64,000 nucleotides of DNA from Mugil cephalus. Taxonomy: Eukaryota > Chordata > Actinopteri > Mugiliformes > Mugilidae. This document shows positions 1-64,000 of this stretch, one piece after another. Each line of letters opens with the position of its first letter. Positions within the stretch are counted from its first letter, which is position 1. The stretch spans positions 23,387,672 through 23,451,671 of the forward strand of contig NC_061782.1 of NCBI RefSeq assembly GCF_022458985.1, given 5' to 3'. The notes below the pieces were generated by a model that made no database searches, was not told where the DNA came from, and saw only the letters and a program-made list of their open reading frames with translations. Position numbers and translations under genes: made by a program.

Positions 1-977
1 GCAACGTATCAGCATGTGGTTAATTACTGTTGTAATGTTGATGTATAAGGAGTGACGTGGAGTTAATGACTTATTTCCTCAGTCACCAGTGTCTTTATTA
101 AGCTTCATTACAGTAGATTACAGTGCTTATGGAAGCTTCCAGGGTTACAGATTTCTAATTTTAATTTTGGGCAGATCTCAAAAATAACCAACAACGGGGC
201 AAAGATATAATAAATTAACGTGTGCATCAAAGTTGTGACGCGCGCACACACAAAACAGTGCTGTTTATGTTTCTGAAACTGTGTAGTTAATACCAGGTGG
301 GAACACAGGCACAAAAAGCTGGCCAAATGCGATCAGACCGCAAAGGATGTTAATGTAAGGTCAGAATGGGGCCATAGTAGAACAGGGAAGCTGAAATCCA
401 GGAAGCAAAATTACCATATTAGTAGTAAACTTGACATTTGTTACAGTTAATGTTCCATTAAACATCTAGTTTGATGCTAACCTGGATACTATAATGAACA
501 TTTATCCGTCCCAACTCCTTCTTTTATTTTCCTTTCAGTCCACCATGCTGTCTACTAGCTACATATTCAGTCCTACACCAACATTTGAAAAGTCTAGTCT
601 GGCAAACGTGACTGTGAACTGTGAATTTAAACTTGTGACAAAGTGAAGGAGATGTAATATGGAATAAATATGTTGAAAAGAAAGATGGGAAATCTTATTT
701 GTGTACAGGTTTTACGAGGACAGAAGCTTTCATTGTGAAAGGTCCGACGGTGAACATTTCTTTTGCTCACAGTTCTTCTCATCGTATTAACTATGAAAAA
801 CAGAACACCACATCAGAATTTACACTATTATAATGACTTGGTTAAAGAAGGAAAAAAAAGAAGAAGCATTCATCCACTGGCAAATGAATGAACATGGAGG
901 TGAGGTGAACCAATGACAGCAAGCGTTCTAGCTTGTGATTGGTGGAGGCACAACACTGGCCGGGGGCAATAACTTAC
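1..977 (-). other. itsn1: itsn1 intron downstream of the microexon
   Basis: Intronic sequence leading to the rest of SH3-A, which is not in the window. I find no exon continuing the SH3 core (expected to encode a Gly-Trp-Leu-rich segment) and no recognisable mobile element here. Confidence 0.6.
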
Positions 978-992
978 CCATTCCCCCTTCAC
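978..992 (-). other. itsn1: itsn1 15-nt neuronal-type microexon (VKGEW) in SH3-A
   Basis: Fifteen bases encode Val-Lys-Gly-Glu-Trp between an AG acceptor (ending cactgaag) and a strong GTAAGT donor. The upstream exon 1115-1272 ends at phase 0 after Ile-Met, so inclusion keeps the frame. Mammalian ITSN1 is known to carry a brain-specific exon inserting these same five residues in the n-Src region of SH3-A and altering partner choice. A pyrimidine run and TGC-containing tract (ctgctgtgcac) sit just upstream, the kind of context used by the neuronal splicing factor SRRM4. The splice sites and the peptide are seen directly; neuronal use in this fish is inferred. Confidence 0.9.
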
Positions 993-3900
993 CTTCAGTG
1001 TGCACAGCAGAGAAGAGAGGGGAAAAGTTAATGCACTCACCGTAACTTTGTACATATAAATCCTCTTGTGTTACAAGTGTGTATGGGCCCAACAGTTTTG
1101 TGTGTTCTACATACCATGATTATGTCTCCAGGAGTGATACTGATCTCATCATGGCTACGGGCGTCAAATGGGTACAGAGCCCTGTAGTAGACCACCTTCA
1201 CTGGCGGCTGCTGCTGGTCGAAGCCGCTGGCTGGAGCCTTCTGCTCAAAAAGGCTGGGACCTGGAGTCTTCTCTATTGTCAAGAAAGAAAAAAACTTTTC
1301 TGATGACCGCGTCTGTGTAGGTCATTGATCATCTAGGTCATGGCATACTGAAACAAAACAAAGCTCAAACAACTAGATTTGTCGAGTCTCTTGAAGATGT
1401 TTTGCTGCTCATCCAAGTAGAACTTCCTTCTCTGAACAAAAGAGCGTGAAGGTGTGAAATGTAATCTGAACATCTGTCTCAAAATATTTCACCCACATTC
1501 ACACCATCAGTTGATTAGAGCACCATTCATTATACATAGAAGTGACTGAGTCATTCTCCGTACCTGCTGAAGCCCAGGGGTCAGCTGGCTGGCTGAACAG
1601 CTTGTTTAATTTATCTTGCTTTTCCTTCTTGCTCCTGTTTTCATCCTCCTTCTCTTCTGCTGATCCTTTCCTGCCCTCCTCGTCCTCCTCCATCGCTCTC
1701 CTCTTCCTCTCCTCCTCTTCCTGAGTCACTCTGTTTAGCCAGGCGTGGGGTGCGGAGAGGGATGGGGGGCTAGGGGGTTTAGGAGCAGAGCTTCCTGCTT
1801 CATCCCTCCAGGAGACGCCTTCTTCCGATGACAACCTGCGCGAAGAGGGGATCACATTTATTTCACGTGACGAACACAAAGCGCAACTTTTAAATCTGGA
1901 CAGGTTAGGTGACATTACGTCATTCTCACCTGCTCTCCTGCAGCTCAGCGGACTTTCTCTCGCTCGGGGTGTGCATGTGAGAGTGTGTGTGTGTCAGTGT
2001 GTGTGTGTCTCCCTCCAGCTCCTTCTGTTTCTGTCGCTGCTGCCGGCTATGGATCTCCCTCAGCTCCTGCAAAGCATCGTGGGATACAGGAAGGAACAGC
2101 GTTGAGGAGGAAGTGGGATCAGAGGGGGCTGGTTGCTACGGGTTACCATTGACAACAAACATGAACAACAAACACCAGCAGCAGCGGCAGCAGCAAGTCT
2201 GTATTAGTCAGGTGACCGAGGCAAGCTCCACCCCCTTGTACTGTGTCCCTGCTAACCTTTGCAACTATTAGACAGGTGAGCAGTTCACAGATTTCTTAAT
2301 AGGGTAGCAACAAATTGATGCTTTCATACAATGACCAGCACAAGATCTCAACAGTGGGCAGGAAACAAAAGGTTTCAGGCGTAAAGATGGACGGTGTTGT
2401 AGATCTAGAAACCTTTGTTATGAGGAGCCACACTTCACTGAACAGAGAGTTTGGCTCTAAACGAAGAATCTGAGCAAGGAAAAAAATGTAGACATGATGT
2501 CTTGTTTATGGTTCGATGTAAGTCTTCAGGTTAAGGAGACGTTTATTACCTGTATGAATACAACAGGCAGTAAAATGACGAGGGATGCAGTAAATCCACC
2601 CCTATGCTCACTAACTTTCTCACTACTGCCAGTATATAATCCTCTTCCTTTTCTTGCACTTGTGATTTTGTGAGCGTGGGTTTCTAGAGTCCTGAGCTGC
2701 TCAAGCTGGCGTAGAACAAATTGGTAAACGGGAAGGGATGTCACTGGAAGTAGGTTCTGTCACTACTGGATGCTGACCCAGCCCCAAAAGTCCGGGCTGT
2801 GGCGGCGGTGGGGCGGAGCTTGCACAGGACACAATTTATGTTTGTGGGATGGGTTAGAAGTAAAAACTAAAAACTAAATAAATAAATAAATAAAAAGGCG
2901 GGAGGGTTGGGGTAGGGGAAAGGAGATGCGGTGGTGGTGGAGGGAGGGAGGGCAGTTCTGTGTAGTCATGACAACCAGCTGTGCCATTAGAACACACTCT
3001 GTTACTGTAACAATACAAGGCAGCTGTCGTGTTTCAGCCAAACAACCAACGTGAGGAAACCTTGAGCGACAAGCAAATCGGTCAGAGAGAAGACAGCAAA
3101 ACTATGAACGACCTGAAACACCAGGAGACGACAAGACACACAAACACACACACACACACTCACTCAATCAACATCTGGTTTATCACATCGGCACAGTGCC
3201 CTGATAGACTTCTACTAGCTTCTACATGTCTGGCTGAAACATCATGTGGTAGGCTGTGGCATTATTGTAAAGTGTAGTAAACTAGCCTAGCATAGCAGCA
3301 GCATAAAGTAATTGACTGCTGAACTAGCCTACTAGAGGAGCATAGCTAGCTGGGTGAATGAGTCGAGAGCTACCACCAAGATTTATGTTAAAAGATAGAG
3401 GAGACGGTCAGGATGGTTCAGGGGAAGATGAAGAAGAAGTAGCAGAAAGAGAATGGAAGAAGTATGGCGAGACAGACAGAGAGAGAGGAGCATGATGGGA
3501 TGGTTGAGGTTGGGCTGTTGTGTGGACCTTTATTACGTAGTGCAGCCGAGCCAGACACACTCTGACGGCTGACACACACTCCTGTAGCTGACCCTGCTCC
3601 TGGCGCTGGAACACACATATGCACACACACACATTCACACACACACAATAGACACAAACATAGTTAACGTTTTAGTCAATATTTACACAGGTAAACACAA
3701 AATGTAATTCTTTTGGAAGTAGTTTTTCTCACTACTGTCTCTTAAAACTATTCAGAATTTGGTATTGGACATATCAACAAGTTTCCTGGACATTCAGAGC
3801 TGCTTAAAGGTATTTGCACATAATCTTCTCATAATGTTTCTCCAAAACATTTTCAGTAAAGTATCAGCGGATCTTCACACAAGTACTGAAAGTAAGAAAG

Positions 3901-6900
3901 AACCTAAACAAACTGAGGGAACAACTATGCTTAAAATATTATGTTTTAAAATGAGTTTATTCAGGAACATTAGCCACTATTACACACCTGTGAACTGGAA
4001 AAGTAAGTGCACTTCTAAGATTACAAGTTCATCTGGTCAGGAGTGTTTCCAGCCAATGTGGTGAGACTCCTAAAAGCAAGACGTGTAATAGTCTTAGAGG
4101 TAACAAAGGGTGTCAGACTAACTTAAGCCTGATAAATCCACCATCACAAAAACACTCAACCACCTTGGTGTGCAAGACAGAGTGGCAAGGACAAAACCAC
4201 TGCTCTCACATGTCAACTTCTCAGAAATTAATCAATACTGTCCTAAAAGAATGGGTTAAAATTCCCCCAAGCAGATGACTGATGAGCAGTTATTGGAAAT
4301 GTTAAGTTGCAAGAGGGTCACGGCAGATACTGAAAACAAAGGTTCACATACTTTTGTAACTCAAAGATATGTACAAATGAACTATTCAGTGGAATGCGTA
4401 CCTAGGTTTAATAATTCAGTTTGACTTGCTTGATTGGGCTTTCTTTGACTACCTTCAGGACTTGTATGAATATCAGCTGATGCTTTGACTCATTTTTGCG
4501 CAGAGATGGTGCAAATAGCTTCAAGTGGCACTGTATTCAGTTAGTCTGATGATTTTCCTCAGAGTTTAAACAAAGACAGAGTGCACAATATATTCCTTGC
4601 ACAATCAGGAGAGGCTCTTGTGACTCACTCTGATGAGTAATATGCTGCTACATCTGTAAGAGTCGTTATAGAAACGGCCTTAAAACTGGGAACAGCGCAG
4701 GTGTCAACTTGTTTCAGCAGAGCGTGGAATAAGCCTGAACAGATACTTTGAATGTTTTTTATGTAATTATTAAATTAGATAATACTCTGAAAAACTTGTT
4801 CTTATATTACTTTGAAGATGTTAAATTGTTAGTATGTATCTGACACTATGTGTGCACAGTAAGAATGATTCATTCAATGAATCATTTATATCCTTGGTAT
4901 TAGTATTAAGTAGTATTAGGTATTGCATGCCTCCTTGTCGGAGATGTAACCAACTGAGGTGTGTGATAAAAAAACAAAACAAAACAAAAAAAACAGCACA
5001 CTAGAATCAGTCCGTCAGTGTGTGAGTGTGTGCGTCAGTGGTCACACCACTCACAGTTTGACAATTACAATGACACCTAAACTGGCTGCAATACATCTGG
5101 CTGGCTGGCGGGGGCAGCACAGAGCAGTAAAAAGTGAAATATCACCACAAATCAGGCTTTTCACAAGCCTGGTTTGAAGGCGTTAAAGTCACTGAAACAC
5201 CTGTCTGTCCAATCCAAATACAAACTTTTTTGCTCCAGGTGTGACATTACTGGCAGAAGTTTCATTTTGTGATTTATATTGGAGTTTATCTCCACTGCAG
5301 TACCACCCCGGTCCAGCTGTGGCAGTGTGCTCTACCTGTCTCCCTCTCTGTTCCTCCTGAAGCTGGCGTCGCAGGGCCTCTATCCTGGCACAGTGGTTGG
5401 CATAGAACTCACACAGAGACTGGTATGGGCAAGGGGGAAAAGGCCAGTGGTGGAGATAAATAAAAGGAGTAGAAAATATAGAAGGAAGGGTTTTATTATG
5501 TCAGAATAAATAGGGAGAAAGTGATGGACAAGGACAGCCAGTAGAAGCAGAAAAGAATTGCAGATGAAGAGCCCCAGTGGGTATACAGGACAGATGAGGC
5601 AACAGCAGTGTGATAAGAGAAGATTTCGGGGAGAGGGAGTGGTGTAGAAAGGAGGGCGGAGGGAAGTATAGTCAAACAGAGTTCACATCTCAGTGGCCTG
5701 TGCCTCTCGTTTGCAAGAATTGCACCACAGAGAGACATGACTGCACTTTACTCCGGAGAGAACCGGTTACCGAACTGCATTCTTTGTTTGCTGCTCAGCT
5801 GCTTTGCTTTCCCAAATCACTGTGTAAATGTGGCCTACACCGAATAAAACTGAGATCATTAGATTAGTCATTTGAAAATGAGTTTATTGCAGCCTGTGTT
5901 GTCTCTGCTCTCCTCCATTCCTTCTCATTCTCCTCTCCACTCTGTCATAGCAGACCACAGGACTGACTTTCCTCTCTTTGACCTCTCTTATCGCCCTGGT
6001 AAATTGTTAGAAAATAAATACAAAGTAAGGGGACAAAGGGTGCTCTAGGAAATATTAACAGACTGCTGTGATCCAATTCCGGAAGAATAAAGTCCCTCCA
6101 TCTTCAACTCTTTAGGTGAAAGCTACCCCTGAGTGTTCCTGTGCACAGCTAGCTCTCTCCAAAAAGCAACCAACATCAATACTCATAGCAACACACCAAC
6201 ATGAATAGATACAAAAGTCAAAACTTTAAACACGTCAAAAACACAAAAAGTGTGACGATATTTAGTCACCAAGCTGTGGGAATGAAGTTATGAGGGGTGA
6301 AAAACAATATCATGTTAACAAGCTACTTAATTCATTAACTGGCTATTTTCTTAAACAGATATTTAAATTTCTAAGTCATGTATCACTTCACAGTGAAGGT
6401 TTATGTCACTTATGTCACATTTTTATGCTGAATAAACATAAAAATTCTGCTTGTCAGTATCAAAATCGTGTAATAATCTTATTCTCATACACTAAAGAGT
6501 GTGAATAAATATGAATTTGTTCATATTTAAATATGACGCAATAGTACATTTATGGAGACTTGAAAGAAGTAAGTTAATATGCTCCTCAAATCTCCACGAA
6601 CACACAAGAATTGTGCTATAAAACAACACAAATACTGACAGATGGATTAAAGTGTGATTAACAGTAAAAGTCAAATCTATTGGATTAGTTCTACATCTCC
6701 TTATTAGACAAACTACATGATCCTGTAACCAGATATTTACCAGGCAGAGCCACGACTGTCCCTTCCTGTCATACTTTAAGCTGCCAGTCAATCAGCCGTT
6801 TACCTTCAGTTGGGTGTTGAACGCGTCTATTTCCAGCAGCTTGGCCCTCGTCTCTCTTTCGACAGCATCAAGCTGCTCTCTAAGCTGCTGCCTGCTCGTC

Positions 6901-9900
6901 TCCTTCTGCTCAACGGCCTTCTGCAGGGATGACAGACTATCACCTGAATACACACAAATGCATAGACAGCAAGACTCTGGGTCAGGTTAATTAGGCAAAG
7001 ACATCGTTAGAAAAAAGCTTGGTTAATGACAGACATTTCACAGCTCAGATACACTAAGCAGGATAGATAATGAGTACTCCTGCATTCTCAGCATTAATAT
7101 ACTGTAATGGGCTGAGTATCACTGAATTCATTTGATTAACAGGGTCCTGATTCTACTACATCCAATTCAATATTAATTCACTTATAGAATGTAGGGGGTT
7201 GTTATAATGCTATCCCAAATATTGAAAACAATCTATAGTATATAAAATGTCTGCACATAAAATAAGATCCTGCATATGAAAAACAATACAAACACATGGT
7301 TGTTTGAAACACGCAAAAGTATTTCTTATTCAATATGAGACCATGGAGTAAATGAGTCCCTGGTGGGCCACCATAGTAGTAACATTGTATGCTAAACCCT
7401 GTGTTGTGTTATTTCTTTAATATTTTACCTTTCCTTTTTCATCTCTCATATGGTTTTGCTTCGTCTAGCTCTTTTCTGCCGTCATACTTTTTAAAGCTGA
7501 TCAGTTTTTTAGTAGCATATGTTTAGGACATGTGCTAAACTTAATATGAGACCGCAGCCAGATTTCTGATGGGAACATGCAAGAAATGGCATATATTTTA
7601 AAAGTAGATCCAGGGATTTTATGAATCGACCACATCTTTCAAATCACGTTCAATTTGAATCAGAAAATCTTTTTTTAAACCCAGCCCAAATACTGTATAT
7701 CACAGTCGTTGAAGCCTTGCTATGTGTGTAGTGTATGCAGTACTCACGGTGAAGACTGTTCTGTTGAACCTGTTTCAGTTGATCATTCAGACTCTGTTTA
7801 TCAGGAATTAGTCTTCCTAACCACTGCTGGGAGTCCTGGGAGCACACACACAACCAGAGAGATGGAAATAATTATCACACATTCCAATTACATATTTTGT
7901 AGCACATATACAATTCTACATAATATCTGTGTAACATAACTAAATTTGTTTCCTCGAGCGAATAAAAGGAGCAGAAGTAAATGTGGCATCGTCTGTCTAA
8001 TGAATGACGGACCTGAAGCTGCTGCTGTAGCAGTGTGATTTCAGCAATCCGCGTTTCTCTGGTCTGGTTGGTCTGCTCCACCTCTCTTCGCTGAGCCGAC
8101 AGTCGAAACCGAACATCCTTCAGTTTACCCTCCAACTGGGATTTCTTGTCATTCTGGAGAACAGAAGGAAAAGACAGAGAGACACAATGTGTCACACACA
8201 GTATATGACATAAGATTTTCTCACACCTCAATCACAACCAGGAAGTTTGATGTTTTTATATTTCATATGTCTGTTGAATTCCAGAGTACAGAAGGTTTAT
8301 GTTTTGAAAAACTTCATATTCACAGCATTTCATTCTTTACCATGAAAATGTTTTGTTGGTTTTGTTTGTCTGCTGTGTGCATTCGGCTTGTCTGACTGTG
8401 ACGTGATGCAATAGTGTATGCTTCATTACCAGGGCCTCCAGTTCAAACTCCAGGGTCTTCTTCCTGGCTTTGAGCAGCACTATGCTCTCTTGCTCTCGGT
8501 TTCTTTGCGTCAGAAGCTCTTGCCGGCGTTGACGCTCCCACTCCAGCTGACGCTGCCGCTCCAATTCACGTTTAGCTGCCTAGAAAGCAGGGAGCAAGTT
8601 TACATCATGCAGAGGTGAAGGGGGGCAGTGCAAGGCTTTTGTCAGCAGATGAACCTCAGCTCAAACATAACTTTGTAATTAATGTGCAGATACTTGATAT
8701 TTATTTCCAGTTTCTCTCTGTACCTCTCTCCTCTCTATCTCTTTGCGTCTCTCCTCCTCTCTCTGTCTCTCCAGCTCTCTCTGTTTCTCCAGCTGTTTTT
8801 CTAGTTCCTGTTGTCGTCTCCTCTCCTGTTCCAGACGCTCACGCTCCTGAAACACAAACCCACAAAATGAGCCGTCAGAACAAACAGCTACATTACTTGT
8901 TGTAATGACAAAGCACTGTATATTTTATGGCCCTTTTATAGAAGCCATAAACTGTGGGCAAGTCAAATGTTGAAGCACACCGTAAGAAAATAAAAAATCA
9001 ATAAAGTCAATACCTTTCTTTCTTGTTCCTCTCTCTCCAGAGCAGCCAGCCTCTCCTGCTCTTTCCTCTGCTGCTCCTGCAAAGCTTGACGTCTCTTCTC
9101 CAGCTCCAGGTTCCCCCGCTCAAAGTTTTCCCTTTTCTTATCCTCAAACGTCACTGCAGTAAGGAAAGTTGTGTGAAAACAGCATCACATGAGTCAAAGA
9201 AGCAGGTTACATTGAAACAGAGATGCCTGGTATCCCACACAGTATTTGTCATAGTTTGGATGTGTTGCCTTTATAATAACATACATTTGCATAAAGCAAG
9301 TATATTTGTCGACTTCCATGTCGATAAAAGTAATAAGAACTTATAAAGTATCTATTTGAGGTAGATTTAAAATAGATAAACAAATAACTATGGAAATCAT
9401 GTGACTAATCAGTTATTTTAATCTATTGACAGCTCTAGGTAATATCAAATATCGTTGCGGGCGTTTTGCACAATTCACCTGGTAATTTCTTTTCTTGGCT
9501 GCTCTCGATTTCTTCCTCCACCTCCTCCTGGACGCTCTTCTGATCCGACTGAACACTGTCGCTTCGCACACGCCTGTCACACGCAGCGATAAATACACAA
9601 ACAGTCAACACCCGCACTTTCAATGCTGTGACTCCACATGGCTAAGAAACACGCTGTATTACTGTTATTTCCTGTTTGCAATTTAAAATCACCAGATTGA
9701 AAACCAAATAGATTTGCAGTCATCTTTTTAAAACTTGGTTATTTAGCTGCTGCCGTCAGTTAACTAATGAAGCAGTGTTTACCTGAATGTTGGCGGGAGG
9801 TAATCTGGTGGTAACACAGGGGGCAGCGGTAACCCTGACATAGCCATATCTATGAGGTGCATAGCCAAGATGAACTCCTCAGCTGTGAGTTTTCCATCCT

Positions 9901-12900
9901 GGTCAATGTCTGATAAACTCCTGAAGGGAAATATTTCACATTTAAAAGAACAATTGTCTTTCATTTTGATAAATATTAAAAGGATGAACTTCACTGTACC
10001 GACCAGATTGTGGCCAGCTGGCCCTGAGGAAGACTGGACTGCATCAGGATGGTGCGCGCTTGGGGACCTGCAACAAAATCACACATCAAGAAATGCCCCA
10101 AAGCCCATTTAAATGCAGAGCAACAAATATGAAGAAGAACATGTTGGTGTGGGGCGTACCAGTGAGGTGTCCGCTCATCATCTTATCATGGGAGTTAAAC
10201 AGTTGTCTGTACTTCAACCTGGAGGACTGAGGAACCGCCCAATCAGACGGAGGCTGACTACTAGTATGAGGAAGAGAGCAAAGAGCAGAGTAACGTGAGG
10301 TGACTGTCACAGATAACGCGTGGTTCACGGTTTTAAAGAGAATGAATGAGCTAACAGCTAGAAACAGAAACATCCTTGACGTACGCGGCAGCATCGAACG
10401 ATGACCCCTTCTGTAACTTGGTGCTGGAACGATTAAACGAAGAAGACTTGTTGACGGAAGGAGCAGCTGAGGGAGACATAGAAGAATAATGTGAATGACA
10501 TCCTCTAACTCAGGTGAGTCCCTCACAGTTCTGTTTGTTTTAGAAATACCATCTTCACTTGAAGCTTTACATTTCTTTTTGTCTGCTGCACAACCACTAC
10601 TTACAGCATTCACAGAGACATAAAAGATTATGTGACTGTATAATGTATTGTAAATATGAGAGCTATCTGTTATTATGTGTAAACAGAACTGAGACCCAAC
10701 ACAAACATTTAAACATACTGCGATCCTCTTGTGCTGCTGTGATACCTGGGTGGGAGAAGCCTGAGATGGGTTGCATCATGCCTGTAGGAGGAGCTCCGTT
10801 GGCGATCGGCTGCGGGAGGGCAGGTGGTACAGATGAGAGAGGGAGTGGGGGCGACACGCCGACGGGAAGAGGGGGCAGGGGGAGCGGGGGCACGCCTGGT
10901 AGAGAAGCTGGGAGGGGAGGCATGGGTGGCATGCCTGGATAAAAACAGGTACATAGTACATAAGTAATCATCCCACTCTTTACACATTATAAACTCATTT
11001 GTCAGTTCATTACGTACACTAGTGTATAACTGTTTTCATTTTGGAGACTGTGCTTTTTAGTAATATTTTATTGTGTTGTACTGACACGTTTCTATTATGT
11101 AATTTATGAACTCTGCTAAATAACAAAACCACCCTCCAGAATGATTATCCAGCTGAATCACCACCTTTCACGCCGTTTCAACATCAGCTGAACATTACAA
11201 CAGTCTGGGGTGAGAGAGCTACAGCACACATCTGAAGAACAGGAAACAATTACAACATCCTGTGTTTGCATTAGAAGTTTATTGATCAGCACTGAAGGCT
11301 TGATATGCAAGAGGAAGAGCTGAGAGAAAGAATGTGTATTCTGTGACCTCTGAAGAGGAAACACTGACGTCATCCTTATCAAATACATCTGCTGATGTGG
11401 AGCCAACAAGACAAGAATGACAGAAAGTAGCTGTGACATGAACCGTAAAATATTACATCCATGTTATGACAGTAAACTGTGTGCAGTGTTCCATTGCTAT
11501 GAATTTCTAGAAGAAATCCCAAATTAATTTCACAATTACACTCCTGCATCTGTATGTCAGACTTACCAAAGCCAGTCTGAGGGGGTAAAGACAGCGGGGG
11601 CTGTTTCATACTGGGAGGAAGCGTAGGGGGCAGAGGGTGACCCTGGAGTTTCAGTTTGATGAGTTTCATGGCGATGGAGAACTCGTGAATATCCATGCGG
11701 CCATCGCTGTTCATATCAGCCAGAGCCCTGCAGGTAGACGGGACAAGGAAGTCATGTCAACCTGGAATTACTGTCTTCAGCTTGTTTATCTCCACTGGAC
11801 TGACACGCTGCAGCTAATATCCATGTCTGTTCACACTCATGTATTATACCCCAATCAGCCATAACATTACGACCCTCTACCTAATATTGCGTAATTATGT
11901 ACCAGGGTTCATTTTCCTGCTGAAACAAATATACACAAATGTATAACGTATATATAAGGACCCAAGGTCTCTCGACTGAAGACTGAATTTAAATAAAAGT
12001 GGCTGTCACCATGACAGGTACACTCTAAGACATGGCAAGACCAAAAACACATAGAGATATTGAGTATGATGATCAGAATAGTGAAATTAGCAAGGTGGCT
12101 GCTCAGTATCCATTAACCGCTGAGCTAGTCGTACATTCCTGCTTAGGCAACTCACCATATTTGGGCCAAGATGGGCGGGGGCAGCCCTGACTGGAGGAAA
12201 AAGTTCCTCGCCTGGTCACCTTAAAGACAAGCAGAAACAAGACATCAGATCACAGTACTGGTATAAAAACTACAACCACTTTAAACAAGGCTAAAAACAA
12301 TCAGCTGCTTGAATTAATTAGTCGTGGTTTTATACAAGCCTTTCCTAACGCTGACGCTGCACACCTCTCTCTGTTCCATATTGCTTTCTTATCAAACTAG
12401 GCAAACTCGGCTGTAATTTGCAATGTTTCTTTCCAAATTAAAGTCCAGTCTCCTTAATTCAGACTCCATTTCCCGCAACAGACTGCAAGCACCGAAGACA
12501 TTTGACACCTGGACATCAAGTTCCCCACGTAGCCAACAATAACGCATTTGACACTGGCCTTGTGCGTGCCCTTATCTCACCTTACCAATGTACTGTAAAG
12601 CTATGTGTGGCATCTGGATGATTACCTGTGATGTATCCCCCAGCAGTCGGAGAGAGGCTGTGAAACTGCTGGTCATGTTTGGCTCTCTCATCCACTGAGA
12701 TCAGAAACACATCTGGACCTGGTACACACCCAAAAAAACAACAAAAAAAGCACACAGACACAGACAGAGATAAAAGAGAGGAATAAAAGGAATATGTTAG
12801 TCATGAGTTTCTGTTCCTGTAATAATATTCCTATTAAGGAACACTTAAGAGCGATAATGGAGTGTAAGGAGATGTCACAAACACAGAAGCAGTATATACC

Positions 12901-14188
12901 ATTATTGACATTCCCCTATAATTAGTCGGTCTATAAGTGTTTATGCTCTGCTGGTAGTCCAATTTGTACTTTGTTTAATTAGTCTTGAGCAAGTAAATTA
13001 GTGACCACATTAGAGAAAAACATCCAGCCAGGGTTTGTCTTACATTCCAGGTACATTCTGGACCATTTAACTATATGTTATCAGTGACTCATGCTGACTC
13101 ATTTTCAAAGGCAAGACCAACGTCTGCTGATAGAAGGTCATTTTATTTTACTGGTTTGTGACTCAGTTGTCTTTCTGTGTGGTATGAGCTTTTATGTTAT
13201 ACTTATGTATCTAACTGTACAAATGGTAACTATGTGCTTACCTGACTAAAGCCTGATTCACAGAGTCATCAGAAAGTCTGTAATTTGTGAGTTTACCTAC
13301 CACGCTTCTCCAAACACAGAGTTCATGTTATGATACTAGTCCAGTGCAAATCGCATCTTTGTGTTTAAAGCCCTATTCACACAGGATTAGTTTTACCTGG
13401 GGACGGCCTGTGATTCAGAAATTCCCCCCTGCGTCGGTTTGGTTTGTGCCTTTCCTCTGTCTCTATTTTGCTTGATAAATGTTCCCAGCATTCTGTCTCC
13501 AGGTAACAGTCTCTTCCAAACAGGGCTTATTACTACATTTTCAATTTATGCCACTGCTCAGCTGCATCTAAAGCTGCAATGAGGCCGGGCTGAGGCTGGT
13601 CTTCATTCAGCAGAGGGAGGTATGTAGTGTGTAGCAGTCACAGATCTGTTCATACTCTCTGGTTTTCAAGCATTTTTTGTCAATCTGCCTCTTGTCTCCC
13701 TCCGGTTGTCATCCTGAAGGGAAATCTGTCCGTCTGGCTCCATTTTTGTACCAGTTGGGCAAAAAAATTTGGTATAACGGGAGCTATATCCACTCATATG
13801 TCCTCATGTATGACTGTGTGCTAGATGTTTGAAGCTAAAGTGCTATCTAAAGGCATTGTGTGTGAAGTTTTTGCTACTTTAGACATTTGTATTTGAAATT
13901 TAAAAAAAAGAGATTAAAGGAGAGACTGGCTTTTGCTTGCATACAGATACCTAAATGTAGTATTTCACCACTAACATACTTTTAAAACTGACGTTTAGCA
14001 TGTCTTGTTGTCATACTCTGCCTCTAGTCAATTAAAGTTTAAAGGAGATTAAAGTAGATTTAAATTGTGGTTTGTCTACTAATGGACTCCCTGAGAACAG
14101 ACTGAAGAAAACAAGTCTGAGAAGAAAACATAAAAATCAACTTTCAATGTACATACTGACCTGTGAATGTGGTTGGGAACTGTGCCAT
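978..14188 (-). CDS. itsn1: intersectin-1, N-terminal half (gene continues beyond the left edge)
   Basis: Endocytic scaffold that links clathrin-coated pits, dynamin and actin regulators. Twenty coding exons, minus strand, 5' to 3': 14161-14188, 12626-12718, 12156-12219, 11567-11727, 10746-10934, 10385-10466, 10160-10257, 10004-10067, 9783-9920, 9479-9573, 9014-9153, 8724-8846, 8430-8579, 8013-8153, 7748-7835, 6804-6943, 1930-2066, 1564-1835, 1115-1272, 978-992. All junction phases agree and give 792 codons. Start MAQFPTTFT matches the family. EH1 carries the calcium-loop segment [12 protein letters not shown], followed by a Pro-rich linker; EH2 carries [16 protein letters not shown] long Glu/Arg/Lys/Gln coiled coil runs from about residue 345 to 700, then SH3-A begins ([18 protein letters not shown]). 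[20 protein letters not shown]-like wording and the linker favour ITSN1 over ITSN2. The remaining SH3 domains and any DH-PH-C2 tail lie outside. Odd: a His/Thr-rich stretch from a coding CA-type repeat in exon 1930-2066. Confidence 0.95.
3537..3605 (-). other. candidate extra in-phase itsn1 exon, 69 nt
   Basis: After an acceptor ending tgtgttccag, 23 open codons ([20 protein letters not shown] and three more) lead to a TAC/GTAATA donor. Both ends are phase 0 and the peptide is amphipathic. The acceptor tract is GT-rich and weaker than that of the 84-nt candidate. No homolog is recognised. Confidence 0.25.
5336..5419 (-). other. candidate extra in-phase itsn1 exon, 84 nt
   Basis: On the minus strand a long pyrimidine tract ending ccataccag is followed by 28 open codons beginning [20 protein letters not shown] and closing with a CAG/GTAGAG donor. 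Both boundaries are phase 0, the same phase as the flanking itsn1 junction, so inclusion would lengthen the coiled coil without breaking the frame. The composition (Arg, Gln, Glu, spaced Leu) fits a coiled coil. No counterpart is present in the human ITSN1 sequence I remember, so it may be fish-specific, alternative, or chance. Confidence 0.35.
11848..11905. mobile_element. Tc1-like terminal fragment
   Basis: The phrase caatcagccataacattacg followed by accctctacctaatattg matches the terminal sequence of the Tc1-like family that appears at 24951 and 27468 in this window. Only one end is visible, inside an itsn1 intron. Confidence 0.5.
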
Positions 14189-14220
14189 GTTTCACTCAGT
14201 TCTCTGCGACTACACGACAC

Positions 14221-17200
14221 CTGAAACAACACATTTAGAAAAACAGGTGAAGAGCTTTATCTGATCAATCTCATTATCATTTTTTTTATCCCACTTAGCA
14301 AGGCCAACAGAATTTTACAGCCAAAGGAGAGAGCTATCTGCAAACTCTGCAATCAGACTAGACGCTTAACAGCATGTTAGAAGGACAAAATAGCGTCAAA
14401 GGTGCTGATACAGGAGACAAAGTCATTCGTGGAGGAAATGGTTTTCCAACACAAGTCTGGAGTTAATTTGCCACTCTGCTGTCTTCTAATGCTTAAGTTG
14501 TTCATCTGTGTTTGCTCTCCAGTTCAGTGAACCGACGTCAAGGAACGTCTGGGAATGAAGGTCGACTGTAACATTTCCTCACATCCACTTGCCTGGACCA
14601 AAAAGTTGCACTCGAACACAACAGCCAACGACCAGCTGGCACATATGTTCTGCACCTGCTCGAACAATCGGGAAACCATGAGAGTTACTATTAACAGGGA
14701 GACTACCAAGCTAGGGAGAGCGACAGACTGTCCTGCTGCAGAGCTGACCTCTCCTGAATCATGCCAAGTTGGTACAACTTTTATTCATACATCACGTTGC
14801 TGTGACAGTATTTGTGGAGTGTTCAGATTAGATGAATATAAAGAGTAAGTTTAACTTCAGTTTTTAACGTTCAACCTTGTTCTTTTGTTTACTTTTACCA
14901 CTTCTGTTTCAATTCTGATGCCAATCAGAGAGGTCGCTCTCACTGACTCGTTCCACCACTGATTCATGGCGGTGTAGAGGTCCAGCCTGGGTCAACAGTG
15001 CAAAACACAAGACAAGACAAAACTGGTTCTCAATCTTTCACGCAACACAAAACTGAAGCACATGAAAATGTATACCAACATGTTTACGAAGCTTCCGAAG
15101 TTTTGATCTGACTGTAGTGTCGGTCCACACATTAAACTGTGAGCTGGCCATGCTTGTGCATGTCAACAGGGAAGCCAACCTTTATTTATGCAGGACAAGC
15201 TTCCCGGGCACAGTTGCTCATTTTCCAAACCACTCTGCTTCACACTCGCTCATTTGCAAACATTCTCACTTGGGAGCCGACCACAGCGAACACCAGTTTT
15301 CTACTGTTGGCCTCTGAAAGGCTCCACTGGAGACTTCTTTTTAAGTCACTCTTCCTTTCAGACAATACGAACTGGAATTTCACCAACTGAACGGCACCCA
15401 AAAAAAGAGGGAATAGCTGTTTTTGACAGGATGGAGTCTTCTGAAAATATGCAAAAGAAACTTGTTGTCATTATTTTTTGCCAAGTAATGAAATAAAACA
15501 GCACTCTACCTCTTCAAACAACTAAATATCTATAGTGTGTAACATAACTCCATCCTGGTGGAGGTATGTTAATCAGATCCAGACCTGTCTCCCTGTGCTT
15601 GTACCGCTGTGGCCAGCAGACAACCCATAATAATGTGACACGCATTGCAACAGACAAGGACTTAGTGAGGGTGTGTGTATGTGTGGGTTGCAGTTTTTTC
15701 CCCCTCAGTGTATGCAAATAAGAATCTGGTCGTCTTAACAAGACTTCCTGCTGTAGGTTCATTTCTCATTTAGCCCAAGTTGTACATAAGTTTTTTCATC
15801 AGTATAATATGATTTGTTCTATTATGCTCAGACAAATAAAAAAAAATCTTTTTCTAAACACTGCCTCTCTGACTATTCTTTCATTATCAAACTGTGCTTG
15901 GCCTGTTGAAGGGTGTATTGCCTGGTGTGTGTGCCCCATTATCATCAGAGTGGGAGGACAAAGTAACCAGCTTAACTAGGTCAGAGGAACAAAGCCCACT
16001 CTACACAAACACACACACACACACGCAGACACACACACTTTCAAGGCTGTAACTGAAAGGTTACAGAAGCAGCTCAGCAATGAGAACATTTCTTGTCATG
16101 CTCAAACTTCTGGAGAACCATGTTAAAGCCAGAACAGGATCCAGTGGGATGCCGAAAAATAGCAACAAAGTACAGGTCTTTCTAGAAGACACTCAAAACG
16201 CAAGAGATCATGGCTTAAAGCTGACATTTGTGAACATTAGGGTTTGACTGAGGAGGTCAGCTGCTGCACACTTTTACTTCTCATTCCACCAAAATCTCAT
16301 GTGAAATCAAGCTGCAAATGATCTGCCTCTGGAACAAACTGACTTGTTTATAGGTTGCACAATACCTCACACACAGCAACTAACAGCAGGAGTTAAAAGT
16401 TGACACTAGCACATTTAAGACGTTTTAAGTTTTAAGTTATGTTAACATGTCGCTTTCTGTTAATCATCATAGCGTGTCTCAAATGAGCACAAATTATAAA
16501 TGCGGCAGTTCAATTAACTGAATAAAATTAAAATGTAAAGCTCATTGCTTCAGCTGTAATATGTTTGTAATATCTAATCTCTTGTCACCTTTGTGTACTT
16601 CAGGGCTTAATGCTCTCTTTTCCCCTGCAATGTATTTGTGGGATTAGTCCATATAATTAGAATACTGGGACATAACTGGAGTGTTGGTCTGTTATCAAGG
16701 CTTGAGCCAGATGCTTGTTTAAGCCCCTCACTCAAACACACACTATAAAGACAGTGTCAGGACAGATTAGTAGTGAGACCCCCTCCAACATTCCCCCATA
16801 CCTTTCTTTCATGAGTGATATCAGGATAAATGACTACCAGTCCATTCACTCTAATGAGGAAGTGTCACAAGCAGCAAATGTATCTGCCGTTTCTTTAAGG
16901 TTGACATGGACATCCATAATAAGAAAAGGCAGGGAATTCAAATATATATACAAGTCCATCATAGTTAGCGTGTTTGGATTCATTCTATGATCAGTTCATC
17001 TAACTCAGACCCAATCCATTTCATACTTCTGCAGAAAACATTTGCGTTTCCAGAGAAAGTCTAGAATAGAAAACTATTTCCGCCACCTTAACTATGCCCT
17101 TAGAGTAAAGATCAATATCCTCTCATTTGTGCTGAGTAATTCCCTGCATAAAAAAAACAGAGTAACAGTCCAAGAGATATAGATATATGTCAAAATAGAG

Positions 17201-20200
17201 ATTCAGGTCTGAGTTGGTGGATAAAAGCCTAAATCCTCAGGACACTCATACCCATGGTTCCATTCTGAAGTAGAGCAGAAAAGATGAGTTGAATGATCAG
17301 TCACGTGAATGACAGCAAATGGTTTATTGGCTGATTTAGAAAGCACAATGCGAAAGTTTGCTTGCTTTCTTCCAATTTGTTACACAGACATATCGGAAAA
17401 GTCCTCCCTGGAAACTGATGGGAGAATGGCAGGTGACTGGATGAACCATCTTTTACCAACTTCAGGTAAAAGAATGAGCACTGAGAGAGAAGACAGAGAA
17501 CAACAAGCCAATGTCTGAGGAACTTCAAAAGTAAGAAATCAGTGTAGTTATGTATTTAGCATAAATTATTCTTGTAGCTTTTGTCGGGAACACTGGCACA
17601 TAAAGGGCATCTACATACCAATCCACCACAGTTTTATTATTTTAAGCAGTTGCTTCTCACTGTCTTCACCACAGACCTCTGTCACACTGAAACACACCCT
17701 AGTTTCCACTAACTGTTCCAGATCACTGTAGTCTGAAGCCTGGCAGATTTAAGGAAGTTAATAATAAGAAGAATTGTGTATGCGGCCAGTAACTTTTAAT
17801 GGTTGTTAAATATATTGTTAAGCTACACAACTAACAAATTAATTTAAAAAATTGTCGCCAAAGAGAAACCAGAGAATATTAGACAATTAATGAGGTCCTG
17901 ATTTTAAAAATGTGTTTTCAATGTGTTGATTACAGCTGGAGCAGAAGGCCACACCATGACAGTGTTGGTATTAATAACTGCGGCTATTCGCATCAGTATC
18001 TACCAGCTCCCACACATGCATGTGCCTTTGTATCTAACATACAGTCTCAAACACACAACATCGAGGTCTCACTTACACTAAAGACACACCCGCTCTGAAC
18101 ACACTCGCTGACACTGACCCTAAGCTCTGCATCGGTCTCTGTCCAACACACACTTTCACATTATTATCAGACTGCTGTCCAGTGGTGAAGCCTGATAGGC
18201 GACAGGACCCACACACACACATCCAGACACAAGATTACAACTGCAGTCTCTCCATCAGCTCCTGCTGCCGTCGCTCCATCTATCCCTCAGCCTCCCATCC
18301 TTCCAACAACATGTCCACCATGTTAGCACTTAGTAGTATAAATGCTAACACTGGTTCATAACAGAAATATAACTTAAGCACAACTTTTGTTCACCATCTG
18401 GCCCCCATGTTTAACCCTGAACAGGCTGAGGAAGTAGTATTTACTTGATTGGGCAACACAAAAGATCTTAACACATTTCACTGAAGAGTTCTGAACAAAC
18501 TTTTGTTGATACCAGCAATCATTTGACAACGACTTTAGGTAAAAGACTATTAGTCAAATGGTATGACTTGTTTTCTATAAGAGGAACGTTAAGAGCCTAA
18601 TGTTTTATCTATGTGCCAAGTGTGTGAATAATAATGCTTTAAAACAATGTATGAGAATGGTTAGCTACCATATTCAATTGCTACCTTACCACACTCATAT
18701 TCCTGATAGATAACATCATGATTTCATAGATTTTAAGGTGTTGGACTTGAATAAAATAACCCATTCGCTGCGTTGAATGGAACTAATTATATTACATGCA
18801 GCTGATTTATATTGTTTATGGTGAGAACACAGAGACAACCTCCTGAAAACAGCTGCACTTGCTGAACTGTGTCTGATCCTTTTGAACTTTCTAAATTTAA
18901 CTAATAATTAAATGAATGGATGTTAAGGAGTTGTTACACATACAAAGTGCAAGTTGCACAGCTTTTAAAAAGTCAAGCAAACATCTGATCAGTTAGAAAT
19001 CAGAACTGAAACATGCACTCATTTGACAGTTCATTAGGTACCCCCACTGTGGGATAAATAAAGGATTGTCTTATCTTATTTTAATATAACAGTCCTGCAC
19101 TAAATCTTACTTTATGACTATTATGATGTTCGGACGAATCAACAAGATGATCAATTAGGAGGGTGTAGTGTGTGGTAAGTGTTTCCCTTATTCAGCATGA
19201 CCCGCAGACTAAAATGTTAAGTAATAGGAACATGTGTCGAATACAACATTTCAACAGAACTACAGCACCCACCATAAAAACACAGTTGAATCATCAGCTC
19301 TCTCAGTTGCTTTAAGCAAATGCTGAATCCAATAAAGTTGATGAAGATAAGACTTAGTGCAGGACTGTTATATGAGACCTGGGCTGGGACCTGAGTGCAT
19401 AATTTCATTCCATGTCATGCTTCTGTATGGTTGTGAATGACAAATAAAAAATCCTTTAATCCTTGAATCCTTGAGAATGCTTTCAATTTTATGAGTGTAC
19501 AAAATAAACTGAAGTCAGTATAAAGTCCTGTTACTGTCTGATATTCAGATATTGCTGAAACATGTTGTGCAGGAAGAGTTATTGGGACAGATTAGAGTTA
19601 TTATTATCATACCTTTTAAGGGTTTATTTACTTTATTAATCAATTTTTCTTTATCATATACTTTTGTGGGGATATTTATAAAGGTCTTGATCTGTCTGAC
19701 CCACAGAACCAAACCCAAAGATATAATTTATGAAGCAATATATATTTACATGAGACGCAGAACATCTATCATTCTGCTTAGTTAAACAAATGTAATGGAT
19801 TAGGTTAATGGATTACTTCTGTGCATTCACTCAACAGTTTCAGCTCTAATCTAGTTAAAGCCCGGAAGGTTGGACTTAACAAAAACTGACATAGCATGCC
19901 AGTGTTTTTTTTGAATTTCCAATCCGATGTCTTTATGTTGTCATAACAACACTAACAGCAATAAATACTGGTTGTGAATCAATAATTACTTACTAGTTTT
20001 GTCCTTCACATGGCACTCAACATGACTCAAACATAACTCACCAGCGTTTTCATCTGAAACCCTCCCACCTCTACTTGTCAGCATCCAGGTTACTATGGAT
20101 ACCAGTCCTTACTGACGGCGATTAGTTAAACTTGTTAATCAAAATGCTCAAGCTGCACGTCCTCTATAGGAAAAGGAGCTGAGTTCTCAGGAAAGACTGT

Positions 20201-20855
20201 TCGCATTTACAGGAAAGCTCTCTTTGGCAATTCATTCTCACTTCCTGCATCATTTCAGATGGTCTCGTCAGCGATATGGCGCAACGCTCGACACCCCCAA
20301 ATACACATTTCAGGGGCATAATAAGATTCTCAGATGGTTGTTTTGACTGGACATGTAGCTGGTTGCTGTGACTAACAGCATGATTTGTGATAGCAGTCGC
20401 TAGGCTAACTGTGAAAACCTTCATATTGACAGTGGATCTCTTCCCCTAGCGCTGTCAGCAATCTTTGTTGTTTTGTCATCTTCCTCTCAGTCCACCCTAC
20501 TATTAGACAGGCTAAGGTTAACCACAAGTAAGCCCGGTCAACGTTAACATTAGGTCACAGCGAGCCAGTGCAGATGCAGTGATTTAACATTAGCACATAA
20601 GCTAACTACTCCTAACGCCTTCCAATTTCCTGACGCTGTGCTATTGTTACAAATACCAAAGCCAGACACCCTCTAAGCGGATGAACATCACAGTCGGAGC
20701 CGAGAATCGGTTGGCTACACTGGTTAAAAATGACCAACTGGCCGCTTGAACGTTATGTGTCAGGGGAGCTAGCACGCAGGCTAAGCAGTGAGAAGCTAAC
20801 GTCAGCCCGCTCAGGGACATTCTTTCACATCACCCACACTACACTCTGCTCTTAC
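14221..20855 (-). other. itsn1: itsn1 5' UTR intron
   Basis: The first coding exon has an acceptor (gttgtttcag) immediately before 14220, so the 5' UTR continues upstream. The interval up to about 20.86 kb carries no ORF I recognise. It contains a CA run at about 16006-16035, a short retroposon-like tail near 19040-19075 (gggataaataaagg), and otherwise anonymous AT-rich sequence. Regulatory elements may be present but none can be named from sequence. Confidence 0.6.
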
Positions 20856-21100
20856 CTCATAATTCACTTTCCATCGTTGAATACCGGATAAAGTAGCTCG
20901 TTGCGTTTTTATGTAACCATATAATGCAGTACCTTCTCCCAAAATACGCTGGTTTATCACCAAAGCCCTTTCCGGTGACTCTCCCGTGGTTCTGAAATCC
21001 CGACCGACCGAGGGACGGCTGGAAAATGGGGTAACGCTTCGGACGTATCGCGAGATGTAACAGAACATATGACCACATTGAAGTAATCCCGCGAGAACCA
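20856..21100 (-). other. itsn1: probable itsn1 untranslated first exon
   Basis: On the minus strand, sequence with more CpG than its surroundings ends in ATTATGAG followed by GTAAGAG, a good donor at 20855. It lies upstream of the itsn1 coding exons and abuts cryzl1 head to head, as the two genes do in mammals. The 5' limit is approximate. Confidence 0.5.
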
Positions 21101-21460
21101 GCCAGCTGTTTTTTTTTTTCGCTTCGATCACAGGGATGCTGCGAAACCGGGCGCTCCTACTGCCTGCTGTCAAATAGTAGCACAATAATAATAATAATAG
21201 ATTATTCTATAATAATTGAATGATATCTTATTTTGTTTGTCATCTGAAAAGAAAACGGTCAGTTTAACAAAAATAAAAAAGCAACAAAAACATCCACAGA
21301 TTTATATTAACTGGGAGAAATCTGCCAAAAATGTCTTCACTGTGCCACTGATTTAGCTCTCCCAATTTATATGGCAGTTTTAGTTTAAACATATTGTTAT
21401 TTCATTTGTTAGTATTTGTGTAGTAAAACTGAAATTTCATAACATCCACTAGGGTCGCTG
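21100..21460. promoter_or_regulatory. divergent itsn1 / cryzl1 promoter region
   Basis: The probable itsn1 first exon (minus) and the cryzl1 5' end (plus) are separated by only a few hundred bases. No TATA box is obvious in a consistent position. A GTCAGC donor at 21525 and a cgcag acceptor just before 21671 suggest cryzl1 has its own untranslated first exon at about 21460-21524. Divergent ITSN1/CRYZL1 arrangement is known in mammals; shared control here is inferred. Confidence 0.5.
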
Positions 21461-21674
21461 TTGCAAAGATGTTTGCACCACCAACCAAACTGTGTGGCGT
21501 AGAAGAAGAACAGGTCAGCTGATTTAAGCTAGTTAGTTTAGCTTTGACTGGAAACTAGCTGCACCGTTTCTTTAATGCAGGACGCAACTGGTGTATGAAA
21601 ATAATTGTGGTCAGGAATATTTCAGAATTTATATATTCCCCATTTGTTTATTCGTGAATTAAATACGCAGAAGC

Positions 21675-24600
21675 ATGAAAGGTTTGTACTGTCGAGCTGG
21701 TGTCAGTGATGCTGAGCCCAGGTTCATTATTCAGGAAACGGTGAGTTTGATCATGTTGACCATTCAGAAGCTGTAATAATAAATAACATTTCACTGCATT
21801 ACGAATAAGATCAGAAAACAACAGATACAATGTGTGTTAATCTGTATGTGCGAAAATATGGTTGCACCTGCTGACATTACTGGAACATATAAGAATGTTT
21901 ATTGTAGGTTGGATTGACAACTGTATTACAACATGTAAGAATAGAGTCTCAAATGTTTTCATAAAGTGCATTTCTTTATGGTTATTATGTTGTGCTGTAC
22001 TGTTTTTGAATTTAAATGTGTGTGAATGTGTGTTTGATTTTTGTGGTTGTGAGTCGACAAATACAGTCTGTGTGTGTTTGTCTGCAGACTCTCCCAGATG
22101 TCTTGGACCAACATCAGGTCAGAGTTCAGGTGAAGGCATGTGGACTCAGCCCACTGGACCTGAAGGTAAGAATACCACTGAAACCAAAGCTGAATCCACA
22201 ATTGATAAAAGCTATTTATGTGAATAACATGTCTTATTAACTGGATTCAGATGAGTTTGACGAGATCAAACTTAATTTAATATGCAAAAAGTCACAAATC
22301 TATGTTAATTCATCACATTAAAGAGACAGCTGTAAATAAATTCCTACATTCAGCTTTAATACTGTTGGGCTTTCTAATGATATCTTTTAGAACTCTCACA
22401 AAGTTGTCTTGATGCAGTCATCTTTTACATATTTGATAAATAAACGAAAATTCAAATAAAATCTGCAAAAGGAAATATTGCAAGTATGTAATGCATGTGC
22501 ATAACGTGGTAGAAAAACATGTTCCATAAGTGTATTTTCTTCATTTGTGAAATCCATTTCACATTATAGAATTTGAGATACATACTATAATATATCATGT
22601 AATAAACCTGTGGTACTTATTACATCTTAATTACTATTACAAGGTTGTTTTAATCTGTGCAGCTGGGTTGTGTGAGTATTATTCCTCAACGTCTGTAGTT
22701 TTGACTTAAATTGATCTGAAATAATTTAGAGAAATGTATACTAGATCACTGGTGATGCCTCTCATTTTCGTCGTAGTTGCTCAGTGACGTGGGGATCCAG
22801 AGGGATTTAATTCCTGTTGGCAGAGAGGTGGCTGGGGTCGTCCTTCAAGGTTGTAAACACACAAACTCAGTTTGGTCTTGTGCTGCAATTCTATTCAGAC
22901 TAACTAATAGGTTGTGTATTGACGTGAGTGTTTTGTCAGCACTACTGAAGCTGCTCAATTTTGTTTTTGTCGCACAGTTGGCCCCAAGGTCACGTTCTTC
23001 CAGCCAGACGATGAGGTTGTAGGTAGGAAAACTTTTTAAAAGGAATTCAGGGTGATGTTTCTGTATCTCCTTTCTGTATCATCTCACATCCCCCTTCTCT
23101 CCCCAGGGATCCTTCCCCTGGACTCTCCGTGCTCTGGACTCTGTGACATCATTGACGTCGATGAACACTATTTAGGTAAAATATAACGTTTATATACACA
23201 CTTGGACAAGCACAGGTTGTACAATGTGTTTTTATGCCTGAAACTGTTGTAGTAGTGTTGGCAGGCACACTGTTTTTATGTGATGTCTGTGTCCACTTTA
23301 ATGATGCAGTGCTGAAAGCAGCTTAAGGTCACAGACTGCCTCCCTCTGTTACTTGTTGTTTCTTTCTGAATCCTTGGACATGATGAGAATGAAAATGATA
23401 GAATAAAAAAGATTTATGTTTGATTTTCATGGATAAAGTAATTATGAGTTCCTATAAAAACTAAATGTGTGTTTCTGTTTCTGTTGTCCAGTTCAGAAGC
23501 CAGAGAAGCTCAGCTCAGTGTCGGTCGCAGGAGCGCTGCGCGACGGCCTTTGTGCTTACACAGCTCTACACACACACGCTCGCATTTCAGCCGGACACAC
23601 ACTCCTGGTCATGGATGGAGCCAGCGTACGTATAAACACAAAAGAATGTGCAATTTGCGACGACAAGCGCGTGAAGTCTGGCGCACATGCACATGTGCGC
23701 GTGAAAGCGTGATTAATAATCTCATCTCTTCTTGCTCTCAAGCCCTTTGGCCTCTTGTGCATCCAGCTGGCTTGTTATCATGGAGTGAAGGTTCTGACGA
23801 CGTCGCACTCTCCGCAAAAACACACGTTCTTGGAGCAGCTTCGGCCCAGTGTAGGTGTGTATGGGCCAGTGCTGTGATGTCTTTAGCTCGCCTCTTAAAG
23901 TCAAACCTCATGGCTCTCTTCAATATGTGCTCAAATTCATTTTCTCCAAAATCACAGAATATCTTTTTATGGATTACAACTCTTTTCTTAACACTCTTTT
24001 CTTGCTCATTTGCTCCACTTTCAACCTTTTTATCTTCTTTCTCCTCGTCTTTATATTTTCATCAGGTGTTCAGGATCCTTTAGTAGGTGAGATCTTATTT
24101 CTGTCTTTCGTGTACATACTTTCTTTCTTGCTGTATTTCTGACTATGTCAAATTCCTTTAAGCTTTTTATTTTGCTTCTGATGGATGATTCACATGAATA
24201 ATGTTGTATAATAATAATAATAATAATGTTATATTTAGTACTGTAACTCAAAGATTAGTCACAGCTTTTCTAACTGAACCGTATGTGTGCTGCAGAAGGT
24301 TGAATGAAAGAGCAGTTGATCTAAAACCTGCTGCCATCCCATGGGTAATATTGAAAAGTGCAGATGGTTCCCCTTAAATGAGCCTGTGAAGAGACGTTTG
24401 GTTTAGATATGAGCAGAATCAAGAATCAGTCAGGCAGTTTTAAACGTATCATGAGCTAGAGTCATTCACGATGTCGTGTCTCTGTGTCTTTGTGCGTAAA
24501 GCCAGAGTTATTCCAGTGTATAATGGCTCAGACCTGTTGCCAGTGGTCTTGGAGGAGACGGGCGGACTGGGAGTGGATATAGTCGTGGACTCTGGAGGTA

Positions 24601-27175
24601 AAAACACTCATCGTGATTAACCTGTTTACAGAGCTGCCTCGCTTAACACATAACTGTAAGTCTTCATCAGCCTATTGCAGCCTTTCTTTGAATGCTTGTT
24701 AGGGTTAGATCTGTATTTCTTTAGTTATATACTGTCATCTTATTAAAAGCTTAGCGCCTTGAGATAAATAGCTCCTGGTGGTAATTTTACTCTGAGGTGC
24801 TGTTAAACCAAGGCAGGACCAGGAGGTGTAAAGAGGTGACATTAAAAACAAGCATTTTTTAAACCTTTTAAATGTGTCAACGGCATAAATAATTATTGTC
24901 AGGTAATTATGTCATAATTGTGACAGGTCCTCAGGTTGAATGAAATTATCCTGATTGATCAGCCACAACATTAAAACCAGGCACCCCCACCCCACAGTAA
25001 TGACGACAGCAGCCATCCCAACAGGATGCAGCCTGACACAGACTCACACACAAAAAAGTAAAAAAAAAACAAAACAAAACAAAACATGAAGAATAACGCA
25101 AGGTGTTGACCTGAGGCCTGTATCACAAAGCAGGATAACGGATTTAGCGAGGTAACTTCAGGGTTAACCCTGGGTTTCCGGTATCACAAAGCTGGATTCA
25201 TTCTTATCAAGCTACGTTACCATGGTAACTTACTGTGAACGGCAAACCTGCTTTGGGACAGAGTAACTTTCAGGATTGATCTGAATCCGATTAAAGGCTC
25301 CACCCACCGGCCAATCAGTTGTTCAGGAAAGAATCACGTGCCCTTTCATTGAAGACCTGATTGTGATTAGAGCCCAAATCAGGAGAAGAGCATTACGGCG
25401 TGAACGCATCTTCCAGGAGATAGCCACACAAAGAAGAGGATATTTTGGCCATTTGTCCCCTCTAAAGTCAAACACAGCGCAGAATCAGGATCATTTCATT
25501 CAGGACAACAACTTGATGTATTGATATGATGTTATTGTGACATCAGCTTCCATCTTCATTGTAGCCCATATAACATTATTGAATTAAGAAATCCAACTCC
25601 CCAGATGAAATGATATTTTTGTGCTTGGTTTTTATCTGCTCCCACGTTCTTTTTACTCCAGAGGGGTTACATCTAGGGGAATGAGACTAATTGTCATACT
25701 CACGATTCATCTATGCAGAGCAGTGATTGGGTTGCGCGGCCTTGTTAAATCTAAACTAATTGAACCATTGATGTGTAATGTGCGTATTCATGCAATCCTT
25801 TACCATGCCTTATGGCGTCTCTTCAATGCAGCCGCGGTGTTTGACTTTTCGAGATTTCGAGTGAGATTTACTTTTTCTTCTTCATGTTTGAGTAGAACCA
25901 GTCTTTGCTCCTCGTAGGAGACGCATGCTGTCCTTTTTGCTGGTGGATCAGCCTCATGATTGTGATTGGTCTGCTGCCTTGGAGCCCGCCCTTACACCTG
26001 CGCGTTCACCACGAGTTGATAACCAGCGTCATGATACCGCTTATCCAGACTGTCATTCTTCTGGATAAGTTCAGCTGGATATGTTGGAGTAAAGCCGGAT
26101 AAATTGAGCTCGCTTCGTGATACAGGCCTCTGGCCTCCAAATTCACTAGATCCTAATTTGATCAAGTATCTGTGGGATGATCCTCAGAGGACCCTCCCTT
26201 CAACCTAGGACCCAAAGACCCCCTCAGAAGGCCTATGTCCATGTCTCCGATGAGTCACAACTGTTTTGGCACAAGGGAGACCTACACAATATTAGGAAGG
26301 TGGTCATAATGTTATGTCTGATCAGTGTATATATATACACATCTGCTTGATTTCTACAAACAGAGATTCAGTGCCTTTGTGTGTGTGTGTGTGTGTGTGT
26401 AGTTCGTCTGCATGAGGAGGAGGAGGAGGAGTCAGAGGAGAAGAAATTACTCCCACATAAACATGACATCATCAGTGTGCTGGGGGTTGGGGGACACTGG
26501 GTCACAGCCCATCAAGACCTGCAGGTGAGTCAGCATTGGCTGATTAGATGCACATAAAAGTCAAGAAAATACATATTACAATAGAAGTGTGTTGCTGTGT
26601 TACTGATCAGAGACAAATCAGATTTAGCCTTTTCAAAAAGTACTTTCATTTTCAGACAGCACTTAATCCCTGTATTTCAGAGCGTTTATTCCTGACCTGT
26701 TGTTCCTGAATTTTGCAGCTGGATCCTCCAGATTGTAGATCATTGTATTTAAAATCCGCCAATGTGTCTTTCCTCAACCCTGAAGTCTGGACAGCTTCAT
26801 CAGCTCAGCAAGGAAGATATCTCCGTATCCTGTCCTCACAGTGTCATGGTGTCTTATCTAAAACATGAACTTTCCTCTTTTTGATCTGTATGAGTCGTTA
26901 ACAGCCCTTTGCAGATATTCTGAAGGACATTGTGGAGAAGATGTCGACTGGGATACTCCGGTAACTCAAACCCCAGCTAAGCACAGTTTGTCTGGCAGAC
27001 AGATTTAATGCCTTTTTCTCAAAAGGTTCAAGAGCTATGATCTAATCTAATCAGATTTATCTAATCTGCTTTTCCCAGGCCCCAGCCAGAGGAAGCAGTT
27101 CCTCTCTATGAAGCCACAGTTGCCATGGAGACCGTACAGCGTCATCCGAAGAAAAAGGCTGTTGTTCAGCTCTGA
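21675..27175 (+). CDS. cryzl1: quinone oxidoreductase-like protein 1 (crystallin zeta-like 1)
   Basis: Medium-chain dehydrogenase/reductase family member related to zeta-crystallin; its physiological substrate is poorly defined. Twelve coding exons: 21675-21740, 22088-22165, 22777-22849, 22978-23022, 23107-23175, 23492-23625, 23743-23854, 24502-24597, 26403-26524, 26719-26824, 26915-26960, 27079-27175. Phases agree throughout and give 347 aa; human CRYZL1 is 349. Recognisable blocks include MKGLYC at the start, [60 protein letters not shown] (nucleotide-binding fold region), [30 protein letters not shown], and the C-terminal [10 protein letters not shown] Glu run (GAG repeats at the start of exon 9) replaces the human loop around this point. 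A tattaa-type polyadenylation context occurs near 27378 (gattaaaag). Confidence 0.95.
24066..24086 (+). other. candidate 21-nt cassette microexon in cryzl1 intron 7
   Basis: A long pyrimidine tract ending tttcatcag, then 21 bases, then GTGAGA. Exon 7 ends with one base of a codon and exon 8 begins with two, and a 21-nt cassette keeps that phase, adding seven residues (GVQDPLV) without a stop. Human CRYZL1 joins exons 7 and 8 directly (RPPIARVI), so the main isoform should skip it. Confidence 0.3.
24951..26328. mobile_element. Tc1-like non-autonomous relic, split by a Harbinger-like insertion
   Basis: Left end reads ctgattgatcagccacaaca; right end reads ggtggtcataatgttatgtc then tgatcagtg, giving related inverted termini. 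The right internal part (tccaaattcactagatccta, then gtatctgtgggatgatcc) matches the C-terminal transposase region of the Tc1-like family also seen at 27468-28497. The element lies in cryzl1 intron 8 and is non-coding. Confidence 0.7.
25114..26129. mobile_element. PIF/Harbinger-like element nested in the Tc1-like relic
   Basis: About 1,016 bp bounded by inverted repeats: aggcctgtatcacaaagc at the left and, at the right, the reverse complement of aggcctgtatcacgaagc. A 3-bp direct repeat CTG flanks both ends. Removing the element and one CTG restores an uninterrupted Tc1-like phrase (gttgacctg then gcctccaaattc). A fragment reading [13 protein letters not shown], roughly as seen around 25378-25415, resembles the start of Harbinger-type transposases. 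Three-bp target duplications are typical of PIF/Harbinger. No intact ORF remains. Confidence 0.75.
26376..26402 (+). repeat. GT microsatellite abutting cryzl1 exon 9 acceptor
   Basis: A run of about 12 GT units ends directly at the TAG acceptor of exon 9, so it serves as the acceptor tract. Length variation here could affect splicing. Confidence 0.8.
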
Positions 27176-27467
27176 CCAAAATAATTACATTCTGCAGAGA
27201 TGGAGGACGACGCAGCTCAAAGTGGAATCACAGCAAACCTTCTTTGACTTTACTTGTTGAATAGCTTTGTTTTGGGCTGAAACTCATCAGAGCTGCTCTG
27301 CTATTAGGTGAACATTCTGCTGTCTGTTTGACTTTAAACTGTATGAAGAAAAAAACTCTTGGTTATTGATTAGACCCGATTAAAAGCTTTTTTTAATGAA
27401 AAGAGGCGACTGCTGTTCTGTTACTCGTTAACGTTCTGCTTTCAGTGTTAACAATCAGATTTATTGC

Positions 27468-28497
27468 CACACTAATCAGGCATTAATTATGACCGGTGAA
27501 GTGAATAATGCATTACAGCACCTGTTAGTGGGCGGGATAGAATAGGCAGTAAGTGAATATTTTTTCCCTAAAGTTGATGTGTTAGAAGCAGGAAAAATGT
27601 GCAAGCGAAAGGATTGGAGCGAGTTTGACGAGGGCCAAATTGTGATGGTCAGAGCATCTCCAAAACTGCAGCTCTTGTGGGGGGTTCATGTGTCTGCGGT
27701 GGTCAGCATCTATAAAACGTAGTCCAAGGAACGTGAACCGGCGACGGGGTCATGGCTCACTGATACACGCCGGGACCAAGGGCTGGCCTGTGGCTTGATC
27801 CAACAGACGAGCTACTGTAGCTCAAATTGACTGGCTCTAATGGAAAGTACATCACACAGTACATCAGTTTGTTTCGTACAGACCAGTCCGGGTGTCCGTG
27901 CAGACCCCATCACAGAAAGCTCCAACATGTGAGCATCAGAACTGGATGTGTTTGTTGTTTGTCTGTTGAAACATGTTTTCTTTTAAATCACGTGGATCGA
28001 AGGATGGGCGTTGGTGACCTGGGGAACACATGGCAACAGGATGCACTATGGGAGGAAGACAAGCCAGCGGAGACAGTGAGATGCTTTGGGCAATGATCTA
28101 CTGGGAAACCTTTGGTCCTGTATCCATGTGGATGTTACCTTGACATGTGTAACCTACCTAAGCACTGTTGCAGACCATGTGCGCCCTTCGAATAGGATAA
28201 CAAACACAGCCACAGACAAAAATGGTTCAGGATTAGGTTGAAGAGCACAATGAGTTTTTAAGGTGTCGACCTCACCTCTAAATTCCACAGATTTCATTAC
28301 AATTGAGCGTCTGTAGGATGTGATGGACAAACAAGTCCAGTCTAGGGACATCTCGTTGTCAGATACCACCACAGTAGTTTCAGGAGTCTGGTGAAGTCCA
28401 TGTCTCAACAGGTCAGTGTTGTTTTGGCAGCAAAAGGGGAAACAAACATGATATTGGTAAGGTGGTTATGCTATGCTATGTTATGCCTGATTGGTGC
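27468..28497 (+). mobile_element. near full-length Tc1-like transposon relic
   Basis: Left end cactaatcaggcattaatta, right end with ttatgcctgattggtg, in inverted orientation. Inside, decayed transposase on the plus strand is readable in pieces: GQIVMVRAS with the SPKLQLLWG segment (helix-turn-helix region, near 27640), LLNHVD / GEHMATGCTMG-like wording near 27990-28050, and the C-terminal block near 28310-28430 (gacaaacaagtccagtct, then ggcagcaaaaggg). Many stops and indels make it inactive. The rest of the cryzl1-setd4 gap (27176-27467 and 28498-29020) shows only a poly-T run at 28711-28732. Confidence 0.8.
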
Positions 28498-29020
28498 ATG
28501 CTCACACACTAAAGCGATTTGCGTTTGGTGCATTGGACATAGTCAGTAATAGGAAATGTATAAAAAGTGTCTTTAAATAGCTACAGATTGTGTAAGGTTT
28601 GCTTGTAAGTAAGTTTTATACGACATCCTAAAACTTGTGTAATGTTGTCGTTACTGTCTTCTGAACTAGAATGCCAAACTTAACTCAAGTGCTGGCAATG
28701 ACCAAGAAATTATCTTTTTTTTTTTTTTTTTTAATGAAAATAAATACAAGACATAAAAGGCATTAAAATCAAATCATCTGGAGTCTCTGAGATAAAAAGC
28801 AGGAATGCAGCATTCTGTTTACTGAATGTTTAGTAGACTGAAGTATTTGTGCTTGACTGGTGATAAATGTTGGTGTTTGTCGAGAGCCTCAAAGTAACAG
28901 AGTGAAGATGATCTTTCAGCGTACATGGATTCCACTGTGACCCTGGTGGTCTAGCATTATCCACCGAGATGTTGTGAGGCCTCGGCTCAACTGTCAGAAC
29001 CCAGAGCCAGTCAGATGTCA

Positions 29021-32000
29021 TCACACCGACAGCAGGTTGTCGCCTTGTTTCTCTGAACGTTCCAGTGCCTGAAGACAGCTTCCCAGAATGCACCGCTCGT
29101 CCTGCCGCAATGACTCAACCACATCCAGCTGCTCTCTGACTGGCTGCTCACACTCTTGCAGGAGGCTGGAGATCTAAACACAAGGCACGTAAAACGAAAA
29201 AATGAACACCTCAGGTTACGGTTTGCATCGCTGGGTAACGGTTTAATGTGTGTGCATGTGCACCTTATCGAGGGCCATGTGCGTGTCTTGTAGCAGCCGT
29301 TGGCAGAGAGTCTTAGCAGTCTGAACGCTCCACTGCTGCCTCTCGTCACAAACCTCCTGGCCGAGCAACACCGCCTTCCACTGGTGACTGGGGAAACATG
29401 CACACGGCTCAGAATTCAGTTTTACTCAGAAATGCTTGGAAGGTGGAAAAAATGTTAAGTTAAAGGATGCAAATGTGGATTTTAGAGCAGAGTAAGAAAG
29501 TAGATCTTTTCAATACAAGTATACACATGCAGGCTAAAGGTTAGCGAGAAAGATCTGTCCACATGCTCTGTCCCTATCCCTCAGGGTTCACTTTCTATCA
29601 CTCCACTCTCACCTCTGATTTCCAGCGATATCAGAATCTCTCAGTTTAATCGTGACTACTCTTGACCAATGATCTGTTTACCTGAGATAAACTGGTCCAA
29701 GTCCCTGTTAAGTTTACTGTAATTTTGTCACTCTTGAGTTCTAATGAGTTTTATGACAAATCTCCACCAGCATCTAGACTATGGGAGTCCTACCTACTAC
29801 CGTCATCTGGGACTGCCAATTCAGGTTTATTTATATGCTGTTGTCTCATGACGCTGTACAGAACACAGAGCCTGAAACCTCCAGAGCAGTTTTAAAGCCG
29901 TGGTGGCAAAAAACAAAACAAAAATAAACTTTTAACATGAAGAAACTATGAGCAGAACCCAGCCCATATGGGAACAACCATCTGCTTGAGACTGGTCGGG
30001 TAGAGATAGAAAAATGACAGCAATGATACATCTGCCATACATGCATCTGAATAGAGAAATCACAAGAGCAGTACAATAAGGTCTTTAAGATACAATGGAG
30101 TTAGGCCTTTAAGGGCCATGAATATAAGGAGGATTTAAATTCTACTGGATTTTTAAGCGAGCCAATGAAGAGGAGGTAAAACTGGAGTGATATGATCTCT
30201 CTGGCTAAATGCTCTCGCTGCAGCATTTTAAATCAGCTGGAGGCTTTTAGTGAGCTATTTGGACAGTCAGGCAGGAATAAAAGTAAGTGATCCTGGAAGA
30301 AACCAAAATATGAAAAGAAGTAAAGTAAGTGATCATTTGTTTTATCATCGAACCTATCATCTATTACCTAACAGCAAAAACACTCCTCACAGGCCCTTGT
30401 TATGCCACTAATATGTGTGTAACCTCTTGATTTATGGAGCTGTATGAGTGCAGCCTTACTACAGAGTCTGTGGCAGGGACAACAGTCTGAGGGCCGTCAT
30501 CAGCCTCCAGCTGGGACCTTCACTGGACACAGTGAGATTACTGGCAGGCAGGAAGAGAAATACGAGCGTCATAAAAGTGTAGTCATACAAAAACAAGGAA
30601 CATGAGCATTAAAATGACAAAGCCTTACTGGAGGAAACTGTTCTCTCTGAGAAACTTGATCTTTGGATCCAAGCTCCTGTCACCTCTTAGAACATCACAG
30701 AGCAGATCTGACAAACCACACAGACACAAATGACAAGCCAGACAGAGTTACAACCTCACTTTTGATGTGTGATTTTATTCCTTATTCCTAGATATTTATT
30801 CCTGAAAGGTGCCCCTACCATGAGTCTCACAGCCATAAATAAAGGATTATTTTAGCTTTTCACATGTCACAGTAAGCAGAGGTCTCTGCGGTTACAGACA
30901 CTGAGTGGCAAAAAGTGACAGATGAACATGGAGATTGGCAGCATTAGCTTGAATCATAGGCTTTAATAATGTCTAAATTATAAAACTAGATAAAAATGGT
31001 TAAGAGCTGTTGTGTGGTTGACTGTAACAACAGATTTGAAAAGCAGTTAGAGATATATTTTTACCGGCTCCCAAAAGTAAATGGATCACTGCATCAGAAA
31101 CAACTGGAATCCAGCCACCAAAACCTGGTGTTGTGGTTCACACTTTGTGTCAGGTAATATTAATTTATGCTGTGTTTCACATCTTACGTTCTGTAGGGAG
31201 CGTTCTGTACTAAGTGTTCTGTACTAAGTTACGTTCTGTAGTGAATAATAATAATAAAGATAAAAATAAGTACTATAAATAAATAAAAATGGCATTGTTG
31301 TTCTTGCTAATCAAAAGGCAAACAATCTCACAGGTGAAAAAAAGTTGGAGTAACAGGTAACACCAAACCCCTCCCTTTCGTGCAAATATTTGCTAAAACA
31401 CAGAACTTTATCGTACTTAATTAAATATTTTCCAGCAAACTTTACAGGCAATGCAAATAATAACCTATAATAAAGACAATATAATAATAATAATGGTATT
31501 ATATATTAATAATAATCCATTATTAAGGCATATCACAAATAAAGTAAAGTGATCCTACCAGTAAGTGCTTTTTGAACATTCTGAGCACATTTCAACAATA
31601 CCGTGATAGTCACAATAACAGTGATAAGAAATTTTCATATCGTAACATCTTTACTCTGCATACCACCCCTCTCATCCCTCCATCTATTTCCCTCAAGGGC
31701 TTTTAGCCAATAAACAGATCACCTCTAGGCGTTGCCCACCTGAAACTCACATGGCAGTCTAATAATTACCATATACTCACCTGTAACTGGTAACTGTTTT
31801 GATCTTGTTTTCGTTCCCCAATGAATGTCCAGAGACTCAAGCCGTCAGGTGTGAACCAGGGTAGGACTACTTGAGGACAGATGTTCAAGAAATAGCAACC
31901 CATTCACACCTTGGGACCTTAGCATTCATTGGAAATAGGAACAAAACAACCTCAACTACAGGTCAATATTTGGTCAATACAGAGCCTACTCATGAGAGTT

Positions 32001-34331
32001 TCTGATGGCGACACCCACAGATGATCCTACTTAAATCCCAACTCCCCACCAGTCCTTAAGAACTGAAGTAGCTACTTACATTAAACATCTTCAATAAATA
32101 AGCCTTTGTTTCTGGATTTGATGTAGATGACTGGGAATATTCACAGAGTGAAATATAACCAACAATACCTTTTATTCTATGTTATTCTGCCCATTTTATT
32201 GACCTGTGTTAATTAAAAATAAAACCAGAGCTGTTTTGGTGAAGACTGACTTGAGAATATTTATTTTTTCTACACCTTACCTGTATCCACATAGACCACA
32301 CTGTGGGGATTCGCACTGGCAACAAATCCGTACTCCAGCAACAGACGCTGATTATCGTGAGAACCGTAGTTAATGAAGGCCTGCTGGCGGCGCAGTGTCC
32401 CAGAAACACTCCTGATTTCATAACATCTCGTGGCACTGTTGAAACTTGCTTTTACCTGATGAAAGTATGCAGAATTGAACAGGTCGTGTTTATTAATGAT
32501 AATAATAACAACAATAATAACAATAATTTGAATTTCTATAGCGTCTTTAAAACTACCCAATGCGTTTACAGCATCTACCGCGTCTGAGAGTCAACTGTAT
32601 ACTGTGAGTTTACCTGCACGTCAGGGCGGTGGTTGAGCAGGTCCAGAAAGGGAGCTAAAGCATAATTATCCTCTCCAGGGAGGTAGGTGTTGGGTGGCTG
32701 GGACATGAAGACAGAACGTGTGTTGACACTACACCACGCCCATCTGAGGAAGGAGAAGAGGAGCAGAAAAGTTGACACACCTGGCAAAAACAACATGAAA
32801 ATTTTAGAGGCTTAACTGGTGTGTTTGTGTACCTCAGTGCCTCGTAGGTCAACACCTCCTCTGTGGGTTGGTTCAGAATTGGCTGCAGGGACCTGAACCA
32901 ATGAACCACATGGGAAGGCTGATTGGATGCTTATTTGGAAAACAAGACCAAATACCAAAAACATCACGAATCAAACACTGATTATTCTGTGTGGTCCTTT
33001 CTCTAACAGACTACCTGAAGAAATCTTTATTTGAGGAGTGGATCTCTCGGACTGCCTCCCTCTGCTCCAAGGCTCGCCGCCGTACACTGGCAGGCAAAAC
33101 GGCCATGACGTCGTCAGTGAAATAGGCGGGACAGGTGTAAGTGTCAGGCAGCACATCAATGTAGGGGAACCAATCAGAGGCCTCCCCTTTGTGCCGCTCA
33201 CATACCAAGAAGACACAGAGCGCCAAGAGAGGGGAAGGACGGGGCGTCCAGCTGCACAGAGAAAAGCGCTTCGGTTAATTCTCGCTCTGGTTCCTCCTGT
33301 AATGTGTAGAGTTTGGGTGTGTACCTCTTGATATGTGGTCCCAGGTAGCTGTCCAGAACAGTGGAGGTTGTGAGGAGGCAAGACTCAGGCAGAGAAATGA
33401 TCAGCTGCCCAGGCTGACACAAACACACGACAGATTTTAACAATCACACATTTCTATCTCATCACTGCTCTAATAATAATAATGATAATATAAGTCCATG
33501 AACATTCATGGACTTTTTATTATCATTATTATTACAGGCAAAATTAAAAACACTTAGAAGTCAACCTTCTGCTACATTAAAGTCAAAAGTCATTTTTATT
33601 CCTGATAAGTAGGGATTATGTTCCTTAAATAACTTGCTTAAATAACTTGGTAAATAATTACTTTAATCATTGGTAAATAAATATTCAGAACTTTAAACAA
33701 TAAAAAATAGGTTCTTTACATTGTATTACTTTATAGAAACTTTACTTATGTTCCCATTAAAAATTAGTTTAAATTAGTCTTCAGAAAGAGCACAGCTGCC
33801 CTGTATATTCCTGTGCTGTAGTTAATCTACAGTGTATTAGATAGATTACCTTGATAGTTTTTAGAGTCTGCAGACCTCTGCCTGTGTCTGTATGAAGGAC
33901 ACATAAAAACTGTTGTTAAAGCTCACAGATACACATTTGTGCATCACTTTTAAACAAACAGTCTATCTCTGTATACTTTTTGTACAGGGTTAAATGATAC
34001 TGGTGGAAAAATGAATCATTTAACAGATAAAACAAATGTCTTCAGGTTAGCTTATGGAAAAAGGAGGTACACCAGAGCCGTACTCGTGAAGAGGGCCGGC
34101 TGCAGTAGGGTTGAGGTGAATCCTCGTTGGTGAAGAAACTTCATCAGCCTCACATACTGCAGCTGGTGGCAGAGAGAGGCTGCAGGAACAGAGGAAAAGG
34201 AGCACATATTACCATAATCCTAAAAAGCAGCAGAACAGAAGTGAACATGTTCTACCTGATTGTATGCAGCCTTCACGTTTCCGTTTTCTCTTCCTTGCAG
34301 CCCGTCCAGCTCTACTGCTTTTACCTGTCAT
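29021..34331 (-). CDS. setd4: SET domain-containing protein 4
   Basis: Putative protein-lysine methyltransferase of the Rubisco-LSMT-like SET family. Twelve coding exons, minus strand, 5' to 3': 34256-34331, 34084-34179, 33850-33887, 33325-33413, 33015-33251, 32833-32892, 32614-32743, 32281-32455, 30629-30707, 30460-30540, 29264-29387, 29021-29173. Every phase fits; 445 aa against 440 in human. A basic N-terminus (AARKRKRKR) is followed by the SET opening TGRGLQTLKTIKPGQLIISL (residues about 59-78), the inserted iSET region (YTCPAYFTDDV), then RWAWCSVNTRSVF, FLDLLNHRPDVQV (about 231-243) and INYGSHDNQRLLLEYGFV (about 270-287, with the core Tyr272), and a helical C-terminal domain. An acceptor at 34346 shows that the 5' UTR continues upstream. 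Unusual: the core NHS triplet of the family reads NHR here. Confidence 0.95.
30080..30300. repeat. interspersed repeat fragment, family not named
   Basis: The text around ggcctttaagggccatgaat and gctgcagcattttaaatcag with agctggaggcttttagtgag resembles a dispersed fish repeat I recognise by wording but cannot assign to a family. It lies in the setd4 intron between 29388 and 30459. Confidence 0.35.
30996..31155 (+). pseudogene. decayed THAP zinc-finger domain fragment in a setd4 intron
   Basis: Plus strand, opposite to setd4. An ATG at 30996 opens MVKSCCVVDCNNRFEKQLEI and then YFYRLPK, which fits the start of a THAP domain (the two N-terminal zinc cysteines and the FYRLP signature). After the Lys the continuation is in another frame: RNNWNPATKTWCCGSHFVSG, which is the second half of the domain with its Trp-Asn-Pro and Cys..His zinc ligands. 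The frame change and the missing stretch between the halves show it is broken. A GTAATA donor follows. Such domains occur in host THAP genes and in P-element-like transposons; I cannot tell which is the source. Confidence 0.65.
31210..31540. repeat. TAA-rich simple sequence
   Basis: Interrupted taa/ataat tracts (31240-31260, 31478-31530) inside the setd4 intron; no other structure seen. Confidence 0.6.
33472..33534. repeat. near-perfect palindrome in a setd4 intron
   Basis: Two arms of about 29 nt (core aagtccatgaa / ttcatggactt extended by taataatgataat / attatcattatta) flank a 3-nt loop, with one mismatch or indel near the arm middle. The transcript could fold into a long hairpin. No flanking duplication was identified. 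Confidence 0.8.
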
Positions 34332-34345
34332 GGTCCCGCCTGGAC

Positions 34346-35326
34346 CTAAGGCCTCTTGTGGTCGATAAACACAAACACACACACATAATAAACACACTTC
34401 AACTTGGACAAGTCTCTGTCTAAACACACATTATACTCTGTGAGACTTTTTGAGGCCATTGAAATAAAATGTTTTCTCTCATTTGTTTGTTTTCTGAACA
34501 CTAAAATTTTTTTCAATAATATCCTGAATCTTATTAGAACTATCACGAACCCTTTAACACTCATCATACTTTCATATACAGTCACCAACCAGTTCATAAC
34601 CTAGACCTTGCCAATAGTTAACAATGACCTGAACCTAATTCTTCACACAAAAATTTCCGCAGATTTGTCGACAGGATCCATGACAGCATGATCCAATTTT
34701 CTAGGCAATCCTTTTCCAGTCTACTATTATTCAGTTTCATACTCTTATCTGACAGCAGTGGCCCCTGCTGGCGGTACCCATCTGCTGCTGGTGCCCATGT
34801 CCTTCAAGATTTGCGTGTTGTGTGTCCAGATGCTCTCTTCTGCACAACTCAGTAACAGCAGGTACTGTTGCCTTTTTCTAGTCTTAAACTTGAATCACCC
34901 TGACCATTCTCCCCAACACTTCTCTGTAAGCCCTGGAGTTCACTGTGCGTGAAAATCTCAGTAAATGAGCATTTTGTGAAATATCCAACAATTATGCCAT
35001 ATTAAAAGTCATTAAAATCGAATTTCTTCTCTGACTTATTAGTTATTCGCAGTAAACAGATGTACCTAATGAATTGGCCGATGAGAGGAGATTCCAGTGT
35101 GAAAACTGAACGATTTCAGTACACTTCTGCTAAACCATTAAATACAAACTAGTCAAAACATATAACTGAAGCTTGAATTATAAATAACTTAAGTAATAGC
35201 GACGTACAGTAACGCCGTTTAAACGCCGTATTTAGAGTTTAAAACATGGAAAACACGTCACAACAACGCTTTATAAATAGAATTACACTAAATACACATA
35301 CATACATCAAAATCTAATTACAATAC
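34346..35326 (-). other. setd4: setd4 5' UTR intron
   Basis: Between the acceptor next to the start-codon exon and the suggested first exon. No ORF or repeat is recognised; small ORFs near 34404-34604 and 34758-34952 have no features of real genes. Confidence 0.45.
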
Positions 35327-35555
35327 CGATAAACTCTGCTCATCGATCTTGATTTCGCATCGTAGCGGCATGAGTAGCTCTAAAACTCATGTGCTGGCCG
35401 TAGGCATATTGTTTTTCCGGGTGTGCGCAAATGCGATGCGCGCAACTCCACCTAGCCTTTCTCTTTTTGCCCCATTTGTTTTAGTGTGTTCTCCGTAAAT
35501 TTGCGCACTTTCCTCGCCGGTGTTCTCTCTGGAGCTATTCTCAACACCAGCTTAA
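35327..35555. promoter_or_regulatory. probable divergent setd4 / cbr1-like A promoter with untranslated first exons
   Basis: On the plus strand an exon-like segment ends ctcaacaccagcttaa followed by GTAAGTAAAC (donor at 35556), suitable as the untranslated first exon of copy A, whose coding exon is preceded by a tgtag acceptor at 37042. On the minus strand a possible donor (ATCG/GTATTG at 35326) could end a setd4 first exon. CpG-containing motifs (aaatgcgatgcgcgcaact, ttgcgcactttcctcgcc) lie between. Placement of both start sites is inferred. Confidence 0.45.
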
Positions 35556-36119
35556 GTAAGTAAACAGCAAATGTTTGTCTTCCTTGTTTATCAACGGTTC
35601 CTTTAGTTCTAGTAGCCAGCTATTTCTGCAGAGGCGGATATGTAGCGTTAAACTGAAAGTCAGCGTTATGTAACGTGCAACGAATTAGCTTAAATCGGAA
35701 ATGTGCTATAAAAGAGAGAGTTTAACTCTTATCATTACATTATGTCTTGTACTCTAAGTAATGAGTGATTTCTACTAGCAAGGTATTGCTATTATATTAT
35801 TAAGTTTACATCAAGGTTAAAGTGCTGATAGTATGAGTTTATACTTTCATTTACTAGTAGCGGTAATTTTGTAGAAACCATTAATATTTTTGGTTCAAAT
35901 TATCAAATATGTTTCCGCCATTTAATGTGCGTAACAGTAAAGAAATCATATGTCTGTGACAGTTGCTAGTTGACAAATGGGTGGACATTTCTCATTAGAC
36001 AGGTACAGAGGTATGAAAAAGTCATTAAACTAATTTAAATATTATTCAAAGATAACATAAGTGTAATGCAGTTTTTAAATGAAGGTTTTCATTATTGAGG
36101 GCAAACATAATCCAAACCT

Positions 36120-36545
36120 GCGTGGCCCTGTGTAAAAAAGTAAAAACCTAATAACTGGTTGTGCCACCCTTAGCAGCAGCAACAGCAATCAAGAGTTTGT
36201 GATAACTTGTAATGAGTCTTTTACACTCATCTTTGCCGAAATGTTGTAATTCATCCATATTGGAGCAGTTTATGTTCTTGATGATAGCAGTGGTTTTGGT
36301 CTTGAACTCTGCCATGCAGACAATTTTTTCCCAGTCTCTGACGGTAACTGAGGCTAGTGAGGCCTGCAGTTCTTTGGATGTTGTTGTGGGATCTTTTCAG
36401 ACCTCTTGGATGAACTGACACTGCGCGCTCGGGGTGATTCACTCATAGCAGGGCTCACTACTGTTCCAGTGTTTTCATCGTTTGTGGATAATGGTTTACA
36501 TTGTGGTTTGCTGGAGTCCCAAAGCTTTAAAAATGATAATAACCT
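36120..36545. mobile_element. Tc1-like remnant (same family as in introns 2 of copies B and D)
   Basis: Shared phrases with the elements at 43937 and 58184, such as cactcatctttgccgaaatg against the gcagaattg version, gtggttttggtcttgaactc with tgccatg, and gaggcctgcagttct, then gtttgctggagtcccaaagc. It is heavily decayed and lies in the 5' UTR intron of copy A. Confidence 0.7.
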
Positions 36546-37044
36546 TACTTTTCCTTAATAATAAAAACCTTCATTTAAAATCTGCATTTTGTGTTTTGGT
36601 TTGATGATCTGAAACATTTAGATGTGACAAACATGCAAAAAAAAAAAAAAAAAGAAAGAAAAAAGAAAGAAATCAAGAAAGAAACGGGTGCAAACACTTA
36701 CCACTATATATTTAGTTTCCGTCCTGTTCACATCCATTGTAGTTGTCAATGTCTGGGAAGTATCCACCTCCCTGGCAGTTTTCCCATTTGAATGGTTTTA
36801 CAAACAGCATAAGTTAAAATCTTATCTCACCTTATCTTATTTTATTATTTGCCTGTTTCGATAAGACACCTAAGACTTTTCTGAATGAGACTAGCTGGGG
36901 AGGACATTAAGACACCTGTGACTACGAAGGAGTTTAGACGAGATGGAAGAGACTACGAACAACAGGGGATAATCACATATTTTACATGATGTGTTTTCAA
37001 TTAATCAGTTAATCAACATTACCAGTGTGTCTCTTCGTGTAGAT

Positions 37045-39471
37045 ATGTCAACCAGGGTTGCTGTGGTAACGGGCAGTAACAAGGGTATCGGTCTTGCCAT
37101 CGTCCGAGCCCTCTGCAAGCAGTTCCAAGGAGTCGTTTACCTCACCGCCAGAGATGTGTACGTACAGTAGCTCACCTGGTAACACACCTTGACCACACAT
37201 GGTTACACATAAACGTATACATCCAGCAATACTCCTTGTTTTTTTTTTATACATGTGTATTTTATATCACCTTTACATTTCAACCAATATATATGAAGAC
37301 AATCACAGCAACATTATTTTGTTATCAAAATACATTGACCCAAAGCAAAGGCACATTTATTTTATATTTACCAAATACTCACATTACGTGTAACCCAAAT
37401 ACATCAAAATATAATGTTAATGATTAAATTACCACTATGAAAAACATTGTTTTTGAGTTGAAAGCTCAAAAACTCTGCTTCATGAGGGTGTCCCAGTCTC
37501 ACTCAAATCTTTGGAGAGCATGGACAAAATCACAAAAGTAGGAATACCATGTGGAGCAACTACAGATAACAAGGCTGATAAATGAGCAAACAGCACAAAG
37601 CATCATACGAATAAGAATGAATGAAAGGTCACTTTCAACTTGCAGTGGTCGTGGTCAGGAAGCAGTGCAGTCTCTGTCCTCAGAGGGACTGAAGGCCATG
37701 TTTCACCAGCTGGACATCAACGACGTGAACAGCATCAAAACGGCTGCAGTTTACTTCAAAGCGAAGTATGGAGGAGTGGACGTCCTCATCAATAACGCCG
37801 CGATTGCATTCAAAAGTAGGTTTACTATGATTATATTCATTACTATGAATATATGATGAATTACACCCAAAATATTTTAATATTAATGCTGTGTTATGGA
37901 AATACATCAAAAATATCAAATGATCAATAATAATACTTAAAAAAGGAAAATGTTGCTAAAGAATTCAGATGATAAAGATTGACGATCATTAGTTTTCTCG
38001 CTCATGTGAAGTGAAAACTCTGGTTGAAAACAAGCACTTGATGCTTTTTTGTCTGCATTTGTCCACATATAAATACCACATGGTTTCAACATTAAATGCA
38101 GTTACATTCTTGCAGCTGCATATTTTATTACTTCAGTGTTCAACTGGGAGCTACCTTGTTGATCTTAATTGAGTGGGATGACCTTGTGTGGCAGGTAGGC
38201 CAGTGCCACACCTCAGTGAATAGAGGGGGAGAACAAAGGGCAGAGAAGATGTGGAAGGACGGACAGAGGAAGAGAAGCATGTGGTGCTGGTAGGAGCTGG
38301 TGGTGTGTAGGGTTCTGTGTTTCCCAAGTCCCCTCACTCCGCGTAGATCTCTGGAGAGATGGAAGAGTCCGGGGGGGTAAGGGTGTCCCAATAGAGGAGT
38401 CAACGATAGGGCACATAGTGATAGAGTGAAATAGCAGCCCCCCTCCCATTTCTCTGTGGTACTGTTGATATTTGGAGCTGTGTTTATAAATTGATAAGTT
38501 TTGAATGCCTACCATTTATCCTCAGCGGCAGACACAACTCCGTTTGCTGTCCAGGCCGAGGTGACCCTCAAGACAAACTTCTTCGCCACCAGAGACATGT
38601 TGACTCACTTCCTGCCGCTCATCAAAGCTGGAGGTACGAACACAGACCAGGAACCATTCTTCTGTCTGTGTAATCAGTTTAAAAGTCCAGCTGTGAGCTT
38701 CAAGAGACTGTCTTTGTGTGTGTTTCAGGTCGTGTGGTGAACGTCTCCAGCTTTGTTGGCTCCATGACTTTAAAAAAGTGCAGCCCGGCCCTCCAGCAGC
38801 GCTTCCGCAGCGAGGACATCACAGAAGATGAGTTGGTGGGACTGATGCAGCGCTTTGTTGACGAGACCAAGAAAGGAAATCACAAGGAAGACGGCTGGCC
38901 CGAAACAGCATATGGAGTGTCTAAAACTGGACTGACGGTATGACTGGTCAGACCCCAGGTTACTGAAATGTATAAAACAGAGACAGAAAAGATAGATTCA
39001 TGTCAGCATCTACTTTCAGTGGGTTAAATCAGGCTCTAAACATTTAGTAAACTCAACGAAATGCTTCTAATGCCACATTCATACAGACAGAGATTATAAA
39101 TGTATGTGTGTGTCCTCAGACCCTGTCCATGATTCATGCTCGGCGTTTGTCCAAGGAGAGACCGAATGACGGGGTAATTTAAAACATGAGACAAAACAAT
39201 GTGGAAATAATATCAAATGGGTGGTTTTGTTTCCAGTGAAGCCTCGTATATATAACTGACAGACATTTTTCTTGTGCATTTCTTTTCATATATTCAGATC
39301 TTGCTGAACGCCTGTTGTCCAGGATGGGTGCGCACTGACATGGCTGGTCCTAAAGCCCCCAAGTCACCAGATGAGGGCGCCACCACTCCAGTCTATCTGG
39401 CCCTGCTGCCACCCGGAGCCACAGAACCTCATGGAAAGTTTGTCTCTGAAAAGGAAGTTCAGCCGTGGTGA
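37045..39471 (+). CDS. cbr1-like: carbonyl reductase 1-like, copy A (20-beta-HSD-like SDR)
   Basis: NADPH-dependent short-chain dehydrogenase/reductase, cytosolic, reducing carbonyl compounds; teleost members include 20-beta-hydroxysteroid dehydrogenases. Exons: 37045-37157, 37646-37815, 38526-38633, 38729-38937, 39120-39173, 39298-39471; 275 aa against 277 in human CBR1. Cofactor motif TGSNKGIG at 9-16; catalytic Asn112 (LKTNFFATRD), Ser138 (VVNVSS), Tyr192 and Lys196 (YGVSK), and the CCPGW block at 224-228, all in place. Odd: the structural NNAG motif at 87-90 reads NNAA, unlike B and D, and the third residue of the cofactor motif is Ser where B, C and D have Gly. Intron 2 lacks the Tc1-like element of B and D. 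It neighbours setd4 head to head, as CBR1 and SETD4 are linked in human. Confidence 0.93.
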
Positions 39472-40381
39472 AAAGGGTTGAAGGGAGCTGAGTGTTTGTC
39501 TATACAATATACTTCCAAAAATTTAACATGTAATGACATAATACTGATGTTTATCATGATTTTTAATTAAGTACTTTCTTAACGTCAAATAAATTTGCCT
39601 GAACTTTATGACACTAATCGTTCTGAAATCAAAGAAAATAAAATATTTTGTTTGTTTTTTTTCATCATGCTCTGCTTTGTCTTTAAAATATTTCACAGAT
39701 TTTATGTCAAAACAATAAATGGACTGTGATAGACATAACCTGCAATAAAAACTTAATTACATATAATAAAATCATTGACTTGAAATAATAACTACATGAT
39801 GATGCAAAATAAATTACAGTAGCCAAAAACAACAAAAGTATACTTAAAATCCTAACGCTGCTTTCTTGGTCTTGGAAAAGATGAATATTTCGGGCCCTGC
39901 AAAAGTTGATCTTTCTCTGAGCTTAGCTCCACAAATTTTCCTTCACATGGGTGGAAAACTCCATGATGACGTGGATGTAGGACATAAAGCATTTCATCCT
40001 GTCGTCCCCGATTAACCTTGTGTACTCCTGGTGAAATTTCTGTTTTAGTTATTCCATTTAAATGCTGTTGGGCAATGCAGATTATTATTTATTTACAGGT
40101 TTTTATTTTTGAACGTCAGTTTCATACTGTAACGTCCATCCTCCACCTTTGCAGATTGCGCCATGATTTCATTGAAACTTAGGGAACGTGAATCGTGGGA
40201 ACTATAGGTGAAAATGATTAAGGACTGGTCAGTTCAGGTTGAAGTTCAGCACATGTATTACACAGCAGAAAATGCTGATTACTGTTATGAATGAGTGCAT
40301 TCTACATTGACATATTCAGCAGACTAAGGGCAGGTCTTTCTGAAAGATAAACGGTGGACTGCATTGAAACAGACTTTTTTT
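39472..40381 (+). other. 3' flank of copy A
   Basis: Contains AATAAA-type signals (caaataaatttgcc near 39585 and later). It aligns by eye with 54298-55190 after pseudogene C, so it is part of the duplicated block. No gene seen. Confidence 0.65.
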
Positions 40382-40624
40382 TAACTTTTCATTTTTTTTA
40401 TTTTATTTTTTTTTTGATATAAAATATTGATCCCCGAGGGGAAATTCTGTCCTGCTGTTTGACCCATCCATTTGTTCACACACAGTATGCAGCTCCTCTG
40501 GTGGGTGCACCCGGGGAGCATATTGGGGGTTAGGTGCTTGCTCAGGGCACCACAGCCATGGACAGGACGGAAGGCGAACCTATGACCCTCCGAACCCCAA
40601 GCTGTGCCTCTCTGCGCCACATTC
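40382..40624 (-). mobile_element. retroposon fragment specific to unit A/B
   Basis: Begins with a T-rich tract (40375-40415, that is poly-A on the minus strand) followed by gatccccgaggggaaattct and a segment ending ctgtgcctctctgcgccac. The matching position near 55195-55210 in the duplicate block reads straight through (cttgttaactgttttcattt), and a short ttcattt repeat flanks the insertion. This fits a SINE or LINE 3' fragment inserted in this copy only. Confidence 0.65.
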
Positions 40625-40917
40625 ATTTCGCACGTTCAGTTTCAGAAGTGACATCACTTTTCGAGTTGACACATGAGTGCATGTATACAAGAACACACTT
40701 TGATTTTAGGGTCGATCTTTTATTCATACATGATTACATGCACGATCGTTTTGAATGTCGGTGAACTTGCGCATGCAAAGAAGGTATTACCTGGTATGCG
40801 CGCATAATGTTGCGCAGAAACGCTTAAGTTTACCGTCCTGTGTTTCCCTTCTCTTCACTCCTGTGAAAGGCTTTGACCCTGCAGCTTCTCTCCTCGGCTC
40901 CAAAACACCAGCACCAA
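40625..40917 (+). promoter_or_regulatory. promoter and untranslated first exon module for copy B
   Basis: Block with a CRE-like aagtgacatcac, cttgcgcatgcaaagaagg, the self-complementary TATGCGCGCATA, gttgcgcagaaacgc and a pyrimidine-rich stretch ending ccaaaacaccagcaccaa before GTAAGAAGG (donor at 40918). It recurs before C, D and at the right edge. The final acaccagc..aa/gtaag matches the first-exon end of copy A at 35555. A small ORF over it (40755-40955) is better explained as this module. Confidence 0.65.
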
Positions 40918-43016
40918 GTAAGAAGGCTCCGTTTTACCTCTGTTTTTCTTGTTGATCAGCCTGATTTTATGTGCTTCGATACGATGGCAAAAAAGGCTCA
41001 TTTTGTTTTAAAATGAAACTTTTTTTTTCAACTTTTACAACATCTTTATTTGTCTTTTTTCGTTATTTCGCCAAATGTATCTCCGCTTGATCTTTATTTA
41101 AACCGCATGTGTATTTGTGCTCTGTATTGTTATCGGTTTTTCTGTAGTATCTTCGTGTACATGTTTTGCTCGTGAGTGCTGCCTTGGTAACCCGGATACC
41201 AGGAAGTGTTGGTACACGGTCCGTGTCAGTTGGTATTACGCACAACAGAACGGCGCGTTTTGGCGTAAATGCGCACACAACTACATCCTAATCTCACCAT
41301 GCACCATCCTCTTGCTTTGGTTGTAAAATATTATTTTCGACATACAATGTTAATAAAAACAAAAGGTTGGTATGGCCAATATTTTAAATGGTACCATGTT
41401 GTATCTGAAATTCCTGCAGCAAGTTGTGTATTTGAGAACGCGTGTTCACTCTTGACATACTGTCCCTAATACAGTAGATGTCCCGTTAATGATAGATAAA
41501 TAGAGAGATAAATGACCAGACAGGTCGCACAAAGACAGACATTCTGACACGTGCAGTACTGGAGCATTGAAGTCAGTCAGTTGTAATTCGCAAAGTTTCA
41601 AAACATTTCTTTATTTGCTCATTAAATTATTGTTAAATGACAGTTATAGTGTATACGATCCTGCAAAAACCCCTGAATTCGTATTTTTTTAAACTATCCT
41701 TGCACTCAAGATTTAATTGAGATAGCTGCTTGAAGATCTTAAGAAATTACAAAGCCTAATAGCCCAAGTCATTTTTATACAGGTATACCCCCAGCAGCAG
41801 CATTGTAAGAATAATGGTAATTACCATAAATCAGGAGTCAGACAAGAAAATCCAAGTGCAAATTAGTAGTGTCATAACCAGTCATTTTTTGACTTGCTCT
41901 TACAGTATCAATACAAATGCCAATGTGCTCTCTAAAAATTGTCTTTTTTTGTTTTCCCAAAACATTCTGTTACAACTCTTTTCAGATGTTCAAGGAGAAA
42001 GGAGACATAAATATGACAGTCAAAACAAGTTAGAGTCAATGGTTGTGAGGACAAAAGTACATGTTTTATTGAACAGAAAGCTACAAACACAGTAAGACTG
42101 TTGTGAAGGAGTGGCAGATGGGGTGGTTGTGCCAAAATAAAGTGAAAAACATACTAAAAACAAGATAAAACTGAACCTACTCTGACGCTGAACTTACAAG
42201 AAAAATGCAAATAAAAACCTGACTCTCTTATATGCAACTCAAACTTTAATAAGAAATAAATACATTATCACAAAGCTATTCTTACAAACTCATTCCACAA
42301 ACCTTGTATTTTTTTTAATAACAAACTCCACTCAATGATTTTCAACACCACACAAAAGTCCAATAGGTAAGGCAAACAGAGGGCAGGGCGTGCTCACCAG
42401 GATCACCAGGATCACCGCAGGGACGGTCCTTTTATACCGGATCCCTAGATGACATGAACTATGTATAACAACAGCTTTTTTTCAGGCAGTTCATGTGATG
42501 TAATATAACCATTGAAGTCTAAAATGTTGTCTATAATAAAACAGACCTCCTTTAACTGTTGATACTCTTAGCTTAGCTTAGAAGATTAGCTCACACCCTG
42601 TTTAAGTAAAACCTGTTTTCATCAGGTCTGACAGCAGTCAATGACTGTGCATGTTTTATTTTTCATGATGATATTATCTTTTTAAGTTTGGACCTTGGTT
42701 ATTTTATCTGTTTCTTGGCAACATTTTAACATGGATTGGATGATGGACATAGATGATGGTGTTGTATGGAATTACAACACTGTTAGATCACTGTTAATTC
42801 ACAAATCTTTAATTCAGTTTTCTTAGATTATGTTTGGATATTTTACTTGTCATCATGATTCAGCAAAAGCCTTTCTGTTGGTTAAATGACTGACTCAGAG
42901 TTTATTTGGGGGAAATGGCTCATTGGCGGCTTTTCATGTAATTTCTTCGTGGTGTTATTAATCGTTTCATGTGTGTTTAATGAGTGAGCTCATAATCTCT
43001 CCCTCTCTCTGTAGAC
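40918..43016 (+). other. 5' UTR intron of copy B
   Basis: Similar to 55497-57265 ahead of copy D. A stretch of about 350 bp at 41990-42335 is present here but absent at the matching point in D (near 56595), and a short ggatcacca repeat (42400-42425) has one more unit than in D. No coding content recognised. Confidence 0.55.
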
Positions 43017-46000
43017 ATGTCACCCAGGGTTGCTGTCGTAACAGGTGGTAACAAGGGTATCGGTCTTGCCATCGTCCGAGCCCTCTGCAAGCAGTTCCAA
43101 GGAGACATATACCTCACTGCCAGAGATGTGTACGTACAGTAGCTCACCTGGACCAGGCTGATGTTTATACACCGTTTTACACAGTTTTGCTAAAATGTTG
43201 CAGACGAATTCTATTTTAGTCTGTTGTATGCAAAAAAACAAAAACAAAAAAAAAAAACAACTTGAATCCTCTGAAAAGTTAATTGATATTGACAACACAT
43301 AGATGTTTTTCAGTTATATCAAATATAAAGGGCCAAATATGTCCTTAAGTACTAAAAGTTTAATACTAAGAAGTAGACGTCTAATCATCTTCATTAGCAT
43401 TAGTATGGTGTGTTTAATTAGAAATGATTGAAGTCAACTGAAAACATGAGGTTAAAACCAATCACAATGTGAACAAAGAACAGAACTTACTGAAGCGCCA
43501 AGTCTGTAAATTAGCACATTGTGTTGTGTGGTGACATCTACTGGTCAAATGTTGGATGTTTGGATGTATTAGACCTAAGATGGATAATGTATTTATACCA
43601 TTCGACACTGATCACAGTCATTTTTTGCATTTGCAAATGGTCATAAGGATTAAAATGACTGTCTCAGCTCAGATTTGCTGAAAATATTGGTGCACTAAAG
43701 TACATGCTAGCATATCTGTGTAATCTAAAACTTTGTGCTACTGCTGCAGCGGTCGTGGTCAGGAAGCAGTGCAGTCTCTGTCCTCAGAGGGACTGAAGGC
43801 CATGTTTCACCAGCTGGACATCAACGACGTGAATAGCATCAAGACAGCTGCAGCTTACTTCAAAGAGAAGTATGGAGGAGTGGACGTCCTCATCAATAAC
43901 GCCGGGATCGCATTCAAAAGTAGGACTACTATTATACAGTGGTGTGAAAAAGTGTTCCATGTTTGTCACACTTAAATGTTTCAGAACAAATTTAATCTTT
44001 AGTCAAAGATAAACACAAAATGCAGTTTTTAAAAGATGTTTTTTATTATTCAGCCTACATGGCCCTGTTAGAAGAAGTGATTGCCCCCTTAAACCTATTA
44101 ACTGACCGGGCCACCCTTAGCTGTGGAGGAATTTTGACCCACTCATCTTTGCAGAATTGTTGTAATTCAGCCACATCGGGGTTTTTTTCAGCATGAACCA
44201 CCTTTTTAAGGTAATGTCACAGCATCTCAATAGGATTCAGATGAGAACTTTGAACGGCTAAAGAAAAGCTAAATGAAGAATCTGGAGTGGCCTAGTCAGA
44301 GGTGGACTTTCTGGTGTGTTTGGGAACGTTGTCCTGCTGCAGAATCCAAGTTCACTTCAGCTTGAGGTCTTGTAGAGATGGCCGGACATTCTCCTTTAGG
44401 ATTTTTTGGTAGACAGCAGAATTCATGGTTCCATTTATCACAGCAAGTCTTCCAGGTCCTGAAGCAGCAAAACAGCCCCAGACCATCATAGTACCGCCAC
44501 TAGATTTTACTGTTGGTGTGATGTCCTTTTTCTGAAATGTGGTGTTACTTTTACGCCAGATGAATGGGACACACACCTTCCAAAAAGTTCAGCTTTTGTC
44601 TCATCAGTCCATTTTCCCAAAAGTCTTGGGGATCATCAAGATGTTTTCTGCCTTCATGTCCATTTTGCTCAGCAGTGGTTTTGGTCTTGAACTCTGCCAT
44701 GTTGGGCCATTTTAGCCCAGTCTCTTTCTTATAGTGATGGCATGAACACTGACCTTAACTGACACAAGTGAGGCCTGCAGTTCTCATTGTGGTTCACTGG
44801 AGTCCCAAAGCTTTAGAAATGGTGTTATAACCCTTTCTTTCTCATTTGCTCCTGAATGATCTGAAAAATAAAAAAATCAGGAAGGGCGGGGAAACACCTT
44901 TTCATACAAATGTATATGGTGAATTACATGTGCAGCAGAATGCCAACATATGTACCTATATCAGCACTAACATTCAGTTTAAGCTAGCTTATGAGCATTC
45001 AAACCACACCTGACCCAAAATGACTGGTCCTAGTGGAAGGTCTGTATTTAGCATTGGTAGTATGGCAGCACTAAGTATGAAACAATTAAATAGTTTTCTG
45101 AGTGAAAACATTGTTTGAAAAATGAGAACTAGACTTCAAGCATTTTAGATGACACTCAAAATACAAAGCGATAAAGTCGCCCTCTGTCAGTTATTCTAAT
45201 TCTTTCATATTAAATATATGAGCTAGTGAATATATCTGAACACAGTAGGGTGATTTCATTATTATTTTACCCCCTAGTTCAAATGACTTGAAAAAAGACA
45301 GAACTGTTGACATAAAATCAGATTATTCATAAGACTATGAAAACTGAGAGATAACAGTGACTTGTCTTTCTCTTCAGATGAAGACACAGCTCCGTTTGCT
45401 GTCCAGGCCGAGGTGACCCTCAAGACAAACTTCTTCGCCACCAGAGACATGTTGACTCACTTCCTGCCGCTCATCAAAGCTGGAGGTACGAATCACCTGG
45501 AATCGTTCTTCCGAACAGTAGAAACTATTTATTCGTAGCTGTTCACACTTTGCACACTGCTCTGTCTTTTGAATATAATGTCCATGTCACATGTATGGCT
45601 TAGTACAACCAACACTAGGATCAGAGTCTTTACATAAGGCGACAAAGGATGACACGCACGCAACCAGACAAGGTGCAAATAACAAATCAGAATCAAACCA
45701 TTAAACACTAGAAAGCACCAAAGTAGTATCCATATACAATATACGGATTTTTAAATAAAAAGTACATAAAGTTCACCTTCAAAGCAAGATGTTACGATAT
45801 GGGCTTTAATACACCATTACCCCACACACGGTACAATCCATTCTAACATCACATTACCTTCGTGTTCAATTTCGATTTTAGTTAATTTAGAACGATACGA
45901 TCCCAAACGATTCAGTGACTTGAAATCGATTCAACTTTTTAGCCAAAAAATAAACCAGTGTGACTGGAATAAATACCCACTCGGTGTTTCCTGTACATTC

Positions 46001-48290
46001 ATTTAGGAGTGGCAGACTGCCAACAGATAACTATCTTGCTCAATATCTACTCTTTGGGGCTCTTAATCTACCGGTTACAGTCACTTTTTAAACTTCCTCA
46101 AGTGTGTTGATCCGTTGGACCGCGCTCGTTTTATCAATAAAGAACGAGGTTATTATGGCCCAGAAGTTTAACACCATATGTCCGTTTCTGTTTATTATCT
46201 CCTCTTTTGAGCGCTGACATTCTCACTACATGCTCGTCTGTTGACAATATCACAACGCTGCACGTTAAATTATCCGACATTTCATCGAGTTGTTCTCTTT
46301 TTGCTTAGGTCACTGTGTGTCACTGGTGGGACGAGGCGTAGAGGCAAGGAGACGTGAACACGAATGCTAGCATTAGCATATACATTAATTTTGCCATTGA
46401 TGTTAGCCGGAAGCTAACGCATATTTGTATAACGGTGTTTTGGGTATAAAACTAATTATACAACAAGTAGTTCCGACCAAGCAATCGGATTGGTCAATAA
46501 GGAATTTAGAACGTGCTCAAATCAGCATTACAGCACGGCTGACTCATCACTAAAAATATTGTTCCACCAAGTCTGTGGAAAGTTGTATCTATCTCCATAG
46601 CAACACTGTAATTGTCAGAGCTGGAACAGGAAACGGCTGGAAAATACGCTACAAAATGGATTGGTTTGTTGTTAACAGCATCTTTGTTATAACTTGGGCA
46701 ATAAAAGTAAGAATTTTTGCTCATTTCGGTAGAGTAATTTCGGTAAAATTCGGTAAAGTCCGAGGCCGCGTTAAAATATGAACGTCAGCTCAGAGTTTAC
46801 TCATCTGGGGCGAGAAAATCATTTCTGTTGCTAGGTCGTTACTAAGGTTTGGATTATTTGCTGCAGTGGTGAACTAGGTTCGATTACACATAGGAGTCTA
46901 CTGACCCCATTTATTTCAATGGAAATGGTAAGCACACTCGCAAAGAACTTTAATGTCCATCAACATGAATATATATTGAATTATACGCTTTATTTATTTA
47001 TTTATTTTTTGGTAATTGTTGTATAATCGCAATATTGCCCTCGTGGTTGTGCTTAAACGTTGATGCTTGCGGACCGAGGAGTTCCGCATCATGTCGTGCT
47101 CAAATGACGTTAAGGCATACTCTCTCGGGTAATATTGCTTAATTTGTAAATTTTGTTCGTCAAGTTTTACTGTATTTCTCAAGTAAATGCTCTAAGCGGA
47201 TCCTCTGACGTGTTTAATCTAATGCGTTATTTCCTAGTATCGATACGATCGATTGATTACCTTTTAAATCGATATTAGATCGATGTTGTCGCCCGGAAGG
47301 CCAACTTGCCGAGCACAGATCGATGTAGTTGGATCGTAGGAAAATAAATCGGTTCATCGATGTAGTGGATGAATCGTTACATCCCTAATTACTGCTGCTG
47401 AATGGGCGTCTCTGACGTGGATTTACGAGTCTGAATACTTTCAATTGCTTTTTAGATTTCAATATTAATTCTAATTAAGAATTTAAGAAGGGGGGATGGT
47501 GGGGTCTAAATTACAGCTTTTATTTTATTTTATTTTTTTTGTGTGTTAAATGTTGAGGACGTTGCTAACAAAGAGTAATTAGTGATCATTTGACATGCTC
47601 AGACGTCCTTCACGTGTTTCAGGTCGTGTGGTGAACGTCTCCAGTCTTCTTGGCTCCATGACTTTAAAAAAGTGCAGCCCGGCCCTCCAGCAGCGCTTCC
47701 GCAGCGAGGACATCACAGAGGACGAGCTGGTGGGACTGATGCAGCGCTTTGTTGATGAGGCCAAGAAAGGAAATCACAAGGAAGACGGCTGGCCCGAAAC
47801 AGCGTATGGAGTGTCTAAAACTGGACTGACGGTATGACTGGTCAGACCCCCGGTTACTGAAATGTATAAACTGGACTAAACCAGGCCCTAAATATTTCAC
47901 ACAGACAGTGATTAAAAAAATGTATGTGTGTGTCCTCAGACCCTGTCCATGATTCAGGCTCGACATCTGTCCAAGGAGAGACCGAATGACGGGGTAATTT
48001 AAAACATGAGACGAAACAATGTGGAAATAATATCAAATGGGTGGTTTTGTTTCCAGTGAAGCCTTGTATCATAACTGACAGATATTTTTCTTGTGCGCTT
48101 CTTTTCGTATATTCAGATCTTGCTGAACGCCTGTTGTCCAGGATGGGTGCGCACTGACATGGCTGGTCCTAAAGCCCCCAAGACACCAGATGAGGGCGCC
48201 ACCACTCCAGTCTATCTGGCCCTGCTGCCACCCGGAGCCACAGAACCTCATGGAAAGCTTGTCTCTGAAAAGGAAGTTCAGCCGTGGTGA
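43017..48290 (+). CDS. cbr1-like: carbonyl reductase 1-like, copy B (20-beta-HSD-like SDR)
   Basis: Exons: 43017-43129, 43750-43919, 45378-45485, 47623-47831, 47940-47993, 48117-48290; same six lengths as copy A and 275 aa. Motifs: TGGNKGIG at 9-16, NNAG at 87-90 (intact), Asn112, Ser138, Tyr192, Lys196, CCPGW at 224-228. Exon 3 opens NEDTAPFAV. The residues after the catalytic Ser are Leu-Leu (139-140), where A has Phe-Val and D has Leu-Phe. Intron 2 holds a Tc1-like relic and intron 3 a hAT-like relic, both shared with D. The start is the ATG three bases after a gtag acceptor, in the context acATGTCACCC. Appears fully functional. Confidence 0.93.
43937..44913 (-). mobile_element. Tc1-like relic in intron 2 of copy B
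   Basis: Starts at a TA with cagtggtgtgaaaaagtgtt, ends around gaaacaccttttcatac. The minus strand encodes a transposase scrap with SSGGTMMVWGCFAASGPGRL (44352-44576). It is shared, at the same place, with copy D (58184-59163), so insertion preceded the B/D duplication. Confidence 0.85.
45870..47390. mobile_element. hAT-like relic in intron 3 of copy B
   Basis: The right end reads atgaatcgttacatcccta, whose complement tagggatgtaacgattcat is typical of a fish hAT-like terminus. Repeated cgattca / atcgat wording and internal phrases (ttatcaataaagaacgaggt) match 60292-61150 in copy D. The left terminus is lost here but present in D. Confidence 0.55.
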
Positions 48291-49309
48291 AAAGGGTTGA
48301 AGGGAGCTGTTGATTTTCATATAGAATCAACGTTTCCTCCTTAAAGTAATATGCATTTAATATGTAATGTAATATGGAAATACAATATACTTCCAAAAAT
48401 TTAACATATAATGACATAATACTGAAGTATTGGCTTAACTTTTTTTTTACTGTCAAATACATTTGCCTGAACTTTATGACACTAATTGTTCTGAAATCAA
48501 AGAAAATAAAGAATTTTTTCATCATAGTCTACCTTTTCATTAAAATATTTCACAGATTTCACGTCGAAACAATAAATGGACCGTGATAGACATTACCTGC
48601 AATAAAAACTTAATTACATATAATAAAATGATTAGTGTTAAGGGTGAGTGTATTCTATAGACAGAAGGCTTTGCTTGGACTTAATGGAGCTAAGACACCA
48701 TTAATGAAACTTTACTTTCCCTACTGTGACGAGTCAAGTCATCCAAATGTGTATTATATAACCTTTTGACAGCATCTCTGCACCATTGAAGATGAGATAC
48801 TGGCAGCTGACCACACAGACAGATGAACAGAAACACACAAGGAATATTTTAAAACACTGAACTAAAACACAGTTGCTTCTGCACAGTTACTTCCTCTGCA
48901 ACAAAGCCTCACTGCTGGCCACACTACTGAAGCAAAGTGAGGATTGTTTATGATGATCTGCACTGGATACATCAAGTAATCAGCATTCAACCTTAAAAAT
49001 CATTTTTATACAATAAACCCATTTCTGCCATCGTTATAAATAATACTTTGAATAACTTTTTTTCAATTCGTCATGAATGATCTTCGATGCTACAAACCCT
49101 GAACCTGTATTCATTCACACACTTGGTGCTAAAGATTTCATCTATATACAAACTTGCAGAAAGTCTTAAAAATAGGAATAATGTTTTGTTTTGTTTTGTT
49201 TTGTTATGCAAAAACATTGTTTGACATATTCAGCAGACTAAGTCCAAGTCTTTCTGAAAGATAAACGGTGGACTGCATTGAAACAGACTTGTTAACTGTT
49301 TTCATTTCA
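48291..49309 (+). other. 3' flank of copy B
   Basis: Polyadenylation-type signals (gaaaataaag near 48502). Matches 62052-63059 after copy D almost base for base. No gene seen. Confidence 0.7.
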
Positions 49310-49587
49310 CGCATTCAGAAGTGACATCACTTTTCCAGTTGACACAGGAGTACACAAGAACACACTTTGATTTTAGGGTCGATCTTTTATTCATAAATGA
49401 TTACATAAATGGTAGTTTTGAATGTCAGTGAACTTGCGCATGCAAATAAGGTATTACCCGGTATGCGCGCATAATGTTGCGCAGAAATGCTTAAGTTTAC
49501 CGTCCTGTGTTTCCCTTTTCCTCTTCACTCCTGTGAAAGGCTTTGACCCTGCAGCTTCTCTCCTCGGCTCCAAAACACCAGCACCAA
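49310..49587 (+). promoter_or_regulatory. promoter / first-exon module ahead of pseudogene C, donor lost
   Basis: Same module as ahead of B and D, with the octamer-like ATGCAAAT (gcgcatgcaaataagg) and the TATGCGCGCATA palindrome. The exon end caccagcaccaa is followed by ATAAGAAGG instead of GTAAGAAGG at 49588, so the donor GT is destroyed. This fits a dead downstream copy. Confidence 0.65.
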
Positions 49588-50077
49588 ATAAGAAGGCTCC
49601 GTTTTACCTCTGTTTTTCTTGCTGATCAGCCTCAGTTTGTATGTTTCTTTTAACTTGGGTACGATGGCAAGAAGGGTAATTTTGTGGTAGAATTAAACTT
49701 TTACAACATCTCAAAACTTCCTTCATTTGTGTTATCATATGTGTTGATATGGGGAACATGGCATTGCTTTATCTTTATTTAAGCCTCGTGTATTTATTCC
49801 CTGTATTGTTACTGGACCTGATATTATGCATGTGTTGCTTGTGACGCTCGCAATCAGATTTTGGAGAATGTGCTGAAATTGTTGCATATAAATATTTTCG
49901 TTTGCGGATACTGGTTAAGTTGTGCAAAACTAGAAACAAACGCTCACAGGTGATCAGACGTACCAGGAATATATTAATGCTCAATGCTCAATATTAATGC
50001 TCTCATATTAAATTCTCATCAGACTGGACATGAGTCCTTACGCACAGCGGGATGGTGCGTTTCTACGGAAATGCGCA

Positions 50078-51745
50078 CACAACTTTTTAAATTATTTTTA
50101 TTTAGCCTTTATTTAACCAGGAAATGTCCCATTGAGATTAAAAATCTCTTTGTCAAGAGAGACCTGGCCAAAACAGGCAGTCGTGCATATAAACTACTGA
50201 CAGAGAAACATTAAAAAAACACATACTAACAGGAAAACATGCATATAATGCAACTGACACACAAGTCACTTGATAATTATGCTGAAAGAAAACTACACTA
50301 GTTAAAACATGGCCCAGAATAGCCCTGAAAATATAGGTGTAGCTGAACAAGGCGCTGAGTGTGGGGTTTCAAAGTAAGATCATCATCTATTAGGATACCA
50401 AGATACTTATATGCAGAAATAATCTCCATGACCTTTCACTGAAAGGGAACATTGATGGTAGGTTCACTGGAAATTCCTTGAATTTGTGAAAACCGTTAGT
50501 TTAGTTTTGTCTGAGTTGAAGACAAGTTTCAATTGACACACTTTACACAACATCCAAAGAAAGCAGTTTGCAAATTCAGGAAAGCTTTGGTAAGACTGGC
50601 AGCAGCACAAAAATAAATAACTGTATCATCACCATAAAAATGAACCTTATACACACCTTTTATATAGTTACCTCTTTACAGATAGGCAGCACATCTGAAG
50701 TGAGGCCATCAAGTTTGATGCATTGAGTTTCCGTCAGACAGATACTGTAGTTAGCAAACCATGCAACAGCTTGATCTGAGAGAACCAAATTAAGCAATCT
50801 CACTTTGAGTATACTATGATCAACTGTGTGGAATGCTTTAGAAAATCTATAAAAAGTGACAGTATTGCTTATTGTCTAGGGCTACTGTAATATCATTTAC
50901 AACATTCAAGCCTGCCACAATTGTGCTGTGTTGTTTCCTGAAGCCTGACTGAGATGTAGAATAGATACTAAGTTATTGGACTCAGACAGATTTTAACGAT
51001 CCACAAGGGAAATTGCTTGGTCATAGTAGCTTAATTTTTACAAAAGATGAGCTGTTATACAGTAGGATAGAGTAGGGAATAAAAGCATTCACTGTGGCAG
51101 CAGAGCTGAATCATTCTGCTGGAGAATGAGCTCCTCTGTCCCTCTAATGTTTGCTGTCACTGAGACAAACATCTCCAACTCCCTACCAATCACATGTCCA
51201 GCTTTTCGAAAGACTTTAGTAACTCACTGCACACATTGAAAGACCAAGCTTCCTGAGAAAATAGACTCTACTCAGGCCCTTCTTATACCCAGCACCCTGT
51301 TGTCCCTCCAGTCCAGCATTTTGTTCATGTACTCCCAGGTACTTGTAGCGGTCCACTACTTCCACCTCAAGGCCCTGGATCGTGATGGGCTCCACTGGTG
51401 TCCTCTTCCTCCTCAAGTCAATGACCAGTTCCTTGGTCTTGTCCATGTTCAGGAGTAGGTGGTTTACCTGAGACCACTCTACAAAGTCTGTGATTAGTGT
51501 CCTATACTCCACCTCCTGTCCATATCTAATACACTCTATCATACATAGGAACTCCTTGAGCTATTCAAGCACTGGCTAGCACTGACAAATTTGCCAGTCA
51601 GTATCATACTTTGATTTTCTTGCTTTAGCCCAGGCTAGATCACATTCACAAACTAGACCTGAAAGCTCAGGGGAAAGCCAGGAGTTATCCTGCCCCTTAA
51701 CCCTATCTGAAGAAAGGGACGTGTATGTCTGACTGATGCTGACTG
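50078..51745 (-). mobile_element. LINE fragment (outer), minus strand
   Basis: Starts at the left with ttatttttatttagccttta and accaggaaatgtcccattga, a common fish LINE 3' region. Around 50590-50650 the minus strand reads VHFYGDDTVIYF, a reverse transcriptase YxDD-box segment. Decayed by many indels and interrupted by a second LINE at 50984-51545. The same left part recurs from 63843 to the window end. Confidence 0.65.
50984..51545 (-). mobile_element. LINE fragment (inner), reverse transcriptase C-terminal part
   Basis: Minus-strand reading FVEWSQVNHLLLNMDKTKEL with VDRYKYLGV (51216-51542) matches the segment after the catalytic box of L2/CR1-type LINEs, followed by a 3' tail (gatccacaagggaaattgct on the plus strand). 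It sits inside the outer LINE, so it is the younger insertion. Confidence 0.7.
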
Positions 51746-52077
51746 AACTCATCATAGAAAAAACTACATCCTGATCACGTCATGCACCATCCACCTGCTT
51801 TGGTTATATATATTTTTTTTTTGTGTGTGTGTTATTTATGACATACAATGATAACAAGAACAAAAAGCAAATAAATAAACATTTTTCATTTTTCAGTCAA
51901 GCTGTAATCCCAAAGTCCGAAAACATGTCTTAATTTACTCTTTAAATTATTGTTAAATAACAATTATACTGTATAATATCCTGCAAAACCCCTGAATTTC
52001 TATTCTTTTAAACAATTTTTGCACTCAGGATTTCATTCATTTCAACTACTTGAAGATTTTAAGAAATTACAAATATG

Positions 52078-52345
52078 TCCTGTGGAGGGTCGCGGGGGGT
52101 CTGAAGTCTATCCCGGCTGTCACTGGGCGAGAGGTCTCCAGTCTATCAGGACTAACACGGAGACAAACAACCATTCACGCTCACACCTACGGCCAATTTA
52201 GAATCGCCAATCAAGCACGTCTTTGGACGTGGGGGGAAAACTGGACCTGGAGAGAACCCACGCAGGCTGAGGGAGAACATGCAAATACACATCTATCAGT
52301 GCTATCCACCATGCTACTGTGCCATCCTGTGATCCTGTGTGTAAT
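52078..52345. mobile_element. SINE-like dispersed repeat
   Basis: Carries the familiar fish repeat wording gtcgcggggggtctgaagtc, gtctccagtctatcaggact, acaaccattcacgctcacac, agagaacccacgcag. Lies in the 5' UTR intron of unit C and is absent from the matching point ahead of B and D, so it inserted in this unit. Confidence 0.75.
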
Positions 52346-52725
52346 CTAAACATCTATAATCCTAAACCTGAAGTTTAATAGGTTGTCTATAATAAAACAG
52401 GCCTTTATGAACAGTTGATATTACTCTTATCTTGAGTTAAGAAGATCACCTCACACTCGGTTTAAGTAAAACCTGTTTTACAAAAGTTTGTTTTTAAGAT
52501 CACTGTTAATTCACAAATCTTTAACTCTGTTTTCTTAGATTATGTTTGGATATTTTACTTGTCATCATGATTCAGCAAAAGCCTTTCTGTTGGTTAAATG
52601 ACTGACTCAGAGTTTATGTGGGGGAAATGGCTCATTGGCGGCTTTTCATGTAATTTCTTCTTCTGTTATTAATCGTTTCATGTATGTTTAATGAGTGAGC
52701 TCATAATCTCTCCCTCTCTCTAGAC

Positions 52726-53544
52726 ATGTCACCCAGGGTTGCTGTCGTAACAGGTGGTAACAAGGGTATCGGTCTTGCCATTGTCCGAGCCCTCTGCAAG
52801 CAGTTCCAAGGAGACATTTGCCTCACTACCAGAGATGTGTACGTACAGTAGCTCACCTGGACCAGGCTAATGTTTATACACCGTTTTACACAGTTTGGTA
52901 AAATGTTGCAGACAAATTCTACTTGTTCTTTAGTCTGTTGTATGCAAAAATACAATAATATTTATGTGTACATCATATCAATATGGTAAACTAGAAAATT
53001 CCCGTTGGGAAATTTTGAATGGGCCACGGGGTGCTGGGTATCATCTCTGTCAACATGGGAATCCACGACCAGAGCTAATCAGACAGGAGCGCGCATCTAC
53101 TTTCAGTGGGTTGAACCAGGCTCTAAACATTTAGTAAACTCAATGAAATGCTTCTAATGCCACATTCATACAGACAGAGATTATAAATGTATGTGTGTGT
53201 CCTCAGACCTTGTCCATGATTCAGGCTCGGCGTTTGTCCAAGGAGAGACCGAATGACGGGGTAATTTAAAACATGAGACGAAAAATGTGGAAATAATATC
53301 AAATGGGTGGTTTTGTTTCCAGTGAAGCCTCGTTTTCATAACTGACAGACATTTTTCTTGTGCGCTTCTTTTCGTATATTCAGATCTTGCTGAACGCCTG
53401 TTGTCCAGGATGGGTGCGCACTGACATGGCTGATCCCAAAGCTCCCAAGACGCCATCACTCCAGTCTATCTGGCCCTGCTGCCACCCGGAGCCACAGAAC
53501 CTCATGGAAAGTTTGTCTCTGAAAAAGAAGTTCAGCCGTGGTGA
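52726..53544 (+). pseudogene. carbonyl reductase 1-like, copy C: chimeric, truncated pseudogene
   Basis: Exon 1 (52726-52838) is intact and B/D-like (MSPRVAVVTGGNKGIG), and its intron begins as in B. About 250 bp later the sequence becomes A-like intron 4 (from about 53092), exon 5 (53207-53260) and exon 6 (53384-53544). Exons 2, 3 and 4 are absent, removing NNAG, the catalytic Asn, Ser, Tyr and Lys. Exon 6 has a 13-nt deletion near 53452 (lost gatgagggcgcca-type sequence), shifting the frame so that it reads SLQSIWPCCHPEPQNLM and stops at 53554. The promoter module upstream lacks its donor GT. The seam 52950-53091 holds sequence found in neither parent. A hAT-like element lies just downstream. 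Confidence 0.9.
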
Positions 53545-53578
53545 AAAGGGTTGAAGGGAGCTGAGTGTTTGTCTATAC

Positions 53579-54289
53579 CAAGGGTCGGCATCCGGAGCCG
53601 CATGCTGCTCTTTCGTTCCTCTGCTGCGTCTCTCTGTCGCGAGTGGTGCGGAGCAAGGACGCTGATCAAAGCCGTTCACTTTTTCACTCTAACTGCGTCG
53701 GCAACTATTCACTCAATAGTGGAGCGAGAGCTACACAACAACTGAATGACATTAAATGCCACATTACACTCATGGTTGTAACATCAACCAAAAACAAAGA
53801 ACTCCCATAGTGCATTGCAGCACACATACTGCTGCTATTGAATATTTAATCCAAATGTATTTTATTTTAGTTCGTTTTTTTTTTTTTTAATATAATTCTA
53901 AATTTGAATTTATGGTGATATTGTAACATAAAAATAAAAATAAAATGTGTTTAATTTTGTGTCGCTCAAAATACGTCACAACTGCCGACGTCACCCGCCG
54001 GCAGGTCCAGCTATTTATTGAACTTTTCGACAGGAGGTAAGCCAACCATAGATAAATCCCTGTTAGGTATGCATCAATAAAAATTTATTTTTCTCTGTAG
54101 CAGTTCTTCCATTTCATAAATGCAACACACTATAGTTTTTTATAAATAGGCCTAACATAGAGGTAAAATTATAAATGCAGTGTTATCTTCATTTTAGATG
54201 GCAAAGGGTTTTTGTGGCTCCCAGTGTTTTCTTTTCTGTGGGAAATGGGTCCAAGTGGCTCCTTGAGTGTTGAAGGTTGCCGACCCCTG
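53579..54289. mobile_element. hAT-like non-autonomous element with 8-bp target duplication
   Basis: About 711 bp. Left end caagggtcggcatcc and right end ggttgccgacccctg are inverted repeats. GTCTATAC flanks both sides (53571-53578 and 54290-54297), an 8-bp duplication as expected for hAT. The 3' flank of copy A carries the empty site (gtttgtctatacaatatac near 39500), proving insertion after the A/C blocks separated. No intact ORF. Confidence 0.92.
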
Positions 54290-54297
54290 GTCTATAC

Positions 54298-55199
54298 AAT
54301 ATACTTCTAAAAATTTAACATGTAATGACATAATACTGATGTTTATCATGATTTTTAATTAAGTACTTTCTTAACGTCAAATAAATTTGCCTGAACTTTA
54401 TGACACTAATCGTTCTGAAATCAAAGAAAATAAAATATTTTGTTTTTGTTTTTTCATCATGCTCTGCTTTTTCTTTAAAATATTTCACAGATTTTATGTC
54501 AAAACAATAAATGGACTGTGATAGACATAAACTGCAATAAAAACTTAATTACATATAATAAAATCATTGACTTGAAATAATAACTACATGATGATGCAAA
54601 ATAAATTACAGTAGCCAAAAACAACAAAAGTATACTTAAACTCCTAACGCTGCTTTCTTGATCTTGGAAAAGATGAATATTTCGGGCCCTGCAAAAGTTA
54701 TTCTTTCTCTGAGCTTAGCTCCACAAATTTTCCTTCACATGGGTGGAAAACTCCATGATGACGTGGATGTAGGACATAAAGCATTTCATCCTGTCGTCCC
54801 CGATTAACCTGGTGTACTCCTGGTGAAATTTCTGTTTTAGTTATTCCATTAAGATGCTGTTGGGCAACGCAGATTATTATGTATTTACAGGTTTTTATTT
54901 TTGAACGTCAGTTTCATACTGTAACGTCCATCCTCCACCTTTGCAGATTGCGCCATGATTTCATTGAAACTCAGGGAACGTGAACCGTGGGAACTATAGG
55001 TGAAAATGATTAAGGACTGGTCAGTTCAGGTTGAAGTTCAGCACATGTATTACACAGCAGACATATTGAAATCTCATAGCAGAAAATGCTGATTACTGTT
55101 ATGAATGAGTGCATTCTACATTGACATATTCAGCAGACTAAGTGCAGGTCTTTCTGAAAGCTAAACGGTGGACTGCATTGAAACAGACTTGTTAACTGT
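54298..55199 (+). other. 3' flank of pseudogene C (A-like)
   Basis: Near-identical to 39503-40380 after copy A. No gene seen. Confidence 0.7.
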
Positions 55200-55496
55200 T
55201 TTCATTTCACGCATTCCGTTTCAGAAGTGACATCACCTTTCCAGTTGACACAGGAGTACACAAGAACACACTTTGATTTTAGGGTCGATCTTTTATTCAT
55301 ACGTGATTACATGCACGATAGTTTGAATGTCAGTGAACTTGCGCATGCAAATAAGGTATTACCTATGCGCGCATAATGTTGCGCAGAAACGCTTAAATTT
55401 GCCGTCCTGTGTTTCCCTTCTCCTCTTCACTCCTGCGAAAGGCTTTGACCCTGCAGCTTCTCTTCTCTCTTCTCTGCTCCAAAACACCAGCACCAA
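55200..55496 (+). promoter_or_regulatory. promoter and untranslated first exon module for copy D
   Basis: Contains gaagtgacatcacc, gcgcatgcaaataagg (ATGCAAAT), gcgcgcataatgttgcgcag and the pyrimidine-rich exon end caccagcaccaa followed by an intact GTAAGAAGG donor at 55497. Here the TATGCGCGCATA palindrome is preserved (acctatgcgcgcataatg) though a few bases before it are deleted. Confidence 0.65.
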
Positions 55497-57265
55497 GTAA
55501 GAAGGCTCCGTTTTACCTCCTCCTTTTCTTGCTGATCTGCCTCATTTTATGTGCTTCGATACGATGGCAAAGAAGGCTAATTTTGTTCTAAAATGAAACT
55601 TTTTTTTTTCAACTTTTACAACATCTTTATTTGTCTTTTTTCGTTATTTCCCCAAATGTATCTCCGCTTTATCTTTATTTAAACCGCATGTGTATTTGTG
55701 CTCTGTATTGTTATCGGATTTTCTGTAGTATCTTCGTGTGCATGTTTTGCTCGTGAGTGCTCCCTTGGTAACCCGGATAAACTCGCAATCTGAAGTTGAA
55801 GAATGTTGTGAATTTGTTGCACATTAAGTTTTGTAAAACTTGAAGCAAACGCTCAAAGATGATCAGACGCATTGATACCAGGAAGTGTCAGTACACGGTC
55901 CGTGTCCGTTGGTATTACGCACAACAGGACGGCGCGTTTCGGCGTAAATGCGTACACAACTACATCCTAATCTCACCATGCACCATCCACCTGCTTTGGT
56001 TGTAAAATATTATTTTCGACATACAATGTTAATAAAAACAAAAGGTTGGTATGGCCAATATTTTAAATGGTACCATGTTGTATCTGAAATTCCTGCAGCA
56101 AGTTGTGTATTTGAGAACGCGTGTTCACTCTTGACATACTGTCCCTAATACAGTAGATGTCCCGTTAATGATAGATAAATAGAGAGAAGTCAGTCAGTTG
56201 TAATTCCCAAAGTTTCAAAACATTTCTTTATTTGCTCATTAAATTATTGTTAAATGACAGTTATAGTGTATACGATCCTGCAAAAACCCCTGAATTCGCA
56301 TTTTTTTAAACTATCCTTGCACTTAAGATTTAATTGAGATAGCTGCTTGAAGATCTTAAGAAATTACAAAGCCTAATAGCCCAAGTCATTTTTATACAGG
56401 TATACCCCCAGCAGCAGCATTGTAAAAATAATGGTAATTACCATAAATCAGGAGTCAGACAAGAAAAGTGCAAATACTTGAGTAGTGTCATAACCCAAGT
56501 CATTTTTTGACTTGCTCTTACAGTATCAATAAAAATATGCTTGCTAAAAATTGTCTTTTCTTGTTTTCCCAAAACATTCTGTTACGACTCTTTTCAAATT
56601 TTCAACACAACACAAAAGTCCAACAGGTAAGGCAAACAGAGGGCAGGGTGTGCTCACCAGGATCACCGCAGGGACGGTCCTTTTATACCGGAGTCCTGGA
56701 TGACATGAGCAATGTATAACAACAGCTTTTTTTCAGGCAGTTCATGTGATGTAACATAACCATTGAAGTCTAAAATGTTGTCTATAATAAAACAGACCTT
56801 TTTTAACTGTTGATTTTACTCTTAGCTTAGCCTAGAAGATTAGCTCACACACTGTTTAAGTAAAACCTGTTTATTAAGTTTTCATCAGGTCTGACAGCAG
56901 TCAATGACTGTGCATGTTTTATTTTTCATGGTGATATTATCTTTTTAAGTTTGGACTTTGGTTATTTTATCTGTTTCTCAGAAACTTTTTAAGATGGAGT
57001 GGATGTATGGAATTTCAACAAAAGTTTGTTTTTAAGATCACTGTTAATTCACAAATCTTTAATTCAGTTTTCTTAGATTATGTTTGGATATTTTACTTGT
57101 CATCATGATTCAGCAAAAGCCTTTCTGTTGGTTAAATGACTGACTCAGAGTTTATTTGGGGGAAATGGCTCATTGGCGGCTTTTCATGTAATTTCTTCGT
57201 GTGTTATTAATCGTTTCATGTGTGTTTAATGAGTGAGCTCATAATCTCTCCCTCTCTCTGTAGAC
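55497..57265 (+). other. 5' UTR intron of copy D
   Basis: Matches the 5' UTR intron of copy B minus the B-specific 350-bp stretch. No coding content. Confidence 0.55.
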
Positions 57266-60200
57266 ATGTCACCCAGGGTTGCTGTCGTAACAGGTGGTAA
57301 CAAGGGTATCGGTCTTGCCATCGTCCGAGCCCTCTGCAAGCAGTTCCAAGGAGACATATACCTCACTGCCAGAGATGTGTACGTACAGTAGCTCACCTGG
57401 ACCAGGCTGATGTTTATACACCGTTTTACACAGTTTTGCTAAAATGTTGCAGACGAATTCTATTTTAGTCTGTTGTATGCAAAAAAAAAAAAAACAAAAA
57501 ACAAAAAAAAAAAAACTTGAATCCTTGTTGATTGATATTGACAACACATAGATGTTTTTCAGTTATATAAAATATAAAGGGCCAAATACTTTCTTAAGTA
57601 CTAAAGGTTTAACTAAGAAGTAGACGTCTAATCATCTTCATTAGCATTAGTATGGTGTGTTTAATTAGAAATGATTGAAGTCAACTGAAAACATGAGGTT
57701 AAAACCAATCACAATGTGAACAAAGAACAGAACTTTCTGAAGCGCCAAGTCTGTAAATTAGCACATTGTGTTGTGTGGTGACATCTACTGGTCAAATGTT
57801 GGATGTTTGGATGTATTAGACCTAAGATGGATAATGTATTTATACCATGGGACATTGATCACAGTCATTTTTTGCATTTGCAAATGGTCGTAAGGATTAA
57901 AATGACTGTCTCAGCTCAGATTTGCTGAAAATATTGGTGCACTAAAGTATATGCTAGCATATCTGTGTAATCTAAAACTTTGTGCTACTGCTGCAGCGGT
58001 CGTGGTCAGGAAGCAGTGCAGTCTCTGTCCTCAGAGGGACTGAAGGCCATGTTTCACCAGCTGGACATCAACGACGTGAACAGCATCAAGACAGCTGCAG
58101 CTTACTTCAAAGAGAAGTATGGAGGACTGGACGTCCTCATCAATAACGCCGGGATCGCATTCAAAGGTAGGACTACTATTATACAGTGGTGTGAAAAAGT
58201 GTTCCATGTTTGTCACACTTAAATGTTACAGAACAAATTTAATCTTTAGTCAAAGATAAACACAAAATGCAGTTTTTAAAAGATGTTTTTTTTTATTATT
58301 CAGCCTACATGGCCCTGTTAGAAGAAGTGATTACCCCCTTAAACCTATTAACTGACCGGGCCACCCTTAGCTGTGGAGGAATTTTGACCCACTCATCTTT
58401 GCAGAATTGTTGTAATTCAGCCACATCGGGGTTTTTTTTCAGCATGAACCACCTTTTTAAGGTAATGTCACAGCATCTCAATAGGATTCAGATGAGAACT
58501 TTGAACGGCTAAAGAAAGCTAAATGAAGACTCTGGAGTGCCTAGTCAGAGGTGGACTTTCTGGTGGTGGTTGGGAACGTTGTCCTGCTGCAGAATCCAAG
58601 TTCACTTCAGCTTGAGGTCTTGTAGAGATGGCCGGACATTCTCCTTTAGGATTTTTTGGTAGACAGCAGAATTCATGGTTCCATTTATCACAGCAAGTCT
58701 TCCAGGTCCTGAAGCAGCCAAAACAGCCCCAGACCATCACAGTACCACCACTAGATTTTACTGTTGGTGTGATGTCCTTTTTCTGAAATGTGGTGTTACT
58801 TTTACGCAGATGAATGGGACACACACCTTCCAAAAAGTTCAGCTTTTGTCTCATCAGTCCATTTTCCAAAGTCTTGGGGATCATCAAGATGTTTTCTGCC
58901 TTCATGTCCATTTTGCTCAGCAGTGGTTTTGGTCTTGAACTCTGCCATGTTGGGCCATTTTAGCCCAGTCTCTTTCTTATTAGTGATGGCATGAACACTG
59001 ACCTTAACTGACACAAGTGAGGCCTGCAGTTCTCATTGTGGTTCACTGGAGTCCCAAAGCTTTAGAAATGGTGTTATAACCCTTTCGTTCTCATTTGCTC
59101 CTGAATGATCTGAAAAATAAAAAAATCAGGAAGGGCGGGGAAACACCTTTTCATACAAATGTATATGGTGAATTACATGTGCAGCAGAATGCCAACATAT
59201 TTACCTATATCAGCACTAACATTCAGTTTAAGCTAGCTTATGAGCATTCAAACCACACCTGACCCAAAATGACTGGTCCTAGTGGAAGGTCTGTATTTAG
59301 CATTGGTAGTATGGCAGCACTAAGTATGAAACAATTAAATAGTTTTCTGAGTGAAAACATTGTTCATTTGAAAAATGAGAACTAGACTTCAAGCATTTTA
59401 GATGACACTCAAAATACAAAGCGATAAAGTCGCCTTCTGTCAGTTTTTCTAATTCTTTCATATTAAATGTATGAGCTAGTGAATATATCTGAACACAGTA
59501 GGGTGATTTCATTATTATTTTACCCCCTAGTTCAAATGACTTGAGAGATAACAGTGACTTGTCTTTCTCTTCAGAGCAAGACCAGACTCCGTTTGCTGTC
59601 CAGGCCGAGGTAACCCTCAAGACAAACTTCTTCGCCACCAGAGACATGTTGACTCACTTCCTGCCACTCATCAAAGCTGGAGGTACGAACACAGACCTGG
59701 AATCATTCTTCCGAACAGTAGAAACTATTTATTCGTAGCTGTTCACACTTTGCACACTGCTCTGTCTTTTAAATATAATGTCCATGTCACACGTATGGCT
59801 TAGTGTCTTGTTCAGGTGCTCTGTTCCTTTGTTCCAGTCTGCCATGCTGCCATATCAATCATAATGTATTGTTTTACTGTTGGGAAAGACTTAATTTACT
59901 TATTTTCAAGTGGATGCATTAATAGTATAATCATCCTTCCCTTCTATTTGACCAACCATCTCTTTTTACGCGGTCCTTTGAGCCGGATTGAATTTCTATA
60001 TCATCATCACCAGAGACTTTAAGCTAAAGGTTTTCTTTCTCTGCTGTGATTCCTTTCCTTCCCCTTTCAAGACAGTTTAACGATTTATACAGTTTTATAT
60101 TTCATCACCAAGGCATGATGTGCTCTTCATTTACTGGAGGCCTCTGCATTTGCTAAATTGCCACAATCTTTCACTTCGTGGTCACCGACGCAAAGAGACA

Positions 60201-62051
60201 CTGATCAAACATAAAATCAGCTTTCCCAGTGGTCATCAGCACAAATAACTGTATAGAATGACTGTATAGAAACTTCCAAATATATCACAGCTAGGGGAGT
60301 AATGATTCGTTTTAACAACCATTCGATTCGATTCACAATTTGTGGTTGCCAATATGATTCAAGGACGACTTTAGTTAATTTAGAACGATACAATCCGAAA
60401 CAATTCAGTGACTTGAAATCGATTCAGTAACTTTTTAGCCAAAAAAACTTTTTAGCCAGTGTGACTGAAATAAATACCTACTCAGTGTTTCCTGTACATT
60501 CATTTAGGAGTGGCGGGCCGCCAACAGATAACTATCTTGCTCAGTATCTTCTCTTTGGGGCTCTTAATCTACCGGTTACAGTGTCTCGATCCGCTGGACG
60601 GTGCTTGGTTTATCAATAAAGAACGAGGTTATTATGGCCCAGAACACTACATGTCCATTTCTGTTTATTATCTCCTCTTTTGAGCGTTGACATTCTCACT
60701 ACATGCCGGTCTGTTGATCAAGTCAAGTCTGTGGCAACGTTGTATCTATCTCCATAGCAACACTGTAATTGTCAGAGCTGGAGCTGGAAAATACGCTACA
60801 AAATGGATATTTTTTTTTTGTTATAACTTGGGCAATAAAAATAAGCATTTTTGCTAATTTATGCATTATTGATTTAGTTCGGTAAAGTCTCAGACCGCGT
60901 TAAAACATGAACGTCAGCTCAGAGTTCACTCATCTGGGGCGGGAAATCAAAAATTTCTGTTGCTAGGTCGTTACTAAGGTTTGGATTATTTGCTGCAGTG
61001 GTGAACTAGGTTCCATTACACACAGGAGTCTACTGTTGTGACTGATTGTGTTCCAGTTATTAGTCAGACCCCCCTTATTTCCATGGAAATGGCTAGCACA
61101 CTCGCAAAAAATAATTATATTTTGAGAGCAAAATGTCCATCAACATGAATATATATGAACACAGGGTTTATTTCATTGTGTAATACATGGCTCATGGCTG
61201 TGCAAAAACAGGACTGCAAACAATGAAGTGCCAACGTCCTCAAACAAGTACTTGCTAATTAGTGATGTTGCACCTCGTTATTATTGATAGAATTTGTTAA
61301 GAGAGCATATGTTGAGGACGTTGCAAACAAAGAGTAATTAATAATCAGTTGACAGTCTCAGACGTCCTTCACGTGTGTTTCAGGTCGTGTGGTGAACGTC
61401 TCCAGCCTTTTTGGCTCCATGACTTTGAACAAGTGCAGCCCGGCCCTCCAGCAGCGCTTCCGCAGCGAGGACATCACAGAGGACGAGCTGGTGGGACTGA
61501 TGCAGCGCTTTGTTGATGAGGCCAAGAAAGGAAAGCTCAAGGAAGACGGCTGGCCCGAATCAGCGTATGGAGTGTCTAAAGCTGGACTGACGGTATGACT
61601 GGTCAGACCCCAGGTTACTGAAATGTATAAACTGGACTAAACCAGGCCCTAAACATTTCACACAGACAGTGATTAAAAAATGTATGTGTGTGTCCTCAGA
61701 CCCTGTCCATGATTCAGGCTCGACATCTGTCCAAGGAGAGACCGAATGACGGGGTAATTTAAAACATGAGACGAAACAATGTGGAAATAATATCAAATGG
61801 GTGGTTTTGTTTCCAGTGAAGCCTTGTATACATAACTGACAGATATTGTTCTTGTGCATTTCTTTTCGTATATTCAGATCTTGCTGAACGCCTGTTGTCC
61901 AGGATGGGTGCGCACCGACATGGCTGATCCCAAAGCTCCCAAGACGCCAGATGAGGGCGCCACCACTCCAGTCTATCTGGCCCTGCTGCCACCCGGAGCC
62001 ACAGAACCTCATGGAAAGCTTGTCTCTGAAAAGGAAGTTCAGCCGTGGTGA
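57266..62051 (+). CDS. cbr1-like: carbonyl reductase 1-like, copy D (20-beta-HSD-like SDR)
   Basis: Exons: 57266-57378, 57997-58166, 59575-59682, 61384-61592, 61700-61753, 61878-62051; same six lengths as A and B, 275 aa, all phases open. TGGNKGIG at 9-16, NNAG at 87-90, Asn112, Ser138, Tyr192, Lys196 and CCPGW at 224-228 are intact. Closest to copy B, but with its own changes: exon 3 opens EQDQTPFAV, residues 139-140 are Leu-Phe, exon 4 has KKGKLKEDGWPESAYGVSKA where B has KKGNHKEDGWPETAYGVSKT, and exon 6 has MADPKAPKTP where B has MAGPKAPKTP. The changes cluster around the active-site loop and suggest either relaxed or altered substrate preference. Confidence 0.93.
58184..59163 (-). mobile_element. 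Tc1-like relic in intron 2 of copy D
   Basis: Same site and termini as the element in copy B. The minus strand again shows SSGGTVMVWGCF with frame breaks. Orthologous position confirms common descent of the two introns. Confidence 0.85.
60292..61150. mobile_element. hAT-like relic in intron 3 of copy D
   Basis: Left terminus ctaggggagtaatgattcgt is complete here; internal sequence matches 45880-46930 in copy B with deletions; the right terminus seen in B is absent. Confidence 0.55.
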
Positions 62052-63059
62052 AAAGGGTTGAAGGGAGCTGTTGATTTTCATATAGAATCAACGTTTCCTC
62101 CTTAAAGTAATATGCATTTAATATGTAATGTAATATGGAAATACAATATACTTCCAAAAATTTAACATATAATGACATAATACTGAAGTATTGGCTTAAC
62201 TTTTTTTACTGTGAAATACATTTGCCTGAACTTTATGACACTAATTGTTCTGAAATCAAAGAAAATAAAGAATCTTTTCAACATAGTCTACCTTTTCATT
62301 AAAATATTTCACAGATTTCACGTCGAAACAATAAATGGACCGTGATAGACATTACCTGCAATAAAAACTTAATTACATATAATAAAATGATTAGTGTTAA
62401 GGGTGAGTGTATTCTATAGACAGAAGGCTTTGCTTGGACTTAATGGAGCTAAGACACCATTAATGAAACTTTACTTTCCCTACTGTGACGAGTCAAGTCA
62501 TCCAAATGTGTATTATATAACCTTTTGACAGCATCTCTGCACCATTGAAGATGAGATACTGGCAGCTGACCACACAGACAGATGAACAGAAACACACAAG
62601 GAATATTTTAAAACACTGAACTAAAACACAGCTGCTTCTGCACAGTTACTTCCTCTGCAACGAAGCCTCACTGCTGGCCACACTACTGAAGCACAGTGAG
62701 GATTGTTTATGATGATCTGCACTGGATACATCAAGTAATCAGCATTCAACCTTAAAAATCATTTTTCATACAATAAACCCATTTCTGCCATCGTTATTAA
62801 TAATACTTTGAATAACTTTTTTTCAATTCGTCATGAATGATCTTCGATGCTACAAACCCTGAACCTGTATTCATTCACACACTTGGTGCTAAAGATTTCA
62901 TCTATATACAAACTTGCAGAAGTCTTAAAAATAAGAATAATGTTTTGTTTTGTTTTGTTTTGTTATGCAAAAACATTGTTTGACATATTCAGCAGACTAA
63001 GTCCAAGTCTTTCTGAAAGATAAACGGTGGACTGCATTGAAACAGACTTGTTAACTGTT
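62052..63059 (+). other. 3' flank of copy D
   Basis: Near-identical to 48291-49309 after copy B, with signals such as gaaaataaag. No gene seen. Confidence 0.7.
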
Positions 63060-63352
63060 TTCATTTCACGCATTCCGTTTCAGAAGTGACATCACTTTTC
63101 CAGTTGACACAGGAGTACACAAGAACACACTTTGATTTTAGGGTCGATCTTTTATTCATACATGATTACATAAATGGTAGTTTTGAATGTCAGTGAACTT
63201 GCGCATGCAAATAAGGTATTACCCGGTATGCGCGCATAATGTTGCGCAGAAACGCTTAAGTTTACCGTCCTGTTTTTCCCTTTTCCTCTTCACTCCTGTG
63301 AAAGGCTTTGACCCTGCAGCTTCTCTCCTCGGCTCCAAAACACCAGCACTAA
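63060..63352 (+). promoter_or_regulatory. promoter / first-exon module for a further copy beyond the right edge
   Basis: Repeats the module seen ahead of B, C and D, including gcgcatgcaaataagg, TATGCGCGCATA and an exon end caccagcactaa followed by an intact GTAAGAAGG donor at 63353. In the other units the coding exon lies 1.8 to 3.1 kb downstream, which would place it outside this window. Confidence 0.6.
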
Positions 63353-63842
63353 GTAAGAAGGCTCCGTTTTACCTCTGTTTTTCTTGCTGATCAGCCTCAG
63401 TTTGTATTTTTCTTTTAACTTGGGTACGATGGCAAGAAGGGTAATTTTGTGGTAGAATTAAACTTTTACAACATCTCAAAACTTCCTTCATTTGTGTTAT
63501 CATATGTGTTGATATGGGGAACATGGCATTGCTTTATCTTTATTTAAACCTCGTGTATTTATTCCCTGTATTGTTACTGGACCTGATATTATGCATGTGT
63601 TGCTTGTGACGCTCGCAATCTGATTTTGGAGAATGCGCTGAAATTGTTGCATATAAATATTTTCGTTTGCGGATACTGGTTAAGTTGTGCAAAACTAGAA
63701 ACAAACGCTCACAGGTGATCAGACGTACCAGGAATATATTAATGCTCAATGCTCAATATTAATACTCTTATATTAAATTCTCATCAGACTGGACATGAGT
63801 CCTTACGCACAGCGGGATGGTGCGTTTCTGCGGAAATGCGCA

Positions 63843-64000
63843 CACAACTTTTTAAATTATTTTTATTTAGCCTTTATTTAACCAGGAAATGTCCCATTGA
63901 GATTAAAAATCTCTTTTTCAAGAGAGACCTGGCCAAAACAGGCAGTCATGCATATAAACTACTGACAGAGAAACATTAAAAAACACATCCTAACAGGAAA
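63843..64000 (-). mobile_element. LINE fragment, left part of the outer LINE copy
   Basis: Same ttatttttatttagccttta / accaggaaatgtcccattga sequence as at 50078, continuing off the window. Its presence in both blocks shows the insertion is older than the block duplication. Confidence 0.7.

Follow-up and report, generated by a model that had tools for sequence, protein, structure and literature searches.

The 64,000-nucleotide stretch of DNA that we analysed (the window) holds a row of genes for carbonyl reductase 1 (CBR1), a member of the SDR family, consisting of three intact copies, A, B, and D, and one broken copy, C. The intact copies, each of which has 6 exons and encodes 275 amino acids, were delimited by exon mapping and translation and, for copy D, also by the pairing of intergenic DNA:

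37045 to 39471, plus strand: copy A, intact CBR1 gene with 6 exons and 275 amino acids; the source type of the 3' part of C
43017 to 48290, plus strand: copy B, intact CBR1 gene
57266 to 62051, plus strand: copy D, intact CBR1 gene, apparent duplicate of B

Copy B aligned with human CBR1 (1wma) over query residues 4-275 with an E value of 2e-121, and a domain scan of A and B found the short-chain dehydrogenase domain adh_short in both. The D and B proteins differ at 12 amino acids, and the exon regions of A are 92-96% identical to those of B and D. When A and B were compared by blastn, exon regions with this 92-96% identity and a whole-CDS dS of 0.10 were accompanied by introns 1-3 that share only 22 bases. 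These 22 bases, which lie in intron 1, are also the only sequence that introns 1-3 of A have in common with B and D, save for an additional 29 bases of intron 3 shared with D. The contrast between similar exons and unlike introns looks like exon-limited gene conversion, and it resembles a published gene conversion case in which coding stretches are homogenised and the neighbouring sequence is divergent, with no hybrid seam described in the portion of that report on which we draw.

Several other features of the window were recorded. Intron 2 of B (~43980-44900) and of D (~58230-59140) share what seems to be the remnant of a Tc1-like element, recognised by eye from a minus-strand frame at 58519-58959 that has no Pfam match. 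On the minus strand at 10663-11756 lie two frames; an EH domain was matched in the frame at 11379-11756 (E 4.1e-5), and no domain in the one at 10663-10986. We take them to resemble intersectin, and they probably belong to a neighbouring gene on the opposite strand. No Rfam family reached its gathering score in the window, and a bacterial-code scan of the window found no tRNA.

Rows of this kind have been described in other teleosts: cbr1-a is tandemly duplicated in all cichlids analysed, with four copies on LG13 in Nile tilapia (PMC8073704). The two systems are alike in that the same gene family forms a tandem array, although the cichlid report, as far as the part consulted goes, describes no hybrid copy or seam such as we find in C. 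Nor did we notice a CBR1 hybrid seam in fish elsewhere in print, in titles and the beginnings of abstracts with the subscription literature mostly outside, which is no proof of absence.

Copy C and its immediate surroundings are made up of the following parts:

52480 to 52725, plus strand: proximal upstream tract, B/D-like; its left edge falls at a gap of 145 bp relative to D
52726 to 52838, plus strand: exon 1, B/D-like, 113 nt, with ATG and splice donor retained
52839 to 52958, plus strand: start of intron 1, B/D-like, with an A-rich tract at its end whose last bases are ambiguous
52959 to 53092, no strand assigned: seam filler, ~134 bp, with no significant match elsewhere in the window
53093 to 53206, plus strand: end of intron 4, of the A type, part of it missing from B and D
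53207 to 53260, plus strand: exon 5, with 3 A-like informative sites
53384 to 53544, plus strand: exon 6, which has lost 13 bp (a frameshift) and carries a D-like patch at 53433-53443
53579 to 54289, no strand assigned: hAT-like insertion of 711 bp in the 3' flank of C, with an 8-bp target duplication (GTCTATAC) and an empty site in A

Mapping the exons of C and comparing them with the other copies bore out the original prediction that exons 2-4 are absent; what is left of the gene is exons 1, 5, and 6. The last codon of exon 1 is cut after its second base, whereas exon 5 opens with a complete codon, so that splicing the two directly would break the frame and reach a stop after 41 residues. 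Exon 6 measures 161 nt against the normal 174 nt, owing to its 13-bp deletion. Given the missing exons, the frame break between exons 1 and 5, and the deletion in exon 6, copy C is on its sequence a pseudogene and would encode no CBR1 enzyme. The 711-bp insertion we presume to be a hAT element, judging from its 8-bp duplication and terminal repeats.

We assessed the affinity of C segment by segment, using distances with 2000 bootstraps together with the informative sites of an unrooted quartet of A, B, C, and D (sites grouping A with C and B with D are written AC/BD, and so on). Over the 142 sites of the exon 1 tract, the distance of C is 3.5% to B and D and 9.2% to A, and C was nearest to B/D in 0.998 of the 2000 bootstraps. 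The proximal upstream tract is similarly close, with mismatches at 6 of 225 sites against B and 6 of 242 against D, and the B/D-like DNA at C extends in all from ~52480 to ~52950-52958. The earlier claim that exon 1 and the start of intron 1 follow B and D thus stood, by distance, for the proximal tract, exon 1, and early intron 1. It did not extend farther upstream, where two aligned pieces (51893-52073 and 52369-52479) have 44 mismatches to B in 286 sites and 45 to D in 288 (~15%), and the only informative quartet site of the exon 1 tract speaks against it by grouping AC/BD. The affinity of C's 5' side to B/D is therefore one of distance, through 9 A-only sites, not of shared derived sites. 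The difference between distal and proximal upstream divergence gave Fisher p values of 6.6e-7 (B) and 8.5e-8 (D), which serve only as a guide given that the sites are linked, and the jump falls together with the gap of 145 bp that C has where it is aligned with D. Since the farther upstream DNA of C is ~15% from both B and D, its 5' parent was probably a third gene, E, unseen here, rather than either of them, and in E the proximal promoter and the first exon had most likely undergone conversion or been conserved.

On the other side, the right part of C matches A from ~53093, beginning within a stretch of intron 4 that is missing in B and D. The idea that everything from 53092 onward follows A held for intron 4 (67 sites), where C was nearest to A with a bootstrap of 0.976 and 7 of 7 informative sites were AC/BD, and for the two segments of the 3' flank that were tested, proximal (246 sites; 27 of 27 AC/BD) and distal (476 sites; 51 of 51 AC/BD), both nearest to A with a bootstrap of 1.000. 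It failed for the stretch between them. Exon 5 with intron 5 (176 sites) is mixed, with bootstraps of 0.331 for A and 0.564 for B/D and with 5 AC/BD sites, the last at 53350, beside 2 AD/BC sites at 53364-53365. Exon 6 (161 sites; 0.110 for A, 0.751 for B/D) leans to D, with 3 AB/CD sites at 53433-53443 against 1 AC/BD site at 53512. The A-like signal on the 3' side of C is thus carried by non-coding DNA, and we read the patch at ~53364-53443 that departs from the A type as a probable product of gene conversion.

The change of affinity across C was also evaluated as a whole. In exon 1, C matches B and not A at 9 sites and A and not B at 1; from intron 4 to the start of the 3' flank the corresponding counts are 7 and 21 (Fisher p 0.00055, or 0.0059 after dropping 7 clustered sites at an unalignable edge). 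By distance, the 5' and 3' parts of C do not group with one and the same copy, the outcome that the original prediction had named as contrary to it; the single exon 1 quartet site does group C with A, and it is too little to decide. We conclude that the hybrid character of C is real, with a B/D-like start and an A-like intron 4 and 3' flank.

The join was expected between introns 1 and 4, with about 140 bp (52950-53091) belonging to neither parent. Our search, with blastn and nhmmer over the window, agrees, giving ~134 bp of filler (52959-53092) without a significant match. The filler was rejected as a copy of nearby DNA, as its longest exact match in the window was 14 bases, a length reached by 6 of 100 random controls, and as a simple insertion with target duplication, as no direct repeat family was found in 52900-53120. 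An exact 35-base pattern had 0 matches in viral contigs, a weak test given that this collection is not one of animal genomes, and a 14-base piece of the filler did not occur in paper text.

With B and D standing in for the left parent E, the two ends of the seam, the A-rich tract of intron 1 on the left and A-type intron 4 on the right, lie at non-homologous positions, whereas homologous unequal crossover would have joined homologous positions of the two parents. A passage from intron 1 into intron 4 by way of ~134 bp of filler, for which the window has no match, is not the work of a single ordinary homologous crossover. The form of the seam is that of a non-homologous junction, as left by end joining or template switching, in which the ends share little or no homology and filler may be present (again with B and D standing in for E), and either non-homologous joining or an exchange combined with a deletion would fit it. 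Lepore and anti-Lepore globin hybrids, which come from unequal exchange, join homologous positions and keep the reading frame. The order proposed for C, the start of the downstream gene followed by the end of the upstream gene, is that of the duplication-type anti-Lepore hybrids, but the seam of C is neither at homologous positions nor in frame. A parallel in print is offered by the yeast CUP1 tandem arrays, which were inferred to arise from unequal nonhomologous recombination (PMC4232551) and which also have a repeat junction without homology between the joined ends. According to the part of that study consulted, however, the CUP1 junctions have ≤3 bp of homology and come from single-copy genes, whereas C lies in a multi-copy row and has an intragenic seam with ~134 bp of filler.

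The DNA between the genes falls into two types:

39472 to 43016, no strand assigned: I_AB, type 1; 96.5% identical to I_CD and 89% to I_BC and I_D
48291 to 52479, no strand assigned: I_BC, type 2; runs into the distal upstream region of the putative gene E and holds an inserted repeat at ~50085-51761
53545 to 57265, no strand assigned: I_CD, type 1; pairs with I_AB
62052 to 64000, no strand assigned: I_D, type 2; ends at the window edge inside a repeat also present in I_BC

Between I_AB and I_CD, 102 of the 2894 aligned sites mismatch (96.5% identity, or 96.4% when a 34-base piece counted in part twice is left out), and the A-C intergenic divergence is 3.5%. I_BC and I_D are 98.8% identical (23 mismatches in 1942 sites) over the comparable range of 48291-50236, at the end of which the partner reaches the window end, and the two continue to match into sequence that, relative to I_AB, is inserted at one and the same point in both. 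The four cross pairs of the two types are 89-90% identical over aligned pieces, and the two of them that hold the proximal 5' tract are 88% identical once the tract is removed. The insert that distinguishes I_BC from I_AB at ~50085-51761, the start of which is also seen in I_D at 63850-64000, carries by eye a reverse-transcriptase-like minus-strand frame; its frame at 51216-51560 had no Pfam match.

This alternation of intergenic types along the array indicates that a two-gene block of ~14 kb (about 13.9 kb from the A seam to the C seam) was duplicated, with D the copy of B. Copy C lies on the joint between the two blocks, given that its left flank is of the after-B type and its right flank of the after-A type; as far as the window reaches, these flanks are the two ends of one repeated block. 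Upstream of A (34500-37044), the DNA has no counterpart in the other intergenic regions, which is what the edge of a row should show. The suggestion that C arose by recombination between different repeats is thus upheld in that its flanks belong to different repeat types, but not in the form of a plain homologous unequal crossover, and the evidence for such an exchange from the intergenic DNA is stronger than that from C itself.

The two copies of the block have not diverged evenly. The distance between B and D is 3.6% upstream of the gene, 1.6% between exon 1 and early intron 3, 3.2% in exons 4-6, and 1.2% beyond the gene, while their intron 3 (45605-47549 versus 59805-61308) differs by 8.5-8.7% in the two best-aligning stretches and is partly unalignable. 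Given this unevenness in B-D and A-C divergence, a single clock fails unless conversion or repeat effects are invoked, and a single-clock age for the block was dropped.

We consider it somewhat probable that C is a dead hybrid on the seam of the ~14-kb tandem duplication, formed when intron 1 of E was joined non-homologously to intron 4 of A. The row would have started as A, B, and E, the 5' end of this third gene being B-like in its proximal part. On one chromatid, E would have broken in intron 1 and been joined to intron 4 of the A gene of the sister or the homologous chromosome, without lengthy homology and with ~134 bp of filler, thereby copying a block that consists of A exons 5-6, I_AB, B, I_BC, and E exon 1. 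D would then be the copy of B, and C the start of E fused to the end of A. By spacing, E should follow D, beyond the window, with its exon 1 near 66,487 to 66,490 in window numbering. C would have been without exons 2-4 from birth, the frame break, the 13-bp deletion, and the hAT-like insertion belonging to its later decay. The patch in its exon 6, and perhaps one around exon 1, would have come from gene conversion among copies.

Single-step joining during duplication would explain the seam in one event, and this sets it apart from two other histories that need two. Duplication may instead have left a full E and a copy of A side by side, with a later deletion, sealed with filler, running from intron 1 of E to intron 4 of the A copy and fusing them into C. 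Such a history, which we hold to be unlikely but worth keeping in mind, would yield an identical final sequence, flanks, and filler, and end joining is known to produce deletions of this filler-sealed kind; it calls, however, for one extra event and for a second, unseen duplication junction, and nothing in the window requires either. Still less likely, in our judgement, is a homologous unequal crossover within an exon between E and A, giving a full-length hybrid from which a deletion from intron 1 to intron 4, with filler, later removed exons 2-4. The exon regions of A and B/D, being 92-96% identical, could pair, and the difference in affinity between the two sides of C would follow, but with introns 1-3 barely in common the targets for pairing would be short exons (108-209 bp), if E resembled B/D. 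A more speculative suggestion, to which we give little credence, is that the seam is a multi-template replication-switch junction, the 5' tract at 52480-52958 and the filler having been copied in during doubling of the block; it stems from the coincidence of the left edge of that tract with the 145-bp gap and the divergence jump, and it goes with the notion that the promoter and exon 1 of C may drive a spliced, non-coding exon 1-5-6 transcript.

That C is an ordinary gene with a simple internal deletion, its mixed affinities due solely to gene conversion and to A being an odd edge copy, we regard as very improbable. Patches are indeed real in exon 6 and the proximal 5' tract, and in the exon 1 quartet C is not set apart from A, but the affinity shift spans ~2 kb of intergenic DNA tested to the left of C and ~3.7 kb to its right, far beyond such patches. 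Least credible of all is an assembly artefact that joined two haplotypes or two copies, including a possible mis-join with the unseen E. Tandem arrays are prone to misassembly, but no copy in the window is nearly identical to C along the whole of either side (on the 5' side C is 2.5-3.5% away from the copies nearest to it, and in intron 4 and the 3' flank it is 1.2-4.8% away from A), and C has private lesions. This divergence, together with C's own insertion with its target duplication, argues against a mis-join of A, B, and D.

Taken as a non-homologous join between E and A, copy C is a readable record of how this CBR1 array grew, with the joint between the duplicated blocks preserved within a dead gene. 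Homologous exchange is what one would expect in such an array, and yet the seam of C suggests non-homologous joining. Conversion-like patches can hide such a joint when only exons are compared, and exon 6 of C, taken alone, would have pointed to D. Copy C is a good example of a known process by which gene clusters grow, and it leaves current ideas on tandem arrays unchanged.
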